A DNA stretch of 64,000 bases from Methylocella tundrae (GTDB lineage Bacteria; Pseudomonadota; Alphaproteobacteria; Rhizobiales; Beijerinckiaceae). The position numbers were made by a program, and so were the translations under genes. Each line of letters starts with the position of its first letter. The stretch's first letter is position 1. Of this stretch, positions 1 to 64,000 are shown piece by piece. A model generated the notes under the pieces. It was not told where the DNA came from and made no database searches. It saw nothing but the letters and a program-made list of their open reading frames with translations. The DNA lies in assembly GCF_038024855.1 (NCBI RefSeq), contig NZ_CP139089.1, positions 1,054,001-1,118,000 of the forward strand. The letters are read 5' to 3'.

Positions 1-959
1 CTGAGTTGCGCGTCGCGCGGCTGCGCCAGTTCTGGGAGGAGATCACGACGTCGCCCTTCAGCATCCCTTTCATGCAATCCTTCAAGCCGAAGGGCGACTA
101 TGTGCATAGCGCTCTCAATCAGCTTCGCGCAGTCGGCATCATGCTTGCCGGCGCGAACGATTTCTTCAAGCCGCGGGCCCTGCCGCCATTCTTGCATCCG
201 CCCGGCGCGCTCGAAGCTTTAAGCTTTTATGACGTGACGCCGCTCCGCGCGACGCTCGAGCGCCTGGTCGACTTCGATCGGATCAACGCGGGCGAGATGC
301 GGCTCAGCGTCGGCGCCACCAATGTGCGCACTGGAAATTTCGCCTATTTCGATACGACGACGCATGAGATACGCCCCGAGCACATTATCGCCAGCGGCGC
401 GCTGCCGCCGGGTTTTCCGCCGGTCGAGATCGAGGGAGAGTATTATTGGGACGGCGGCATTGTCTCGAACACGCCGCTGCAGTGGGTGCTCGACAGTCGG
501 CCGCGCGCGGACACGCTCGCCTTCCAGGTGGATCTCTGGAGCGCGCGGGGAGATATGCCGCGCGACATCGCCGAGGTCGACCTCAGGGCGAAGGAGATCC
601 GCTTCTCAAGCCGGACCAGGCAAGGCACAGACCAGTTCAGGAAATCACAGCAGCTCCGCCGCGCCGTCTACGGCCTTCTGAAACAGCTGCCCGGCGATCG
701 CCGCAACGATCCGGAATGGAAGCTGCTCGAAGACGAGGCTGATGAGAAAGTCTATAATATCGTCCATCTCATCTACCATGCGAGCCGATATGAGAGTTCC
801 TGCAAGGACTATGAATTCTCCCGCCAGACGATGGAGGAGCACTGGCGGGCCGGCTACAATGACACTGTGCGAACGCTGCGGCATCCCGAGGTGCTTGAGC
901 GTCCGATGAACGCAGAAGGCTTCAGCACCTTCGATCTTGCCATCGACGGACGAGAGTAG
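1..959 (+). CDS. Patatin-like phospholipase with DUF3734 tail, 5' end outside the window
   Basis: The frame is open to the window edge, so this is the C-terminal part of a longer protein. It carries the second half of a patatin-type lipid acyl hydrolase: a short run ending in FPPVEI is followed by YWDGGIVSNTPL, where the Asp of DGG is the expected catalytic-dyad Asp. The GxSxG nucleophile must lie upstream of the window. About 200 residues follow, rich in charge and Tyr, and match the DUF3734 tail usually found on this bacterial family (DPEWKLL, VHLIY and YEFSR segments). Family members are thought to hydrolyse phospholipids or act in storage-lipid turnover; the substrate cannot be read here. 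The gene ends 38 bp before a convergent gene, and no obvious hairpin separates them. Confidence 0.85.
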   Translation, partial: ELRVARLRQFWEEITTSPFSIPFMQSFKPKGDYVHSALNQLRAVGIMLAGANDFFKPRALPPFLHPPGALEALSFYDVTPLRATLERLVDFDRINAGEMRLSVGATNVRTGNFAYFDTTTHEIRPEHIIASGALPPGFPPVEIEGEYYWDGGIVSNTPLQWVLDSRPRADTLAFQVDLWSARGDMPRDIAEVDLRAKEIRFSSRTRQGTDQFRKSQQLRRAVYGLLKQLPGDRRNDPEWKLLEDEADEKVYNIVHLIYHASRYESSCKDYEFSRQTMEEHWRAGYNDTVRTLRHPEVLERPMNAEGFSTFDLAIDGRE

Positions 960-997
960 TCGCCGCGTCGCGGGCTTCCGCCTTGGCGCATGATCCG

Positions 998-1465
998 TCA
1001 GTCTTCCGCGCCCGCGTCGAGAATCCAGGCGCGGTCGCAAAACGACACATAGAGTCGCTCCTGACCGAGCGCAGCGCCGAGTTCGGCCGCGAGTTCGTTC
1101 AGCATTATTTCGATTTCCGCATCGAGCAGGCCGCCAAGATAGGCGTGCACCGCCTCCCCGGAGAAGATCGCCACCGGCTCGCGGTCCGAGCCGACCGAGC
1201 CATCCGGCCGCGGCCAGGCGTAGGTCACCTCGCCCCTGGTGAACATGCCTGACAGCGCGGGCAGCCCCGCCTCGACCCGCCGGCGCATCCAGCCGCGCGC
1301 CGTCCGCACCGCTTCCGAAATGTCATAGACGCGGCCCTCAGCGTCCCAGCCCTCGCGCAGGCCGACGGTGACCTTGAAATCGCGGCGGGGCCCCCGCGAG
1401 CCTGCGACGACCGCATATTTGAGCGCCTGCTGCGCAGGATTACCGGGGCCAGGATCGTCGCTCAC
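998..1465 (-). CDS. Conserved-looking hypothetical protein, function unknown
   Basis: I do not recognise this 155-residue protein. The GTG start is chosen because GGAAGGAGG lies just upstream of it; the open frame extends 14 codons further with no comparable ribosome site. It is soluble, without signal peptide or membrane segment. Visible features are an N-terminal YAVVAGSRGPRRDFKV stretch, a central region rich in Arg and Trp, and an acidic C-terminal half with Ala/Leu/Glu helices (LLDAEIEIMLNELAAELGAAL). It converges on the phospholipase gene and is divergent from the rhamnose operon across 338 bp. The strong ribosome site and codon pattern support a real gene; nothing supports a function. 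Confidence 0.65.
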   Translation of the reverse strand: MSDDPGPGNPAQQALKYAVVAGSRGPRRDFKVTVGLREGWDAEGRVYDISEAVRTARGWMRRRVEAGLPALSGMFTRGEVTYAWPRPDGSVGSDREPVAIFSGEAVHAYLGGLLDAEIEIMLNELAAELGAALGQERLYVSFCDRAWILDAGAED

Positions 1466-1803
1466 GTTTCCTCCTTCCCGCGCATGATAGCTCCAAAAGA
1501 ATCGCACCTGCGCCTTATCGGATTGTTTTCACAAATGCTTTTATCAGAGAAGCGATCAAAAACCCCCGAAATTACGCTTCTCATTCGCAAGCCGCCGTCA
1601 ACGCGGGCCGCCACACTTAAAACGAGGCTTGCGATATTTCGACAAGATGATGCCGCAAATCAAAGAGATAAGCCGTGATCGGGCGTGGCGCCCAAGGCTT
1701 TTCAGCCGGATCATTTGCGCCGACCAGTAGACGAATAGCGCAAAACCTGCCCAATAGACGATCCATGATCGCGGAAACCATCCGGCGCGGCTATGGGGGA
1801 TGA
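1466..1803. other. Intergenic region upstream of the dTDP-rhamnose operon
   Basis: This 338-bp gap lies between two divergent starts and is less GC-rich than its flanks. It contains one inverted repeat, AGAAGCG at 1548-1554 and CGCTTCT at 1575-1581, separated by 20 bases. No gene ends here, so it is not an obvious terminator. The rfbC start at 1804 is preceded by a G-rich run that can serve as ribosome site. I found no convincing sigma-70 promoter pair and no RNA gene. Confidence 0.4.
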
Positions 1804-2376
1804 ATGGAAGTCAAGACAACAGCTCTGCCCGGCGTTCTCGTGTTGAAGCCGCGCCGCTTTGCCGATTCGCGCGGCTACTTCGTTGAAACCTATAACCAGC
1901 GCGGCCTTGCCGAAGCCGGCGTCAGCGCCCAGTTCGTGCAGGACAACCAGTCCTTCTCGGCGAAGGCTGGGACCATCCGCGGCCTGCATTTTCAACTGCC
2001 GCCCGCGGCGCAGACGAAACTCGTCAGGGCCTTGCGCGGAAGCATTTTTGACGTCGCCGTCGATCTGCGTCAGGGCTCGCCCACATTCGGGCGCTGGATC
2101 GGCGAAACCCTGACCGCCAGCGGCGGGGAACAGCTCCTGATCCCGCGCGGCTTCGCGCATGCGTTCTGCACGCTGGAGGACGACGCCGAAGTCGCCTATA
2201 AGGTCGATGATTTCTATGCGCCGAAATGCGACAGCGGGCTCATCTGGAACGACCCTGACCTCAGCATCGACTGGCCAATCGATCCGGCTTCCGTGATCCT
2301 CTCGGACAAGGACGCGAAGCTCGGATCTTTCAAAGCTTTCGCTTCGCCCTTCCGCTACGAGGCCGCCTCACCATGA
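1804..2376 (+). CDS. rfbC: dTDP-4-dehydrorhamnose 3,5-epimerase
   Basis: Third step of dTDP-L-rhamnose synthesis: it epimerises dTDP-4-keto-6-deoxyglucose at C3 and C5. The 190-residue cupin shows the family landmarks: [10 protein letters not shown] near residue 21, the RGLHFQ motif with the catalytic His at residue 62, the Lys of the TKLVR segment, and the [10 protein letters not shown] strand. Its length is typical. It is the first gene of the operon, and its stop overlaps the rfbB start by four bases (ATGA), so the two are translationally coupled. Its rhamnose product would feed the glycosyltransferases further along the locus. Confidence 0.96.
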
Positions 2377-3443
2377 CTGTCGCAGCCAGACGCATTCTCG
2401 TCACCGGTGGAGCCGGATTCATCGGCTCCGCGGTTGTGCGCGAGATCATCGGCCATACGCCGCATTCCGTGCTCGTCGTCGACAAGCTGACCTATGCCGG
2501 CAATCTCGATTCGCTTGCGCCCGTTGCCGACGATCCGCGCTATTCCTTCATCCGTGCGGACATCGTCGACGCCCCGCTCATGAACGAGATTTTCGCCGCC
2601 TTCAGGCCCGACATCGTCATGCATCTCGCAGCCGAAAGTCATGTCGACCGCTCGATCGACGGGCCCGGCGAATTCATCCGAACCAATGTCGTTGGAACCT
2701 TCACCCTGCTGCAGGCGGCGCTCGGTTTCTGGCGCTCATTGACGGAGCCGCAGCAAAGCGCATTTCGCTTTCATCATATCTCGACCGATGAAGTCTTCGG
2801 CTCGCTCGGCGACGAGGGCTTTTTCGCCGAGACGACGGCCTATAGTCCGAACTCGCCCTACTCCGCCTCGAAGGCTTCCTCCGACCATCTCGTCAACGCG
2901 TGGCGGCACACCTATCAGCTGCCGACCATCATCAGCAATTGCTCGAACAACTACGGCCCTTATCATTTCCCTGAAAAGCTGATCCCGCTGACGATCATCA
3001 ATGCGCTCGAAGGCAAGCCTTTGCCGGTCTATGGCGCGGGCGCCAATATTCGCGATTGGCTCTTCGTCGAGGACCATGCGCGCGCGCTGCTGACGGTTGC
3101 GACGCAAGGCGCAGTCGGTCAATCCTATTGCATCGGCGGACATAATGAAAAGAGCAACCTCGACGTAGTCCACGCGATCTGCGCGCTAGTCGATGAGCTT
3201 GCCCCTGATCCTGCGATCGAACGCCGCGCCGGGCTCATCACTTTCGTCACGGATCGTCCGGGTCACGATCTTCGCTATGCGATCGATCCGGGCAAGATCG
3301 CCGTGGAGCTTGGCTGGCGTCCGCGCGAAACCTTCGAGTCTGGATTGCGCCAGACCGTTGAATGGTATCTTGAAAATCGCGCCTGGTGGGACCGCATCAG
3401 ATCCGGCGTCTATCGTGGCGAACGCCTCGGGGTTGTCGCGTGA
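2373..3443 (+). CDS. rfbB: dTDP-glucose 4,6-dehydratase
   Basis: Converts dTDP-glucose to dTDP-4-keto-6-deoxyglucose using tightly bound NAD. This 356-residue extended short-chain dehydrogenase has the Rossmann motif TGGAGFIGS at residues 11-19, the dehydratase-specific [10 protein letters not shown] segment with the Asp-Glu acid/base pair, and the YSASK catalytic Tyr-Lys pair. [17 protein letters not shown] and the C-terminal [11 protein letters not shown] segment are characteristic of RmlB. It starts inside the rfbC stop and ends inside the rfbD start, so it is coupled on both sides. Confidence 0.97.
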
Positions 3444-4315
3444 TCCTCATATTGGGAGCCGGCGGACAACTCGGGCAGGAACTTCAGCGTAGCGCATCCA
3501 ACAAGGCGGTTCCTCACAGAGCGTTCTCGCACGCCGAGGTTGACATCGCCGACGCCAGCGCCGTCGCGCGCGCCCTTGACGCAACCACACCGACCGTCGT
3601 CGTCAACGCCGCCGCCTACACCAAGGTTGACCTCGCCGAAAAAGAGATCGAGGCCGCGCGGCTCGGCAATGAGATCGGGCCGGGGATCATCGCAGGAGTC
3701 TGCGCCGCAGAGCGAACGCCGCTCATCCACATCTCGACCGACTATGTTTTCGATGGCGCGAAGTCAGCTCCTTACGTGGAAAGCGATCCGATCTCGCCGC
3801 TCGGCGTCTATGGCCGCACCAAGGCCGCGGGCGAAGCGGCCGTTCGCGAAGCGACAGACCATCATATTATTTTGCGCACTTCCTGGGTCTATGGGGAATT
3901 CGGCAATAATTTTTTGAAGACCATACTGCGACTGGCTAGGGAGCGTGACGAGCTGCGCGTGGTGGCCGATCAGCGTGGATGTCCGACGTCGACGCGCGAT
4001 ATCGCCGATGCGATTTTGCGCATCGCGCCCCGGATCGCCTCCGACGCCAATTTATATGGCATATATCATTTTGCAGGGGCCGGAGCGACGACCTGGCACG
4101 GATTTGCGAACCGCATCGTAGACACGCAAGCGCCCATCACAGGGCGGCGTCCTGGCGTCGTCGCCATAACGAGCGCGGACTATCCAACGCCTGCGCGCCG
4201 TCCCGCCAATTCCGTGTTCGATTGCGGCCTTTTCGAGCGTAGCTTTGGATTTAGCGCTCATTCCTGGAGCGAAGAAACCGATGCGATCGTCAAGCTGCTC
4301 ACCGGCGACGGATGA
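3440..4315 (+). CDS. rfbD: dTDP-4-dehydrorhamnose reductase
   Basis: Final step of the pathway: NAD(P)H reduction of dTDP-4-keto-rhamnose to dTDP-L-rhamnose. I place the start at the GTG overlapping the rfbB stop (GTGA). This begins directly with the first beta strand and the nucleotide-binding [10 protein letters not shown] motif; longer frames would add about 18 unrelated residues. The 291-residue protein carries [23 protein letters not shown] and the catalytic YGRTKAAGE (Tyr-x3-Lys), all standard for RmlD. Confidence 0.95.
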
Positions 4316-4396
4316 AGCCTGAATTTTTAAAGAAAGCATACGGTTCCTTTGGGAGCCATACGGTTCAAGGGCGGCGGCGGAAAAAGGCGATTGGTC

Positions 4397-5266
4397 ATGC
4401 GTAAAGGCATCATTCTGGCGGGCGGTTCCGGGACGCGCCTACATCCGCTGACGCTGGTGACGTCAAAACAACTCCTGCCCGTCTATGACAAGCCGATGAT
4501 CTATTATCCGCTGTCGACATTGATGCTGGCTGGAATCCGCGACATTCTCATCATCTCAACGCCGCAGGATCAAGCCGCGTTCAGGCATCTTATCGGTGAT
4601 GGAAGCCAATGGGGCCTGCGCATCGACTATGCGGTCCAGGCGTCTCCCGATGGACTGGCGCAAGCCTTTCTCATCGGCGCGGATTTTCTCGATGGCGATC
4701 CTGCATGTCTGATCCTCGGCGACAATCTCCTCTATGGCCACGGCCTGTCGGAAACGTTGCAGCGCGCCAACGCCTCGAGCGGATGCGCCACCGTCTTCGG
4801 CTATTCCGTCGACGAACCGGAGCGCTACGGCGTTATCGAATTCAACGAGACGGGCGATGTGCTATCGATCGAGGAGAAGCCGCAACAGCCGAAGTCCAAC
4901 TGGGCCGCGATCGGCATCTATTTCTACGACGCCGACGTCGTCGATCTTGCCCACAGTCTGCGTCCCTCGGCGCGAGGGGAACTCGAAATCACCGACCTTA
5001 ACAATCTCTATATTGGTCAACAACGGTTGAAGCTCGAAAGGCTAGGTCGAGGCTTTGCCTGGTTCGACGCCGGCACACATGATTCCCTGATGGAGGCGGC
5101 GGAGTTCGTTCGCGTCCTTCAACACCGGCAGGGCCAGCTCATCTCGGCGCCGGAAGAGATTGCCTATCTCAACGAATGGATCAGCAAGGATGATTTCGCG
5201 CAACTCGCAATGAAGCTCGGCAAGACGAAATATGGCCGCCGTCTGCTCGACCATTTCAAGTCATGA
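4397..5266 (+). CDS. rfbA: Glucose-1-phosphate thymidylyltransferase
   Basis: First step of dTDP-rhamnose synthesis: glucose-1-phosphate plus dTTP gives dTDP-glucose. The start is set at the ATG giving MRKGIILAGGSGTRLHPLT, the canonical RmlA N-terminus; the open frame continues upstream for 16 low-complexity codons that I discount. Other landmarks are the DKPMIYYPLSTLMLAGI segment, the LGDN metal/substrate motif, the EEKP loop, and a C-terminal AWFDAGTHDSLMEAA region. At 289 residues it has the usual length. It sits 81 bp after rfbD and closes the four-gene rhamnose operon, whose order is rfbC-rfbB-rfbD-rfbA. Confidence 0.96.
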   Translation: MRKGIILAGGSGTRLHPLTLVTSKQLLPVYDKPMIYYPLSTLMLAGIRDILIISTPQDQAAFRHLIGDGSQWGLRIDYAVQASPDGLAQAFLIGADFLDGDPACLILGDNLLYGHGLSETLQRANASSGCATVFGYSVDEPERYGVIEFNETGDVLSIEEKPQQPKSNWAAIGIYFYDADVVDLAHSLRPSARGELEITDLNNLYIGQQRLKLERLGRGFAWFDAGTHDSLMEAAEFVRVLQHRQGQLISAPEEIAYLNEWISKDDFAQLAMKLGKTKYGRRLLDHFKS

Positions 5267-5298
5267 GCGCACCGGCCGTCAGAGCGCGAGATCACTCA

Positions 5299-6483
5299 CT
5301 AACACTTGATATAGGCGCAGGCGCTGAGCCCCGTCAGCGCCGGGCTCGATATCATGCTCACGATTTGCATGACTTTCTCAGCGTCCGTGATCGGGGCGTT
5401 CGAGACATAGAGCAGGTCTCTGTTCTGGATGCGGAAGCCCTGGGCGATGAAGAGGCTCGCCGCATCGCGCAGGTTCAGCCTGTAGACGACCGGCGTCACC
5501 CGATTATGTGCAGCGAGCGTTGAGCCGGGAGCCAACGCGCGGACGACGCTCTCGGGCTCGAAGCGGAATATGAAAACGCCGGCGGGGTCGGAACGGAAAT
5601 CCATAAGTCCGCCGGCCTTGGCGAGAGCCTGAGACAGACTGATGCCTTCGGCATCGAACGGGATCTCGGCGTTCTTGCCCGTCGCGCCATAAGCGATGAA
5701 GGTTTGCGGGTCCCGGATCAACGTCAGCACGTCGTTGGGGCGCAAATAGATATTTTCCTTCGGATCCGAGGAGACGCGGCTCATTGCGACGCGAACCGTC
5801 TCCTGACCTCTCGAAAGTTGAACATAGGTCTCGTTCACCGGCGCCCTGATGCCGCCCGCGGTCGCGATGACGTCCATGACCCGGTCGCCCCTGACGCTCA
5901 AGGGCACGCGCGCGCCATTGACGACTTCGCCCGTAACGGTGACGCTATTGCTGACCGACTTCGGCATATTGATCAGAACCTGCGGCTCGATCGCTTTTCC
6001 CGCGAGCGCATGTTCGACGATGCCCTGTACCTCCTGCGTCGTGCGTCCGGCTACTTTGATCCGGCCAGCGTAGGGAACGCTGATGGAGCCGTCGCGGCCT
6101 ACAATCTGATCCGGTATCGTCGAACTTTTTGAGCCCGTGCTGAACCTGTCGCTGACGAGCGGCGCGGAAAACAATCCGCCGGCGCCGGCTTCCCATATGG
6201 TCACGGAAACCGTGTCGCCAACGCCGATTTTTGGCTCGACTGAGGGCCTGTAATCCCCGAAATGTGTGAGGAAACTATCCGGACCGCGATGCCGCAATAT
6301 ATCGAGCACTGAAGAATTGATGTCGACAATTTCATAGCGCTGCACGCCGGGCGACGTGGACTGAGCGATCACGTCATCCGTACTGGGACCAGATCCGCTG
6401 AGAAGGGTCCCACAGCCGGTCAGGGCAAGCAACGCCGCGCCGGAAAGCAGAATGCCTGCGACATTCAAGAAATCATTCCGCAT
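5299..6483 (-). CDS. Outer-membrane polysaccharide export lipoprotein (Wza/KpsD-like OPX family)
   Basis: Outer-membrane channel component for surface polysaccharide export. The 394-residue protein starts with a lipoprotein signal; the lipobox is LTGC near residue 24. The polysaccharide export domain follows (VGDTVSVTIWEAG, then RDGSISVPYAGRIKVAGRTTQE), and then SLBB-like units in the second half (VTGEVVNGARVPL; RPNDVLTLIRDPQTFIAYGATGKNAEIPF). It is convergent with rfbA and divergent from the repeat-containing glycosyltransferase. Its partners would be the two KpsE-like proteins at 16951-19501. Whether the export route is Wzy- or ABC-dependent cannot be settled from this gene alone. Confidence 0.92.
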   Translation of the reverse strand: MRNDFLNVAGILLSGAALLALTGCGTLLSGSGPSTDDVIAQSTSPGVQRYEIVDINSSVLDILRHRGPDSFLTHFGDYRPSVEPKIGVGDTVSVTIWEAGAGGLFSAPLVSDRFSTGSKSSTIPDQIVGRDGSISVPYAGRIKVAGRTTQEVQGIVEHALAGKAIEPQVLINMPKSVSNSVTVTGEVVNGARVPLSVRGDRVMDVIATAGGIRAPVNETYVQLSRGQETVRVAMSRVSSDPKENIYLRPNDVLTLIRDPQTFIAYGATGKNAEIPFDAEGISLSQALAKAGGLMDFRSDPAGVFIFRFEPESVVRALAPGSTLAAHNRVTPVVYRLNLRDAASLFIAQGFRIQNRDLLYVSNAPITDAEKVMQIVSMISSPALTGLSACAYIKC

Positions 6484-6525
6484 TCACGACCCATCCATAT
6501 TAGCCTCAGCGTTATCATTCCTGCC

Positions 6526-6547
6526 GCCTCGGTGCCATCCCCGAGGC
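6526..6547. promoter_or_regulatory. Perfect 7-bp inverted repeat in the divergent OPX/glycosyltransferase promoter region
   Basis: GCCTCGG at 6526-6532 and CCGAGGC at 6541-6547 are separated by 8 bases. They lie 43-64 bp upstream of the export lipoprotein start. The repeat could be a leader hairpin or an operator; only the symmetry is seen directly. Confidence 0.4.
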
Positions 6548-6717
6548 TCGCCGGACAACTCTTATCCTGAGGGTGTAGCGAATAGGTCACAACAAACCCT
6601 TGATCCAATAAAATTCGCCATGCGACGCTTCATCTCAAAATGGGACAATGGCATGAAAGTCGACGGAAACTCTGACGGGAGGCATAACATCGTTAATGTC
6701 AATTGCTTGGACTCCTT

Positions 6718-9018
6718 ATGCCTATGCCGCTGAAAATCGGGAATCTTAAGGCAGCGCCCCATCTTGCAAGTCTCTTGCTGATTGCGCGCAGCCGCATTTT
6801 CGACGCGAACTGGTACAAAACGGAATACCCCGAGAGCGTCGCCCGAGGCTTTAGTCCCCTCGTTCATTATCTGCTGGAAGGCGCGCGGCAGGGGGCGCGC
6901 CCACACATCCTCTTCGATCCAGTCTGGTATCGTCGAAGCCGAGCGCCGACCCAAAGAGACCAGAACCCTCTGCTCGATTACATCAAATATGGCGCCGCCG
7001 AGGGATTCGAGCCGTCCCCATATTTTTCATCCTCCTATTATCGCAAGCTCGCTGGCGATCTTCGCGGCCTGACCCCCCTCGGCCATTTCATCGCCCATGG
7101 CCTGCCGCGCGGGGTCTCGCCGACGCTCCTCTTTGACCGCGACTGGTACCTCTCCCAAAATTCCGACGTCCGCGAGGCCGGGTTCGATCCGTTCCTTCAT
7201 TTCGTTGCATCCGGCTCACGCGATGGACGCTCCCCGGGGCCGCTCTTTGATGCATCCTGGTATCGCATGAAGAATGCCGACGTTCGAGATGGAGGTTTTG
7301 AGCCCCTGCCCCATTATCTCGCCTTTGGCGCCGCCGAAGGCCGCAAACCGCATGAGCGTTTCGATCCCGCCTTTTATGCCGCCAAGGCATCCGATCCGCT
7401 CGTCACGCCAGAAAACGCATTGGTCGAATATGCAGAGGTCGGCCGCGAGCAATGGCGAAGCAGCCATGCCTTCCTGCCGCCGCCCGATTCGCCTGTCGCG
7501 GCCTTTGAACAGTTCCCATGGCGCCACCCAGGCTCGCGGAGCGAGCGATTTGACGCGCCCTTTCGGGTTCTCATCGTCGATCTTGCTCCCTCGCCATCGG
7601 CCAGAGCGCGCAACATCGAGCTTTGCCGCGCGCTCAACACCTTGCCGCAACTCGATGTCCACATATTAACGAACGCGCCGCCGGGCTTTGCGCAGGCCGC
7701 CGGCGCAACGCTTGATCTTTCACGTTCCGAGTTCGCCTCACTCGACCACGCCGTCGTCGTGGACCGCCTGCTGCGCGCATTGAAATTTCGCGACCCGCGC
7801 GCACTCGTCATCGAGGCGGAAAACGCCATTCCACAGCTTCCGGAAACATGTGCGGCGCTCAACCTTCCCTATTATCGACTTGACGTTGACACCGCGCGTT
7901 CAACCGCTGAGTGGACTGAACTTCTACATACCCGCACGGGCTATTGCGCGCTACCAAGGCCGACGATCTCTGTCATCATTCCGAATTACAATCACGCGCG
8001 CTATCTCGACGAGCGGCTGAAGTCGATTTTCGCCCAACAGTCTCCACCTGATGAAATTATCTTCCTCGACGATGCGTCGGATGACGAGAGCCTTGCCATT
8101 GCGCGAGCCTCGAAAGCCAGATCGAAAATCCCATTCGCTATCTTGACCAATCCACGCAACAGCGGCTCGCCGTTCAAACAATGGGCGAAAGGCGTTTCGC
8201 AGGCGAAATGCGATCTCGTCTGGATCGCCGAGAGCGACGACTCGTCAGATCCTCGCTTCTTGCAACGCATGACGGAAAGCTTCACGGATCCCGACGTCGT
8301 TCTCGCCTATAGCGATTCAGAGGTGATCGGAACACGGGGGGAAATCCTGGCGCAAAGCTATAGATTTTATACCGACACGCTCGACGAGCTCAAATGGCTC
8401 ACCGGATACGTCGAGAGCGGAGCTAGCGAGATCCTGACGACGCTCGCGATCAAGAACACGATTCCGAATGTCAGCTCGGCCGTGTTCAAACGAACGGCGC
8501 TCGTTGACGCCATCAGACAAATCCAGGATTTTCGATATTGCGGCGACTGGCGGGCCTATCTCGCGTGCTTGCGACAGGGCAAGATCGCCTTTCGCCCTGA
8601 GGCGTTGAACAGGCACAGGCAGGAACCCGGCGGCGTGACGCAGGGCGGCGAACGCGCGACCTTAGGCGTTCAGGAGGCGCTCGTCATCAAACAGGATATC
8701 TTCGCTCATTCTCAATGTACGAACCGCGTGGTCTGGCTCAGCCTGGCTCAAACAGTGTTCGAATATGAGATGCGATCGCTGGCGCTGGCGGGAGGACGCC
8801 CGGCCTTCACGGCGAATGAGGCTCTGGCCAACTCTCTTCATGAAATGTCGGTCGTCATAGGCCGGCAGCGCCCTCACTATTTCGCGCATCAAGAGGAAGT
8901 TTCGCTGTATGTGCGCGCTCTCGCCGAAAGTTCGACTGGTCTCGACAAGGCCGCCCGTGAGGCGCTCGTCGCCCGCGTTCTCACCGAGCTGAGAGTGATA
9001 GCGAAGCGGGAGGCGTGA
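6718..9018 (+). CDS. Glycosyltransferase family 2 protein with six N-terminal ~37-residue repeats
   Basis: Predicted cytoplasmic sugar transferase for the surface polysaccharide. The first third consists of six diverged repeats built around F-D-x-x-W-Y ... P-L-x-H-Y-x-x-x-G-x-x-x-G-R-x-P. A linker of about 130 residues follows, then a GT-A domain beginning ISVIIPNYNHARYLDERL, with LDDASDD, an SGSPFKQWAKG acceptor-side segment and the ESDD metal-binding motif. The C-terminal region is helical. The start is uncertain: ATG 6718 is preferred, TTG 6703 is in frame and equally weak in ribosome-site quality. The gene is convergent, 14 bp apart, with the GT4-methyltransferase gene. Repeats of this type are known on capsule-locus glycosyltransferases, but I know of no assigned role. 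Confidence 0.85.
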   Translation: MPMPLKIGNLKAAPHLASLLLIARSRIFDANWYKTEYPESVARGFSPLVHYLLEGARQGARPHILFDPVWYRRSRAPTQRDQNPLLDYIKYGAAEGFEPSPYFSSSYYRKLAGDLRGLTPLGHFIAHGLPRGVSPTLLFDRDWYLSQNSDVREAGFDPFLHFVASGSRDGRSPGPLFDASWYRMKNADVRDGGFEPLPHYLAFGAAEGRKPHERFDPAFYAAKASDPLVTPENALVEYAEVGREQWRSSHAFLPPPDSPVAAFEQFPWRHPGSRSERFDAPFRVLIVDLAPSPSARARNIELCRALNTLPQLDVHILTNAPPGFAQAAGATLDLSRSEFASLDHAVVVDRLLRALKFRDPRALVIEAENAIPQLPETCAALNLPYYRLDVDTARSTAEWTELLHTRTGYCALPRPTISVIIPNYNHARYLDERLKSIFAQQSPPDEIIFLDDASDDESLAIARASKARSKIPFAILTNPRNSGSPFKQWAKGVSQAKCDLVWIAESDDSSDPRFLQRMTESFTDPDVVLAYSDSEVIGTRGEILAQSYRFYTDTLDELKWLTGYVESGASEILTTLAIKNTIPNVSSAVFKRTALVDAIRQIQDFRYCGDWRAYLACLRQGKIAFRPEALNRHRQEPGGVTQGGERATLGVQEALVIKQDIFAHSQCTNRVVWLSLAQTVFEYEMRSLALAGGRPAFTANEALANSLHEMSVVIGRQRPHYFAHQEEVSLYVRALAESSTGLDKAAREALVARVLTELRVIAKREA
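6799..7473 (+). repeat. Six tandem ~37-codon repeats inside the GT2 gene
   Basis: Successive units start at the residues FDANWY, FDPVWY, FSSSYY, FDRDWY, FDASWY and FDPAFY, each about 37-38 codons after the last. Units 4 and 5 are the most alike (WY, then NxDVR, then HY/HF, then G-x-x-x-GR-x-P). The sixth is degenerate. The repeats are recognisable at protein level only; the DNA has diverged. Confidence 0.8.
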
Positions 9019-9032
9019 TTTTTCCGGCGCGG

Positions 9033-11252
9033 TTATCTGCGTCGCGCCACCACGATGTCCTGGAAGTCATGAATGGCGCCGGGAACGATAGTCTCGATAT
9101 CGAACCATTTGGTCCAGACGGCGTCGATCCATCGCCTGTTCACGAAAGTGACGCCGTAATCATAAAGCGAGGACGTAAGGTGCCCGCTCTGGCGCGTGAA
9201 GTGAAATCCATCGCCTTCCGCCAAAGCCTTGCCTGCGCCCTGGAGCGCATCGGCGGGTATGCATAGGAGATCAAGAATATTCGACTCGGCGCTGGCCCGC
9301 TGGATAGCCCGATCGCCATGGACTGTCAGCATCAAAATCGCGCCAGGGCGCGTCACCCGCCATAATTCATTGAGATAAAAACGATGATCCTCGTCATTCA
9401 TATGGGTGAAGACGGAAATACTGACGACCGCGTCGAAACGTTGATCCGCGAAGGGAAGCGGTTGACGCGGCGCAGTTTGCAGGGCCTTGACCCACGGCAG
9501 ATTGCCGCGCACCCATTCAACCATGTGAGGGTCGACGTCCACGCCGACATAGACGCCGCGATAGCCCTTGAAGAGCCGCGCCACGCGCCCGGCGCCAACG
9601 CCGAAATCGAGCCAGGCGCGATAGGAGGCCAGCGGCGCCGGGCTCGCTGCGGCGAGAGCGCGCATGATATCGACGCCATGCCGGGTGAAATCCTCCGTGC
9701 GGCTTAGTCCAGAGGTCGCGGTCATCAATGCAAGCGGCGGGAAAGGCGCGATATGCGAGGCCTCCGCGGAATCAATGTGCAGAGCGCCCTCATTATAGGC
9801 CAGCCAGGAGTCGAGCGGTCCCTCGACGCCGAGCTGCGCCGGATTTGAACCGGATTGATCCGCACCTTCCGTTTCGATCGGCGCGGCCGTGGCTTCCGCC
9901 GCATCGACGCCGCCGAGCGCATGCGCGCGATACATGGCGAGAACATCTTTCGCCATATCCGCTGGCGCGCGATCGTAAGACGTCGCAGCGCTGAGGCGGG
10001 CTGCAAGCTCCGGATCATCGGCGACCTTGTGCAAGACCGCCGTCAGACTGGCGACATCCCCCCGTGAAAAATGGAAACCATTGCGGCCGTCCTGCACAAA
10101 TTCCGTCATGCCCAGCACATCGGAAATGATAACGGGCGTATGGGTGGCGAGCGCCTGAAGCAACACGAGCGGGCTGTTCTCGTACCAGGTGGAAGGGATG
10201 ACGAGGTAGTCGAGGCCCGCCAGCGCGCCGGCGAGTTCCTGGCGCGGCAAGGTCCCCTGAAATCGAACAGGGAGTCCCTCGGCCTTTTGCCGCAGCGTCG
10301 CGTAATAGGCCGGGTCCTGGTCATCTGGACCCCAGATCTGCAGCGAGAGATTTTGCCGTCCGCTCGCACGAAGGGAGTCGAGCAAAAGATGCGCGCCCTT
10401 ATGGGGAAATAATTGCCCGATGAATCCCAGTCTGACGCTGTCCCCGCGCGCGCGCGCCGGCTTGGGACTGCGATCAATCTCGACACCAAAATGACTGATG
10501 TGCATCGGCGCCGGAAACGCATTGGCCTCATAAGCGCGCTTCAAGAAAAGTGTCGGCGCGATCGCTTCGCAATAGACGCCCATCGCGCGGCGCAGAATAT
10601 CGGGCCGCACGACAATGTCGTTCGGCTCAAAACCGCTGATGCTGAATGGGTTTTCCTCGCGCCGGCCGAGCCGTGCGAGCCCTTTTGCCACGAACGGCCG
10701 CAAACGCCGGTCAGCGCCGAGGCGGGTTAACGGCTTCGCGTCGGGACGCGCGCCGACGAGCTGGAGGAAACAGGCGATGCAATTGGCGCGGGCTTCATCG
10801 GGTCCCGCGCAGAGTTCTCCCTGCGCATTCTCGAGCCGGTTGTTGTAGCAAAAGCCGAAGAAGTCCGTGAGCGTCGCAAATACCGGAATCCCCATGGCGC
10901 GCGCGACGTCGAGCAGAGCCGTCGTGTGGCTGATCAGGTGACAGACGTGAACGACGTTGGGCTGGATCTTGCGCAGCAGACGCTCATGCAGATTACGAAG
11001 CGAGGGTTGCTCATAGGTGTCGCGAACGCTGCGGTTCGGAAAAAGATTCTTGTCGATCGAAATGACGCGGACGCCATCATAGACCCGCTCCTCGATGAGC
11101 CGTTTTTGCGCCGGTTCGCCAGCGAGCGTCGCGGTAATGACGACAGGCTCCTCCCCTAAAGCGATCAGCTCCTTGGCGAGCGTCAGAGCATAGGCCTCGG
11201 TGCCATAAAAATGCGCCGGGAAAAAACAGTGAACGTAGAGCGCGATTCTCAT
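9033..11252 (-). CDS. Fused GT4 glycosyltransferase and SAM-dependent methyltransferase
   Basis: The start MRIALYVHCFFPAHFYGTEAYAL is supported by GAAGGAT seven bases upstream. The 739 residues form two enzymes. Residues ~1-460 are a GT-B glycosyltransferase of family 4, with the N-terminal GTE loop, the LGFIGQLFPHKGAHLLLDSL strand that starts the donor domain, and the ENSPLVLLQALATHTPVI donor-binding motif. After a linker of ~50 residues, residues ~510-739 are a class I methyltransferase (WLDFGVGAGRVARLF as motif I, VGVDVDPHM as the ribose-binding acidic strand). The likely role is adding a sugar and then O-methylating the nascent glycan. It lies 10 bp after the epimerase gene in a minus-strand operon. 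Confidence 0.88.
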   Translation of the reverse strand: MRIALYVHCFFPAHFYGTEAYALTLAKELIALGEEPVVITATLAGEPAQKRLIEERVYDGVRVISIDKNLFPNRSVRDTYEQPSLRNLHERLLRKIQPNVVHVCHLISHTTALLDVARAMGIPVFATLTDFFGFCYNNRLENAQGELCAGPDEARANCIACFLQLVGARPDAKPLTRLGADRRLRPFVAKGLARLGRREENPFSISGFEPNDIVVRPDILRRAMGVYCEAIAPTLFLKRAYEANAFPAPMHISHFGVEIDRSPKPARARGDSVRLGFIGQLFPHKGAHLLLDSLRASGRQNLSLQIWGPDDQDPAYYATLRQKAEGLPVRFQGTLPRQELAGALAGLDYLVIPSTWYENSPLVLLQALATHTPVIISDVLGMTEFVQDGRNGFHFSRGDVASLTAVLHKVADDPELAARLSAATSYDRAPADMAKDVLAMYRAHALGGVDAAEATAAPIETEGADQSGSNPAQLGVEGPLDSWLAYNEGALHIDSAEASHIAPFPPLALMTATSGLSRTEDFTRHGVDIMRALAAASPAPLASYRAWLDFGVGAGRVARLFKGYRGVYVGVDVDPHMVEWVRGNLPWVKALQTAPRQPLPFADQRFDAVVSISVFTHMNDEDHRFYLNELWRVTRPGAILMLTVHGDRAIQRASAESNILDLLCIPADALQGAGKALAEGDGFHFTRQSGHLTSSLYDYGVTFVNRRWIDAVWTKWFDIETIVPGAIHDFQDIVVARRR

Positions 11253-11262
11253 GAGCGATCCT

Positions 11263-12186
11263 TCACGCGCGCTCTGCCAGGCTCTTGAGCGTTCGCGCGA
11301 TCCCCTCGGCAAACGGGACCCGCGTCGACCAGCCAATTTCGCGCGTGGCGCGCGAAGGGTCGAGGACAGAAAAGGGCGCGTCGAACGCGCGCGCCGGACG
11401 CCGGTCGACCTTGACGGGTCTTTGCAGATGCTGCTCGAGGATGGCTATAATGTCGTTCAATGAACGCCCTTCTCCACTGCCGATGTTGAGAGCGAAAGAT
11501 GAATCCCCGGCGCGGGCGGCGCGCATGAGCGCGTCGACGGCGTCGTCGATATAGACATAGTCCCGCACCGTCGAGCCGTCGCCGAAGAGCACGATCGGCG
11601 CGCCGCTCAACGCCGCCTTGCTGAATTGCGTGACGGCGCCGAAAAGCCGCTCCGGGTTTTGTCCGGGACCGAAGAGATTTCCAATGCGGAGCGATACGGG
11701 ACGAATGGTGTTTGAGGCGGCAAAAAGATCAAGATAGGCCTCAACGGTGCGCTTCGAGACGCCATAGGCCGAGATCGGATTCAGCGGATGATCTTCCGTA
11801 GCGCGCGCCTGTTGCAGAGGGCCATAGATCGCGCCGCCGGAGGATGCGAAGACGAAACGCAGGGCCGCTCCAGGCGCGATGCTCTCGATAAGCCGCAAGG
11901 AGCCGACAATGTTTTCGCGGGCGTCCTCGGAGGGCGCGAGAGACGCCTCGGCGGGAATCGTCGACCAGCTCAAATGATAGATCACGTCGATCCCGCAAAG
12001 GATCTCCGGCAAAGGCGCCTTTGGATCTATGAGGTCGATCTGGCGCCATATAAGGCGCGGATGCGGCGCAAAGGGATTAGTCTTGCGTCCGGCCGCGATC
12101 ACGGTTTCACCCGAGGCGAGCAGTGCTGGAACCAGGGCTCGCCCGAGAAAACCGCTGGCGCCGGTAACGAGGGCTTTGCCCGTCAT
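11263..12186 (-). CDS. NAD-dependent sugar-nucleotide epimerase/dehydratase
   Basis: An extended short-chain dehydrogenase of 307 residues that probably modifies a nucleotide sugar for the neighbouring glycosyltransferases. It begins MTGKALVTGASGFLGRAL (Rossmann GxxGxxG). It has the FASSGGAIYGP segment with the catalytic Ser, YGVSK as the Tyr-x3-Lys pair, and RIGNLFGPGQ typical of the GalE/UDP-glucuronate family. The exact substrate is not readable. It sits 13 bp after the GT4 gene and 10 bp before the GT4-methyltransferase gene, so co-transcription is very likely. Confidence 0.88.
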   Translation of the reverse strand: MTGKALVTGASGFLGRALVPALLASGETVIAAGRKTNPFAPHPRLIWRQIDLIDPKAPLPEILCGIDVIYHLSWSTIPAEASLAPSEDARENIVGSLRLIESIAPGAALRFVFASSGGAIYGPLQQARATEDHPLNPISAYGVSKRTVEAYLDLFAASNTIRPVSLRIGNLFGPGQNPERLFGAVTQFSKAALSGAPIVLFGDGSTVRDYVYIDDAVDALMRAARAGDSSFALNIGSGEGRSLNDIIAILEQHLQRPVKVDRRPARAFDAPFSVLDPSRATREIGWSTRVPFAEGIARTLKSLAERA

Positions 12187-12199
12187 GATCGCGGCGCCC

Positions 12200-13738
12200 C
12201 TACAACGGAAAAACAATCGCGTCCGGAAGTCCGGGCGTCATATCAAAATCACGCGGTGCGACATCCCGGTAGAGATTGTGGTAGGAGACGGCCATCTTCT
12301 CGACGGAAAAACGCTCTTGCGCGATGGCGTGGTTGCGTCGGCCGAGCGCCTTGAGACGATCGCGGTCATCGAGCAGCGAAACGATGAGCGCCGCCGTTTC
12401 TTCGAGAGTTTCGCCAAGGGTTTCGTCGCTCTGGAGAATTTCCGGCACCGCGCCGACGCGATAGCCGGCGACGGCGAGCCCGGCGCTCATCGCAAAGGGG
12501 ATGACCTGGCCGAAACTCTCCTGCCGCACCGGCGCAACGAATGTCTTGAAGCGCGCAAGATGCGCCGGCAATTCCTCATAAGGAACATAGCCGGTAAATT
12601 CAAAATGGGGCAGCAGTCCCTCCTGCTCGACGCGGCTGCGGAAATGCGCGAACAGGGAGCCGTCGCCTATGATGATCGCTCGAGTCGCCGGGCGCTTCCT
12701 GATGACCGCGATGAACAGCTCTATCGCATCGGCGTTGAGCTTGTCGTTCTCCAGACGGTAGATCATGCCGATCGCATCAAAAGCCCCAGGCGTCTCGCTC
12801 AAGCGCGGAGCGAAACGTGCAAGATCAATCCCCGGATGAATGACCGTCGCCGGAACAGTGGAGATAAATTGATCGAAAACGCTTTGAGAGACAAACACAT
12901 TGCGAGCCACGGGCGCATCGGAAAAAGGCGCCACCGGCGTGTTGACGTTCTGCACGATGAGACATCCGAATTCGGCGGCCATTTCAAAGATCACGCGATA
13001 CCACGGTTCATCGACGTCGCCCCAATAATGAACATGGACGATGTCGGGCCGGAAGCGGCTGAAGACGCTGCGCACCAGATGCGACGAGGCCGGCTGCGGG
13101 ACCAATCTGATGGTCATTCCCTTGTGCGAGCCGCGCGCCGGCAATGCAGACGTTATGACCTCCATCTCGATCCGATGGCCAAGATAATCATGCAGGTCGA
13201 CGACGAGCTGGGTCGAGCCTCCAACCCAGACATTGGCGATCGCGTGCAACACGCGCGGACGCCGCGCCAGACCGATTCTCTGACGAAGCCGGACTGCATA
13301 GGGCGGCGGCTGGAACAGGCCGAACGAGCGGCGCAGATTTCGCCATAAAGCCGGGACGCGGATACGCTTTGTCCACTCGCCGCGCTCCGCGTCGAACGTC
13401 AGCCTTTGGCTTTGGAAAGTGGCTTCTTCAATCCGCTTTCCCGTCGCAGGCCAACGCCAGATAAAGGTCACGGCCTTCCAGACGAGGAGACATGCGCCGA
13501 TGAGAAACTTGACCGCCATACGCAGCAAGGACGCCGCGCGCAAAAAAGGGGTCAACCGCGCAAGCCGCGCCTCGACGTCGGCGAGATGATCCTGCACCAT
13601 CATGAGGTCGCGCTTTAGCGCGAGACGCTCGCGCGCGGCCTCATCAGCGGCACAGCGCATCGGGTCGTCAAAGGCGGCGTCCTGGGGCGGCGACGCCGGC
13701 GTTTCGCTGGCGCGGGCGCTCGCGGCGAATTCGGCCAA
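12200..13738 (-). CDS. Glycosyltransferase family 4 protein with N-terminal helical extension
   Basis: The start is a TTG five bases after GGAGG. The 512-residue protein has an N-terminal charged and coiled-looking segment (residues ~25-60), a hydrophobic stretch near 70-90 (LLRMAVKFLIGACLLVWKAV) that may anchor it to the membrane, and a GT-B fold. In the GT-B fold, ANVWVGGSTQLVVDLHDYL begins the acceptor domain, IGMIYRLENDKLNADAIELF opens the donor domain, and ESFGQVIPFAMSAGLAVAGY is the donor phosphate-binding E-x7-E-like region. It is part of the minus-strand glycan operon; the sugar added is unknown. Confidence 0.87.
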   Translation of the reverse strand: MAEFAASARASETPASPPQDAAFDDPMRCAADEAARERLALKRDLMMVQDHLADVEARLARLTPFLRAASLLRMAVKFLIGACLLVWKAVTFIWRWPATGKRIEEATFQSQRLTFDAERGEWTKRIRVPALWRNLRRSFGLFQPPPYAVRLRQRIGLARRPRVLHAIANVWVGGSTQLVVDLHDYLGHRIEMEVITSALPARGSHKGMTIRLVPQPASSHLVRSVFSRFRPDIVHVHYWGDVDEPWYRVIFEMAAEFGCLIVQNVNTPVAPFSDAPVARNVFVSQSVFDQFISTVPATVIHPGIDLARFAPRLSETPGAFDAIGMIYRLENDKLNADAIELFIAVIRKRPATRAIIIGDGSLFAHFRSRVEQEGLLPHFEFTGYVPYEELPAHLARFKTFVAPVRQESFGQVIPFAMSAGLAVAGYRVGAVPEILQSDETLGETLEETAALIVSLLDDRDRLKALGRRNHAIAQERFSVEKMAVSYHNLYRDVAPRDFDMTPGLPDAIVFPL

Positions 13739-13838
13739 TCATTCCTCCATGCCGTCGCTGGATCGATCGGACCGGCAAAGCCGAGGGGCAAAGCGGTCAG
13801 ATAGCGCCTTTGGGCCGTGAGATCAACAAACCGCCTGT

Positions 13839-15848
13839 TCAGGCCAGAGCGCAAGCGAGACTGAACAGGGACAGCCCCGGATGATAAAAGGGGTCATCGC
13901 GCAGCCGATCCGCCCAACGGCTCTGAAAATAGGCGCGCTCCTTTGCGTGGGCGTCAAGCCGCCGGAAAGTCGCTTTTCCGCGGCTCGCCGATTCAAAATG
14001 CGTCAGGCGCGCGAGCGGCGTCCAGACGGTCTGATAGCCGAGCTCCTCGAGACGCAGGCAGAGGTCGATGTCGTTGAATTCTATCGGTAATCGAAGCTCG
14101 TCGAAGCCTCGCGCCGCGAGAAATTTCTCCCGCCTGACAGCAAGACAGGCGCCCGTCACCGCCGAGATCTCATGCACGACCGCGTTGCGCTGAAGCCAGC
14201 CGCCGGCAGAGGCCGCAAGGCCAGCGTCGCAATGGCCGCCGCCTTCGCCCATTCCGACGACAATCCCCGCGTGCTGAATGCGCCCGTCCGGGTAAAGCAG
14301 CATGCAACCGACGGCCCCCGTCGCCGGTTCGCAGGCGCAAGCAACCAGTTCGTCAAGCCAATGGCCCTCCGTGATCTCGATGTCATTGTTCAAGAACACC
14401 AACACCTCACCCGTGGCTCTCGCCGCCCCAAGATTACAGAGCCGGGAGAAATTGAAGGGTCCAGCTACGTCGATGCGCGTCACGCGGGGATCGCGTTCCA
14501 TCGTGGCCAAAGCGGCGAGAGCCGCCGGATCCGTGCTGCCATTATCGACGATGACAAGATCGAATGCAGGGTAGGCGGTTCGCTCCAGCAGGGTCGTGAC
14601 GCTCCGACGCAGCATGGCGGCGTGATCACGCGTCGGCATGACAATCGTGACACGCGGCGCGCTGGTCATTTTGTCACGCGGCGGGCCCGGCAAAATGAGC
14701 GGATCCCGCCATTGCGTCTCGATGAGCGGACGCGGAATGTGCAAAACCTCTTTGCGGCCGAGATCGAACAGGATTTTGCGCGCAAAGCTGGTTTCCTCGA
14801 TTGCTTCGGGCGCAGGCGGAACGTGGCCGCGCGCAAATCCAAGCCGAGCGAGCAGCAACCGGCCGACATAGGGCCGGCGCGCTTCAAAGCGGGGGCTCCA
14901 GTCCGGCTTGAAGACCGGCGCAAGGTCCATCTCTTCGTCGCAATAAGCGGCGACGGCGTCTGGGGCGCGCTCCATCGTCTCAATGAAACAGGCGAGCGCA
15001 TGGGGCTTCAGGCGATCGCCGAACGCGATAAATCCAAGAAGGTCACGATCTTCGCCCGCTAGCGCATCGACATCGAGGCGGCGGATTCGCGCGTCTTTCG
15101 CTGCCAGCGGCGCGACCTGCCCCGCCGCTCCCGCAATCAAAAGCGTCCAGCGCGGAAAAATCTGCGCCCGCAACGCCTCTATCGCGCCGTCAATGCTCGC
15201 GGGCGTCGTTGTGTCATCGAGGCGCGCAACAAGCTTCACCATGGGCGCGTTCGCCCAATCGCGGCGCGGAAGCTCCGGGCCACCAAGATCAGCTGCGACG
15301 GAAAGTCTTTTTTGATAGCTCGGCCAAGAGGACAGAGGCGCATGCTGCGTCGCCCAACGGAAGTTCATCTCCGCTTCGGGTCTCCATCCGAGAGCGAAAG
15401 TCGCGAGCGTGCTGATGAACCGGCCTCTATCGCCGCGCCACCCCAGGCGCAGAACCTCGGCAACATCGAGAATTTCAATCGCCTCGATGAGGAAGCTGAA
15501 CCGTCCCTTTTGCGCGACCGGCGATATCCAGATATCGGTTGTTTCATCGGGCGCAATGGCAAGGCCCTCCCCGCGCCCGAGCACGGGCCCCGGCAGCAGA
15601 TGCCAGCTGATTTCCTGCGAGCCGCGCCGAAAGCTGATCATCGGACGCGCCGGACGATCGTAGAGGCTGAGCCGGTAGCGTATTTTGAACCAGCGCGAAC
15701 GAGGAAGGCGCGGTTGCGCCGCGATCGTAAGCCACGGCCGCGTGCTCAAGGCTTCGAAGTGCGGCGCCTGACCTTCGGCGTCCAGCGCCGGAACCAAATC
15801 AACGATCGTCCGCTTTGATTCGGCGACGCGAGCGGAGACGGGGTCCAT
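13839..15848 (-). CDS. Glycosyltransferase family 2 protein, large, with N-terminal accessory region
   Basis: 669 residues. The C-terminal half is a GT-A glycosyltransferase of the rhamnosyl-transferase-like type: VTIVMPTRDHAAMLRRSV, LVIVDNGSTD, VLVFLNNDIEIT with its DxD-like motif, GAVGCMLLYPDGRIQHAGIV, and FNDIDLCLRLEELGY with the base-like Asp. The N-terminal ~230 residues are beta-rich and not recognised, and a second weaker GT-A-like segment (residues ~205-330) lies between. The start lacks a well-spaced ribosome site, so the true start may be a little downstream. It is 7 bp after the sulfotransferase-like gene and 100 bp before the GT4 gene. Given the adjacent dTDP-rhamnose genes, rhamnosyl transfer is a reasonable guess only. 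Confidence 0.87.
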   Translation of the reverse strand: MDPVSARVAESKRTIVDLVPALDAEGQAPHFEALSTRPWLTIAAQPRLPRSRWFKIRYRLSLYDRPARPMISFRRGSQEISWHLLPGPVLGRGEGLAIAPDETTDIWISPVAQKGRFSFLIEAIEILDVAEVLRLGWRGDRGRFISTLATFALGWRPEAEMNFRWATQHAPLSSWPSYQKRLSVAADLGGPELPRRDWANAPMVKLVARLDDTTTPASIDGAIEALRAQIFPRWTLLIAGAAGQVAPLAAKDARIRRLDVDALAGEDRDLLGFIAFGDRLKPHALACFIETMERAPDAVAAYCDEEMDLAPVFKPDWSPRFEARRPYVGRLLLARLGFARGHVPPAPEAIEETSFARKILFDLGRKEVLHIPRPLIETQWRDPLILPGPPRDKMTSAPRVTIVMPTRDHAAMLRRSVTTLLERTAYPAFDLVIVDNGSTDPAALAALATMERDPRVTRIDVAGPFNFSRLCNLGAARATGEVLVFLNNDIEITEGHWLDELVACACEPATGAVGCMLLYPDGRIQHAGIVVGMGEGGGHCDAGLAASAGGWLQRNAVVHEISAVTGACLAVRREKFLAARGFDELRLPIEFNDIDLCLRLEELGYQTVWTPLARLTHFESASRGKATFRRLDAHAKERAYFQSRWADRLRDDPFYHPGLSLFSLACALA

Positions 15849-15855
15849 CCTGCGG

Positions 15856-16911
15856 TCAAACCGTCTCGACCGAAGCCGGCGTCAAAACGCGCCTTGCTTC
15901 CGCATAGACCTCAAGATCCTGTTCGATCAAGCCGCGCGCGGAACCCATCTCGCGCAGGATATTGGCGAAACCTGCGACTGTCTTGCTGGAGCCGAGTGAA
16001 ATCGGGGCAAAGGTCCGAGGCAGGTCGAGCACGGCCCCAACGAGGGCGAGGAACGAGTCTGGATCGTCGCGCAGCCCGACGGCGTCGATTTCCGCGAGCG
16101 AATCAAGGGCAGCCGCGACCGCGGGGGAAGGTGGCGGATCGAAGGCGTTGGGCGCGGCGAGCTGATAGACGAGCGGATTATAGAGCAGCGTCCGTAATTC
16201 GTCGGAGGGGCGCGACAAGAGCGCCTCCAGCGCAGCTGCATCGCTAAGATCGAGATCGCGAACGGCGCCGGTGCAGGTCTGCAGCATGGGCATCAAGGAA
16301 TTGGCGCTGGAGCTCGCCTCGGGCGTCGACGCCCATTTCAGGATCAAAAGACGCTCCGCCATCTCCTCGAACGGATCACGCAGCAAAATGCCCATTTTGA
16401 ATCCGCGATCGTGCAGCAGCGGCTCCCAGACCCGCCAGAAAATGCGGCCTGACGCGTAAATCGAGTTCGTAAAGGGCATCGCGAAAATCGATCTTGTCGT
16501 CTCCTCCGGAAGAAGCTCGATCGCCCGGTAGGACATCTGAAAGCGGTGAAGCATCTCCTCATCGAGCGCGAAAGACCGAAACAATTGCGTTTCAAGACGC
16601 AGGAATTTCTGCTGGATCAGATCGCCGCCGGCGCCGCGCCGATAGATCAACACATTATTTTCGCCGTCCGTGATCTCGAGCTTCGCGGCCGCGCCAATTC
16701 CAGGGCAATTTGATTCATCGGCGACAAAGCCGCAAATGCCGGTGTTGTGCAGGCCCTGCTCCTTGAGCAAAGGACGATAGACGAAAGCCTCGACCGCGAC
16801 ATGATGGTCAGCATCAAGATGAACGATCACTCGCGGCGTCGTTGCCGGATTGTCCGGCATCAGCCAGCCGATGATCCTTTCGCCGACATCTTCGTCGATG
16901 CTGAATAACAT
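15856..16911 (-). CDS. Sulfotransferase-like protein with N-terminal beta module
   Basis: 351 residues, start after GGGGAG. The first ~80 residues (GWLMPDNP ... HNTGICGFVADES) resemble a small beta-sandwich module often fused to bacterial carbohydrate enzymes. The remainder resembles sulfotransferase-fold proteins: MGILLRDPFEEMAERLL looks like the PAPS 3'-phosphate loop (R-D-P), and the C-terminal pattern of IDAVGLRDDPDSFLALVG followed by DLEVYAEARRVL resembles the family end. The N-terminal 5'-PSB P-loop (K-x-x-G-T) is not visible; MPFTNSIYASG stands where it should be. The protein may be divergent or inactive. It lies between the export genes and glycosyltransferases, which suggests a polysaccharide-related role. 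The family call is inference. Confidence 0.55.
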   Translation of the reverse strand: MLFSIDEDVGERIIGWLMPDNPATTPRVIVHLDADHHVAVEAFVYRPLLKEQGLHNTGICGFVADESNCPGIGAAAKLEITDGENNVLIYRRGAGGDLIQQKFLRLETQLFRSFALDEEMLHRFQMSYRAIELLPEETTRSIFAMPFTNSIYASGRIFWRVWEPLLHDRGFKMGILLRDPFEEMAERLLILKWASTPEASSSANSLMPMLQTCTGAVRDLDLSDAAALEALLSRPSDELRTLLYNPLVYQLAAPNAFDPPPSPAVAAALDSLAEIDAVGLRDDPDSFLALVGAVLDLPRTFAPISLGSSKTVAGFANILREMGSARGLIEQDLEVYAEARRVLTPASVETV

Positions 16912-16950
16912 TGGCTCCCCGGTTGCTGCGCGGCCGCCCGAAGCGGCTTC

Positions 16951-18174
16951 CTAATCGATGTGCCTGCGATCTCGAATGCCGGCGATCAATAGCATCGCCA
17001 CGGCCCAGAGTCCGAAGGCGCATATGCCGACGAAAGCGACCGATCTCGCGCGGCGCGGATATTCGGCAACGTCCGGCTTTTCCGGCGGGACGAAAAGAGC
17101 GATATAGATGTGCTGGCGCTCGGATTCCTCGCGCGCTTTCTCGTAGGCTGCCTGTGCGACTTCGAGAAGACGTTCCGAAAAACGCCGCTCCAACTCCTGC
17201 TGCTCGAACTGCGCGATGGTTCGGGCGGCCGTCTTGGCCTCGCCTTTCGGACTGGTCAGGGCCTCGGTCTGCGCCAAGATCTGGGCGTTAAGAGCCGCGA
17301 TCTGGTCGGACAGGATTTTCTGTTGCGGCGAGTTCGACGCCATAATCCTGAGATTGGCGTCTCGTTGGCGCTCCAGAGACAGCTTTTCCTTTACGACGCC
17401 AAGGAGCCTCGCCGCCGCGAGATCGATCGTCTGCTGCGGATCGACCGTTCCTTCCTTGTTTCGCACGTCTCTAAGGCCGGTGAGAGCGGTGGCGTAACGC
17501 GCGCCGGCTCGCTGCATATCGTCCTCCGCCATGGCGAGGGCGTCCTTGCGCGCTCTGGCGGCGACGCTATCGACCATGCGTTCCGTGGCTTTTTCGACGG
17601 CCCGCGCGATAGCCAGCGCGTCATCGGGCGTAAAGCCTAAAACGCGCACGAGCACCAGCCCCGATACGCGATCGACAGTAACCGAAATCATCGATTGCCA
17701 ATAGCGCCACAGAGCGTCATCGCTCGTTGACGCATCGAAGCGCGAAAGCCAATCCGCTTCGCGCCGCGAAAACATCGCGCGCAGCGAGCCGTCGGCGTCG
17801 AGTTCGCGCACGAGATTGCGGCTTCGCAAATAGTCCGCCGCCATGTAAGGCAAACGTCCGATATCGTTCTGTCCGCCACGGCGCATGAGCGTCGATACAA
17901 TGCTTTGTTCGGCGACAAGGTCGCTGGCCGAGCGGATGCTGAAGCGAAACTCGACGGCATATTTATCGGCGGCGATCAATCCATAATAGAGGCTGGCGAT
18001 CAGAACAGGCAGAATAACGCAAAGAGCGAAGGAAATCTGATGCCAACGCCATGACCCGAATTGATCAATCGGCACGGAGACGCGGCGCAAATCCTCGCGG
18101 AGCACAAAGTGCTCGACCGCAGATTCTCCGGTCGCCCGATCCTCCGGCCTGCTTTCAAGACGCGTCTCGCTCAT
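16951..18174 (-). CDS. Capsule export inner-membrane protein, KpsE/CtrB/BexC family (copy 1)
   Basis: Periplasm-spanning adaptor linking the inner-membrane exporter to the outer-membrane channel. The 407-residue protein has an N-terminal membrane segment (ISFALCVILPVLIASLYYGLIA), a long periplasmic helical domain with heptad-like Glu/Ala/Leu runs at ~190-350, and a C-terminal membrane segment (SVAFVGICAFGLWAVAMLLIAG) preceded by the PxxPDxAEYPRR region typical of polysaccharide co-polymerases. There is no C-terminal tyrosine-kinase domain, which favours the ABC-dependent (KpsE) rather than the Wzc type. It lies 25 bp after its paralogue. Confidence 0.87.
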   Translation of the reverse strand: MSETRLESRPEDRATGESAVEHFVLREDLRRVSVPIDQFGSWRWHQISFALCVILPVLIASLYYGLIAADKYAVEFRFSIRSASDLVAEQSIVSTLMRRGGQNDIGRLPYMAADYLRSRNLVRELDADGSLRAMFSRREADWLSRFDASTSDDALWRYWQSMISVTVDRVSGLVLVRVLGFTPDDALAIARAVEKATERMVDSVAARARKDALAMAEDDMQRAGARYATALTGLRDVRNKEGTVDPQQTIDLAAARLLGVVKEKLSLERQRDANLRIMASNSPQQKILSDQIAALNAQILAQTEALTSPKGEAKTAARTIAQFEQQELERRFSERLLEVAQAAYEKAREESERQHIYIALFVPPEKPDVAEYPRRARSVAFVGICAFGLWAVAMLLIAGIRDRRHID

Positions 18175-18199
18175 GAGAAGATCGCCTGCCCCGACCCGT

Positions 18200-19501
18200 T
18201 CATCTTGCGTGATCGCGGACGCCGGCGACGGTCAGCGCGATCACCGCCCATGCTGTGAAAGCGCCGATAAGGATCGCCAAGATGGCGAAGCCGCGGCGCG
18301 GAAACAGAGAGCTTTGCGGCGTTGTCGGATCCTCGATGGAAACCAGATAGATATGGCGGCTGTTCGCGTCCGAGCGCGCATTATCCAACAGCTTTTCGGC
18401 CAGCTCGACCCTTTTTTCGGCCAGTTTCTTTTCAACGTCCAGCCGATCATAGTCCGCCAGCGCCGCCGATGCGGTCGAACCGTTGGCGCCTGCGCCCGTG
18501 ATCCTCGATTCGAGCGCGGAGATCTGGGAGGACAGGATGTTCCGGTCCGATTGGAGGATCTTGATTTGCAGCGCGTCCGCGCCGAGCGAGGTGCGCGCGA
18601 TCGCCAGCTTCACTTCGACTTCGGCGAGATCGCGCCGTAATTCCCCAATGGTTTCGCTCAACGAATGGGCGGAATCGAGTGGATCGATCGACATTCGCGT
18701 ATTTCTGAACTGTTCGACGCGCGCGCGCCAAACGGCAAGCTTGTCCATCGCAGCCTTGACCTCGGCCTCTCCCCGCTCGGTCATGTCGCGCCGCATGCGG
18801 TCCAGAAGCTCGTTGACGACGATGTCGCAACGCGCGCGGATGGCGGTTGCGAGGCGCACGGAATCCTGGCGTGAAAACGTTTTGACCTTGACGGTCAGAA
18901 TTCCCGAAGCGATTTCCACCGATGGATCGACCGCCTTGCGCCAGTAACGCAAGAAATCCTCCGGCGATCCTGACGGATTAAATCGCGCAATAAAATCGGC
19001 GCCGGGCGCGCTGAATATGGCGCGCAGATCAATAGCCTTGGACAGGTCGTCGATGATCGTCTGGCTGTGGATATAATCCGCGACGATAAAGACGTCCTGA
19101 CTGGTGTTTAGAGATGCGAGCGTGCCAAGACCGGACGCCGCCAGCGCGTCGCTGCCGGGCAGCGACTCCGTCGTGCCCCGGACGGCGAAACGCATCTCGG
19201 AAATGAACTGATCGGACGCGATGAATTGAAAATAAATGAAGCTCGCGGCGACTGGCAGAACGACAAGGATGATAAAGCTTCGCCAAAACCAGGGTCCGTC
19301 ATCGTCCACATCGATGGGTTTCGCGCCGGCGCCGGCTGCGCGCGAGCCCAATCGCGCCCGAAGAGCAGCAGCTTTGATGGCGATGGCGGCGATTTGCCGA
19401 ACCGATTGGCGGACGCCTGCCCCGACGTCAATCGCGCCAACGGCCAAACGCGGGCCGGGGAGCCTTTGACGAACGGCGTCTTGCCTGATTTCGGACGTCA
19501 T
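18200..19501 (-). CDS. Capsule export inner-membrane protein, KpsE/CtrB/BexC family (copy 2)
   Basis: Second member of the same family as the gene at 16951, 433 residues, and first gene of the minus-strand run. A cytoplasmic N-terminal extension of ~75 residues is followed by a membrane segment (SFIILVVLPVAASFIYFQFIA), a periplasmic domain starting SDQFISEMRFAVRG, a predicted coiled coil (~260-390), and a final membrane segment (GFAILAILIGAFTAWAVIALTVAG) after PQSSLFPRR. The two copies align over their whole length but are clearly diverged, so this is not a recent duplication. They may form a hetero-oligomer or serve two export systems. Confidence 0.87.
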   Translation of the reverse strand: MTSEIRQDAVRQRLPGPRLAVGAIDVGAGVRQSVRQIAAIAIKAAALRARLGSRAAGAGAKPIDVDDDGPWFWRSFIILVVLPVAASFIYFQFIASDQFISEMRFAVRGTTESLPGSDALAASGLGTLASLNTSQDVFIVADYIHSQTIIDDLSKAIDLRAIFSAPGADFIARFNPSGSPEDFLRYWRKAVDPSVEIASGILTVKVKTFSRQDSVRLATAIRARCDIVVNELLDRMRRDMTERGEAEVKAAMDKLAVWRARVEQFRNTRMSIDPLDSAHSLSETIGELRRDLAEVEVKLAIARTSLGADALQIKILQSDRNILSSQISALESRITGAGANGSTASAALADYDRLDVEKKLAEKRVELAEKLLDNARSDANSRHIYLVSIEDPTTPQSSLFPRRGFAILAILIGAFTAWAVIALTVAGVRDHAR

Positions 19502-20146
19502 GCGGAACTACCGCCTCGCGACAGAGGACATTTGCGCGACGCGATCAAGAAGCTCGCGGCGAGAACCGGCGAAGCAGAGGCTTCCTGCTGAACACAAAAT
19601 CTTACTCTTCCATTAACAATGCGTGATTAGAGAATCATTTCGTCCACGCTCATCGACGGTTTGCATTAGAATATTTTGCGCAGATTGCGATGCGCTCCGC
19701 GCCATGATGAACAAAACAGGCGCGGCGCCTGAAAATCGCCCGGATTTTTCCTATGCTGCACGCTTCTGTCCTGATCGGATATGACAACGTGATCTGCGCC
19801 TTTCAGATTGACTGGCCAACTGAATTTCTGATCTGCTCCAGGACGCTTTATCGGCTTGTCGCATGAACCTTGCATAACACTGATAATAGATGATGAATCG
19901 CCCTTTGTCTCCCGACTCCTTCCCTCTCTCCGGGATCAAACCACTATAACCATCAAAGCCGGCGCTAAAGTGATAATCAAGCTCGTTGGTAAGCCCGGAA
20001 TTTGTCCTTTCTTTGCCCTTGACGCTTGCAGAGTCACTGGGGCAAAAAGGTTATTATTGCAGATCATCGCACCTTTAATTCCATGTATGCTCTCCTGAAG
20101 AGCTTCGCTCGGCCCGAGAAGGGCGTATTGGAGTCTGGCAGCATTT
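19502..20146. other. 645-bp intergenic region between the capsule export operon and the PKS gene
   Basis: This is the longest non-coding stretch in the window, and it is distinctly richer in A+T than its surroundings. It separates two divergent transcription units. An 80-codon frame at 19856-20098 has no ribosome site and no recognisable product, so I do not call it. Several AT-rich elements (around 19665-19680 and 19877-19895) could be promoter -10 regions, but none has a well-spaced -35. It probably holds both promoters and regulatory sites. Confidence 0.5.
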
Positions 20147-23100
20147 ATGAGAAATCGCGAGGGCGACCGACTGACGCCAACGGTGGAACACGACGCGGAA
20201 GTCGCAATCATAGGACGTTCCTGCAGACTTCCGGGCGCTAATTCTCCTGAGACACTTTGGGATTTGCTGTCCTCGGGACGATGCGCCATATCGCAAGTGC
20301 CGGCTGACCGATGGTCGCTAGAGCGGCTTGGCCATCCAAAGCCCAAGGAGCGCGGGCGCAGCTATACTTGGGCGGCGGGAATTCTCGATGATCCATGGGG
20401 CTTCGATCCAGCGGTCTTCGGCATTTCGCCGCGCGAAGCCGAACAGATGGACCCGCAGCAAAGGCTCCTCCTCGAACTCGCGTTCGAAGCGATCGAGGAT
20501 GCTGGAATCGCGCCATCCTCGCTCGCCGGCACGCACACAGGCGTGTTCATCGGTGGTTCCTCGCTCGACTACGGCAATCTGCGGCTGCACGATCCGGCGG
20601 CGGCTGACGCCTATTTCGCGACCGGCAATACGCTGGCCGTGCTCTCGAATCGCATCTCCTACGTGTTCGACCTGCATGGGCCGAGCTTTACCATCGACAC
20701 CGCTTGCTCGTCCTCGCTCGTCGCTCTCGACGCCGCGGTCGCCGCCATCCGGAGCGGCTCGATCGATACGGCCATTGTCGGCGGCGCCAATGCGCTGGTC
20801 AGTCCTTTCGGCTTCATCAGCTTTTCGCAAGCCACAATGCTGTCGCCGACAGGTCTCTGCCGCGCCTTTTCGGCAAAGGCTGACGGCTATGTGCGCGCGG
20901 AAGGCGGCGTCGTTCTCGTCCTGCGCGCTCTTCGCCGTGCACGCGTTGAAGGCGATCGGCCGCACGCCCTGATCGTCGCCTCGGGCGTCAATTCCGACGG
21001 GCGCACGAGCGGCATTTCACTGCCTTCGAAAAAGCATCAGAGCGCCCTGCTCGATCGTGTCTACGAAGACGCTGGCGTCGATCCGGACGACGTCGCCTTC
21101 GTCGAAGCGCATGGCACCGGGACGCGGGTCGGCGACCCTGTCGAGGCCGGCGCGATCGGCGACGTCCTCGGGCGACGGCGACGCCAGCCGCTGCCGATCG
21201 GATCGATCAAGAGCAATATTGGCCACATCGAGCCGGCCTCCGGTCTCGCCGGCGTGATGAAAGCCATGCTGGCGCTGGAGCATGACGAATTGCCGCGTTC
21301 GCTCCATTGCAGCGAACTCAATCCAGACATCGCCTTTGATGACCTCAACCTCTCCGTCAGCGTCGAACCCGTCGCGCTGGCCCGCGATGGCCGCCCTCGT
21401 TACGCCGGCGTCAGCTCGTTCGGCTTTGGCGGCACCAACGCGCATGTCATCCTCTCCGACGCGGCTCCCGTTCTGACTCGCGGCGCGCCCGCCAAGGCGC
21501 CACAGTTCCTTTTCCTGTCGGCACAGTCCGAAAGCGCTCTCGCAGAACTCGCCCGGAACTATTCGATCCGGCTCGCCGGCGTTGGACCGAATTCTTTTCA
21601 ACGAATCGTCGCCGCGACGGGGCATCGGCGCGAACGTCACGCCGAGGGGCTCGTCATTCCTCTCGGGGCGCCGAAAGCCGTCATCCAGGCGCTTGATGCG
21701 GCGGCGGAACAGGCTGACAATTCACGGCAACTGGCCTCGCCGCATATCGTCCTGGGGTCGGCGATCGAACAAGACGCGCCCGTCGCTTTCGTCTTTTCCG
21801 GCAATGGCAGTCAGTGGCCTGGCATGGGCCAACACGCCTACGAGGCAAACGCCGCGTTTCGCGATCGCTTCAACGCCATCGACGCCCTGTTCCAACCATT
21901 GTCCGGCTGGTCGCTCGCGGCGATGATGTTCGATGCCAATATCGCAATGCATCTCGCGCGAACGAGCATCGCGCAGCCTCTGGTTTTCGCGATCCAGGCG
22001 GCGACGGCTCATTGCCTGACCGGCCTGGGTTTGCGTCCGGCGATGACGCTTGGGCACAGCATGGGCGAAGTCGCCGCCGCCGAGGCCGCCGGCATCCTCG
22101 ACCTCGCCAGCGCCGTCAGTGTGATCTATTACCGCAGCCATCATCAAGAGCTGGTCCGGGACGCCGGCGGCCTCGCCGTCTTGTTCGGCCCGAGGGACGC
22201 CGCCGAAGCATTGGTGGCGGAAATTCCCGAACTCGTCATCGCCGCGCATAATTCGCCGCGGAACTTCACAATTTCAGGCCCTTTTGACGCTCTGGAACAA
22301 TTGGCGAGGGCGAGCCGCGCTTATAAGGCGCGCGTGCGGCGTCTCGACCTCGTCTATCCGTTTCACAGCGACCTCATGGGCCCCGTCGAGGCGCCGCTTT
22401 ATGACGACCTCGCGACACTGGCGCCAATGCGGAGCCGCGTGACTTTCATTTCCACGGTCGAAGCTGATGTCCTGGCCGGCCCCGAACTCGACGCGCTGTA
22501 CTGGTGGCGGAACGTTCGCGAACCGGTTCAGTTCAAGGAGGGAATCGAACGCGCCGCTCATTTGGGCGCCCGGATCTTCGTCAAGATCGGGCCCGGCGCG
22601 ACCCTCATCGCCGACATCAAGGAAACCGCGGACAATATCGGAGCGACGATCGCCGCTTTTCCGGTGCATCAGCAAAAGCCGCTTGGGGATGATCCCTTCC
22701 GGCGCGCGGTCGCCGAGGCGCTGACCCGCGGCGCGGCGATCGACAAGGCCGTCGCATTTGGCGATGATCCAGGACCCGTGGACAATCTGCCAGCCTATCC
22801 GTGGCAGCGAAGAATCTGCCGGCTGGGCGAGACCACCGAAACCTCGGGACTGCTCAGCGTGCGCGCCTGGCATCCCTTGATCGGAGCCCGTTTGGCCGCT
22901 GATGCGCTGGAGTGGCACGCGCAGGTCGATCCGCTGTTGATCCCGGCCCTGGCCGATCATCGAATCGACGGCCAAATCTTGCTGCCGGGCGCAGCCTTCG
23001 CTGAAATGGCGCTCGCCGTGGCTTCGGATTGGCTTGGCTCGAAAACCGTCACGATCGAGGATGTTGAAATCCTCCAGCCGATGATCTTCTCGGCCAATGT

Positions 23101-26100
23101 CTCGCGCCAAATCGTCTGCCGCGCGGCGCCGATCGCTGGGACAATCGAAATCATGAGCCGTCCGCGGCTCAGCAATACGCCCTTTGTGCTCCACGCGAGG
23201 GCCAAAGTCGTACACAGGCCGGGGCCGACACTGCGCTTCCCGGTCCACGATTTGCCGACGATTCCGAAACGGCGGGAAAAAACTGTTTCAGGGCTAGAGC
23301 TTTACGCCAAGGCGCAGCAGTCCGGGCTCGAATTCGGCCCTGCCTTTCGCCAGGTCGCCTCCGCCGCCCGTGAGGGCAAGGCGGGAATTATTGTCAATCT
23401 GCGGTCTACGCAGGCAGATCCTCGCTACGGTCTGGATCCCGCACGCCTCGACTCATGCTTTCACGGTCTCATACTCCTCTTCGCGGATGTGACGGGGACG
23501 GCGCGCGCGCCTGCCTATTTGCCGGTGCGGTTCGGCGAAATCAGACTTGAGCGCCCGGGCGAAGCCATTGCGCAGGCGCATATTGATATAAAGCGCTGCG
23601 ACGAACGAGCGATCGTTGCAGATTTTACCCTGCTCGACGCGGACGGAGAACTCATCGCAAAGCTGCGGGATGCGCGCTATCAGGCCGTGCGCGCGGCGCT
23701 CCGTGGCGATCTCGCCAACCATGCGGTGGCGCAATCCCTGACGCTCGCGGAAGAACCGACCGCGAGCCGGCGCGACGCATGCCTGACGCCCGATGTTTTG
23801 GCTCGGGCGGGGGCGCGCGAAACGGCGAACGCCGCCGCCAGTTCACTGCCCGCCGACCTCGTGCTGATCGAAGGCTGGGCGACGGCGGCCGCCTACCGCC
23901 TCGCTTCCAGGCTGGCGACCGGCAACAGAATCGCGCCAAAGCAGTTGATCTCCGCCGGCCGTTTTCCTCCAGCGCATGGCGGATGGCTGATCACTCTGCT
24001 GAAGGCCCTCGCGGACAGCGGCCTCGCTGAGCCGGACGGCGAGGCCTATCTTCTCGCCGGAGACCTCGATCTGCCTGATCCCGAGGAGATCCTGCAAAGT
24101 TTCGCCGCAGATCACCCGAGGCGATCGGCTGAGCTTCTGCTCGCCGCGCGCACGGGAGCCGCGATGGAGGCTCTGTCCCACAGTGACGCTGCGATTGGTT
24201 CGCTGAGCGAATCAGCGATCGAATCCTTTGAAATCGGTTCGCTCGCAGTCGTCGCCGCCGCCGATCTTCTCGCTGATCTGTTGCACCGATCCTCCGAGCA
24301 TTGGCCGCGCGATCGGGCCCTGCGCATTCTCCAGATCGGGCATGGGCCTTTGTCTTCCCATTCGGTCGGGCTGGCGTTGCGCCATGACGCGCGCCTCACC
24401 ATTTTCGAACCGGATCAAGCCCGGCTCGAGCGCGCGAGACTGGCCTTTTCCCGCGATGCGCGCATCGCCTTCCTCGACAATCTCGAAGCCATCCAAAGCG
24501 GCGGATTTGATCTCGTCATCGCGGCGGACGCGCTGCATCGCATCGCTCCGCAAAAAATCCCGTTGGCGCGCATCGTCGAAACCATTGCGTCAGAAGGCCT
24601 GATCGCCGCGATCGAGCCTGAGGCGTCGCTCTTCCGCGACCTCGTGTTTGGACTTGATCGCGAATGGCCTGCCGAATCTGGCCAAAGCGGCTGCGTTCTC
24701 TCCGCGTCCGACTGGTCCGGCGCGCTGAGATCGGCGGGTCTTCACGCTCTCCTCGCCGAGCCCATCATGACAAAGGCAGGTCCGGCTCTTCTCGTCGCCG
24801 GGCAAAAGCCGAAGGCCGCCGCAAAGGGCAACCGGCTCGCCAAAGCGCTCATCATCCGCGATGGCGATTCCCGAACGATCGAAGTCGTAGCTGCTCTCGC
24901 CGACCGGCTCCACGCCGGGGGCGCCGATTGCCGCGTGGAAGACACGGACGCGCTCCATCGCGACGGACCTTTTGAGGCGGTGGTCTGTCTCTCCGGCCCG
25001 GCGTCAGCGGGGCAAAGCTCGGTCGAGCATCTTGCTGCGCGCTGTCTGTCATTGAAAGCGGCGGCCGAACATCTCGGCAAACAAAGAACGCAATTCTGGA
25101 TCATCACGCACGGCGCACTCCGGGTCGATGAAGATGCGCCCGCATCCGAGGCTGGCGTTTGGGCCTTCGCGCGGACCTTAGCGAACGAGTTTCAGGGGCT
25201 CGTCGTGCGTCGTGTCGATGTTGCGCCGGGACTTCCTCCGGCGATCGAGGCTGAGCGTCTCGCGGAGATCATCGTTTCGGGGACCGCCGAAACCGACATC
25301 GTCGTCGATGCGCGTTCGACCCGCGTGGCGCGGCTGCGCGCGCAAGACGGCGGCGAGGCGCCTGACTTTGGATCGCCCGCGACGGCAAGCCGGCTTGAAA
25401 AGGGCGAGGGCAGCGGGCTTGACCGAATCCGCTGGACGCCGATCGAACGCCAGCCTCCGGCGCCGGGAGAAATCGAAATCGCCGTCGCTGCGAGCGGCCT
25501 CAACTTCCGCGACGTGATGTGGGGGCTTTCCATCCTGCCCGACGAGATGCTGGAGGAAGGCTTCGCCGGCCCGACGCTCGGCCTTGAATGCGCCGGGCAT
25601 GTCGTCGCTGTTGGACAGGGAGTCGACAGATTCAAGACCGGCGACGAGGTCGTCGCCTTCGCAGGGGGGGCCTTTGCCAGCCACGTCACCGTCAATGCCA
25701 ATATGGCGGCGCTGATTCCCGAAGGCCTGCCGCTCGAAGCGGCGACCACCATTCCAGTCGCTTTTCTGACCGCTTATTACGCTCTCGTCACCTGCGCGCG
25801 CCTTGCGCCCGGCGAATGGGTGCTGATCCACGGCGGCGCCGGCGGGGTCGGTCTCGCCGCCTTGCAGATCGCCCGTTGGCGCGGCGCGCGCGCGATCGCG
25901 ACTGCGGGATCCTTGGAAAAGCGCGATCTTGTCAGGACGCTCGGCGCCGAACATGTCTTTGACGGGCGCTCGGGAAACTTCGTCGATGACGTGCGCCGCG
26001 TCACCGGCGGCGGCGGCGTCGCGGTTGTTTTGAACAGTCTTTCGGGCGAAGCGATGGAGCGCAGCATCGGCCTCCTCGAACCATTCGGCCGCTTCGTTGA

Positions 26101-27637
26101 GCTCGGCAAGCGCGACTATCTCGCTAATACCCACATTGGCCTGCGCCCTTTCCGCAAGAATCTCGCTTATTTCGGCGTTGATCTCGACCATTTGATCCTC
26201 GCTCAGGCCGAAAAGGGGCATCAGCTTTTCGAGGAGGTGATGCGCCGCTTCGCGGAGGGCGAATTCTCAGCCCTGCCCTATCGCAGCTTTCCCGCGCGCG
26301 AATTTATCGACGCCATGCGGCTCATGCAGCAATCAGGACATATCGGCAAGATCGTCATCACGCCGCCAAAGCCGGGCGAAATTCATGTGGCGCCATTGAA
26401 CCGTTTCGAGGTGGCGCGCGACAAAACGCATCTCATCACGGGCGGCTTCGGCGGCTTCGGCCTTGCGACCGCGCGTTGGCTCGTCGAGCGCGGCGCGCGC
26501 CATCTCGCCCTCGTTGGGCGCAGCGGCGCGAACAGCCCCGAGGCGCGCGAGGCGCTCGCCGATTTCAAGACGGCCGGCGTCAAAGTGCATGTCGCGGCGC
26601 TGAATATCGCCGACGCCCGCGCTGCGAAGACCCTGTTCCAGACCATTGCGAAAGAGATGCCGCCTCTTGGCGGCGTCATTCACGCTGCGATGGTGCTGGA
26701 TGACGCGGTGATCGCCAATCTCGACTCTGAGCGGCTGAAAATTGTACTGACTCCGAAGGTCGCCGGCGCCGAGCATCTTGATCGCCTGACCCGCGATCTG
26801 CCGCTTGATTATTTCGTGCTGTTCTCATCGGCGACAACCCTGATCGGCAATCCCGGTCAAGGAGCCTATGTCGCCGCGAACGGCTTTCTCGAGGGGTTGG
26901 CGCGGCAACGGCGAGCCGCCGGCAGACCAGCCCTCGCGGTCGCCTGGGGAGGCATCGAAGACGTTGGTCTTCTCGCGCGCAATCGTTCGTTGAAAGAGAC
27001 GCTGGCGAGCCGCGCCGGAGTCAAAGGCATGAACGCGCGCGATGCGCTCAATCTCATGGGCGAGGCTTTGTCGCGTCCGAACCGGAGCGCCGACGAAGCC
27101 GTTCTGGTCATCGCCGAAATGAACTGGACGACTGCGCGAACTCATCTGCCGCTTTTGTCTTCGCCGACCTATGCCGAACTTATTCGCGAAGACGCCGCGG
27201 CTGAAGCCGACAAGCGCGAGAGGATCGACGTGGCGGCTCTCATCGCAACGCGCGCGCCGGAAGATGTCCGTAAAACCATCGTCGACGTGATCGTTGAAGA
27301 GATCGCGCATATCCTTCGATTGCCGGTCGAGAATTTGAACCGCAGCAAGCCGCTGTCGGAAATCGGCCTTGACTCGCTGATGGCCGTCGAACTTGGCGTC
27401 AGCCTCGAAGAGCGCCTGTCGCTCGAGGCGCCGCTGTCGACGTCGGCAAGCGGCTTCAATGTCGGGGAACTCGCAGACCATATTCTCGGTCTTTGCGTCA
27501 ACGCGACGAGCGAAGAGGCTTCGATTGCGCAAAATCTCGCGGATAAACATCTCGGCAAAGGCGTCGCCGACAAAATGGCGCCGCTCACCGCCCTTGTTGA
27601 AGAGAAGAGCCGCGATCTGACGCAAATCCTGCGGTAG
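20147..27637 (+). CDS. Single-module highly reducing type I polyketide synthase (KS-AT-DH-psiMT-ER-KR-ACP)
   Basis: A 2496-residue iterative-type PKS. KS: TACSSS with the active Cys at residue 187, EAHGTGT His 322, SNIGH His 360. AT: GHSMGE Ser 638, with YPFH at the specificity site, closer to malonyl (xAFH) than methylmalonyl (YASH). DH: DHRIDGQILLP with His 938 and LDSCFHG with Asp 1102. Residues ~1390-1560 look like a decayed methyltransferase (LQIGHGPLSS instead of a Gly-rich motif I). ER: NADPH loop GGAGGVG near 1896. KR: TGGFGGFG near 2098, catalytic Tyr 2241. ACP: GLDSLM, phosphopantetheine Ser 2410. The C-terminus is a short charged helix with no thioesterase or reductase. It would make a fully reduced chain that needs an external release enzyme. 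Confidence 0.95.
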   Translation: MRNREGDRLTPTVEHDAEVAIIGRSCRLPGANSPETLWDLLSSGRCAISQVPADRWSLERLGHPKPKERGRSYTWAAGILDDPWGFDPAVFGISPREAEQMDPQQRLLLELAFEAIEDAGIAPSSLAGTHTGVFIGGSSLDYGNLRLHDPAAADAYFATGNTLAVLSNRISYVFDLHGPSFTIDTACSSSLVALDAAVAAIRSGSIDTAIVGGANALVSPFGFISFSQATMLSPTGLCRAFSAKADGYVRAEGGVVLVLRALRRARVEGDRPHALIVASGVNSDGRTSGISLPSKKHQSALLDRVYEDAGVDPDDVAFVEAHGTGTRVGDPVEAGAIGDVLGRRRRQPLPIGSIKSNIGHIEPASGLAGVMKAMLALEHDELPRSLHCSELNPDIAFDDLNLSVSVEPVALARDGRPRYAGVSSFGFGGTNAHVILSDAAPVLTRGAPAKAPQFLFLSAQSESALAELARNYSIRLAGVGPNSFQRIVAATGHRRERHAEGLVIPLGAPKAVIQALDAAAEQADNSRQLASPHIVLGSAIEQDAPVAFVFSGNGSQWPGMGQHAYEANAAFRDRFNAIDALFQPLSGWSLAAMMFDANIAMHLARTSIAQPLVFAIQAATAHCLTGLGLRPAMTLGHSMGEVAAAEAAGILDLASAVSVIYYRSHHQELVRDAGGLAVLFGPRDAAEALVAEIPELVIAAHNSPRNFTISGPFDALEQLARASRAYKARVRRLDLVYPFHSDLMGPVEAPLYDDLATLAPMRSRVTFISTVEADVLAGPELDALYWWRNVREPVQFKEGIERAAHLGARIFVKIGPGATLIADIKETADNIGATIAAFPVHQQKPLGDDPFRRAVAEALTRGAAIDKAVAFGDDPGPVDNLPAYPWQRRICRLGETTETSGLLSVRAWHPLIGARLAADALEWHAQVDPLLIPALADHRIDGQILLPGAAFAEMALAVASDWLGSKTVTIEDVEILQPMIFSANVSRQIVCRAAPIAGTIEIMSRPRLSNTPFVLHARAKVVHRPGPTLRFPVHDLPTIPKRREKTVSGLELYAKAQQSGLEFGPAFRQVASAAREGKAGIIVNLRSTQADPRYGLDPARLDSCFHGLILLFADVTGTARAPAYLPVRFGEIRLERPGEAIAQAHIDIKRCDERAIVADFTLLDADGELIAKLRDARYQAVRAALRGDLANHAVAQSLTLAEEPTASRRDACLTPDVLARAGARETANAAASSLPADLVLIEGWATAAAYRLASRLATGNRIAPKQLISAGRFPPAHGGWLITLLKALADSGLAEPDGEAYLLAGDLDLPDPEEILQSFAADHPRRSAELLLAARTGAAMEALSHSDAAIGSLSESAIESFEIGSLAVVAAADLLADLLHRSSEHWPRDRALRILQIGHGPLSSHSVGLALRHDARLTIFEPDQARLERARLAFSRDARIAFLDNLEAIQSGGFDLVIAADALHRIAPQKIPLARIVETIASEGLIAAIEPEASLFRDLVFGLDREWPAESGQSGCVLSASDWSGALRSAGLHALLAEPIMTKAGPALLVAGQKPKAAAKGNRLAKALIIRDGDSRTIEVVAALADRLHAGGADCRVEDTDALHRDGPFEAVVCLSGPASAGQSSVEHLAARCLSLKAAAEHLGKQRTQFWIITHGALRVDEDAPASEAGVWAFARTLANEFQGLVVRRVDVAPGLPPAIEAERLAEIIVSGTAETDIVVDARSTRVARLRAQDGGEAPDFGSPATASRLEKGEGSGLDRIRWTPIERQPPAPGEIEIAVAASGLNFRDVMWGLSILPDEMLEEGFAGPTLGLECAGHVVAVGQGVDRFKTGDEVVAFAGGAFASHVTVNANMAALIPEGLPLEAATTIPVAFLTAYYALVTCARLAPGEWVLIHGGAGGVGLAALQIARWRGARAIATAGSLEKRDLVRTLGAEHVFDGRSGNFVDDVRRVTGGGGVAVVLNSLSGEAMERSIGLLEPFGRFVELGKRDYLANTHIGLRPFRKNLAYFGVDLDHLILAQAEKGHQLFEEVMRRFAEGEFSALPYRSFPAREFIDAMRLMQQSGHIGKIVITPPKPGEIHVAPLNRFEVARDKTHLITGGFGGFGLATARWLVERGARHLALVGRSGANSPEAREALADFKTAGVKVHVAALNIADARAAKTLFQTIAKEMPPLGGVIHAAMVLDDAVIANLDSERLKIVLTPKVAGAEHLDRLTRDLPLDYFVLFSSATTLIGNPGQGAYVAANGFLEGLARQRRAAGRPALAVAWGGIEDVGLLARNRSLKETLASRAGVKGMNARDALNLMGEALSRPNRSADEAVLVIAEMNWTTARTHLPLLSSPTYAELIREDAAAEADKRERIDVAALIATRAPEDVRKTIVDVIVEEIAHILRLPVENLNRSKPLSEIGLDSLMAVELGVSLEERLSLEAPLSTSASGFNVGELADHILGLCVNATSEEASIAQNLADKHLGKGVADKMAPLTALVEEKSRDLTQILR

Positions 27638-27721
27638 CTCAAAGGCGCGGGGAAGGCTTCGATTCGCTCGTAGCTTTTGCATGATCGCGCCTTTCTCGCC
27701 GCCGCCCTTCGAGGCTCGCCA

Positions 27722-29014
27722 ATGGACTGCCCGGTTGCCTATGACATCACAAGACTGGCGACGCGTGTTCTGAACCGCACGCCGAACGGCATAGACCGCA
27801 TCGATTCCGCCTTTGCGCGTCGTTTGCTTGGTTCGGCGACTGCCGGTCATCTGGCGATGATGATGACGCTACAGGGACCGCGCATCATCTCTGGCGCCGC
27901 AGCCGCCGATGTCGTGAACGGAATTTTCCTCCATTGGGGCGAAGACGAGGCTCCCGGGGAAGATGAAAGCTATCGCCGCATCGTTAACTGGCTCTCCGGC
28001 GAGACAAGCTCATTCAAAGCCGCTCAGCGCGTCGCGCGCGGGCGGAGCGGGCAAGCCTCGGGCGTCGCGCGCTGGATCAGACAACACGGATTCCCGATCG
28101 GGCAGTCGCCTGTCGCCGCCCTGCCCAAAGGCGCGCGTTACCTCAACGTCAGCCAGTTTCCGCTCTGGATTCCGAGCTATTTCCGCTGGCTGAAACAACG
28201 TCCCGACGTCAAGGGCGTCTTCTTCATTCATGATCTGCTGCCGATCGAGCACCCAGAATATTTCCGTAAAGCCGAGTATGATCGTCATTTGCGCCGACTC
28301 GTTAATCTGGCTGAGTTCGGAGCCGCGGCCATCGTCACGACGCAGGTGGTGAAGGAGGCTCTCGAGGCTCATCTTGCGCCACTCGGCCGCAAGGATATGC
28401 CCATCCTCGTTGCTCCGATCCCGGCGGCGCCGATCTTTTCCGATCGCCGGGCCGCGTCTTCGGAACTGACGGACAGTCCCTATTTCGTCGCCTGCGGCAC
28501 GATCGAGCCGCGCAAGAACCATCTTCTCTTACTGCATGTCTGGCGCGAACTCGTGCGGCGCGGCGGCGCTTCAGCCCCCAAGCTGGTTCTGATCGGCGCC
28601 CGCGGATGGGAAAACGAGAATGTCGTCGACCTGCTGGAGCGCTGTCACGCGATCGGCAATCACGTCATCGAGGTTTCTGGGCTTTCGACGCCAGGCCTGA
28701 AGGCGCTGATGGGTGGGGCGCGAGCGCTGCTCATGCCGTCATTTGCGGAAGGATATGGGTTGCCCATCGCCGAGGCGCTCGCCGTGGGAACGCCGGTCAT
28801 CGCCTCGGACATTGCAGCCTTCGAGGAAAGCGGCGCAGGCCGCATCACGGCGCTGAGCCCGATCGACGGCGAAAAATGGCTGGAGACGATCCGCGCCTTC
28901 GCCTCCCCTAATTCTCCCGAGCGCGCAGCCGCGAAGGCGCAGACCGATCGATTCGAGGCGCCGAGCTGGAGCGGCTATTTTGCCAAGGCCGAAGCGTTCC
29001 TTTCGGATCTGTAA
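27722..29014 (+). CDS. Glycosyltransferase family 4 protein of the PKS locus
   Basis: 430 residues; ATG chosen because GAGG lies eight bases upstream and the protein then opens MDCPVAYDITRLATRVLNRTPNGIDRID, as in relatives. GT-B fold: FFIHDLLPIEHPEYF in the acceptor domain, YFVACGTIEPRKNHLLLLHVW at the donor-domain start, and LMPSFAEGYGLPIAEALAVGTPVIASD as the donor-binding motif. It follows the PKS by 84 bp on the same strand, so it may be co-transcribed. Its 3' end overlaps the convergent phosphatidyltransferase gene by 40 bp. It resembles the GT4 at 59355-60995 in layout and motifs. A role in glycosylating the PKS-derived lipid is inference. Confidence 0.87.
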   Translation: MDCPVAYDITRLATRVLNRTPNGIDRIDSAFARRLLGSATAGHLAMMMTLQGPRIISGAAAADVVNGIFLHWGEDEAPGEDESYRRIVNWLSGETSSFKAAQRVARGRSGQASGVARWIRQHGFPIGQSPVAALPKGARYLNVSQFPLWIPSYFRWLKQRPDVKGVFFIHDLLPIEHPEYFRKAEYDRHLRRLVNLAEFGAAAIVTTQVVKEALEAHLAPLGRKDMPILVAPIPAAPIFSDRRAASSELTDSPYFVACGTIEPRKNHLLLLHVWRELVRRGGASAPKLVLIGARGWENENVVDLLERCHAIGNHVIEVSGLSTPGLKALMGGARALLMPSFAEGYGLPIAEALAVGTPVIASDIAAFEESGAGRITALSPIDGEKWLETIRAFASPNSPERAAAKAQTDRFEAPSWSGYFAKAEAFLSDL

Positions 29015-29787
29015 GGATCGTGAGTGTGGATGAATGTTTTGCTTTCGAGCGCACACGCGTCCTCACCACGCAGCCGCTTTGCGATTTTCAGCGTATTGAC
29101 GACGAACAGAGACACGAACACGACGCCGACGAGGCAAAAAACGAGATCATAGGCCGAGAATGTCTGACCCAAGACCGCGATCTTCGAAGGGCCCGATAGA
29201 TACATCCAGAAATTGATGAGGATGAGGCCAACGCGGAGTTCGGTCGGTCCAAGCGCCAGGAAAGACAATTGGAAGCTGCCCGAAACGTGATTGTACAAAA
29301 AGACGTACATGCACAGCAGAAAATAACCAATGAGGACGAACAGCGCGACATCGAGGCGCATATAGGCCGAAAAACCCAAGCCGCCCAGAATCACCAGATT
29401 GCACAGGGCGTCGACGGTATGATCGAGAAAATAGCCGTAGCGCGGTCTCTCGATTCGCCTGAAGCGGGCAAGGCTTCCATCGAGCGAATCGCCGAACCAG
29501 TGGATGAAAAATCCCAGGGTGGCCAGCCAAAAAAAAGCCGGATTGAACCGGCTGCCGACATATCCCGCAAAGACGATTCCGGCCCCGCCGACGCCGAGCG
29601 CGGTCAAACGATCCGGCGTCATGAAGCGCGGCATGCGCGCGCAAAGCCAATTCAGAAGCGCACGCTCGCGCCGCGCCAAAATATTGGTCTGAATACGAAT
29701 CGTGGGTTGCGTCTTGACCCTTGATGCGGTCTCCTGACCAAGACCGTTTGATATGGTCTCCTGACCAAAACTGATGGTATGCGTCAA
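28975..29787 (-). CDS. CDP-alcohol phosphatidyltransferase family membrane protein
   Basis: Integral membrane enzyme that would transfer a phospho-headgroup between a CDP-linked alcohol and a second alcohol. The 270-residue protein carries the full signature D-x2-D-G-x2-A-R-x9-G-x3-D-x3-D starting at Asp 100, with five to six membrane segments around it. The N-terminal RRERALLNWLCARMPRFMTPD helix matches the subfamily with the W-F-G-D-S-L-D-G motif. The first ~25 residues contain a GQET repeat and may not be translated. The enzyme could make a phospholipid or attach a phospho-headgroup to the product of the adjacent PKS/oxoamine synthase genes; the substrate is unknown. It is divergent from the membrane glycosyltransferase. 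Confidence 0.85.
   Translation of the reverse strand: MTHTISFGQETISNGLGQETASRVKTQPTIRIQTNILARRERALLNWLCARMPRFMTPDRLTALGVGGAGIVFAGYVGSRFNPAFFWLATLGFFIHWFGDSLDGSLARFRRIERPRYGYFLDHTVDALCNLVILGGLGFSAYMRLDVALFVLIGYFLLCMYVFLYNHVSGSFQLSFLALGPTELRVGLILINFWMYLSGPSKIAVLGQTFSAYDLVFCLVGVVFVSLFVVNTLKIAKRLRGEDACALESKTFIHTHDPYRSERNASALAK
29728..29768. repeat. Two direct copies of a 14-bp motif containing GGTC-TCCT-GACC
   Basis: The motif GGTCTCCTGACCAA occurs at 29728-29741 and again at 29755-29768, 27 bp apart. Each copy is itself an inverted repeat (GGTC-N4-GACC). If the phosphatidyltransferase starts at 29787, they encode GQET twice, nine residues apart. If it starts later, they lie in its promoter and could be paired operators. 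Confidence 0.55.
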
Positions 29788-29922
29788 AGTCTCGCCCCCG
29801 ACTTACGCTCTACTCGAAGTAATCCGTTCATTCATAAGCAATGATCGCAGCACCACCCCCGGCTACCAAGCCTCCATTTCGAGTCTGAGTAAAATAGTCA
29901 GGCACTGTGTCAAAAAAGCGCC

Positions 29923-31110
29923 ATGTCCTTAGCTGTCCCCACTATTTTGATTATCTGGATCATCATCGAGGTGATAAGCACGCTCTCTGCGTGGCGCTAC
30001 ACCTGGGGATTGCCGCGGGCGGAGGTCCCGGGCAGGACCCCTCCCGTGGCGGTCATCGTCGCCATCAAAAACCGGTCGGCCTTGACCGAGGATTTTCTCC
30101 AGCGTCTGCGCGCTCAGGATTATCCCGACTACCGCATTGTCGCGGCGGTTGAATCAGGCGACGATCCGGCCTTCGCCTTGCTGACCGAGGCGGCCCGCAA
30201 GCCCGGCGCGAATCTGGCCACCGTCATCGCAGGTCCCGTTGAGCACGGCGGCCAAAAGGTGTGGAATCTCCTCGCGGCTCTGAAGGCGATCCGAAGCGAG
30301 GACGAGATCATCGTGTTTACCGACGCCGATACGCTGCCCGCTCCCGAATGGCTGGCGCGGCTCGTCTCGGCGCTGATCGACGCCGGCTATGACTCGGTGA
30401 CCGGCTACCGCTGGATGATTCCAACGGATGGGCGGATCAGTTCGGCAGTCGTCGCGGCGGCGAACGCCTCGATCGTCACCCTGCCGCGCATTCCGGACGT
30501 CATCAATTTGTGTTGGGGCGGCGCCACGGCGGTCCGTCGCGAGACGCTGGAGCAGATCGACATAGCGGCCTATTGGCGAGGCGCGATCAGCGACGATCTG
30601 CAGATGACGCGCGCGCTCAACGCGGCCGGCCGCGCCATTTTTTCACCGCGCCAGAGCCTCCTTCTGTCGCCGATTGCAATGGATTGGAAGGAGGCTTTCG
30701 CTTTCGGTCAGCGGCAATATCGCCTGATGCTGACGCATGTGCCGATGCTTTGGCTTTTCGCCGCGCTGACCACCGGTCTGCCGATCATCGGCGCCTGTCT
30801 CGCCGTCTTCCTCGCGCTTCAAGGGCAGATCGCTGGATTTTTCACGCTGGCTCTATCGGCCGGATTTGGCGAGTTGCGCTATCAGAACCGACGGCGCATC
30901 GTCCGCTCGCTCTGGCCGGAAACGCAGGATTGCGACCTTGCGCTCTATTGGCGGGTCGAACGTTTCTTGCGGCCTCTATGGTGGAGTTTTCATTTCGTCT
31001 GCATTCTCGGCGCACTTGGATCCAGGCGCCTGCGCTGGGCCGGCATCGACTATCTCGTCCGTAGTCCGCAGGACGTCGTCGTTCTGCGCCGCCGGCGCCC
31101 GCCCGCATAG
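29923..31110 (+). CDS. Membrane glycosyltransferase, GT2/GT21-like (ceramide-glucosyltransferase or HpnI type)
   Basis: 395 residues with one N-terminal membrane helix, a cytosolic GT-A domain and two or three C-terminal hydrophobic segments. Landmarks in order: VAVIVAIKN, the QDYP segment, an ESGDDPA Asp, the FTDADTLP D-x-D metal site, WGGATAVRRE, the SDDLQMTRAL Asp, and QRQYR in the place of the Q-x-x-R-W motif. This order is that of ceramide glucosyltransferases and hopanoid HpnI proteins, which act on lipid acceptors, although the last Trp is replaced. Family-level reading is firm; the lipid acceptor is inference from neighbours. It is convergent with the oxoamine synthase (21 bp apart). 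Confidence 0.78.
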   Translation: MSLAVPTILIIWIIIEVISTLSAWRYTWGLPRAEVPGRTPPVAVIVAIKNRSALTEDFLQRLRAQDYPDYRIVAAVESGDDPAFALLTEAARKPGANLATVIAGPVEHGGQKVWNLLAALKAIRSEDEIIVFTDADTLPAPEWLARLVSALIDAGYDSVTGYRWMIPTDGRISSAVVAAANASIVTLPRIPDVINLCWGGATAVRRETLEQIDIAAYWRGAISDDLQMTRALNAAGRAIFSPRQSLLLSPIAMDWKEAFAFGQRQYRLMLTHVPMLWLFAALTTGLPIIGACLAVFLALQGQIAGFFTLALSAGFGELRYQNRRRIVRSLWPETQDCDLALYWRVERFLRPLWWSFHFVCILGALGSRRLRWAGIDYLVRSPQDVVVLRRRRPPA

Positions 31111-31131
31111 GCTTCGTCAAAGATCCGCTCT

Positions 31132-32532
31132 TTAGAGCCCTCTGTCGCCCTTGGCCAAGCCCATGATGTTGCGGAAGAAGTCGCTTTCGTCGATTTCCCT
31201 GATCGAATCGGCGAGCGCGTCGACGGCAAGATGTATCTGCTCCGGCGTATGTTCGGACGTCAGAAAGAAGCGCAGCCGGGCGGCGCGCTCCGGCACCGCC
31301 GGATAGATGATCGGCTGCACATTGACGCCGCGTTCGAAGAGCTTTTGGCTGACCGCCACGGCGGCGACGGAATTTCCCACAAGGATCGGTATGATCGCCC
31401 GTCCCGATGAGGCGCCCGCGTCCAATCCGCGAGCCCTCGCGGCCGCGAGAAAGAGCCGGCTCGCCGCGGTGAGGCGCTCGACCCGCTGTGGTTCGCGGCG
31501 CAAAATCGAAAGGGCCGTCGCAGAGGCGGCCGCGAGCGGCGGAGACAGACCGACGGAATAGACAAACCCGCCTGACATGCATTTCAGATATTCGACGAGC
31601 GCGGTCGACCCCGCAATGAATCCGCCACAGCTGGCGAGAGTCTTCGACAGCGTGCCCATCCATATATCGACGTCGCGCGGATCGGCGCCCGCCTGCTCGA
31701 AGAGGCCGTAGCCCCTGTCGCCGAGGACGCCGAGTCCATGCGCCTCATCAACCATCAGCCATGCCTCATGGCGGCGTTTGATCTCGATGAGACGCGGCAA
31801 GTCCGGACTGTCGCCGTCCATACTATAGAGACCCTCGACCACGATCAGCACGCGTTCGAACTGGTCGCGCATCGCGGCGAGAAGCGAATCGAGCGCCTCG
31901 CAGTCATTGTGCGGGAAGCTCCGTCTTTCGGCGCGCGACAGCGCCGCGCCAAGGACGATGCTGTTATGCGCGAGACTGTCATGCACGATGAGGTCTTTGG
32001 GGCCCAAAAGCGCGCCGATCGTCGAGACATTGGCGCCGTGGCCGCTGACGAAAACGACGCAGCTTTCCTGCTGATAATGTTCGGCTAGAGCCTGTTCGAG
32101 CGTACGATGCCCGGGGCGTTCGCCGGCGACGACGCGGCTCGCCGAGGCCGACGTTCCAAAGTCGTCGATGGCGGCGTGAGCCGCAGCGCGGACTTCAGGA
32201 TGCTGGTTCAGCCCGAGATAATCATAGGACGAAAAATTCACGAAGCGGCGGCCGTCCATCACGGTCGTCGCGCCCGCCGCGGTTTCGTGCAGCCTGAAGA
32301 AAGGATTGTCGAGGCCGACAACAGCCGCCATAGAGCGCTGGAGCCTCAATTCCTGATAGCCGGGCAGATTTTGGAAGTCCATTAAGCCATCGCGAGCGGT
32401 GCGTTCCGGCTCCGCGGATATCGTTGAAGGCTCCTTCGGCCCAGCCGGCTGAGCTCTCAGGCGATTGAGAACGAGCTTATCGAGTCTTTGCCGATCTTCT
32501 TCATCAAGGCCCGGCCGTTTACGTGGCTTCAT
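31132..32532 (-). CDS. PLP-dependent alpha-oxoamine synthase (serine palmitoyltransferase / BioF-like)
   Basis: This enzyme would condense an amino acid with an acyl thioester, with decarboxylation, to give an amino ketone. The start ATG follows AGGA by seven bases; GTG 32538 is an alternative. The 466-residue protein has an N-terminal charged extension of ~75 residues, FVNFSSYDYLGL, HDSLAHNS (the His that stacks on PLP), the cofactor Asp in MVDEAHGLGVLG, and the Schiff-base Lys at residue 297 in GTLSKTLASCGG. The C-terminal domain starts near PIIYPAVPE. The SKTLAS form differs from typical BioF and is closer to synthases using long chains. With a thioesterase-less PKS nearby, it is the natural candidate for chain release. 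Confidence 0.88.
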   Translation of the reverse strand: MKPRKRPGLDEEDRQRLDKLVLNRLRAQPAGPKEPSTISAEPERTARDGLMDFQNLPGYQELRLQRSMAAVVGLDNPFFRLHETAAGATTVMDGRRFVNFSSYDYLGLNQHPEVRAAAHAAIDDFGTSASASRVVAGERPGHRTLEQALAEHYQQESCVVFVSGHGANVSTIGALLGPKDLIVHDSLAHNSIVLGAALSRAERRSFPHNDCEALDSLLAAMRDQFERVLIVVEGLYSMDGDSPDLPRLIEIKRRHEAWLMVDEAHGLGVLGDRGYGLFEQAGADPRDVDIWMGTLSKTLASCGGFIAGSTALVEYLKCMSGGFVYSVGLSPPLAAASATALSILRREPQRVERLTAASRLFLAAARARGLDAGASSGRAIIPILVGNSVAAVAVSQKLFERGVNVQPIIYPAVPERAARLRFFLTSEHTPEQIHLAVDALADSIREIDESDFFRNIMGLAKGDRGL

Positions 32533-32656
32533 CGTCACATCCTGCGCGTTCCAGAGCTTAGCCTCAATAGCCGATCACCCGTCAAACGTCCATTTCCAGA
32601 GCGCGGCGCGCCTGATAGGGTCCGGCACGCCCGCATCGCACCCATCCGGCAATCTG

Positions 32657-33610
32657 TTGACCATTTCTGAAGCGCCAAGCGACCATCCGCCCTGTCCCAT
32701 CACCGGCGATCCCGCGACGGAGCTTGTCCAGATCGTCAGTTGCGGCTTCCTGGCGCGCCTTTGGGAGATCGAATTCAAGGTCAATGCGCGCCCGAGCTTT
32801 GGCGGAGCGACGCATCTTTCCTTGTGGCGCTCGCCCACTGGCTTGCTGTTCTTTTCGCCGGCGTTGGTCGGCGATGCGGAATTCTACCACGGGTTCTACA
32901 GAACCCTCGGCCCCAAATTATTTCCACGCGAAGATCGCCCGCGCAGCGAATTTCTTCTTGCCGCAGCTTATATCGAGGCAGGCGCGCGCGTTCTCGACGT
33001 CGGCTGCGGCTATGGCGGATTTCGCCCGTTTGTCACCCATGCGAATTATTTTGGCCTTGACCCGCATTTCGTCGGCGCCGCCGACGCTGATTGGGCTTGC
33101 GCGCAGACTCTCGCCGAGCATCTCGCCGGCAACACCGCGTCCTATGATGCGGTCTGCGCGTTTCAGGTCATCGAGCATGTCGAAAAGCCCGCGCAGATCT
33201 TCGCCGAAATGGCGGCGGCGGCAAAGCCCGGCGGCAGGGTCATCGTCGGCGTTCCACATGTGCCGTCGGCGATGGCGCGCATTCCTAATTTTCTTCTCAA
33301 CGCGCCGCCGCACCATCTGACCTGGTGGAGCGAGGGCGCCTTACGCGCCCTGGCGCAAAGCCAGGGACTCATTGTGGAAACGATCCGGCATGTCGCATGG
33401 TCGAAAATGGACAGCCTCGTCTATTGGATCGAACGCTGCTCGCCGGTGCGCTGCAAGGACATCTATTTCAAACCGGCCTGGTCCTGGCACGCCTCCGCCT
33501 TAATGGGCTTCGCACTCGGTTCCGTCATGGACAGGCTGTTTGGACCTCCACGGCGAACGCGGGACGAGGGCAGCGGCCTCCTTCTCGTCGCGCGAAAGCC
33601 GGGCGGCTAA
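32657..33610 (+). CDS. SAM-dependent methyltransferase, class I
   Basis: About 317 residues if begun at TTG 32657. The frame is open further upstream, but that part overlaps the divergent oxoamine synthase promoter and reads as non-coding. The protein opens CPITGDP, a pattern common in this methyltransferase group. It has motif I as RVLDVGCGYGGFRPF, the acidic ribose-binding end in YFGLDPH, motif II in YDAVCAFQVIEHV, and GGRVIVGVPH as motif III. The conserved HHLTWWSEGALRAL is typical of methyltransferases in glycan and lipid loci. It may O- or N-methylate the product of the PKS locus or a glycan; there is no direct evidence. Confidence 0.75.
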   Translation: MTISEAPSDHPPCPITGDPATELVQIVSCGFLARLWEIEFKVNARPSFGGATHLSLWRSPTGLLFFSPALVGDAEFYHGFYRTLGPKLFPREDRPRSEFLLAAAYIEAGARVLDVGCGYGGFRPFVTHANYFGLDPHFVGAADADWACAQTLAEHLAGNTASYDAVCAFQVIEHVEKPAQIFAEMAAAAKPGGRVIVGVPHVPSAMARIPNFLLNAPPHHLTWWSEGALRALAQSQGLIVETIRHVAWSKMDSLVYWIERCSPVRCKDIYFKPAWSWHASALMGFALGSVMDRLFGPPRRTRDEGSGLLLVARKPGG

Positions 33611-33647
33611 ACTTCCGCAGCGACCCCGCCAATCAAAAATAAGGCGC

Positions 33648-34013
33648 CTATTTGCGCGCCTTACGGGCCGCATAGCGGGCGTCGCGCGCCTTCTTGCGTT
33701 CGATCTCGAGCGCCGCGGCGCGTTCGGCCTCTGCCGCCGCCTCCAATGCGCGAGCCTCCTCTTCCGCCTTCAGGGCCGCGTCGCGCTCGGCCTTTTCCAC
33801 AGCCTCGCGGGCTCGCCTTTCTTCCTCGGCGGCCTTGCGCTCCAACGCCCGGGCGTCGCGCGCGGCGATAATTTCCCGCCGGGCCGCCTCACGCTTTGCA
33901 ACGGTTTCCTCATCGACTTCAGTCTTGGCGCGGAATTTCTCCAATAACGCCTTCTTTGCGCTCGCTGCATTGCTGAGGCGGTCGCCAAATTTGTCTATCT
34001 TAAACGCGCACAT
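33648..34013 (-). CDS. DUF6481-family small coiled-coil protein
   Basis: A 121-residue, highly charged, almost entirely helical protein. The N-terminal ~30 residues (FGDRLSNAASAKKALLEKFRAK) match a small alphaproteobacterial family annotated DUF6481. The rest is Ala/Glu/Arg/Lys heptads, predicted as one long coiled coil, ending in a basic tail (KKARDARYAARKARK). The start is preceded by AAAAGG nine bases upstream. No function is established for the family. It is convergent with the methyltransferase and divergent from minC. Confidence 0.75.
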   Translation of the reverse strand: MCAFKIDKFGDRLSNAASAKKALLEKFRAKTEVDEETVAKREAARREIIAARDARALERKAAEEERRAREAVEKAERDAALKAEEEARALEAAAEAERAAALEIERKKARDARYAARKARK

Positions 34014-34253
34014 CGAATATGCCTTTTACAACTTTCCGATTCGAGGAAATCAACCGTACCCGCTGCCTAACCGCGCAAGGAGCCTTTGTCACGAATTCAA
34101 ATGGGTTTTCGCTCGCCCTCAGGGCGTTCGGTTCGCCCTTTTGGCCATTAAAGCTCTGATAATCGCCGATGCGGGACGCCGAAAGCCCAAGATTTAACGG
34201 GTCATTAACCATACGTTGCGTAAATCAACATAGCAAAATCTCGAGGCGCCCAC

Positions 34254-35009
34254 GTGACTGCCGCAGCCCGTCCACGACATTCAATCCGCTTCCACAGCCG
34301 CTCGTTCCACGCCATGGCGCTCGCGCCTCAAGCGCCCTTGACGGACTGGCTCGCCGAACTCGACGCCTGGGTCGAGCGCTCGCCCGGTTTTTTCGTCGGT
34401 CGGCCGATCGTGCTCGACCTTTCCAATCTTGAGCTCGGCAAGGCCGAGGTTGTCGATCTCACCAAAAGCCTGTTTGAACGCAACATTCAGATCATGGGAA
34501 TTGAAGGCGGCGATCCGACCTGGCGCGAATACGGAATGCCGCCGCCATTTGTGAGCGGCGGACGCTACGTCAATGAAACCCCAAGATCGACGGTGGATAC
34601 AATCGCCAAGATCATCGACGGGGGCGAATCGCCGGACGACGCCAAGGCGCAGGAGGTCACTGCCGCGCCGGCGCCGCAGCGCTCGAATGCGCTATTGCTC
34701 GAAACCCCTTTGCGCTCGGGCCAATATATCGAGCATCTCGACGGCGACGTTATCGTCGTCGGCTCCGTCGCCTCTGGAGCCGAGATCGTCGCGGGCGGAT
34801 CCATTCACGTCTATGGCGCGCTGCGCGGACGGGCGATCGCAGGCGCCGGCCATCCGCGCGCGCGCATCTTCTGCCGCAAGCTCGAAGCGGAATTGCTTGC
34901 GATCGATGGTCTCTACATGACCGCCGACGATATGGAGGCGACTCTGCGCGGACGATCCGTTCAGGTCTGGCTCGACGGCGATTCGTTGATGATCACGGCT
35001 CAGGACTAG
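34254..35009 (+). CDS. minC: Septum site-determining protein MinC
   Basis: Inhibitor of FtsZ ring formation at the poles, recruited by MinD. GTG start after GAGG at seven bases. 251 residues: N-terminal MinC_N domain (VLDLSNLELGKAEVVDLTKSLF, then IMGIEGG), an Ala/Pro linker near 135-145, and the C-terminal beta-helix domain with LRSGQYIEHLDGDVIVVGSV, GAEIVAGGSIHVYGALRGRAIAG and ARIFCRKLEAELLAIDG. Its length and domain order are normal. It is the first of three genes in standard minC-minD-minE order. Confidence 0.95.
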   Translation: MTAAARPRHSIRFHSRSFHAMALAPQAPLTDWLAELDAWVERSPGFFVGRPIVLDLSNLELGKAEVVDLTKSLFERNIQIMGIEGGDPTWREYGMPPPFVSGGRYVNETPRSTVDTIAKIIDGGESPDDAKAQEVTAAPAPQRSNALLLETPLRSGQYIEHLDGDVIVVGSVASGAEIVAGGSIHVYGALRGRAIAGAGHPRARIFCRKLEAELLAIDGLYMTADDMEATLRGRSVQVWLDGDSLMITAQD

Positions 35010-35116
35010 GCCGTTCGCCTCATGTTGGGGCGATCGATGAGTGTTTCAACGCATGATCTGATCCGAAGAGTTTGCGGCTTTTCGGGCTGGCGCGCTTAAG
35101 AGGGGAGATGGCACAC

Positions 35117-35932
35117 ATGGCCAAAGTTCTGGTCGTTACGTCCGGCAAAGGCGGCGTCGGCAAGACAACGTCGACAGCCGCATTGGGGGTCGCCCTTGCC
35201 AAAGGAGGAAAAAACGTCGTTCTCGTCGATTTCGACGTCGGACTGCGCAATCTTGACCTGGTGATGGGCGCCGAGCGCCGCGTCGTCTACGATCTCATCA
35301 ATGTCGTGCAGGGCGACGCCAAGCTGTCTCAGGCGCTGATCCGCGACAAGCGCATCCCTACGCTCTCCCTGCTGCCCGCCTCGCAAACGCGCGACAAGGA
35401 CGCCCTGACCGATGAAGGCGTCGCCCGCGTCATCGCCGAGCTCAAGGAAAAATTCGACTGGATCATCTGCGACAGCCCAGCCGGCATCGAACGCGGAGCG
35501 ACGCTGGCGATGCGGCACGCCGATGTTGCGATCGTCGTGACCAATCCGGAGGTCTCCTCGGTGCGCGACTCAGATCGCATCATCGGCCTACTCGACTCGA
35601 AAACCGAGAAGGCCGAAAGAGGCGATCACATGGAAAAGCACCTTCTGCTGACCCGCTACGACGCCGCGCGCGCCGAACGCGGCGAGATGCTGAAGGTCGA
35701 CGACGTGCTTGAGATTCTCTCGATCCCGCTTCTTGGCATCATACCGGAGAGCGAAGAAGTGCTGCGGGCTTCAAACATCGGCGCGCCGGTGACCCTTAGC
35801 GCAACGCCGAGCGCGCCCGCCCGCGCGTATTTCGACGCCGCGCGGCGCCTTAATGGCGAGAGCCTCGAAATGACGGTGCCTAACGACAAAAAGAGTTTCT
35901 TCGGCAAGATCTTCGGACGGAGGGCGGCATGA
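35117..35932 (+). CDS. minD: Septum site-determining ATPase MinD
   Basis: Membrane-associated ATPase that oscillates with MinE and recruits MinC. The ATG at 35117 is chosen: it has GAGGGGAG about nine bases upstream and gives [24 protein letters not shown], the canonical N-terminus with the deviant Walker A (KGGVGKT). Switch and Walker B regions [14 protein letters not shown] and [11 protein letters not shown] are intact. The C-terminus [12 protein letters not shown] is the expected amphipathic membrane-targeting helix. The stop overlaps the minE start (ATGA). Confidence 0.97.
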
Positions 35933-36264
35933 ACATTATCAGTTTCTTCAAGCGGCCCACCACCGCCCCGGTTGCGAAGGACCGGCTGAAACTCCTGCTC
36001 GCGCATGAACGCGCGGCGGTCGGCGCTTCGGACGTGATCGCTTTGCTGCGTGAAGAGATCATCGCCGTCATCGCCAAGCATTTCCCGGTCGAATCCGACG
36101 CCATCACCGTGCGTATGGAGAGCGGCGACGCGATTTCAACGCTCGAAGTCGAGGTGGAGATTCCAACTCCCCTCTGCGTCAACGTCAAGACGAACGCCGA
36201 GGAAGCAAAAAAAAAAGCAGAGCTCCAAAAATTAAAGCCCGTCGAGGTGACGGTCGAGGGGTGA
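35929..36264 (+). CDS. minE: Cell division topological specificity factor MinE, with long C-terminal tail
   Basis: MinE stimulates MinD ATPase and drives pole-to-pole oscillation. The N-terminal [10 protein letters not shown] membrane segment, the [12 protein letters not shown] anti-MinCD helix and the dimerisation domain ([13 protein letters not shown], then [10 protein letters not shown]) are clear. At 111 residues it is about 20 longer than E. coli MinE. The extra tail is Lys/Glu-rich ([16 protein letters not shown]) and includes a run of ten A bases at 36207-36216. It overlaps minD by four bases. Confidence 0.94.
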
Positions 36265-36320
36265 AGCGTTCAAGGCGCAGAAAGCTGGCGGCCGCTCAGG
36301 CGCGCTAATAAAGGATGACA

Positions 36321-36348
36321 AAGCCGCGTGCGTAAAGCCCCGCGGCTT
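36321..36348. terminator. Candidate bidirectional terminator hairpin after minE
   Basis: A perfect 8-bp stem (AAGCCGCG at 36321-36328, CGCGGCTT at 36341-36348) with a 12-base loop lies between the convergent ends of minE and the CXXCW-like gene. The flanking T runs are short on both strands. Confidence 0.55.
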
Positions 36349-36352
36349 CAAT

Positions 36353-36886
36353 TTATGATGCGCTTCCAGCGTCCATTTCGGCTTTCGGCGCGGCCAGCGC
36401 ATGACCTGCGCCCCGCCAGCCCTCGATCCCGTCCGGATACCAGAACACGCTGCGATAGCCGAGGCTTACAGCTCGTTCGGCGGCGTTCCGGCTCGCCGGA
36501 TCCTTCGCCTCGCCATAGAACACCAGCGGCTGTCCGGGATCGTCATTCGATAGCGTTTCGAGACGACGCAGGAAGGCGTGACTTTGCGTATCCTTGACAT
36601 TTGTTGCGCCGGCGCCGGGCATCCAGATGCTGCCCGGAATGTTCAGGTGCGACGCCGGCGCCTTGACGGAAGCAGCGCTGGCGCCCCGGCCCGGGGCCGC
36701 GGAGACATCGATCAGAATAACGCTGGACAGAAGCTGCGCCAATTCGTCCGTGTGAATGACGCGCCCGCCAGCGATGCCGGAAGGAGCGGATTGCTGCGCT
36801 GCTCCCGTCAGATCTTGCGTGGCGGCTGAGCCAACGCCCGAAAGGCCGAGCATTGAGGCCAGAAGGAGAACGCGGGAACGATGCAT
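36353..36886 (-). CDS. Rhodanese-fold protein of the PQQ-associated CXXCW family, signature residues lost
   Basis: Start chosen at the ATG following AAGGA, which gives a clean signal peptide (VLLLASMLGLSGVGSAATQ); 177 residues, periplasmic. The body matches the 'PQQ-dependent catabolism-associated CXXCW motif' family: VILIDVSAAPG, NIPGSIWMPGAG, LVFY, NAAERAVSLGYRSVFWYPDGIEGW. In that family the residues after LVFY are C-x-x-x-C-W or similar; here they read GEAKDP, so both Cys and the Trp are gone without any gap. The protein keeps the fold but cannot do Cys chemistry there. It lies 49 bp after the metallo-hydrolase gene, which fits a shared PQQ-dehydrogenase context. Confidence 0.75.
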   Translation of the reverse strand: MHRSRVLLLASMLGLSGVGSAATQDLTGAAQQSAPSGIAGGRVIHTDELAQLLSSVILIDVSAAPGRGASAASVKAPASHLNIPGSIWMPGAGATNVKDTQSHAFLRRLETLSNDDPGQPLVFYGEAKDPASRNAAERAVSLGYRSVFWYPDGIEGWRGAGHALAAPKAEMDAGSAS

Positions 36887-36935
36887 CTTTGGCTTCCTTG
36901 ATCGCATCAGCAGACGGATTTGATGGCGGCGCCAG

Positions 36936-37883
36936 TCATTGCCATTCCAACTCCTTATAAGCCGCAATCACGTTGCGCTCATTATAATCCTCAAACAGCT
37001 TCCAGTTTCCACTTTCGGACTGCGCCGCCTTTTTTTCCGCCTGGTCAATGTCGACGCCGTCGGCGATTGCCTGCTTCACATCGTTCCGCAGCGTCGTCAG
37101 ATAGCGCTCGATGTCAGCCGCGCCGGCGGGCCAGTCGATGGCGACAGGACCATGACCGGGAACGGCGCGCGGCGCGGCAATTGCTTTGAGGCTCGCGAGT
37201 TCTTTCAGCCATCCCTGCAGCGAACCATCGAGCGAGGGCGCACGGTTGACGAAGACGAGATCGGCCGGCAGCAAAATTCCCGTCTTCTGGTCTATCATGC
37301 TCAAGTCGCAGGTCGTGTGAGCAGGAGCATGGGCATGCGCGCTGACGATACGGTCGCCGAGATCCAACAGCGCGGTCTCCTTGACCTCGAGCGTCGGCTG
37401 CACGATCTGCCCCGCCCGGTCCGCACCGACGATATCAGCCAACACCCCCTGATAATATGCGCCGCGCTGGCGCATCGCTTCAGCCAGCGCGTGATGGCCG
37501 ACAAAGATCGGTTGATCCTGCAAAAACGCCCCGGCGCCAAAAATGTGATCTGGATGAATGTGGCTCATCACGACATATTTGATCGGCGCCTGCGTCTTTT
37601 GCCGGATTGTGGCGCGCAGGTTCTGGCCGTCGATGAGGCTTCCTCCCGGGTCGGTGACGAGCACGCCATCGCGGCCGATGATGAAGCCGATATTGGCGAT
37701 CGCGTCCTCATTGGAGGATGTGGCGTCTTCATCGACTCCGCGCCGGATGTGAACGCCCTCGCCCACCTCCTGCGTGGCGAAAGGGCCATCGGCGGCGAAC
37801 GCTGCCCCCGAGCGTCCGGGCAAACAGCAGAGGCAGAAGCCGCCAAGCATAAGCCGGCGGCGCGTCACAGCTTCAAGTCTCAC
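36936..37883 (-). CDS. Quinoprotein relay system zinc metallo-hydrolase (MBL fold)
   Basis: A 315-residue exported metallo-beta-lactamase-fold enzyme. The GTG start follows a strong GGGAGG and yields a Tat-like signal (TRRRLMLGG, then a hydrophobic run ending in AFAADG). Metal ligands are all present: SHIHPDH, the His in PAHTTCDL, the Asp in LPADLVF and the His in VPGHGP. Segments such as IANIGFIIGRDGVLVTDPGGS match the hydrolases found beside PQQ-dependent alcohol dehydrogenases. Its reaction is not established. No PQQ dehydrogenase gene is in the window. Confidence 0.82.
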   Translation of the reverse strand: MRLEAVTRRRLMLGGFCLCCLPGRSGAAFAADGPFATQEVGEGVHIRRGVDEDATSSNEDAIANIGFIIGRDGVLVTDPGGSLIDGQNLRATIRQKTQAPIKYVVMSHIHPDHIFGAGAFLQDQPIFVGHHALAEAMRQRGAYYQGVLADIVGADRAGQIVQPTLEVKETALLDLGDRIVSAHAHAPAHTTCDLSMIDQKTGILLPADLVFVNRAPSLDGSLQGWLKELASLKAIAAPRAVPGHGPVAIDWPAGAADIERYLTTLRNDVKQAIADGVDIDQAEKKAAQSESGNWKLFEDYNERNVIAAYKELEWQ

Positions 37884-37981
37884 AATAAACCTCCCAATAT
37901 CGCGCCTTAGGGCGCCGCCTTTTCCGGCAGTTAACGCGACCCGCAACGCGCGGTAAAGAGGCGCCTCAGAGGCCGGATGCG

Positions 37982-39421
37982 CTACGGAATGACCGGCGGC
38001 GCATAGGCCAGCGTGCCCGCGAGCGCCCAGAGCAAAAAGAGCACGATCGGCAAATGAAACGTCAACTGCAACGCTGTGAAGCCGACGACGTCACGGGCCT
38101 TGACGCCCAGCACGCCAAGCAGCGGCAACATGAAAAAAGGGTTGATCAGATTTGGCAACGCCTCCGCTGAATTATAGATCTGCACGGCCCAGCCTAGATG
38201 AACCTTGAGTTCATTCGCGGCCTGCATGACATAGGGCGCCTCCAGCACCCATTTGCCGCCGCCTGATGGAATGAAGAAACCGAGCGCGGCCGAGTACAGT
38301 CCCATGACCACAGGGAATGTCTCTTTCGTGTTGATGCTGGCGAAGAATTCAGCAAGCCGCAGCGCGAGCGAATGTCCCTGGCTTCCCGCGGCGGCCGTCA
38401 TGATCGCCGTGACGCCGCCGTAGAGGGGAAATTGCATCAATATGCCGACCGTCGCCGGAACAGCCTTCGCCGCCGCGTTGAGAAAGCTCTTCGGGCGCCA
38501 ATGCAGTAATAGCCCCAACATGAGCAATGCAAAATTATAGGTGTTGAGATTGGAGATCGCCAGGACCGGGTCTTTCGCGGCAAACTCCTGCGCCAGCCAA
38601 CCGGCCCCTAGCGAAAACAAAAGAACCGTCAGCAGCGGACTATATTCCAGCCATTCGCCGGGCCTCTCGCGCGGGGGAAGCGGCGCCACTCTGGTCGTCA
38701 CGTCGACGCCCATCATCGCCGCCGTCACCGCGCGCTTTCCGGACGGCGCAGACCAAAAAGCGATCAAGGCCGAAACGATCATCAGCACCCCGAGCATCGC
38801 GCCTGACTGCCACAGAAAAATCGTCTGCTTGAATGGAATGACGCCCGTAATCTGCAGTAAGGATTTCGGCATCGCCTCGGCGTTGGCCTGCAATTGCGCG
38901 GCTGATGAGCTGAGCCCCAGAGCCCATGTGCAACCAAGGCCGAGATAGGCCGCCGCGCCAGCTGCGCGATAGTCCATTTCGAGGTCGGAGCGCTGCGCCA
39001 TTGCGCGCGCCAGCAAGCCTCCGAAGATCAGGCTCAGCGCCCAGTTGATCAAGGAAAGCAGCATCGTCACGATGGCGATGAAGGCGATGGCGCTGCGACC
39101 GCTCCGCGGCAGGCTCGCGATTTTGTCAATGAGGCGCGCCGCCGGCGGCGAGCTTGCGATAATGTAGCCGCTGATCGCCACCATCACCTGCTGCATTGTG
39201 AAAGGAATGAGGCTCCAGAATCCATCGCCGAAGGATCTTGCGACGAGATGAAAGGGCGCGCCGTTGACCATCGCCGCGATCGCAACCACGATGACTGCGA
39301 TGGCGGCGAATACGAAAGCGTCAGGGAACCATCGCTCCGACCATGCAGCGAAACGCAGCGCGGTGGCGGCGAGAAAAGTCTCCTTGTCGTTGCGCGCCAA
39401 TAGAGAAGATTCTTGGTCCAT
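37982..39421 (-). CDS. Short-chain fatty acid permease, AtoE family
   Basis: Inner-membrane transporter for short-chain fatty acids such as acetoacetate or butyrate. 479 residues with about 11-12 hydrophobic segments. Family signatures include WFPDAFVFA near the N-terminus, FTMQQVMVAISGYIIASS, INWALSLIFGGLLAR, and FFIPSGGGKWVLEAPYVMQAA, the last typical of AtoE. It lies 30 bp downstream of pbpC on the same strand and may be read through from that operon, though its role is unrelated. Confidence 0.88.
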   Translation of the reverse strand: MDQESSLLARNDKETFLAATALRFAAWSERWFPDAFVFAAIAVIVVAIAAMVNGAPFHLVARSFGDGFWSLIPFTMQQVMVAISGYIIASSPPAARLIDKIASLPRSGRSAIAFIAIVTMLLSLINWALSLIFGGLLARAMAQRSDLEMDYRAAGAAAYLGLGCTWALGLSSSAAQLQANAEAMPKSLLQITGVIPFKQTIFLWQSGAMLGVLMIVSALIAFWSAPSGKRAVTAAMMGVDVTTRVAPLPPRERPGEWLEYSPLLTVLLFSLGAGWLAQEFAAKDPVLAISNLNTYNFALLMLGLLLHWRPKSFLNAAAKAVPATVGILMQFPLYGGVTAIMTAAAGSQGHSLALRLAEFFASINTKETFPVVMGLYSAALGFFIPSGGGKWVLEAPYVMQAANELKVHLGWAVQIYNSAEALPNLINPFFMLPLLGVLGVKARDVVGFTALQLTFHLPIVLFLLWALAGTLAYAPPVIP

Positions 39422-39451
39422 GGTTGTCGATCCATTGATTGGCGCGATGAT

Positions 39452-41803
39452 TTATTCGACGGTGATGCGCACGGTTTTTGACCTGCCAGGTTGCAGGGGC
39501 AGCCGCAGCTGAAACTGATGCGCGCCCTTTTGCAGCGGCCAGAACACCGGTTTGTCGGGGTCAGCGGTGGCGAAAGGTTCGCCATCGACATACCACACAA
39601 CCTCGGCTGACCTCGGCTCAACCACGGCCTTGAGCGCGATGCGCGAAAGCGCCGCCGGCGCATCCGGGTTGCGCCAGATCCGGCTGTTGTTTTCCGGCGA
39701 AACGATCGACAGACGGGACTCCTCGCCCATCGGGCCTTCGTCGGCGACGCGATAGCCCGCGGCGCGCGCCCATGCCCGCTGTGAGGCCGGAATCCTGAGC
39801 CGGGACGGGCCGTCTGGGGATACGACGATTTCTTCCTCGGGCGGGATCTCCTCAGGCCGCAGCCATTCCGTCAGCGTCTGTCCGCAACCGCCGCGCGCCG
39901 CGCCAAGACTGCGCCTGCCGCCGAACAGACACAGCTCGACCGGCGCGCGGCCGGGCGGCGGCGCAAAGCCCGAATCGTCAAGATCACCTGCACGTGTCTT
40001 GTGCAGTTGGAGGAGAACGGCATGAGCGAGCCGCGCGGCGGAGCTTGCGCCGCTGAGCCGCGTCATCGTCCCGGCGTCGGCGCGGCCGAGCCACACGCCG
40101 ATGAGATATTGCGGCGACCAGGCGATGGTGACGGCGTCGCGATAGCCTTGCGATGTGCCGGTCTTGATCGCCACGGGAAAAGGATATTCGAGCGGGCCAT
40201 AGCGTGGAAAGCTAGGCAGACGGGCGTTTGGGTCCGAGAGAAATGAGGTGACGAGGCGGGCCGCGTCCATCGACATTGCGCGGGTCGATGGGGGCGTTTG
40301 GCTTCCCTCGAACCAGACGAGATCGCGTAGCACGCCATCATTCGCCAAAGCGCCATAGGCGCGCACCAGCCGCTCCAGCGTCGTGGGCAGCGAGCCAATC
40401 GCCATGGATGCGCCGAAACTGTCAGCCGGCGCATCGACGTCGTGAAGGCCGAGAGCGCGCAGGAAACGGAAGCTGGTCTCAAGTCCAATACTGCGGATGA
40501 GATTGATCGCTGGAACATTGCGTGAGTTCGCCAGCGCCTGACGCGGCAGCATGGGCCCGAGAAAATGACCGTCGGCGTTGTTAATGCCGGACGCGCCTTC
40601 AGGCAGATCCGCAAGGATGTCGCTTGGCCTGATGACGCCGCGATCCAGCGCTAAGGCATAGATGAAGGGTTTGAGCGCGCTGCCAGGCGAGCGCTGAGCC
40701 TTGGTGAAATCCAGCGCGCCGGCGTCGCCGCCGCCATAATCATTGGAGCCGAGCGCGGCGACCACGGCGCCTGTCTCGCGTTCGACGACCATGACGGCGA
40801 CCTGCCCCGCCCCTTGACTGCGCCAGATTGCGAGATAGCGCCGCGCGAGCGCCGTCACCCGCCGCTGTAGATCGAGATCGATTGTCGCGCGAGGGCGCAG
40901 CTCCGCCGAACCGGCTGAAGCTTCCCGCTTCAATAGATTTTCATAGCGTAAAACAACATGGAGAGCATCCGGGCGCCGCGGCGCGGGCTGCGGCTGAAGT
41001 GCGGCGAGCTGGCGATGCGCAAGCGAAAGTTCAGCGCTGCTGATGACGCCTTGCCGTCCGAGTTCATCAAGCGCGCGGTGGCCGCGCCGGATCGCACGCG
41101 CAAGGCCCAAAGGCCGAAGCGGATTGAGACGCGTCGGCGATTGAGGCACGCTGGACAAGAGCGTGATCTCGGCCCAGCTGAGATCTTGCGCCGGTTTGTC
41201 GAAATAGAACCGCGCCGCATGGGCGATGCCATGGCTGCCATTGCCATAAGGCGCAAGCCGCAGATATTGGGCGAGTATCGCCTCGCGTCCATAACGCAAC
41301 GTCAAAGCGAGCGCGGTCGCCGCCTCGCCGACTTTGGAGTAGAGTGTGCGCGGCGCCGGCTCCTGCATGCGCGCGACCTGCATGGCGATCGTCGACGCGC
41401 CGGAGCGGTCGCCCTTTTCAAAGCGTCGCCACAGGGCTCGCAGCACGGCGATCGGATCGACGCCGGGATGCTGTGCAAAGCGCCGGTCCTCGAGGGCGAG
41501 CGTTGCCCGAACGATGCGATCAGGCGGGTTCTCCAAGGGCCAGAAGCCGTAATCAATGCGGCGCCCGGCTGCGTTGCCGCTGACGGATGCCTCGCCGATC
41601 TGGGCGATGAAAGCGCCATGCCGATCGTAAAGAATTCGCGTCGGGGGCGGCGCGATCAGATTGGCCCGCCGCTCGATGTGTTGCCCAAAAAGACCCGCCT
41701 GCACGATCAGCGCAACGCCCGCCGCGATCGCGACGGATCGGCGCCAGCGTCGCCCTTGCGGTCTATCTGGCGATGATGATGCGTCGGCCGGCGCTGGCGC
41801 CAT
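39452..41803 (-). CDS. pbpC: Penicillin-binding protein 1C (peptidoglycan glycosyltransferase/transpeptidase)
   Basis: Bifunctional murein synthase, 783 residues. The start ATG lies inside the 3' end of the macroglobulin gene (41-bp overlap); earlier codons in frame read as antisense-like sequence. A signal anchor is at ~25-45. The glycosyltransferase domain has the catalytic Glu in LALEDRRFAQHPGVD and GASTIAMQVARM. The transpeptidase domain has S-x-x-K in SPGSALKPF, S-x-N in NSRNVPA, and KTGTSQGYRD. The C-terminal ~90 residues (LSIVSPENNSRI ... WYVDGEPF) are the BiPBP_C module characteristic of PbpC. Pairing with an alpha-2-macroglobulin gene is the usual bacterial arrangement. Confidence 0.95.
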   Translation of the reverse strand: MAPAPADASSSPDRPQGRRWRRSVAIAAGVALIVQAGLFGQHIERRANLIAPPPTRILYDRHGAFIAQIGEASVSGNAAGRRIDYGFWPLENPPDRIVRATLALEDRRFAQHPGVDPIAVLRALWRRFEKGDRSGASTIAMQVARMQEPAPRTLYSKVGEAATALALTLRYGREAILAQYLRLAPYGNGSHGIAHAARFYFDKPAQDLSWAEITLLSSVPQSPTRLNPLRPLGLARAIRRGHRALDELGRQGVISSAELSLAHRQLAALQPQPAPRRPDALHVVLRYENLLKREASAGSAELRPRATIDLDLQRRVTALARRYLAIWRSQGAGQVAVMVVERETGAVVAALGSNDYGGGDAGALDFTKAQRSPGSALKPFIYALALDRGVIRPSDILADLPEGASGINNADGHFLGPMLPRQALANSRNVPAINLIRSIGLETSFRFLRALGLHDVDAPADSFGASMAIGSLPTTLERLVRAYGALANDGVLRDLVWFEGSQTPPSTRAMSMDAARLVTSFLSDPNARLPSFPRYGPLEYPFPVAIKTGTSQGYRDAVTIAWSPQYLIGVWLGRADAGTMTRLSGASSAARLAHAVLLQLHKTRAGDLDDSGFAPPPGRAPVELCLFGGRRSLGAARGGCGQTLTEWLRPEEIPPEEEIVVSPDGPSRLRIPASQRAWARAAGYRVADEGPMGEESRLSIVSPENNSRIWRNPDAPAALSRIALKAVVEPRSAEVVWYVDGEPFATADPDKPVFWPLQKGAHQFQLRLPLQPGRSKTVRITVE

Positions 41804-44800
41804 AGATCCCTGCCTGATACATGGTTTCGGCCTCGCCCGGCGGCTGTGTGAAGGAGCCGGCGACGATCGCCTTGGCGCGGAATGCGAAGCGATAATTGCC
41901 CTTCGGCAGCGTGTCATAGGCATAGAACACCTTGTCGTCGTTGAAGGCGGTCCATGCCGGCGCGAGCGTCGGGTCCAAAGATGGCGCCGCCTCGCGGGGC
42001 GCTGTCGCAAGGTTGGGATTGAGCGGGTCAAGCCCAGCCGCGAGCGGCAATGAAATGGCAACATGCACGCGGTCTTGCGGGTTGACCAGTTCGACGATCT
42101 CTTCGACGATGTCGCCGCGCTTCAGGCGCAGTGCTCCGTCCTGGTCCGGCGCGATCGCTTCGAGCGGCGCCCCGTCCGCCGGCACGCGATAAGATTTGCG
42201 TGTTACGACAAAGCCTTGCGAGGACGCCTGCGCAAGATATCCAGGCTCCGCCGGCAGATAGGCGGCGTCGGCGAGCACAACCGCCGGGGCGCCGCCCCCA
42301 TTCTCGATGCGAACTTCGCCAGCGCCACTGATCGTGACGCGGCCAACCGGCGCGTCGGCCCCGAGCACGAGCCGCTCCGTCGCCGCGCCCTCGACGACGC
42401 TGATCGGAATCTCCGCGCCGGGACGTTTCCACGCGGCGGCGAGCGCGCGCACAGCGGCCGAATTGGCGTTGGTGCTGCCCCAGCCGTCGCCCTCGCCGAG
42501 ATGGATCAAGCCATCCCGCAACACGCGTGAGCGCGAATCCTCCGGCGCCGCAAGCGCCGCCGCTCGCGTCATTTCGGCAAGGCTGCGCGCTTCCGAGGGC
42601 AAGATCTCAGGATCGCCATCGTCGGCGGCCTGACCGGCGTAAACCTGCTTGCCGTTGCGCGCGAGAATCTGCACTCGGCTCCACATATCCTGCAGCAAGG
42701 CGCCCATAATGCGCCGGTCATCTCCAGGAAGCCTCGCCGCCACGGCGGTCATCTGCGCCAATGTCACATTCGGCATGGAGGCGGCGCGCCGGCTGAGCTC
42801 CGCGGCATAGGCCGCATCAAGCTGGCCGCCTTCGGCGAGCGCCGTCAGCGCCTCGACCCTCTCGCGCAGTTCCTCGCCATTGATGAGGCGCGCATAATCC
42901 GATCTGAGCGACAGCTTCAATACGGTGGCGAGACGCTCGCTCAGCGCCTTGTCGACAGGCTCGCCGGCTTTTTGCGCGGCGATGAGAAAGCCATAGGCCC
43001 AAGCGGTAAGCGAGACGTTTCCCCGCGCGCGAGGCCAGAAGGCGACGAGGCCGTCAGGGTCGACGCTTTGAGAAATCGCGATAATTGTATTATGGACGTC
43101 ATCGGAAAGTCGCCTATCGAGATCCGACGCCGCGAGCACCGCGCCGAAAGGCTTCAAAGCGAGCGCTGCGGAGGCCAGTGAAATGCGCTGCTCGGTACAG
43201 CCGTAAGGATATTCGACGAGATAGTTCAGTCCCGCGATGAGGCGCACCAGGGTCGGGTCCGCGGCGATGGTGACGGCGCGTTGCAAGGATCCGGCGCGAA
43301 GGCTCGCTGTGACGCTGGGCAGGCTGACGACGGCGCCTGCCGCGACGTCGAAAATCTCATGCCGGGTCACGCGTTGGCGGTCAGGCATCAGCGGCAGGTC
43401 GATCTCGACGGCGTCGCGCGCCTGGTCAGCGTCGCGTTGGAGCGTGAAGCGTAATTTCACGCTGTCTTTGCCGGGGGCGGCGTCCGCCACCGACACTGGA
43501 AAGTCTATGCGCGCCGGGCGATTTGGCTCCCATGCGAAACTTTGTTCAGCCGGCCCTGCAAGCTTTAATCCTTCGGCTTTGAGGCTCGCGCGGCCTGTTC
43601 CCGATGGACCCTCAACGATCCGGCCAAATAATTCAGCATCGAAGGAATCGCCATTGCGCACGAAGCGCGGCAGCGCCGGCTGCGCGACGAGATCCTGACG
43701 GATCAGCATTTCACCTGTCGCAAAGCCGAAGCGCTCGGCTCCGCTGACCGCTTTCGCGCGCAGTTTGAAGATGGTCAGGGAATCCGGCAGCTTGACCTTG
43801 ATCTTCGCAATCCCATCCGCGCCGACGATCACCTTCGGCAGATAGATCGGCACAGGCGTGAAATTCTTGCGCACGGAGACGTTGTTGTCCGCCCCCCATT
43901 CGTCGAGCCCCGCATCGCCGCCGGGCGTTTCCTCCAGCGGTATGATCCCGAAAGCCATGTTGCGCGTGTCACGCGCAGCCATTGTAGTTTCCCGGTCGAC
44001 GATGAAGTTCTGCAACGGATCGAGCGGGCGCTCCTTGGCGAGCGAGAGCACCGCCTGATCGACCATCCAGAACGTCGCTTCCCCCGCGATCGGCTTGCCA
44101 AGATCATCGGTCAGCTTCAATGTCACCTCGACTTCCTGCGCCGGACGCGCCTTTTGCGGATAATCGAGAGAAACGGTGACGATGTTTTTGACCGGCGTCA
44201 CCGTGATCCATTTCGTCGCCGCGATGGTGATTGGCTTGCCCTGATCGAAGGGCGCGCTTGGATCGCTATCTGCGTTTGGCAGGCGCCCGCGCATGATGAG
44301 GAAATGGACGGCGAGCTTTGGCATGTCCCGGACCGCCAGCGGCACTTGATAACGCCCGAATCCATTGCTGATCTCGACCCAGTCGGCGCCGAAATGTCCG
44401 CTCGGGTCTTCGATGATGGCGAGCGCGCGGGCGTTCTGGAAGGGGCTCTGCACGATCAACGTCGCCGCCTCGCCGGGCGCATAGGCCTCTTTGTCGGTCG
44501 TGACTTCCGCTGTTTGCGCCGGCGCGCGCGCGAAGGTGACGGGGGTATCGCCCCCGACGAAGAAATCGACGCTGACCTGCTGCCGTCTTCCCGTCTTGTC
44601 GGCAGCTTCCAGTTCGACGAGATAGACGCCGGCGTCTTTTGCCTCAAAGGCGAGCTTTTGGGCGTCCTTCGCGCTCCTGACCTTTTGCTCGGCAAGCGTC
44701 TCGTCGATGATTTGCGTCACATATTTCGCGGCGCCCTGGCTGAAATCGCTCGCTTGCAGGGTCGATGTCCAGTTGCGTTTGACAAGACGAGCGGTCATCT

Positions 44801-47564
44801 CCAGCCCTTCGACCGGCGCTCCCTTGGCGTCCACCGCGAGAATCTGCGCATCGATCGGGCCGGGTTTTGGCTGATAGCGGGGCGTCTTGACGCCGAGCAC
44901 GAAGGCCGGCAGCGCGACGACGGACACGAGATTGCGCACCTCGACGTCGTCTTCGCCGGTAACGGTCGCCTCGATCTGATAGCGGCGCGGCTGCGCGGTC
45001 GGCTCGGCGGACGGATCGAAACTGATTTTCGCCGCTCCCCCGGAATCGAGCGTCCCGTCGCGTTCGAGCACGGGCGTCGATTTGAACTTGCCCTCGCTCG
45101 AAAAGCGCGCATCGGTCGAGAAGAACCAGCCCTCGCGGCCGGGGGGAGTCCAGGCATAAGGAAACTGGCTCGCGCGCCATTTGATCGGCCGATCGGCGAC
45201 GAGGCCGCCAGCGAAATAGCGCGCTATGACATCGACCGAAAATTCGCCGTCAAGCGCGACCGTTTGCGGCGCATTGAGCAGAACCTCGAAGGTCGGCAGC
45301 CGATAGGCTTCCTTCTTGAACGGAAAATCGCCGCAGGAGGTTTGAGCATCGTTCGAAGCCGCGGCGTCGCCATCATCCTCCGCCTCGGCGCCTTTGGCTT
45401 TCGGCTCGGCCGCGTCCGGCTCAAATCTGACGGAATAGTCGCCAGTCGCTGGCGTTGGCGCATCGAATTTCTGATAGACATTGCCGGTCTCGTCGATCTT
45501 GACCGGCAGGCGCCATTCCTGGCCGCCAGGTCCCGTTACGACCAGCGTCCCGCCGCCATTTGCAAGGCTGAGCGCTCCACCCTTGTAGCCGCGCACATAG
45601 CCCTTGATATGGACCGGCTCCTCGGGCCGGTAGATCGGGCGCTCGGTGAACAGATGGCAAAGGATACGCGGCGGCTCATCGCGGACGACGGCGGGATCGA
45701 CGGTCCAGGCGAGCCACGGCTCCTCGGGCCTCGTCCAATTCTCCCGCGCATATTGCGCAGGACCGTTTTCAGGATCGAGCGCCAGCACGTCCAGCCCTTT
45801 GGCGACGAAGATGCGCCTGATGCGCGCCTCGACCCTTTTGGCGAGGTCCCATGTGAAGGCGCCGTCCTTATCGGTGCGTCCCGCGACAAGGGAGACATAT
45901 TTATCGTCGCGCAGCCCTTCGAGACGGATTTCGGCGCCTTCCACGGGCTTCGCCGTCGAGAGCGAAGTGACGAAGAAACGCACGCGATCTGGCTCCTCGA
46001 CGGCGCTAAGGCTCAAATCCGTGACCTCGACGCGCATCCAGCTGCGCTTGCCGCCTGTCAGCGGACGCATGCCGACAAGGTAGGCGCCGGGTTCGCCCAC
46101 GCCCTTGATTTTGGCGAAGAGCGGCTGGAGATCGAGGCCGAACTTCGCTCTGCCGCCCCCTCTTTGGATCGGCAGAGCCCGGAGCTCCGAAACGGCCGGT
46201 GATCCAAGGGCGCCGATCCGCGCCGCAATGGCCGCGGCGTCTGCGTCCTTGTCATCGCTCCATGTGCCGGGCGCATTGCCCGGAAGCGGCGGCTCCGCCG
46301 CGTCATCGCTGGTGACGCCATCGGCGGGAAAGGGCCAGAAATCGCGAGAAAGCGGATCGATCGCGTAGATGCGCAGATCGACCTTGTCGAAGCCGGAGCC
46401 GCGCATCGGAATGAGCTGCGGTCCGAAGCGCTCGACGATTCCCTGCCGCGCGTCGAAGCCGAGATTCGGCTGCTCCGCCGCAAAGGCGAAACGCTGCAGG
46501 AAAGGCGGTCCCTCGAGAGGACGCTTGCGATCATCGTTGAGCCTTCCGGGCGCTATACGCAGCTCGTAAATCGTGTCGGCCAGAAACCGGCCGGAGAGGC
46601 GCAGATGCGGTCCATCCGCTTCGACGCTGAAACGATCGACGGGCGGCGAAATCCGCAGCGCGTCGCGAGCCTTTGTGATATCGAGCGCCTCCGGCTTCTG
46701 CGAGAATGCGACCACAAGGCTGCGTTGCGCCGCTTTCGACTGCGTCTCGTCGCCGTTCGACTCGGAAGGCGAACAGCGCAGCAGGCCTTCGAGATTGGAG
46801 CGTTCAAGGCCGCGCCCGCAATCCGCCCCTGTCGCGACGAATGGAACGGCGCTCGCCAAGCGAAGCTCGAAGGTCGGCTCGTCGAGCCCCGGCTCGTTGG
46901 AGAGTTTGAGGCGCAAGATCGCGACGCGGCCATCCGGAATGCTGTTTTTCAGCTGGACGAGATAGGATTGACCAGCCTCACCTTTGCTGTGCTGCAGGGG
47001 CAAAATCGTGAAATCCTGCGCCGTCAGAAATTGACCACCAGCTCCAGACAGGCCGGGCGAAGGGCGGATCTCGATCGCAAGCAATCTCGCCAGCGCCTCG
47101 ACATCAAGGGGACCGGCGAAGGTCAGGATGATATGATCGAGATCGGCGATCGGGTCGGCGCGCTCATCGGGGCTCGTCGAGACCGGCTCCGGCAGCAAAG
47201 GGATCAGACGCACATGAAACGTCCCCGCGTCGGGCGCCGCCTCGATTTCCACAGGCTGGAGCGGACGCCACGCGTCCGCCGGGCGAAACTGCAGGGCGCG
47301 CGGCCCGAGCCATTGCCACGCCCCGGGCAGGTTGGGCGTCATTTTAACAAAACGCTCCGGCGCATCCTCGGGGCCGCCTTCTTTCGGCCCGATATCGGCT
47401 TCGAAAAAGAACGTCACGGGGTCCCAGCTGCGCAAAAAATGCTCGGGCACGACGCGCGCGCCATCGGCGCGTTGCAGCACGTCAAGCTGCGGCGCGGGCT
47501 CGGCTGAAGCAACCGACGCCAGCGCCGCTAGGAAGAGGCCGCAAAGGAGAGCCAAACGTTTCAT
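41763..47564 (-). CDS. Bacterial alpha-2-macroglobulin with thioester motif
   Basis: A periplasmic 1933-residue protease trap. The preferred start (MKRLALLCGLFLAALASVASAEPAP, signal peptidase I site after ASA) is preceded by GAGG. An ATG 12 bases earlier overlaps the upstream stop (ATGA) and is the alternative. The order of parts is MG1-type domains, the YVSLVAGRTDKDGAF and FTERPIYRPEEPVHIKGYVRGYK macroglobulin segments, the A2M signature (LPDSLTIFKLRAKAVSGAERFG), and the GCTEQ thioester motif with Cys near residue 1456, followed by an alpha-helical thioester domain (YLVEYPYGC, LVAFWPRARGNVSLTAWAYGFL). No lipobox is seen, unlike E. coli YfhM. It presumably protects the murein-synthesis zone with PbpC. 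Confidence 0.94.
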   Translation of the reverse strand: MKRLALLCGLFLAALASVASAEPAPQLDVLQRADGARVVPEHFLRSWDPVTFFFEADIGPKEGGPEDAPERFVKMTPNLPGAWQWLGPRALQFRPADAWRPLQPVEIEAAPDAGTFHVRLIPLLPEPVSTSPDERADPIADLDHIILTFAGPLDVEALARLLAIEIRPSPGLSGAGGQFLTAQDFTILPLQHSKGEAGQSYLVQLKNSIPDGRVAILRLKLSNEPGLDEPTFELRLASAVPFVATGADCGRGLERSNLEGLLRCSPSESNGDETQSKAAQRSLVVAFSQKPEALDITKARDALRISPPVDRFSVEADGPHLRLSGRFLADTIYELRIAPGRLNDDRKRPLEGPPFLQRFAFAAEQPNLGFDARQGIVERFGPQLIPMRGSGFDKVDLRIYAIDPLSRDFWPFPADGVTSDDAAEPPLPGNAPGTWSDDKDADAAAIAARIGALGSPAVSELRALPIQRGGGRAKFGLDLQPLFAKIKGVGEPGAYLVGMRPLTGGKRSWMRVEVTDLSLSAVEEPDRVRFFVTSLSTAKPVEGAEIRLEGLRDDKYVSLVAGRTDKDGAFTWDLAKRVEARIRRIFVAKGLDVLALDPENGPAQYARENWTRPEEPWLAWTVDPAVVRDEPPRILCHLFTERPIYRPEEPVHIKGYVRGYKGGALSLANGGGTLVVTGPGGQEWRLPVKIDETGNVYQKFDAPTPATGDYSVRFEPDAAEPKAKGAEAEDDGDAAASNDAQTSCGDFPFKKEAYRLPTFEVLLNAPQTVALDGEFSVDVIARYFAGGLVADRPIKWRASQFPYAWTPPGREGWFFSTDARFSSEGKFKSTPVLERDGTLDSGGAAKISFDPSAEPTAQPRRYQIEATVTGEDDVEVRNLVSVVALPAFVLGVKTPRYQPKPGPIDAQILAVDAKGAPVEGLEMTARLVKRNWTSTLQASDFSQGAAKYVTQIIDETLAEQKVRSAKDAQKLAFEAKDAGVYLVELEAADKTGRRQQVSVDFFVGGDTPVTFARAPAQTAEVTTDKEAYAPGEAATLIVQSPFQNARALAIIEDPSGHFGADWVEISNGFGRYQVPLAVRDMPKLAVHFLIMRGRLPNADSDPSAPFDQGKPITIAATKWITVTPVKNIVTVSLDYPQKARPAQEVEVTLKLTDDLGKPIAGEATFWMVDQAVLSLAKERPLDPLQNFIVDRETTMAARDTRNMAFGIIPLEETPGGDAGLDEWGADNNVSVRKNFTPVPIYLPKVIVGADGIAKIKVKLPDSLTIFKLRAKAVSGAERFGFATGEMLIRQDLVAQPALPRFVRNGDSFDAELFGRIVEGPSGTGRASLKAEGLKLAGPAEQSFAWEPNRPARIDFPVSVADAAPGKDSVKLRFTLQRDADQARDAVEIDLPLMPDRQRVTRHEIFDVAAGAVVSLPSVTASLRAGSLQRAVTIAADPTLVRLIAGLNYLVEYPYGCTEQRISLASAALALKPFGAVLAASDLDRRLSDDVHNTIIAISQSVDPDGLVAFWPRARGNVSLTAWAYGFLIAAQKAGEPVDKALSERLATVLKLSLRSDYARLINGEELRERVEALTALAEGGQLDAAYAAELSRRAASMPNVTLAQMTAVAARLPGDDRRIMGALLQDMWSRVQILARNGKQVYAGQAADDGDPEILPSEARSLAEMTRAAALAAPEDSRSRVLRDGLIHLGEGDGWGSTNANSAAVRALAAAWKRPGAEIPISVVEGAATERLVLGADAPVGRVTISGAGEVRIENGGGAPAVVLADAAYLPAEPGYLAQASSQGFVVTRKSYRVPADGAPLEAIAPDQDGALRLKRGDIVEEIVELVNPQDRVHVAISLPLAAGLDPLNPNLATAPREAAPSLDPTLAPAWTAFNDDKVFYAYDTLPKGNYRFAFRAKAIVAGSFTQPPGEAETMYQAGIYGASAGRRIIIAR

Positions 47565-47572
47565 GATGGTCC

Positions 47573-50500
47573 TCATGGCGCGCGGGTTGGCCTTAATCCG
47601 ACGAGTTCGAGATAATGCTCCGCGACGTCGGGCGGAGGTCCGTTTGAGGGCGGCGTCAGCCCGACGAGGGCGGGACGAACGACCAGCGCCGGGCCGTCCG
47701 CCGGCGCGCGCGCTTCGATCAGATAGCGCCCCGGCTCAACTTGGCGCAATTGCGCCGGGCCTTCCCCCAGACTTCTGCCATTGGCGTCGAGCAGGCGCAC
47801 TTTCGCGCTATCTGGATCAGAGCGCACGCCGACGCCGATCGTTTGCGCGCGCGGCGCGTCAAAGACAAAGAGAGCGGCGCCGCCCGGCGCCAGCGCGCGC
47901 GCCTCGCCGACGCCTTCGTTTATGGGAATAAGCGGGCTCAAGGTGACCTCCAGGGAGCCCGAGAGCGCCCCGTCGTGGGGCGAATAGACGCGCAGCCGCG
48001 CCTCTCCGGCTTCGACATAGGCGTGAAACTCGGCGCCGGCCGGAAACAATTCGGGATCGCCTTTCGCATCCTTCTGGCTCAGCGCCAGAATCACCGGCGC
48101 GGTGGAGCGCGCGTTGAGCAGCATCGGCGTCGCGGGCGCGAGCGCCAGCGTCATCGCCTGTCCCTCCAGCGAGACTGTTCGCGGCGGCTCGATCTTTTGC
48201 GGCTCCGTCGCGGGCCATGGCGATTTTTCGTCATTCTCGATCCAGGCGGCGACGAGCCCGGCGTCATGATCGAGAATGAGTTCGCCAGGCCCCGGCAGGA
48301 TCAGCGAGCCGCCCTTCAAAACGGCGCCATCATCGCTGATGAAGGCGGCGCGCGCGCCCGCGGCGATGAGACGATCGCCTGCCGCGGCCTCGACCCTCAG
48401 CGACATCGAGCCCGCGGCGCCTGAAAAGAGCTTTCTTGCCTCGCCCGTAGCGAGCGGTTTGTCATCCGTTGCCGGAGTGACTGCGAATGCAACAGACGAA
48501 GCCTCAGCGCCGATGTTGACAAAGAGGATATTCGCCCAGCCGCCCGAGAGCCGGCGTGAGACCGCGCGGGCGCCGCCCCAGACCGTCGTCGCGCGATCGC
48601 CGCCGCTGAGGAAAGCAGCGGCGCCGGGCGCGAGATTGACTTCGATCTCCTTGGGGGCGCCGGCAATACGCACAAGCTGGGCGGTTCGCGGCGCAAGCGT
48701 CGCGGCATATTGCGCATCCGTTTGCGCCATCGGCTCGGCGGTGAGGTCGAAGGCCTCAAGATCGAGGCGCAACGGGCCGCCCGGGCCAGCGTTCCAGATG
48801 CGCAGAGGCTCGCCTCCGTTCAACGCCAGCGCGCCAGCGATCGGCCCGGCAGGCGCAACCCCCATCCCTTTGCCTGCGGAAAGACCCGGCTGGCCGTAAC
48901 TTGATTGCGCGCGCCAGACCCGCAGACTTCCCGCCCCGGCTATCGGCTGCGACAAGGTCGCGACGTCGCCACTCGCAAGGTCGAGCGCGATATTTTTTGT
49001 CGTCGAGGGAATGGCGCCGAGTTCGACCGGGCTGCTTTCGCCGCCTCTTTTGACGAGCCACAAGCGCTCTGACTGCGGGGCGATGACGCCGCTTTTGACC
49101 GGCGCGAGCATATGGCCGAAGGCCGATCCTGCGCGCAGGCCGTCCGGCGCCTGCGTCAGGAGGAGAAGACTCTTGGCCTCCGCACTGACCGCCGCGACCT
49201 CCACCGGCGGCTCCAATCCTTCGATCGGGATCTTTTCAAGCCCGACTTGACCCGGACCTTGTATGGTCCCGCTCACCGCCCGTGCGGCTAAAAGGATGGA
49301 TGCGTCGCCATTGGCTGGCCAGACGGTGACGCGCCACGGACGGCTCCCATCGCCGTCGGAGGGAGCCGCGACCACGGGCGTTCGTCCACGCTCGAAGCCG
49401 ACGGAGCGCCATTGCCCGTCTGCATCCCGCCGCTCCAGGGAAAGGACGGCGTCGGTCAAGGATTGCGCCGCGACGACCAGCAAAGCGCCTTCCTCGACCG
49501 CGGGTAAAGCCAGTTGATGCGCCCCCGACCCTGCCACCGTCGCCGCACCCGTAAGGTCGAGGTCGGAGCCCTGCAGCGTTTCCGGCAGATCGAGATGCAA
49601 TTCGACTTTCGTCCGCCGTTGATCCGCTTCAGGATGATCGGCGTCATCTTGCACGGAGTCGTCTGGCCCGGTTGCGTCAGAGTCCTCTGCGCCAACCACC
49701 TGATCGTCCGGTGACGCTCCATCCGATGGCGCCTCATCCGCCGTGTCATCGTCGCTTGGCTCATCGCGGGCCTCGCTCGACGCCGCCTCAGTTTTCATTG
49801 CTGCAAGGTCGAGGCGGTAGGAACCGGCCGGCAATTGGCGCGAAAGCGAGATATTCCAATCGTCGACGCGGCCGTTCAATCGTTCGATGATTTGTCCGGC
49901 GCCATCTCTCAGGGCTCCTGCTAATTCAATGGCGCCGAAGCTCGTCACGCTGACGATCCGATCGGCCCCAATGGCAAACGGAACGCTGGCGGGAAGCTCA
50001 ATGAGGCGTGCGGCGCCTGGCTGCAGCTCCAGCGACTTCAGCGCGAGTTCGTAATCCAGCCGGTCGTTGCGGCCGATGCCGCGGGCGTCAATCTCATAAT
50101 CGCCCGGTTGCAACTCTCCTTCGAAGCCATGCTTGAATATGATTTTCGCGATTGAACCGGATCGTTCGCCAAATCCCAGAAGCTCCGCGCTCATGCCGTC
50201 GCTGACGTCGAGCGTGACATGCGAAGGTCCCTTGAGCGAAAAGGTCCAGCGGTCGGGTTCGCGCGGCGCATCCGCGACCACCGGCTCGCGCCATTGAAAT
50301 TTCTGCGCGACATCAAAACGGAGCGCGTGCGGACCATGACCTTGCGGCGCGGCCTCGTCGACGACTTCGCTGAAGCGCGCCACAACGCGCGCATCCATTT
50401 CGACGGGAGGCACGACGAGCCGGTAGCGGCCCTTCTCTATTTTTTGCTCCAACGTCGCCAAGGGGCCCGGCGGCGTCAGCGGCCAACCGTCGGCGTCTTC

Positions 50501-53101
50501 GAGCCGGGCGGGAAAATCCTTCCCAAGCGAGTAGAGATCGAGGCGATAGGTCGCCGTCCTCGGCGCGTCGACCGTGAAAACCGCGCCCTTCCCTTGCATC
50601 AGCGCCGCGCGGGCGCTTTGCCCGGGAGCAAGGCCCCCGGCGTCATTCAGGCTCGCACGGTGGGCGATAAGTCCAAGATGGCCCTCGGAGTCCGAGGCCT
50701 TGACCGTCACGCGATATGATCCCGCCCGAAGATAGCTTTGCAGAAGCGCGTTATGGCCGGCTCCATTGTCTTTCGCCCGATCGATCGCCGGGATGAATGT
50801 CGTGCCGATGGTGGCGGATGTCTTGAGGCGGCCAAGCGTTTCGATGCGATAAAGGCCGCCTTCTGCAACATCGAGACGAAAGGCGCGGCTTTCGTCGCGG
50901 GCGAGATCAAAAAACTGCGGTTCCTCCGGCGCGAGGCGCGGAAGGCTGGCCGGCGTCGCCACAACTGGGAGTTCGGACGGCGGCGCGACTTTCGACCATG
51001 TGAGGATAACCCGCCGATTAAGTCGGGACGCGGGAATCGTCGCGGTGAGCGTACGGCCGTCTTTGTCGGCGGTCTCATTCGTGAGGATAATGGCGATGGG
51101 CCGGCCATTGACGTCGGCGGCGGCGATGGCGCCTCCAGGCGGCGCTCGCAGCGGCACAAGAAAAGCCCCCGGCACAGCATCCGCCGCGGCCTTCAAGGGC
51201 GCCGCCTTCGCCGCTGGCTTGCCGGCCGATTGATTGGATGGCTTCTGAGCGCCCGGGCCGGTCGCCTTTGAGGCCGGCCTTTCAGGCGCGGTTCCGGCCG
51301 CCGGCCTTTTCGGCGGCAGTGGCGGCGGCGCGGGAGCCTCCTCGTTCACCGCTGGCGGCGGCGTTTCGATCTGCGCCTGCTGTTCGATGATGAGAGGGCC
51401 CGCGCCAAGATCAGCCGGTAGTTTTCGCGCACGCGGCCCAAGCGCGAGATTGGGGCCGCTGTTGCCGAAGATCTGATAATAGGCGCCCTTGTCAAAATTC
51501 CGCAGCCCGAAGTCGATCACCGTGCGGCTCGGCAAAGGAGAGGGCGCTGGCGCCAGGCCCGGCTGGCCAAAGATCAAGTCGATGACGCCAACCGCGTCGC
51601 GAACCGGCTCCAGCTTCAGCGTGTACCAACCGGCCTCGACGTCCCATTGCTGCGGTATTTTTCCGTCCGCGCGCGGCGCGTTGGTCCCGAGCAAGGGCTC
51701 GAGGACGGCGCGAACCCCGATTCCTTGCGTGCTCAATGCGACGGGACCGGAATTGGCGATCTCGAAAATCAGGCTCGAGGGGCCTCGCAGATTGAATTTG
51801 GCGCGCCACGCCTCCCCACGCGCGATGCGCAGCGCCTTGGACGCGACGACGCTGCCCTTGCCCTTGGTGAAACGCGCCAGCAGCACGGTCGCCGGCAGTT
51901 CGTCGCCGCCCTCGCCTGTGACGTCAACGGCGACGAGATGAGGTCCCGGCGCGTCGACCCGCAATGTGTCGGAGGGATTTAAGGCGCGCAACCGAAAAGC
52001 CTGCCCTTGCAGCCCGCTGACTTCGGCGGTGGCGGGCTCGTCGCCCTTGGCGGCGACGGTCAGCGCCGCGACGGGCTGGCGGCTCGCCTTGGCGATGACC
52101 GCGATTTCCGGCGAAGCATTGCCCCGCGCAACGCTGAGCTGCGCTGGCGCCGGCTCGTCAAGCTCAAGCCGGACATAGGTCGCGGGTGGCGGAATCGTGA
52201 AACGCAGGGAGCCGATGGGGCCTATCGAGCCTTCGAACCAGCCGCCAACCAGGCTTTGCGGCTGTCCGACGCGAATGTGCAAAGGGCTTTTGAGATTTCC
52301 ATCGGCCCAGACGGATGGCGCGCCGCCATAGGCCGTGACGAGATAAAGTCCCGGCTCAGCGGCGCCCTCGACGCGCAGGCGCGCCATCGGATGTCCGGCC
52401 TCGGGCTCGACCGTCGCAATCGCTGGCTTCAGATCGACCAGATCCGTTCCATTGCGCCACAGCCGCAGGTCTCCCAGCGCCCGTCCGACCGCCTCGACCG
52501 AGACCTTCTCGCCCGGGCTGACGACGATCCAGTAGGAACGCTGCGCCAGATCGCCAAGTTCAGCGCTGTCCTCGCCGCCGCGCAACAGGTCGGCTTTCGC
52601 CACGCCGGCGCTGTGGAACGGCAAGACGGCGAGCTTTGCTTCGCCGATTGCGCCTTTGGCGCCAAGGCTGCGCAGCCGATAGACGCCGCGATCAAGCAGT
52701 ACGTCGAGACGCCCGTCCCGGACGCCCTGTTCTCCCGCGATCTCGCCAGGGCCTGTCATCATGTCGACAAGCTGCAAGGCGACGCCGGCGCCGCTTTGAG
52801 CGCGGATGGACAATCGCCCCGGCGTTTCGACGGTGAGAAGCGTCGTCTCGTCCGTGGCTGCGGAGACGCTGGCGCGCGCGAGCCGGGCGGCGGGATCGGC
52901 CGGAGCTGGCGGAAGCTTGTCTCTTTCGAGCTTGGCGCACAGCGCGGCGTCAGCGGCGCCCGGCTTTTGACAATCTGGCGCCTGAGCCAGAGCCGCCAGG
53001 GGAAGCGCCCACCCGATCGCCAGCGTCAGCACTGGCGCAATGGCGCCTCGCCGACGACGGAGGAAAGCGCAAGCTGCGCGGAATTGACCGAACAGGCTCA
53101 T
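47573..53101 (-). CDS. Giant secreted protein of unknown function coupled to the macroglobulin gene
   Basis: I do not recognise a family. The start is set at the second of two adjacent ATGs, six bases after GAGGAGG; the first (53104) is possible. The 1842-residue protein has a basic N-terminus, then a signal peptide (PVLTLAIGWALPLAALAQAP), a short Cys pair (DCQKP, ALCAKLE), and then an almost Cys-free series of beta-rich, Gly/Asp/Pro-rich stretches reminiscent of repeated immunoglobulin-like or pre-peptidase-type domains (many G-x-Y-R/L endings, such as GVYRLRSLG, AGWYTLKLEP, GSYRVTVKA, GRYLIEARA). An Ala/Pro/Lys linker lies at ~575-640 and a strongly acidic Asp-rich linker at ~1120-1170. Its stop overlaps the upstream alternative start of the macroglobulin, so the two are coupled. 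It is probably periplasmic. Confidence 0.85.
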   Translation of the reverse strand: MSLFGQFRAACAFLRRRRGAIAPVLTLAIGWALPLAALAQAPDCQKPGAADAALCAKLERDKLPPAPADPAARLARASVSAATDETTLLTVETPGRLSIRAQSGAGVALQLVDMMTGPGEIAGEQGVRDGRLDVLLDRGVYRLRSLGAKGAIGEAKLAVLPFHSAGVAKADLLRGGEDSAELGDLAQRSYWIVVSPGEKVSVEAVGRALGDLRLWRNGTDLVDLKPAIATVEPEAGHPMARLRVEGAAEPGLYLVTAYGGAPSVWADGNLKSPLHIRVGQPQSLVGGWFEGSIGPIGSLRFTIPPPATYVRLELDEPAPAQLSVARGNASPEIAVIAKASRQPVAALTVAAKGDEPATAEVSGLQGQAFRLRALNPSDTLRVDAPGPHLVAVDVTGEGGDELPATVLLARFTKGKGSVVASKALRIARGEAWRAKFNLRGPSSLIFEIANSGPVALSTQGIGVRAVLEPLLGTNAPRADGKIPQQWDVEAGWYTLKLEPVRDAVGVIDLIFGQPGLAPAPSPLPSRTVIDFGLRNFDKGAYYQIFGNSGPNLALGPRARKLPADLGAGPLIIEQQAQIETPPPAVNEEAPAPPPLPPKRPAAGTAPERPASKATGPGAQKPSNQSAGKPAAKAAPLKAAADAVPGAFLVPLRAPPGGAIAAADVNGRPIAIILTNETADKDGRTLTATIPASRLNRRVILTWSKVAPPSELPVVATPASLPRLAPEEPQFFDLARDESRAFRLDVAEGGLYRIETLGRLKTSATIGTTFIPAIDRAKDNGAGHNALLQSYLRAGSYRVTVKASDSEGHLGLIAHRASLNDAGGLAPGQSARAALMQGKGAVFTVDAPRTATYRLDLYSLGKDFPARLEDADGWPLTPPGPLATLEQKIEKGRYRLVVPPVEMDARVVARFSEVVDEAAPQGHGPHALRFDVAQKFQWREPVVADAPREPDRWTFSLKGPSHVTLDVSDGMSAELLGFGERSGSIAKIIFKHGFEGELQPGDYEIDARGIGRNDRLDYELALKSLELQPGAARLIELPASVPFAIGADRIVSVTSFGAIELAGALRDGAGQIIERLNGRVDDWNISLSRQLPAGSYRLDLAAMKTEAASSEARDEPSDDDTADEAPSDGASPDDQVVGAEDSDATGPDDSVQDDADHPEADQRRTKVELHLDLPETLQGSDLDLTGAATVAGSGAHQLALPAVEEGALLVVAAQSLTDAVLSLERRDADGQWRSVGFERGRTPVVAAPSDGDGSRPWRVTVWPANGDASILLAARAVSGTIQGPGQVGLEKIPIEGLEPPVEVAAVSAEAKSLLLLTQAPDGLRAGSAFGHMLAPVKSGVIAPQSERLWLVKRGGESSPVELGAIPSTTKNIALDLASGDVATLSQPIAGAGSLRVWRAQSSYGQPGLSAGKGMGVAPAGPIAGALALNGGEPLRIWNAGPGGPLRLDLEAFDLTAEPMAQTDAQYAATLAPRTAQLVRIAGAPKEIEVNLAPGAAAFLSGGDRATTVWGGARAVSRRLSGGWANILFVNIGAEASSVAFAVTPATDDKPLATGEARKLFSGAAGSMSLRVEAAAGDRLIAAGARAAFISDDGAVLKGGSLILPGPGELILDHDAGLVAAWIENDEKSPWPATEPQKIEPPRTVSLEGQAMTLALAPATPMLLNARSTAPVILALSQKDAKGDPELFPAGAEFHAYVEAGEARLRVYSPHDGALSGSLEVTLSPLIPINEGVGEARALAPGGAALFVFDAPRAQTIGVGVRSDPDSAKVRLLDANGRSLGEGPAQLRQVEPGRYLIEARAPADGPALVVRPALVGLTPPSNGPPPDVAEHYLELVGLRPTRAP

Positions 53102-53378
53102 CATCCCCCTCCTCGCGTAAATTCTTTCCGGCGACAAAGCCGAATGTGCGCACGGACTATGGTCCGAAGCTAGCCGTGTTTGGAGCATCTTTTGTGAATT
53201 CTCGCGGACGCTATGGAACAAATCGGCTCCCATGGAGTGTTGACGCCAAATCGGACGATCGCGGAATGGCGATGGAGCGCATAAGCTGACCAGCTCGTCC
53301 GATTCGGCGCAATCTCACAAGGATACGCTGGCGACAATCAGGCTGCGCGAACCTAGATCAATCGCGCCGGAGGCATAG

Positions 53379-54224
53379 ATGGACTATCGCAAGACATTCT
53401 TTGTCGAACCCGATCGAAAGCTCAAACTGAACGATCTCGATCCCGCTTCAACGCCGGGATTAGACACAAAGGAGCAGGCGACGGACGCGACCGAGGCCGC
53501 GCGGCAAAGGCTCGCGCACCAGCAGAACCTGCTCTATGCAGAGAAAAAGCATTCGCTTCTGATCGTCCTGCAAGGCACTGACGCCGCCGGCAAGGATGGC
53601 GTGATCGCCCGCGCATTCGCATCCTTCAATGCGCAAGGCGTCGCCGTCGCCAATTTCAAGGAGCCGACGTCCGTCGAACTGGCGCATGATTTTCTCTGGC
53701 GCGTGCATCCGCATGCGCCAGCCAAGGGATGGGTGGCGATCTTCAATCGTTCGCATTACGAGGAGGTGCTGATTACGCGCGTGCACAAGCTCATCGACGA
53801 AAAGACCGTCATCGAGCGCATTGCGCGCATCCGTGACTTCGAAACCTTGCTCGCTGAGAATGGCGCGACGATTTTGAAATTTTTCCTGCATATCAGCAAG
53901 GAGGAACAGCTCGCCCGCTTCGAGAAGCGGCTGGTCGATCCCGAGCGCAATTGGAAGATCAGCGAAGCCGATTATGCCGAGCTGCCGTTCTGGGACGATT
54001 ATGTGAAAGCGACCGAGGAGGCCCTGAACGCGACCAGCACACACGTGGCGCCGTGGTATGTCATCCCCGCAAACTACAAATGGTTTCGTGACGCCGCAAT
54101 CTCGACGATCGTCGCTGATGCGCTGGAGGATCTCGGCATGCGCTTCCCAAAGCCCTCCGTCGATCTCGACGACATCAGACGAAAATATCACGCCGCCCTG
54201 CTCGCAGAGAAAGCCGGGAAATGA
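53379..54224 (+). CDS. ppk2: Polyphosphate kinase 2, class III type
   Basis: Cytoplasmic polyphosphate:nucleotide phosphotransferase, using polyphosphate to phosphorylate AMP and/or ADP. The 281-residue single-domain protein starts MDYRKTFFVEP, with Walker A QGTDAAGKDG near residue 68, lid and substrate residues in NFKEPTSVELAHDFLWRVH, the FNRSHYEEVL Walker B segment, KFFLHISKEEQ, and STHVAPWYVIPANYKWFRD near the C-terminus. This pattern is that of class III enzymes rather than the longer class I/II ones; which nucleotide is preferred cannot be decided. It stands alone between oppositely oriented units. Confidence 0.93.
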   Translation: MDYRKTFFVEPDRKLKLNDLDPASTPGLDTKEQATDATEAARQRLAHQQNLLYAEKKHSLLIVLQGTDAAGKDGVIARAFASFNAQGVAVANFKEPTSVELAHDFLWRVHPHAPAKGWVAIFNRSHYEEVLITRVHKLIDEKTVIERIARIRDFETLLAENGATILKFFLHISKEEQLARFEKRLVDPERNWKISEADYAELPFWDDYVKATEEALNATSTHVAPWYVIPANYKWFRDAAISTIVADALEDLGMRFPKPSVDLDDIRRKYHAALLAEKAGK

Positions 54225-54288
54225 TCGCATCCACGACGTCCGTGCTCTCACCGCGAAAGATCGCCGGATCAAGAGCGCAAGATCGAGC

Positions 54289-54909
54289 TCAATCCAGCTC
54301 CAATCCCCGCAACGCTTCTTTCGTGTCGATATCGATCAGCGGCGCTTCATCCTCGACGTCGCATTCGACGAGACGCTTGCCAATGGAATCGATCAAGGCC
54401 CTCGCGCCGCGATCGCCATCGAGCTTTGCGACGGCCGGGAAAAGCGCCCGGCTGAGCAGCACCGGATTGCCGCGAACCCCTCCCCGCCTCGGCGCCGCCG
54501 CCAGCGGATTTTGCGGCGCGACGTCGGCGGCATGCACAAAGGCGGCGATGAGCCGGTCGATCAAGGCGCTGGACACGAGAGGCATGTCGCCGAGCAGGAT
54601 CAAGGCGCCAGCGCTCGCCGTCGGCAAGGCCGCGACGCCGCGCTTCAGCGAACTCGAAAGGCCGGCGGCGTAATCGGGGTTGATGGCGAAGGACAGATCG
54701 AGCCCTTGCAGCGCCGCCTCGACCTCGGCGCGGCGGTGGCCGGTGACGACGACGATGGGACGCGCCACGGATCGCAACGCCGCTTCGGCGACATGGCGCA
54801 CGAGCGGCTTGCCGCGCAAGACGGCGACGAGCTTTGTCGCTTCCTGGGCGTCCTTTGAAAAGCGCGTCGAGCGGCCCGCGGCGAGGATGATGGCGCCGAT
54901 TTCAGCCAT
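54289..54909 (-). CDS. MobA/MocA-type nucleotidyltransferase (molybdenum-cofactor cytidylyltransferase-like)
   Basis: A 206-residue protein with the NTP-transferase Rossmann start IGAIILAAGRSTRFSKD (GR-x-x-RF), the TKLVAVLRGKPLVRHVAEAAL segment, VVVTGHR, LLGDMPLVSS with the metal-binding Asp, and RGNPVLLSRALFP. These match MocA-type enzymes, which convert Mo-molybdopterin to its CMP-dinucleotide form for xanthine-oxidase-family hydroxylases. It overlaps the preceding molybdopterin-binding gene by 8 bp and ends the three-gene unit. Confidence 0.87.
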   Translation of the reverse strand: MAEIGAIILAAGRSTRFSKDAQEATKLVAVLRGKPLVRHVAEAALRSVARPIVVVTGHRRAEVEAALQGLDLSFAINPDYAAGLSSSLKRGVAALPTASAGALILLGDMPLVSSALIDRLIAAFVHAADVAPQNPLAAAPRRGGVRGNPVLLSRALFPAVAKLDGDRGARALIDSIGKRLVECDVEDEAPLIDIDTKEALRGLELD

Positions 54910-55915
54910 CGCCGGCCTGCCGCGGCTGCGGGCGCGACTTGATCTCGCCCAGAAGGCCGCCGACGCCCATGCGGCATATGTCTTCCCTACCGACGTCGAG
55001 GCCCGCCAGCAGCCGGTTCAGAACGAAGTCGAAGCCATTTTCCTTCGGCGAGCGCGCGCAGCCCGGGGCGCCGATGATCGGCTTTGGCGGCAAGCCCGGC
55101 AAATGTCCAATGAGAAGAAGATTACCTGGATCGACGGGCATGCCGAAATGCGCGATGCGGCCGCCCGACTTCTCAATCGCGCTTGGGATAACGTCGCGGC
55201 GATCGGTGATCGCGCTGGCTCCAAAGACGATGATGAGATCAGTTGAAGGCACAATGCGGCCGAGAGCGCCGACAAGGGCGCGGGTCTCATGGCCGACGCG
55301 CTCTTCGAGCGCGATGGTCGCTCCCGCGCCAAGCAGCCGCGCCCTGAGCGCGTCGAGCGTCTTTTCGACGATCGACGCTTTCAATCCCGGCAGCAGGGTC
55401 GAGACGACGCCGACGCGCAGTGGCTGGAAAGGGGCGATCCTGAGCGGCGCTTCGCCCGCGCTCGCGATCGCCCGGTCGAGAATCGCGCCGGAAATGGCGA
55501 AAGGAATGATCTTCACCGTCGCCGCCATGTCGCCCGCGATAATCTTTTGAAACACCGGCAAGGTGGCGACGGTGACGCTTTCGTCAACGACATTGACGCG
55601 ATCGATAGCCGCCGCGTCCACGACAAGAATCCCGCTGCGTTCGGCGATAAGGTTGCAGCGGCCGGTGAAGGCTTTATCGAGGCGAAGATGAGTTCCGGCA
55701 AGCCGTCGCGCGATGCGTCGGGCCGCCACATTCTCCTCGACGTCGCCGGCTTCGATCTCAGCCACGATAATCTCGGCGACGCCCGCGGCATTCAGCGCGG
55801 CGATATGATCCGCGCCAATGCGTTCGCCTTTCTTCAAGTTCAATCCTGGACGTCTGATGGCATGAGCGAGCAAGGCGCCTTCGGCCTTTTCAACCAGAAC
55901 CGGGCCAAATCTCAT
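54902..55915 (-). CDS. Molybdopterin-binding protein (MoeA/MogA-like domain)
   Basis: 337 residues, cytoplasmic. The N-terminal ~170 residues resemble the MoeA-like lid (LLAHAIRRPGLNLKKGERI, then AAGVAEIIVAEI). Residues ~170-320 are the molybdopterin-binding fold (LRVGVVSTLLPG, STDLIIVFGASAITDRRDVIPSAIEKSGGRIAHFGMPVDPGNLLLIG, then PIIGAPGCARSPKENGFDFVLNRLLAG). In relatives this protein is separate from or fused to the MocA-like transferase. It overlaps XdhC by four bases and the transferase by eight, so all three are coupled. It likely presents the cofactor for nucleotide addition. Confidence 0.85.
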   Translation of the reverse strand: MRFGPVLVEKAEGALLAHAIRRPGLNLKKGERIGADHIAALNAAGVAEIIVAEIEAGDVEENVAARRIARRLAGTHLRLDKAFTGRCNLIAERSGILVVDAAAIDRVNVVDESVTVATLPVFQKIIAGDMAATVKIIPFAISGAILDRAIASAGEAPLRIAPFQPLRVGVVSTLLPGLKASIVEKTLDALRARLLGAGATIALEERVGHETRALVGALGRIVPSTDLIIVFGASAITDRRDVIPSAIEKSGGRIAHFGMPVDPGNLLLIGHLPGLPPKPIIGAPGCARSPKENGFDFVLNRLLAGLDVGREDICRMGVGGLLGEIKSRPQPRQAGDG

Positions 55916-56934
55916 GCCGCGCGTCCGGATTGCGCCATGTGCGGACCGCGGCGCAGGGCCTCGATGATTTCGCCGAGAATGGCGACGGCAATCTCAGGCG
56001 GACTACGGGCGCCGATGTCGAGCCCGATCGGCGCGTGAATGCGGCCAAGCGAAGCCTCACTGAAACCGGCGGCGCGCATACGCTCCAGCCGCCGCGCATG
56101 GGTCTTTCGCGATCCGAGGGCGCCGATATAAAAACAATCCGCGCGTAAAGCCCGGATGAGGGCTTCGTCATCGATGCGCGGTTCATGCGTGAGCAGCACG
56201 ATCGCCGTCGCCGCATCGAGACTGACCGAGGCGAATGCGTCCTGCGGCCATTCCGCGACGAGTTCGGCGCCCGGAAAACGGTCCGCCGTCGCGAAAGCCG
56301 TGCGCGGATCGATGATGACGGGATCGAAGCCGGCAAGCCGCGCCATCGGCGCCAAAGCCTGCGAAATATGCACGGCGCCAACCGCTATGATGCGCGCGGG
56401 GGGCGCGTAAACGGTGATGAAGACGGCTCGCCCATCCTCTTGCGCGAGGCCGCTTTCGCGCCGGCGCAGCTGCACCGCCACTTTTTCCGCCAAAGCATCG
56501 GTGGCCAGATTGTCCGACCGAACCAGCCGCTCAGCGCCGGAGCCAAGATCGGTCACAATCGCGCAAGGGCGCCGCGCCGCGCGTTCGGCATTGATCCGTT
56601 CGAGGATTTCCGCATCAAGCTGGCGCACATGAACCTTTATGCGGCCGCCGCAGGAAAGGCCCGCCCTCCAGGCGGTCTCGTCCGCGACGCCGAACTCTAG
56701 CATATGCCGGCTCTTCGCCCCGATCGCCGCCAGCGCCTGCGTCACCACCTCGCCTTCGACGCAGCCGCCGGAGACCGAGCCGAGGAAATTGCCTTCGGCG
56801 TCGACGACGAGATGACTGCCGACCGGCCGAGGCGCGGAGCCCCAGGTTTCCACGACGGTGGCTATGGCGAGGGCGCGCCCGGCAGACGTCCAGCGTTGCG
56901 CCTCGAGGAGAATATCGTCATCCGACGCCAGCAT
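55912..56934 (-). CDS. XdhC/CoxI family molybdenum-enzyme maturation factor
   Basis: 340 residues. The N-terminal XdhC_CoxI domain shows IATVVETWGSAPRPVGSHLVV, FLGSVSGGCVEGEVV and GLSCGGRIKVHV. The C-terminal Rossmann domain has IIAVGAVHISQALAPMARLAGFDPVIIDPR and a closing FYIGALGSRKTHARRLERM. Such proteins bind sulfurated molybdenum cofactor and insert it into xanthine dehydrogenase or CO-dehydrogenase-type hydroxylases. It is the first gene of the trio; the target enzyme is not encoded in the window. Confidence 0.92.
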   Translation of the reverse strand: MLASDDDILLEAQRWTSAGRALAIATVVETWGSAPRPVGSHLVVDAEGNFLGSVSGGCVEGEVVTQALAAIGAKSRHMLEFGVADETAWRAGLSCGGRIKVHVRQLDAEILERINAERAARRPCAIVTDLGSGAERLVRSDNLATDALAEKVAVQLRRRESGLAQEDGRAVFITVYAPPARIIAVGAVHISQALAPMARLAGFDPVIIDPRTAFATADRFPGAELVAEWPQDAFASVSLDAATAIVLLTHEPRIDDEALIRALRADCFYIGALGSRKTHARRLERMRAAGFSEASLGRIHAPIGLDIGARSPPEIAVAILGEIIEALRRGPHMAQSGRAA

Positions 56935-57097
56935 GGCGGACCTTCTGTTCGGACAAATTTCAAGGACAATATAGGGCGTCGGCCGAGAATTGTGCAGGTT
57001 TTGGCTATCATGCTGATATCAAAAACGCGACAGCGGCGCCAAGCAAGGCCTGCGCCGGAAAACTGCGCTTGGGAAGCTTTACTCCGGCATCCATTTA

Positions 57098-57124
57098 TCC
57101 GAAAATCGGCGCCCGGTTTTCGGA
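57098..57124. terminator. Candidate terminator hairpin after the HlyD/FUSC operon
   Basis: An 8-bp perfect stem (TCCGAAAA at 57098-57105, TTTTCGGA at 57117-57124, loop of 11 bases) begins 8 bp past the FUSC stop codon. The remaining ~160 bp up to the XdhC start hold no other feature I can name. Confidence 0.5.
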
Positions 57125-57132
57125 AATGATGC

Positions 57133-58263
57133 TCAATCGAGAGTTTCCGCCGTCTCGGATGGATTTGGCTCAAGCACCGCCATCACGAGCGAAACGGCAA
57201 GCAGCAGCAAAAGCCCGAAAAAGATGCCCCCGAGACGCTCGAGACCGGGCCAGATGCTCGTCGGCGCCCCGAATCCCTGCACGAGCGTCATGATGAACAC
57301 GATCGCCGCTTGCGTGCCGACATAGCCGATGGCGCGCGGACTGGCCTGAACATGCGACCCGACCCAGACGCCCGCGCACAGCGTCAGAAGCCAAGGCAGA
57401 AACTGCGTCAGCGGCAGGGCGAGGCAAACGAGCGCGATGAGCCCGCCAAAAGAGCAGCCGATCAAGCGGTGGATGGCGCGGGCCACCATGATGCGGCCTG
57501 GATCGCGCGCCGTATCGGACGGCGCCGGAACCGCCATGACGGCCGCGATCGTGATCGCCATTTGCGACAGACTCGGCAACTCGAACCAGGCCCAGACCGG
57601 CGGGATCAGCATCACCGTGACGCCGCTTCTCAGGGCGTGCAGCGCCGCCGGCCAATGCGCGCCGAAAACCGCGCGCCAGCCAGGGGGCTTCGCCGGCTCC
57701 GGGCCACCGTCTCGCGGCTCGAGAAGGAAAGCGAGCAGAACGGCCGCGCAGACGCCGATAACGACCTCGATGACCCGATAGGCAGCGAAATGGAACGTCC
57801 CCGCGGGCGCGGTCAGCGATGTCAGGACGATCAAGTTGAACGTGATCGAGCCAAGCAGCCAGGCATAGCCATGCGGGCTCAGCTGAAATCCAAGCATGCC
57901 GAGCGATGTCGCGAGCAGGAGAAAAACGCAACAGGCGACCTGATCATAGGCGAGCCACGACGCCATGGCCACGCCGATCAAGGCTCCAGCCACCGTCCCG
58001 ATGATGCGCAGGGCGCCTTTCTTGACGGAGGCGGGGCGGGTCGCCTGGCTGGACATGAAAGCGCTGATTCCCGCCCACCAGACGTTATCGACATGCATCG
58101 CCAGCGCGATGACCGTCGCGAGACCGACGGATAGAGCGGCGCTGGCGGAAAACCTCGCCCGCGGTCCCGTGAGGCTCAGCTCCTTCAGATCCGCGATCAG
58201 CGCATCGAGGAAGTCGAAGAAGCCTCGCGCCTCGCGCGCCACCGCCCTCGTCAGGACGTTCAC
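57133..58263 (-). CDS. FUSC-family inner-membrane efflux protein
   Basis: 376 residues with two blocks of about five hydrophobic segments each (SASAALSVGLATVIALAMHV ... VVIGVCAAVLLAFLLEP; HALRSGVTVMLIPPVWAWFEL ... FGLLLLLAVSLVMAVLEP), the duplicated FUSC layout of AaeB/p-hydroxybenzoate-type pumps. VDNVWWAGISAFMSSQATRPASVKKGALRIIGTVAGALIG is the family signature region. The GTG start overlaps the HlyD stop by four bases (GTGA). With the upstream HlyD protein it likely exports aromatic acids or related compounds; no outer-membrane partner is adjacent. Confidence 0.86.
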   Translation of the reverse strand: MNVLTRAVAREARGFFDFLDALIADLKELSLTGPRARFSASAALSVGLATVIALAMHVDNVWWAGISAFMSSQATRPASVKKGALRIIGTVAGALIGVAMASWLAYDQVACCVFLLLATSLGMLGFQLSPHGYAWLLGSITFNLIVLTSLTAPAGTFHFAAYRVIEVVIGVCAAVLLAFLLEPRDGGPEPAKPPGWRAVFGAHWPAALHALRSGVTVMLIPPVWAWFELPSLSQMAITIAAVMAVPAPSDTARDPGRIMVARAIHRLIGCSFGGLIALVCLALPLTQFLPWLLTLCAGVWVGSHVQASPRAIGYVGTQAAIVFIMTLVQGFGAPTSIWPGLERLGGIFFGLLLLLAVSLVMAVLEPNPSETAETLD

Positions 58264-59225
58264 GGAAAGATCGCCACGCGGGCGTCGGCGCCCATATAAA
58301 GATTGGCGGGAGGATCGATCAGGGTCAGCGTGACCGGAAACCTCCGCTGCAAGCGGATCCAGTCCGTCGTCGGCGCGACGTAAGGCAAAAGCTTGTCCGC
58401 GCCCTCATCGCGGCTGATGCCTCGCGCAACGCCCGCGATGCGCGCGCGATGCAGCCGCCAAGGCTCTGAATCGAGCCACACCCAGGCGATTGCGCCGATC
58501 TTGAAATGACGAATGTAATCCTGCTTGTAATTGGCGATGATGCGCCAGCCCGTCGCGGCGACAATGCCGATCAGCGGCTGATTCGCGGTCCCCGTGTCTC
58601 CAACCCGCACGGTCAGATTATTGATCGCGCCGTCGATCGGCGCGGGCGCTTTCGTGCGCGCCAGGCGCCACTCGGCGGTGGCCATTTCCGCCTCCGCCTT
58701 GCGCAGGGAGGCTTGATGCATGACGGCGGTCGCTCTCGTTGCGGCGACGGCGGATTGCGCCGAGGATAGCGCCGCCTGCGCCCGGCTCAGCGCGTCATTG
58801 GCCCTGTCGATGGTCGCTTGAGACACGTCATCGACCGCGCTGAGGCTGGCCGCGCGCTGCTGGGTGATTCGCGCGAGGCCGAGCGCCGATACCGCCGCCT
58901 TGACTGCATCGTTCGCGGCTGCGATCGAGTCTTGATCGACCTGAACCTGCGCCTTCGCTTCATCGATCTCGGCCGCGAACTGATTGACGGCGAGTTGAAA
59001 TGGAACCGGGTCGATTTCGATGAGCGGATCACCCGCCTTGATCCATTGATTATCGGCCACGTGGACGGCGATGATCCGGCCCGTCACTTGCGGGGCCACG
59101 GCGACGAGGTCGGAACGGACGTAAGCGTCGTCCGTGTAGGCGACAAAGCTGGTGACGGCTTCATAGAGCGCGAAAAGCGCAATGAACGCGGCGGCGATCA
59201 GGGCAATGCGGTATGCTCGCGTCAC
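58260..59225 (-). CDS. HlyD/EmrA-type membrane fusion protein
   Basis: 321 residues with an N-terminal membrane anchor (IALIAAAFIALFALYEAV), the biotinyl-lipoyl half-motifs VAPQVTGRIIAVHVADNQWIKAGDPLIEIDP and PAPIDGAINNLTVRVGDTGTANQPLIGIV, and a long alpha-hairpin between them (~85-180, heptads of Ala/Gln/Asp). The C-terminal barrel has RFPVTLTLIDPP and GADARVAIFP. It forms the periplasmic adaptor for the FUSC protein encoded directly after it. The GTG start has CAGGGAG about a dozen bases upstream. Confidence 0.9.
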   Translation of the reverse strand: MTRAYRIALIAAAFIALFALYEAVTSFVAYTDDAYVRSDLVAVAPQVTGRIIAVHVADNQWIKAGDPLIEIDPVPFQLAVNQFAAEIDEAKAQVQVDQDSIAAANDAVKAAVSALGLARITQQRAASLSAVDDVSQATIDRANDALSRAQAALSSAQSAVAATRATAVMHQASLRKAEAEMATAEWRLARTKAPAPIDGAINNLTVRVGDTGTANQPLIGIVAATGWRIIANYKQDYIRHFKIGAIAWVWLDSEPWRLHRARIAGVARGISRDEGADKLLPYVAPTTDWIRLQRRFPVTLTLIDPPANLYMGADARVAIFP

Positions 59226-59354
59226 GCTGCGTCTAAACTCCCTGCGGCTGCGAACCCGCGCGGGGTCGAGTGGCCGTTGCAGCGCAGTTTACGGCATTCT
59301 CATCGCTAAGCGAAGAGCGCGTCGGCGATCTCGCCGCACCTGACGATCTGTTGG

Positions 59355-60995
59355 TTAAGCGCTCCTGGAGGAGGACGCTGGATCAACGTCATGCTTCAAA
59401 ACAGGAGCTACGGCGGAGCTTTCCAGAGGAGAAACCTCCGTGCGGGCGGTGAGCGGATCGCTCACCGGACGGCGCTCGGCGATCAGGGTCTCGATGTCGG
59501 TGGCGACTTCCGACCATCTGCGCAGGGGAGCCGCTTCGATGCGGCGCTGAAACAATCGACGCGTCGAGGGGTTCAGAAGCCGCTCAAGAGCCTCTTTCAT
59601 GTCCTCTCGATGATGCGGAGAAAAGGATACGCAAAGATCGCGGGCCACCGGCGCGATCGACTTCGAATTCGACGCCGCGCATGGTTTGCCAAACCAGAAA
59701 CTTTCGCCGACCGGCAGTCCCCATCCCTCGAAGTAGCTCGGAAATACGGTAAAGAGGCAGGAAGCGTAGAGCCAGCGCAGTTCATCATCGGTGGGCGCCT
59801 CGATGAACACGACGGGGCCGCCTTGAGCCAGTGCTTCAAGCTGCATCAAGGTCGCCTCGGCTTTCCAGCCGCGCCGTCCGGCGACGACGAGTTTTGGCAG
59901 GGCGGCGCCACGCTCCTCCGCGAGTTCGTTCCAGACGCCAAGGAGAGCGTGATGGTTCTTGCGGATCTCGATCGTCCCGACGCAGAGGACAAAATCCTGG
60001 CCTTCCAGAATTGCGAGCCGCGGCGACGCCAAGCCCGCGCGTTCGTTGCGTTCCGAACCCGGAAACTCGTCGGCCAGCGGCACGACCGAAGAGCAGGTGC
60101 GCGCGGGCGATTGATCGATCTCGCGCCTCGCCCGTTTCAGTTCGCTCCGGTTCAATTCGGTCGTCACGACGAAATGCGCGGGCAGGCGCAGCGCCTCGCG
60201 ATATTGCCGCGAGAAATCATGACCGGTGAAAGCCGGCATCGAAAGCGGGATCAAATCATGGAACAACACAATCAGATTGGCGCTGTTGGCGGCGGTCCGT
60301 TCGCAGAGATCGGCGATCCCCTTGTTGAGCCAGAACGCGCCGCCGATGAACAGGCTGTCCTGCGCCTTCACGTCCGGCATAGAGGCGTGGTGAGGGATGG
60401 GCAGCCGCCGCCGGCGCCTCGTAATGAGGCGTTGCACGCCCTCGCGGCTGAATTTGAAATCCGAGAAGGTTTCCTTGAGCAACGCAAAGGCCTTGTCGAT
60501 GTCGCCATCCGCCTCTTTCAGCAAGGCGCCGAGTTCGCACCATTTTTTGCGATGGAGACCGAAGACGCAAACAGCCGGATTCATTGAAAAAAGGCGGGTC
60601 GCGATCTCCAGCTGGACGCGCGGAATGCCAGCGCAGCTATCGTGCCAGATCGCGTGGCAAAGAACGTCGGTCAGATCGACATAAATGCGCGGAGCCAACG
60701 CTTCCAGAGCGGCCGGCACGCTGCTGGCGCAGCGCCGGCGGGCGTTGGTCCGGCCAGTTCCGAAGCCCTCGCGCGCGTCCCGCTCGTTCTCGCCAACCGA
60801 CAAACGCGGGCCGCCCATCGCCGGAGCAAACTTGAGAGCGGCATTCGTCAGCCACGCAAGGAGGAACGTGCGAACCGCATAGGGCAACGCAAGCGGCAAA
60901 CGCAAAGCACGCGTCAAGGCAAAACCTAGAAGGTCCGCCGCGCCCGAGAGTCCAGCTTTGTGAGCGTCGATGGTCTGCGAGAGATGAACAAGCAT
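59355..60995 (-). CDS. Glycosyltransferase family 4 protein, paralogue of the PKS-locus GT4
   Basis: 546 residues; ATG follows AAAAGGA at nine bases. The N-terminal ~100 residues are basic with one hydrophobic patch (LPYAVRTFLLAWLTNAAL). The enzyme core then begins IYVDLTDVLCHAIWHDSCAGIPRVQLEIATRL, with VLFHDLIPLSMPAF, FVLCVGTIEIRKNHHALLGVWNEL, GRRGWKAEATLMQL and FPSYFEGWGLPVGESFWFGKP as the donor-binding region. The order and wording of these blocks match the GT4 at 27722-29014. It stands apart from other glycan genes, so its acceptor is unknown. Confidence 0.86.
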   Translation of the reverse strand: MLVHLSQTIDAHKAGLSGAADLLGFALTRALRLPLALPYAVRTFLLAWLTNAALKFAPAMGGPRLSVGENERDAREGFGTGRTNARRRCASSVPAALEALAPRIYVDLTDVLCHAIWHDSCAGIPRVQLEIATRLFSMNPAVCVFGLHRKKWCELGALLKEADGDIDKAFALLKETFSDFKFSREGVQRLITRRRRRLPIPHHASMPDVKAQDSLFIGGAFWLNKGIADLCERTAANSANLIVLFHDLIPLSMPAFTGHDFSRQYREALRLPAHFVVTTELNRSELKRARREIDQSPARTCSSVVPLADEFPGSERNERAGLASPRLAILEGQDFVLCVGTIEIRKNHHALLGVWNELAEERGAALPKLVVAGRRGWKAEATLMQLEALAQGGPVVFIEAPTDDELRWLYASCLFTVFPSYFEGWGLPVGESFWFGKPCAASNSKSIAPVARDLCVSFSPHHREDMKEALERLLNPSTRRLFQRRIEAAPLRRWSEVATDIETLIAERRPVSDPLTARTEVSPLESSAVAPVLKHDVDPASSSRSA

Positions 60996-61165
60996 CTGAC
61001 ATGTCCTTTTAGATGGGCGACCGCCCGCATTCGCCGCCGCGTGATAGCGGGCGGTCGCGCAAGGGCGTTGCTCGGTTTGATCGAAGGGCGCTTAGGGCGT
61101 CCGAAATCCTTTCAGCCGTCCAAAAGCCCTATTCGTCCCGTTATGTATCTGTTTTTACGTATGTT

Positions 61166-61450
61166 TCAGTCGGACGCGCTCGACATGGGGAAGGTTGCGC
61201 CGCCGCCAACCCGCGCGGCTGAGAGGTCAAGCGGCCAGGCGCGCGTCAGCGTCAATTCGGCCTCGGCGTGGCGCGCCGCAATCGCCATAGGCGCGATCAG
61301 CACGATCGCCGCGACGGCAAAAGAGACGCCCCGCCACAACGCCCGGATGTGGAGAGAGAACTGCGGCAATGCGGCGTGCGTGTCGTCCCTGCGGGGGCGT
61401 GGATAACGTCGCGCGACCGTCTCATGGACAAAAGAACAACTGCGCAGCAT
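61166..61450 (-). CDS. Small single-pass membrane or secreted protein, unknown
   Basis: 94 residues, not recognised. AAGGAG five to six bases before the ATG makes it a real gene candidate. A basic N-terminal 35 residues are followed by one hydrophobic segment (WRGVSFAVAAIVLIAPMAIAARHAEA) that could be a late signal peptide or an anchor, then ~30 polar residues. Its translation start region lies directly beside the first of three palindromes shared with the divergent DUF6502 gene, so it is probably co-regulated with that operon. Confidence 0.6.
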   Translation of the reverse strand: MLRSCSFVHETVARRYPRPRRDDTHAALPQFSLHIRALWRGVSFAVAAIVLIAPMAIAARHAEAELTLTRAWPLDLSAARVGGGATFPMSSASD

Positions 61451-61460
61451 GGCGGCTCCT

Positions 61461-61539
61461 TGCGTGGGAATATTTCACACGCAAACATTACGTGGGTAAT
61501 TTTCCCACGTCAATGCGATTTGTGGGATTGTGTCCCACA
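61461..61539. promoter_or_regulatory. Three evenly spaced palindromic operators, consensus GTGGG-N7-CCCAC
   Basis: Core sites: 61464-61480 (GTGGG-N7-CACAC, extended to a near-perfect 23-bp palindrome at 61461-61483), 61492-61508 (GTGGG-N7-CCCAC, arms extended to 7 bp at 61490-61510) and 61522-61538 (GTGGG-N7-CCCAC, 6-bp arms). The spacings are 28 and 30 bp, close to three helical turns, which would place bound dimers on one face of the DNA. The sites fill the 114-bp gap between the divergent 94-residue gene and DUF6502. The first abuts the ribosome site of the former. Confidence 0.75.
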
Positions 61540-61564
61540 CCGATTTCCGTCATACGGTCAATCA

Positions 61565-62437
61565 ATGGATCATCCGCGAAACAACGCGCCGCCAAGCGCA
61601 GACAGGCTGCACGCACCGATCGCGCGACTGCTGCGTCCGCTCGTTCGGCTGTTCATCCGGAGCGGAATGACCTTTCCCGGCCTCGTTGATCTTCTGCGTG
61701 AGCTTTACGTGAACGTCGCGGAATATGATTTCGTCCTGCCCGATAAGGAGCAGACAGACAGCCGCGTCAGCCTGCTCACGGGCATTCACCGCAAGGAAGT
61801 GCGTCGTCTGCGCGGCGCCGGCGCGCCGATCAGCGCCACGCCCGCCGCCGTTTCGCGCGCGAGCCGCATCATTGCGCGCTGGCTCGCCGCGCCCGAATTT
61901 ACCGACGCCGAGGGCCGCCCGCTCGCCCTGGCGCGCGCCGCCGATCAAGGCTGCGCAGAGCCTTCGTTCGAGGCTCTTGTCGCATCCGTCACGCGCGACG
62001 TTCGCCCGCGCGCCGTGCTCGACGAATGGCTCGACCGCAAGCTCGTCGAGATCGACGCCGACGGCCGCATTGTCCTCGCCGAGTCGGCCTTCGTGCCGCA
62101 GGGCGGCTCGGATCAGCAGCTCTATTATTTTGGACGCAATCTGCATGATCACGTTGCGGCGGCGGTCGCCAATGTGCTCGGCGAAGGCCCACGCTTCCTG
62201 GAGCGGGCGGTGCATTACGATGGATTGTCGGACGGTTTGGCCGAGAGCCTCGAGAAACGCTCCCGCGAAATCGCCGTAGCGGCCTTGCAGGAGGCTAATC
62301 GCGAAGCCCATGCGGCTTGCGCGCAGGATCCCGGCGGCCGTCACCGCTGGATCATGGGGGTTTATATTTATCGCGACGAGGACGCCTCCGCCGAGGACGC
62401 GCCGCAGATCGAGGCGGGGGGAGACACGGCGTCTTGA
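61565..62437 (+). CDS. DUF6502-family protein, likely helix-turn-helix DNA-binding
   Basis: 290 residues from ATG 61565; there is no obvious ribosome site, so it may be leaderless or weakly translated. The N-terminal ~90 residues read as a winged-helix domain: RLFIRSGMTFPGLVDLLRELYVNVAE, then SRVSLLTGIHRKEVRRLRG, in which the second block looks like a recognition helix. The middle (ASRIIARWLAAPEFTDAEGRPLALA, SFEALVASVTRDVRPRAVLDEWLDRKLVE) and the C-terminal half are conserved in DUF6502 proteins. It is coupled to the DUF5666 gene by a four-base overlap. Binding of this protein to the palindromes upstream of its own gene is inference. Confidence 0.8.
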   Translation: MDHPRNNAPPSADRLHAPIARLLRPLVRLFIRSGMTFPGLVDLLRELYVNVAEYDFVLPDKEQTDSRVSLLTGIHRKEVRRLRGAGAPISATPAAVSRASRIIARWLAAPEFTDAEGRPLALARAADQGCAEPSFEALVASVTRDVRPRAVLDEWLDRKLVEIDADGRIVLAESAFVPQGGSDQQLYYFGRNLHDHVAAAVANVLGEGPRFLERAVHYDGLSDGLAESLEKRSREIAVAALQEANREAHAACAQDPGGRHRWIMGVYIYRDEDASAEDAPQIEAGGDTAS

Positions 62438-63807
62438 GCGTCCCGCCTCCATTAAGCCGCAGAAGCTTTCTTGCCATTTTCGCGGCGCTGCCTGGCGTCG
62501 CGGGCTGGGCGCCGCGCGGCATCGCAGGACCGCGCGATCAGGGCATTGGCGGCACCGGCGCGACCTCCGGAAACGAGGATGACGGCGATCGCGGCATCGG
62601 CGGCACCGGCGTCATCGGGACGATCCGGCGCTTTGGCAGCATTATCGTCAATGATCTGCGCATCGCCTATCCGAAGGATGTGACCGTCAAAATCGACGGC
62701 GAAGACGCCTCCGCGGCCGCCCTCAAGATCGGCCAGGTGGTGCGCGTCGTCGCGGTCGCGGACGACGATCATTTCTCGACGCGTCGCATCAACGTCACCA
62801 GCGAGGTTGTCGGCCGCGTCGAAAAGACCGGCGCCAAAAGCCTTACGGTACTAAGCCAAACCGTGTCGATCGCCAGCCTGCCCCCCGCGCAGCGGCGGTG
62901 GAGCGTCGGCGATCATGTCGCGATCAGCGGTCTGCGGCGGCCGGACGGGTCGATTGTCGCGAGCCTCATCGAGAAACGCGGGACGAGCCTCGAACAGGTC
63001 GCCGGACCCGTTGCAATCGCCGCCGACGGCTCGCCGATGGTCGGAGGCCTCAAACTCACCCGCGTCGATCCCGGCCTTATCGGTCAACGCGCGGTGTTGC
63101 GCGGGCGCTTGACCGATGGCGCCTTCAACGTCGCCCACGGCGAGAGCGAGCGCACCCTGATCGGAAGCGGCGTGTCCAAGCTTTCGATCGAAGCCTACGT
63201 GGAACGGCAAAGCAATGGATTGCGCCTCGGGTCGGGATTGCCCGTCGATGACGGCGCCATCACCGCGCTGCCTCTTAACCGGACCGTACTCGCCGTACTC
63301 GAAACCGGGGTCGGCCGTGGCGGCGAATGGCGCGTCAATTCTGTGCGCTTTGGCGGCGGCGCCGGAGAGCCCGGCCACTCAGGGCCGCCGCCAGGCAATG
63401 GCGGATCGAATGGCGGATCAAATGGCCCAAGCGGCGGCAAAGCTGGCGCGCCAAATGGCGTCGGCTCGCCCGGATCGCGGCATCTAACGCCGCTCGGCCC
63501 TCACGGGTCTTTTGAGAATCCCGGCGGGTCAACCGCGCCGGGACGCCCCGGAGCCCTCGGCGGCTTTGGGACGCGCGAAGGCGCGGGAATCGCGAACCCT
63601 GCTGGTCAAGGCGGATTTGGCCCCCCCGGCGGAGGGCCGGGCGCCGCGGGCTTCGGAGCTCCGGGCGGCTTCGGCGGCCCCACGGGCGGCCCGGCCCCCG
63701 GAGGATTTGGCGGTCCTGGCGGGGGCTTTGGCCCTAGCGGCGGCGCGGGTCCCGGCGGGGGCTTTGGCCCCGGGGGCGGCGGCGGTCCCGGGGGCGGTCG
63801 GCCTTAG
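62434..63807 (+). CDS. Tat-exported DUF5666 protein with Gly/Pro-rich C-terminal tail
   Basis: The TTG start overlaps the DUF6502 stop (TTGA) with a GGGGGGAG stretch ten bases upstream; the frame upstream of it is antisense-like. 457 residues. LSRRSFLAIFAALPGVAGWA is a twin-arginine signal. GIGGTG occurs twice just after. Small beta-barrel modules of the DUF5666 type follow (GVIGTIRRFGSIIVNDLRIAYP, then ALKIGQVVRVVAV; VGRVEKTGAKSLTVLSQTVSI, then WSVGDHVAISGLR), and further similar units run to ~330. The last ~120 residues are Gly/Pro/Ala repeats with GGFG and GPGG units, presumably disordered. Function is unknown; it is likely periplasmic or surface-exposed. Confidence 0.8.
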   Translation: MSVPPPLSRRSFLAIFAALPGVAGWAPRGIAGPRDQGIGGTGATSGNEDDGDRGIGGTGVIGTIRRFGSIIVNDLRIAYPKDVTVKIDGEDASAAALKIGQVVRVVAVADDDHFSTRRINVTSEVVGRVEKTGAKSLTVLSQTVSIASLPPAQRRWSVGDHVAISGLRRPDGSIVASLIEKRGTSLEQVAGPVAIAADGSPMVGGLKLTRVDPGLIGQRAVLRGRLTDGAFNVAHGESERTLIGSGVSKLSIEAYVERQSNGLRLGSGLPVDDGAITALPLNRTVLAVLETGVGRGGEWRVNSVRFGGGAGEPGHSGPPPGNGGSNGGSNGPSGGKAGAPNGVGSPGSRHLTPLGPHGSFENPGGSTAPGRPGALGGFGTREGAGIANPAGQGGFGPPGGGPGAAGFGAPGGFGGPTGGPAPGGFGGPGGGFGPSGGAGPGGGFGPGGGGGPGGGRP

Positions 63808-63849
63808 AGCATCGTTCGCCCGCAAGCCAAGGGCGTCATTTAAGAGGCG

Positions 63850-64000
63850 TCAAACATCAGTCCTTCGTCGGCGCGAAGGGTCGACGAACCGCGCGAGGCT
63901 TCGCCAGCCCGATCGCAGTTCGTTGAAATCACGATCCTCAATTCTGGCAAATCCGGCGGGATCGGCCAGACCTGCGCGGCGGCGCCTAAATTCAGCACGA
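63850..64000 (-). CDS. Possible 3' end of a gene running in from beyond the window
   Basis: An open frame on the minus strand reaches the window edge and ends at 63850, reading ...DPAGFARIEDRDFNEL... and finishing in RRRRTDV. It has no recognisable motif. Codon third positions are less GC-biased than in the real genes nearby, so it may be non-coding. Otherwise nothing is seen between 63808 and 64000. Confidence 0.3.
   Translation of the reverse strand, partial: RAEFRRRRAGLADPAGFARIEDRDFNELRSGWRSLARFVDPSRRRRTDV

Follow-up and report, generated by a model that had tools for sequence, protein, structure and literature searches.

The window analyzed here is a 64,000-nucleotide stretch of the genome of Methylocella tundrae (contig NZ_CP139089.1, positions 1,054,001 to 1,118,000), a bacterium related to methane oxidizers. 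A fully reducing type I polyketide synthase (PKS) of the RkpA/WcbR/SgaA type was found at positions 20147 to 27637 on the plus strand, with the domain order KS-AT-DH-ER-KR-ACP. The enzyme is mono-modular, its motifs are intact, every reducing domain is present, and a domain search gave no match to a thioesterase; it has 40% identity to the PKS of Sinorhizobium meliloti and 52% to that of Methylobacterium bullatum. It is followed by genes for a GT4 glycosyltransferase (27677 to 29014, plus strand; PF00534), a CDP-alcohol phosphotransferase with a PIP-synthase-like fold (28975 to 29787, minus strand; PF01066, motif, and structure), a GT2/GT21 membrane glycosyltransferase resembling HpnI and ceramide glucosyltransferase (29923 to 31110, plus strand; HpnI profile score, 78.5 bits, below the cutoff of 310), a PLP alpha-oxoamine synthase (AOS) of the RkpG/WcbT/SgaB type (31132 to 32538, minus strand), assigned from domain and NCBIfam profiles and a tree, and a class I SAM methyltransferase (32465 to 33610, plus strand; PF13489), whose start codon is uncertain. 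All of these gene types, and a thioesterase-less reducing PKS among them, had been named in the original prediction and were recovered here. A methyltransferase is also found near the GT2 and AOS genes in G007 and in the gammaproteobacterial MAG L087. No SDR of the RkpH/SgaC kind was seen within the locus.

The genes upstream of the PKS are those of a polysaccharide and its export. The supply of dTDP-rhamnose is encoded on the plus strand by rmlC (1804 to 2376) and rmlD (3386 to 4315), identified by Pfam, and by rmlB-like (2373 to 3443) and rmlA-like (4349 to 5266) genes, assigned from Pfam class and gene order. A KpsD/Wza-like polysaccharide export protein (5299 to 6483, minus strand; Poly_export and SLBB in Pfam) has 56% identity to a protein whose gene adjoins the AOS in M. 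bullatum. Glycosyltransferases and an epimerase, assigned by Pfam, follow (6703 to 9018, plus strand; 9033 to 11336, 11263 to 12216, 12200 to 13738, and 13839 to 15848, minus strand), and this block from 6703 to 15848 has the same order in the sister genomes G040 and G076 and, except for its first gene, in G103. Next on the minus strand are a 351-amino-acid open reading frame without a Pfam family (15856 to 16911), which has a 30% relative within a Shinella capsule cluster, and a second KpsE-like protein of 407 amino acids (16951 to 18174), which has no Pfam match and shares its capsule-protein matches with the neighboring KpsE/BexC/CtrB family capsule export protein (18200 to 19501, minus strand; TIGR01010, 212 bits, below the cutoff of 437.5). 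Each of the four genomes of the genus within our set has the gene for the latter adjacent to the PKS and divergent from it. A KpsT-like gene lies away from the window at C3:3.69 Mb, and a search for KpsM in those stretches of the genome that were read gave nothing beyond a weak 36.6-bit match in L145.

The best NCBIfam match of the AOS is BioF (TIGR00858), as might be expected of an 8-amino-7-oxononanoate synthase or of some other AOS with a housekeeping role and no tie to the PKS. The score of 368 bits is, however, below the equivalog cutoff of 426.45, and the genome has its own ALAS (C3:562493) and its own bioF (C3:1835545; 439.1 bits). The original prediction had named identity with bioF as a finding that would speak against it; since bioF is a gene of its own, flanked by bioA and bioD, that identity is ruled out, and a housekeeping role of any kind is highly improbable. 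Scores against the NCBIfam serine palmitoyltransferase equivalogs are all below their cutoffs as well (294.6 against 640, 288.7 against 500, and 213.4 against 670). In a tree of 113 rows, the AOS falls within a clade of 99 rows (SH-aLRT, 97) that includes the PKS partners of S. meliloti, Pseudomonas, and Paraburkholderia and is separate from bioF, ALAS, and the second AOS of this genome. Fourteen loci had been dropped beforehand as duplicates or short contigs, L135 and L154 were dropped for a stop in the matched piece, SgaB itself is absent from the tree, and the labels of named rows are based on flanks of at most 10 kb. The second AOS belongs to a conventional-looking sphingolipid locus (L005) with a GNAT-like protein and a Delta4-type desaturase.

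The co-occurrence of PKS and AOS in related genomes, which the original prediction had proposed as a check, was assessed in 119 genomes of the family and 385 of the class, both sets being drawn from larger groups. PKS and AOS occur together in 21 of the family genomes, with each present in 24 (AOS cutoff of 1e-120, chosen after a gap was seen in the match list). They are on different contigs in G003, G007, and G066 and about 160 kb apart in G086. Among the named loci, which are the best 80 of 568 and therefore lean to near relatives, 72 of the 79 that could be judged (L132 leaving no room) have the PKS on the strand of the AOS and no more than 1.5 kb upstream of it, the median gap being 141 bases. 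The seven misses in this sample comprise L058 and L059, where the PKS is near but rearranged; L084, L100, and L108, which have no PKS match; and L109 and L110, where the PKS match ends farther away. In Planktothrix, the two form a single 2,532-amino-acid open reading frame without a stop. Judged by this conservation, PKS and AOS are a genuine pair, and a lack of co-occurrence, the other finding that the original prediction had named as counterevidence, does not apply. The window is itself an exception to the two-gene arrangement, the PKS and AOS being 3.5 kb apart on opposite strands, and its pair is thus a variant rather than a plain member of the SgaAB type.

In the fungal fumonisin and AAL-toxin pathways, the chain of a reducing PKS is released by an AOS, and the original prediction had drawn its analogy from there. 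The logic of release is the same, but the near relatives are bacterial capsule-linked pairs, and the closest systems are the rkp and wcb capsule loci and SgaABC. Conventional bacterial sphingolipid synthesis, which combines serine palmitoyltransferase with ceramide synthase, has the AOS chemistry in common, and its likely locus lies elsewhere in this genome. The rkp-1 region of Sinorhizobium (rkpU-rkpA-rkpG-rkpH-rkpI-rkpJ) and wcbR/wcbT of Burkholderia have the same kind of PKS and AOS beside capsule genes, as does the window, and modules of the rkpA/rkpG kind have long been suspected of making a capsule lipid anchor. By gene content and neighborhood, the M. tundrae pair belongs to this kind of module, a connection overlooked by the original prediction. 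The S. meliloti locus (L010, in which the assignment of rkp names to individual genes is our assumption) also has an SDR, an LTA-synthase-like protein, and a PF05159 protein, whereas the window locally lacks these and has the CDP-alcohol phosphotransferase and GT4 instead.

SgaA, SgaB, and SgaC of Pseudomonas fluorescens MYb115 likewise include an iterative mono-modular PKS and an AOS, SgaB using L-serine, and SgaAB is described as making C24-28 sphinganines and, likely, their phosphoglycerol derivatives (PMC12134224). PKS-AOS sphingoid synthesis is thus not new for bacteria, the core idea having been published in that report, and the published product, together with the conserved pairing, bears out the original suggestion that the PKS works with the AOS. 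By description rather than by MYb115 sequence, the sga genes differ from the window, which has the CDP-alcohol phosphotransferase, GT4, GT21, and methyltransferase; the MYb115 SDR is five locus-tag steps from sgaB, whereas the window's SDR candidate lies elsewhere in the genome (PMC12134224). This candidate, a 286-amino-acid protein encoded at C3:505.5 kb, has 43 to 48% identity to the nine best-scoring cluster SDRs; with RkpH as the query it scored 85.7 bits, the top SDR of the genome being C3:1394610 (96.4 bits). The terms capsul, wcb, and rkp are absent from the main text of the sga report (PMC12134224).

At least one capsule gene was found at 35 of the 46 PKS-AOS named loci of at least 19 kb (from the best 80 of 568), compared with none of 11 second-AOS loci and neither of two bioF/ALAS loci. 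Among the second-AOS controls, the PKS query weakly matched two of 11 (103 bits, 28 to 31%), probably through a separate ketosynthase gene, and an SDR matched at three. The original prediction was of a free lipid with phospho- and/or sugar headgroups, and a free phospho- or glycosphingolipid for the membrane, or a secondary metabolite, with capsule genes as chance neighbors, would accord with the headgroup-type GT21-like and CDP-alcohol enzymes, with the 11 of 46 long named loci (from the best 80 of 568) that have no capsule gene, and with the occurrence of SgaAB lipids as free sphinganines and proposed phosphoglycerol derivatives (PMC12134224). We consider it unlikely, given how the capsule genes are distributed (35 of 46 PKS-AOS loci, none of the 11 with the second AOS), the KpsE gene beside the PKS in the four genomes of the genus within our set, and the separate, conventional-looking sphingolipid locus. 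The conserved pair of the original prediction thus stands, whereas its free lipid does not as stated, and the gene neighbors point to a polysaccharide lipid anchor.

An LTA-synthase-like enzyme, a putative phosphoglycerol transferase, is encoded at 15 and KpsS/KpsC-type Kdo transferases at 22 of the 46 long named loci (from the best 80 of 568). With one query each, no RkpJ-type KpsS (PF05159 kind) was found at an E value of 1e-15 in this and three sister genomes, and no RkpI/LTA-synthase-like PF00884 protein at 1e-20 in this and the sister genomes. The group 2 capsule of Escherichia coli (KpsMTED and KpsS/KpsC) shares KpsD-, KpsE-, and KpsT-like export proteins with this genome but is built on phosphatidylglycerol, extended with poly-Kdo by KpsS/KpsC (PMC11041684); in contrast, PKS and AOS are added here, and none of the four genomes of the genus gave a KpsS match. 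The Vi capsule of Salmonella Typhi shows that the lipid terminus of an ABC-exported capsule need not be poly-Kdo; there it is an acylated N-acetylhexosamine, and the passage describing it makes no mention of a PKS or AOS (PMC12220298).

The CDP-alcohol phosphotransferase has the fold and motif of its family, with nine residues separating AR from G instead of the eight of the motif that we take to be standard (DxxDGxxAR...GxxxDxxxD). Its best PDB sequence matches are choline/ethanolamine phosphotransferases, while PIP synthases rank first in structure comparison, which suggests that the enzyme may use a CDP-DAG donor instead of transferring to a sphingoid base. It is possible, though rather doubtful, that this enzyme together with GT4 produces a phosphoinositol-like glycolipid of its own, formed from CDP-DAG and serving as primer of the polysaccharide, and that the PKS-AOS lipid has another role in the locus. 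Arguing against this, PKS and AOS are present in 13 of the 15 genomes with the phosphotransferase (E value of at most 1e-57, kinship uncorrected), and of the two exceptions the fragmented assembly G048 has the PKS. In Methylocella silvestris BL2, the phosphotransferase is Msil_2725. GT4 adjoins the phosphotransferase in 11 family genomes of six genera (G000, G007, G009, G035, G040, G073, G076, G095, G102, G103, and G110) and in the named MAG L059. One of these, G009, has the two beside KpsD and KpsM without a PKS or an AOS of the PKS-paired clade; the two genes therefore do not need the PKS-AOS lipid, and their exclusive link to it is weakened. Among the 21 family genomes with PKS and AOS, 13 have the phosphotransferase, seven have KpsS, none has both, and one has neither. 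The 1e-57 cutoff was chosen after a gap was seen in the match list; at 1e-20 the list grows to 25 genomes, and both the 13 of 21 and the lack of KpsS overlap are unchanged. This non-overlap amounts to two or three independent contrasts and, with the tree taken into account, lacks significance, and at the cutoffs used five of the 10 AOS genomes of the class outside the family have neither gene, so that a strict either/or is weakened. KpsS is also not specific, seven of the 14 family genomes that bear it having the PKS-AOS pair.

We infer the product, substrate, headgroup chemistry, and anchor role as follows, and consider it somewhat probable that an exported polysaccharide has the PKS-AOS sphingoid base as its lipid terminus and that these genes are the lipid-making arm of a capsule-type surface polysaccharide locus. 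The PKS would act iteratively, with the long saturated acyl chain growing on its own ACP, and the AOS would release this chain through a decarboxylative condensation in which the amino acid is probably serine, to give a 3-ketosphinganine-like base, which an SDR encoded elsewhere (candidate at C3:505.5 kb) would reduce. The CDP-alcohol phosphotransferase and GT4, perhaps with GT2/GT21, may add a phospho- and sugar headgroup, on which the polysaccharide would be grown before its export via machinery of the KpsD/KpsE/KpsT type. The headgroup step of many relatives appears to fall to an LTA-synthase-like enzyme together with Kdo transferases of the KpsS/KpsC type.

The lipid that holds rhizobial K-antigens and related capsules appears to have been an open question ever since the 1990s, when the rkp-1 genes were described (PMC3557214), and together with the 2025 finding of PKS-AOS sphinganines it offers a direct test, namely, whether a sphingoid base is present at the lipid end of the polysaccharide. 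No paper joining serine palmitoyltransferase, capsular polysaccharide, and polyketide synthase was found in the open-access literature, subscription papers being mostly outside this scope, and among the matches listed for open-access titles on oxoamine synthase, PKS, sphingolipid, and capsule, none concerned a capsule-lipid link; the matches on sphingo-type lipid anchors of rkp capsules looked unrelated by title. Tentatively, the rkp/wcb capsule anchor across Proteobacteria could be a PKS-made sphingoid base, with sphinganine phosphoglycerol as a lyso-phosphatidylglycerol mimic extended by KpsS/KpsC, and in Beijerinckiaceae the CDP-alcohol phosphotransferase and GT4 could have taken the place of the steps that add phosphoglycerol and poly-Kdo, so that a second kind of sphingoid-anchored capsule would result. 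If this is true, many of the 6,101 putative PKS-AOS clusters counted to date (PMC12134224) could be recast as envelope genes.

The six genes of the original prediction are present in the Methylocella tundrae window at the positions predicted: a fully reducing type I PKS (20147..27637, plus strand), a GT4 glycosyltransferase (27677..29014, plus), a CDP-alcohol phosphotransferase (28975..29787, minus), a GT2 glycosyltransferase (29923..31110, plus), a PLP-dependent alpha-oxoamine synthase (AOS; 31132..32538, minus), and a SAM-dependent methyltransferase (32465..33610, plus). The PKS contains KS, AT, DH, ER, KR, and ACP domains with intact motifs and, as foreseen, no thioesterase was matched in the domain search. 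The region to its left contains rml-type genes together with a KpsD-like exporter, several glycosyltransferases, an ORF of 351 aa, and two proteins resembling KpsE; minCDE lies to the right of the locus. Locus and protein comparisons place the window closest to Methylocella silvestris, with strain TVC the nearest named locus among the matches listed (81% AOS identity) and the phosphotransferase sharing 81% identity with Msil_2725 from strain BL2. The gene order from a GT4/methyltransferase ORF (9033-11336) across the PKS as far as the methyltransferase is kept in three sister genomes. KpsT and another KpsE adjoin the methyltransferase in family genomes G040 and G076 and lie immediately left of the conserved stretch in G103; in the 4.42-Mb genome studied here, where the window spans C3:1054001-1118000, such a pair is remote, at C3:3.69 Mb. 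Elsewhere in the window, a penicillin-binding protein, a 1,937-aa alpha-2-macroglobulin-like protein, and a 1,886-aa ORF that matched no Pfam family at 1e-5 are consecutive (39452-53233, minus), and the molybdenum cofactor-related genes at 54289-56934 (minus) encode a MobA-like NTP transferase, a MoCF-domain protein, and XdhC.

The PKS and AOS are a genuine pair. The proposed co-occurrence search of 119 family genomes (E ≤ 1e-250 for the PKS, E ≤ 1e-120 for the AOS clade) recovered each in 24 genomes and both in 21; the PKS occurs without the AOS in G048 (fragmented), G079, and G093, and the AOS without the PKS in G002, G025, and G095. Among named loci (the best 80 of at least 568), the PKS lies at most 1.5 kb upstream of the AOS on the same strand in 72 of the 79 with room to judge, with a median gap of 141 bases, and on a Planktothrix agardhii plasmid (L016, 8581-16179) the two are fused in one ORF of 2,532 aa, near which capsule genes were sought and none found. 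In this window, as in the rest of the genus, PKS and AOS lie on opposite strands 3.4 to 4.6 kb apart, separated by the GT4, phosphotransferase, and GT2 genes. GT2 and methyltransferase genes also follow the AOS beyond Alphaproteobacteria, in a gammaproteobacterial MAG (L087, 48-12519) where SDR, LTA-like, PKS, AOS, GT2, and methyltransferase genes are consecutive. Two Burkholderiaceae plasmids carry an annotated LpxC-like deacetylase between PKS and AOS (L012, 14052-14966; L013, 14033-14959).

In a tree of 113 AOS sequences, the window AOS falls inside a clade of 99 (SH-aLRT, 97) that includes the PKS partners of Sinorhizobium meliloti, Paraburkholderia, and Pseudomonas; BioF and ALAS (C3:562493 in this genome) fall outside. 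The alternative that it is a BioF was rejected, the true bioF, above its cutoff, being C3:1835545, between bioA and bioD. Serine palmitoyltransferases (SPTs) were its first matches among PDB sequences (216.5 bits), narrowly ahead of 2-amino-3-ketobutyrate ligase (213.9 bits), and it scores below the cutoff of every NCBIfam SPT model, so that sequence alone does not fix its amino acid substrate.

A second, SPT-like AOS (C3:3631637), 49% identical to the window AOS, also lies outside the clade, in a separate group of the family's sequences (10 rows; SH-aLRT, 99). Downstream of it (L005, 7590-11445; C3:3631.6-3635.4 kb) are a gene for a 392-aa protein that matches GNAT weakly and one for a desaturase carrying the sphingolipid Delta4 N-domain. 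The 392-aa protein accompanies it in all 11 fetched loci, this genome's included, and the desaturase in 9; this conserved, sphingolipid-type locus is without a PKS in the family. The SDR near the second AOS in 2 of the 11 loci is 66 to 68% identical to that at C3:505.5 kb and adjoins a weak ketosynthase match. The C3:505.5 kb SDR may therefore belong to that pathway and serve both. In G009, the match to the second AOS has in-frame stops; the phosphotransferase, GT4, and KpsD genes are present in that genome (L147, 7964-11573) without a PKS or an AOS of the PKS-paired clade.

The proposal that the locus makes a sphingoid base is likely right, though not new in kind, as SgaAB of Pseudomonas fluorescens MYb115, an iterative PKS and an AOS, has been reported to produce C24-28 sphinganines (PMC12134224). 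According to the same paper, purified SgaB uses L-serine almost exclusively over alanine and glycine, derivatives of +154 Da are putatively assigned as phosphoglycerol sphingolipids, and homologous PKS-AOS pairs number 6,101, predominantly in Burkholderia; its main text contains none of the words capsul, wcb, and rkp.

Capsule-type genes (KpsC/S, D, E, M, T, or LTA-synthase-like; ≥80 bits) were found in 35 of the 46 named PKS-AOS loci of at least 19 kb (again from the best 80 of at least 568), a count biased upward because the queries came from such clusters. Identical queries found none in 11 second-AOS loci or 2 bioF/ALAS loci. Seven of eight PKS-AOS loci on plasmid records carry one, Planktothrix being the exception, and of the genomes in a class sample, 6 of the 13 with an AOS have KpsS, versus 12 of the 372 others (P = 6e-6, ignoring kinship). 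In a Pseudomonas plasmid cluster (L014), four annotated genes separate the AOS from an SDR, including those for an LTA-synthase-like protein of the sulfatase fold and for a PF05159 capsule protein; judged from locus tags, this spacing would equal that of sgaB and sgaC in MYb115. A phosphoglycerol transferase in such a cluster would account for the phosphoglycerol sphinganines, which would in turn resemble the phosphatidylglycerol that KpsS and KpsC are reported to extend in Escherichia coli (PMC11041684). The Vi capsule offers a precedent for a lipid terminus other than Kdo (PMC12220298). Most probably, the locus serves to make a polysaccharide lipid anchor, here in a variant with a different set of headgroup genes.
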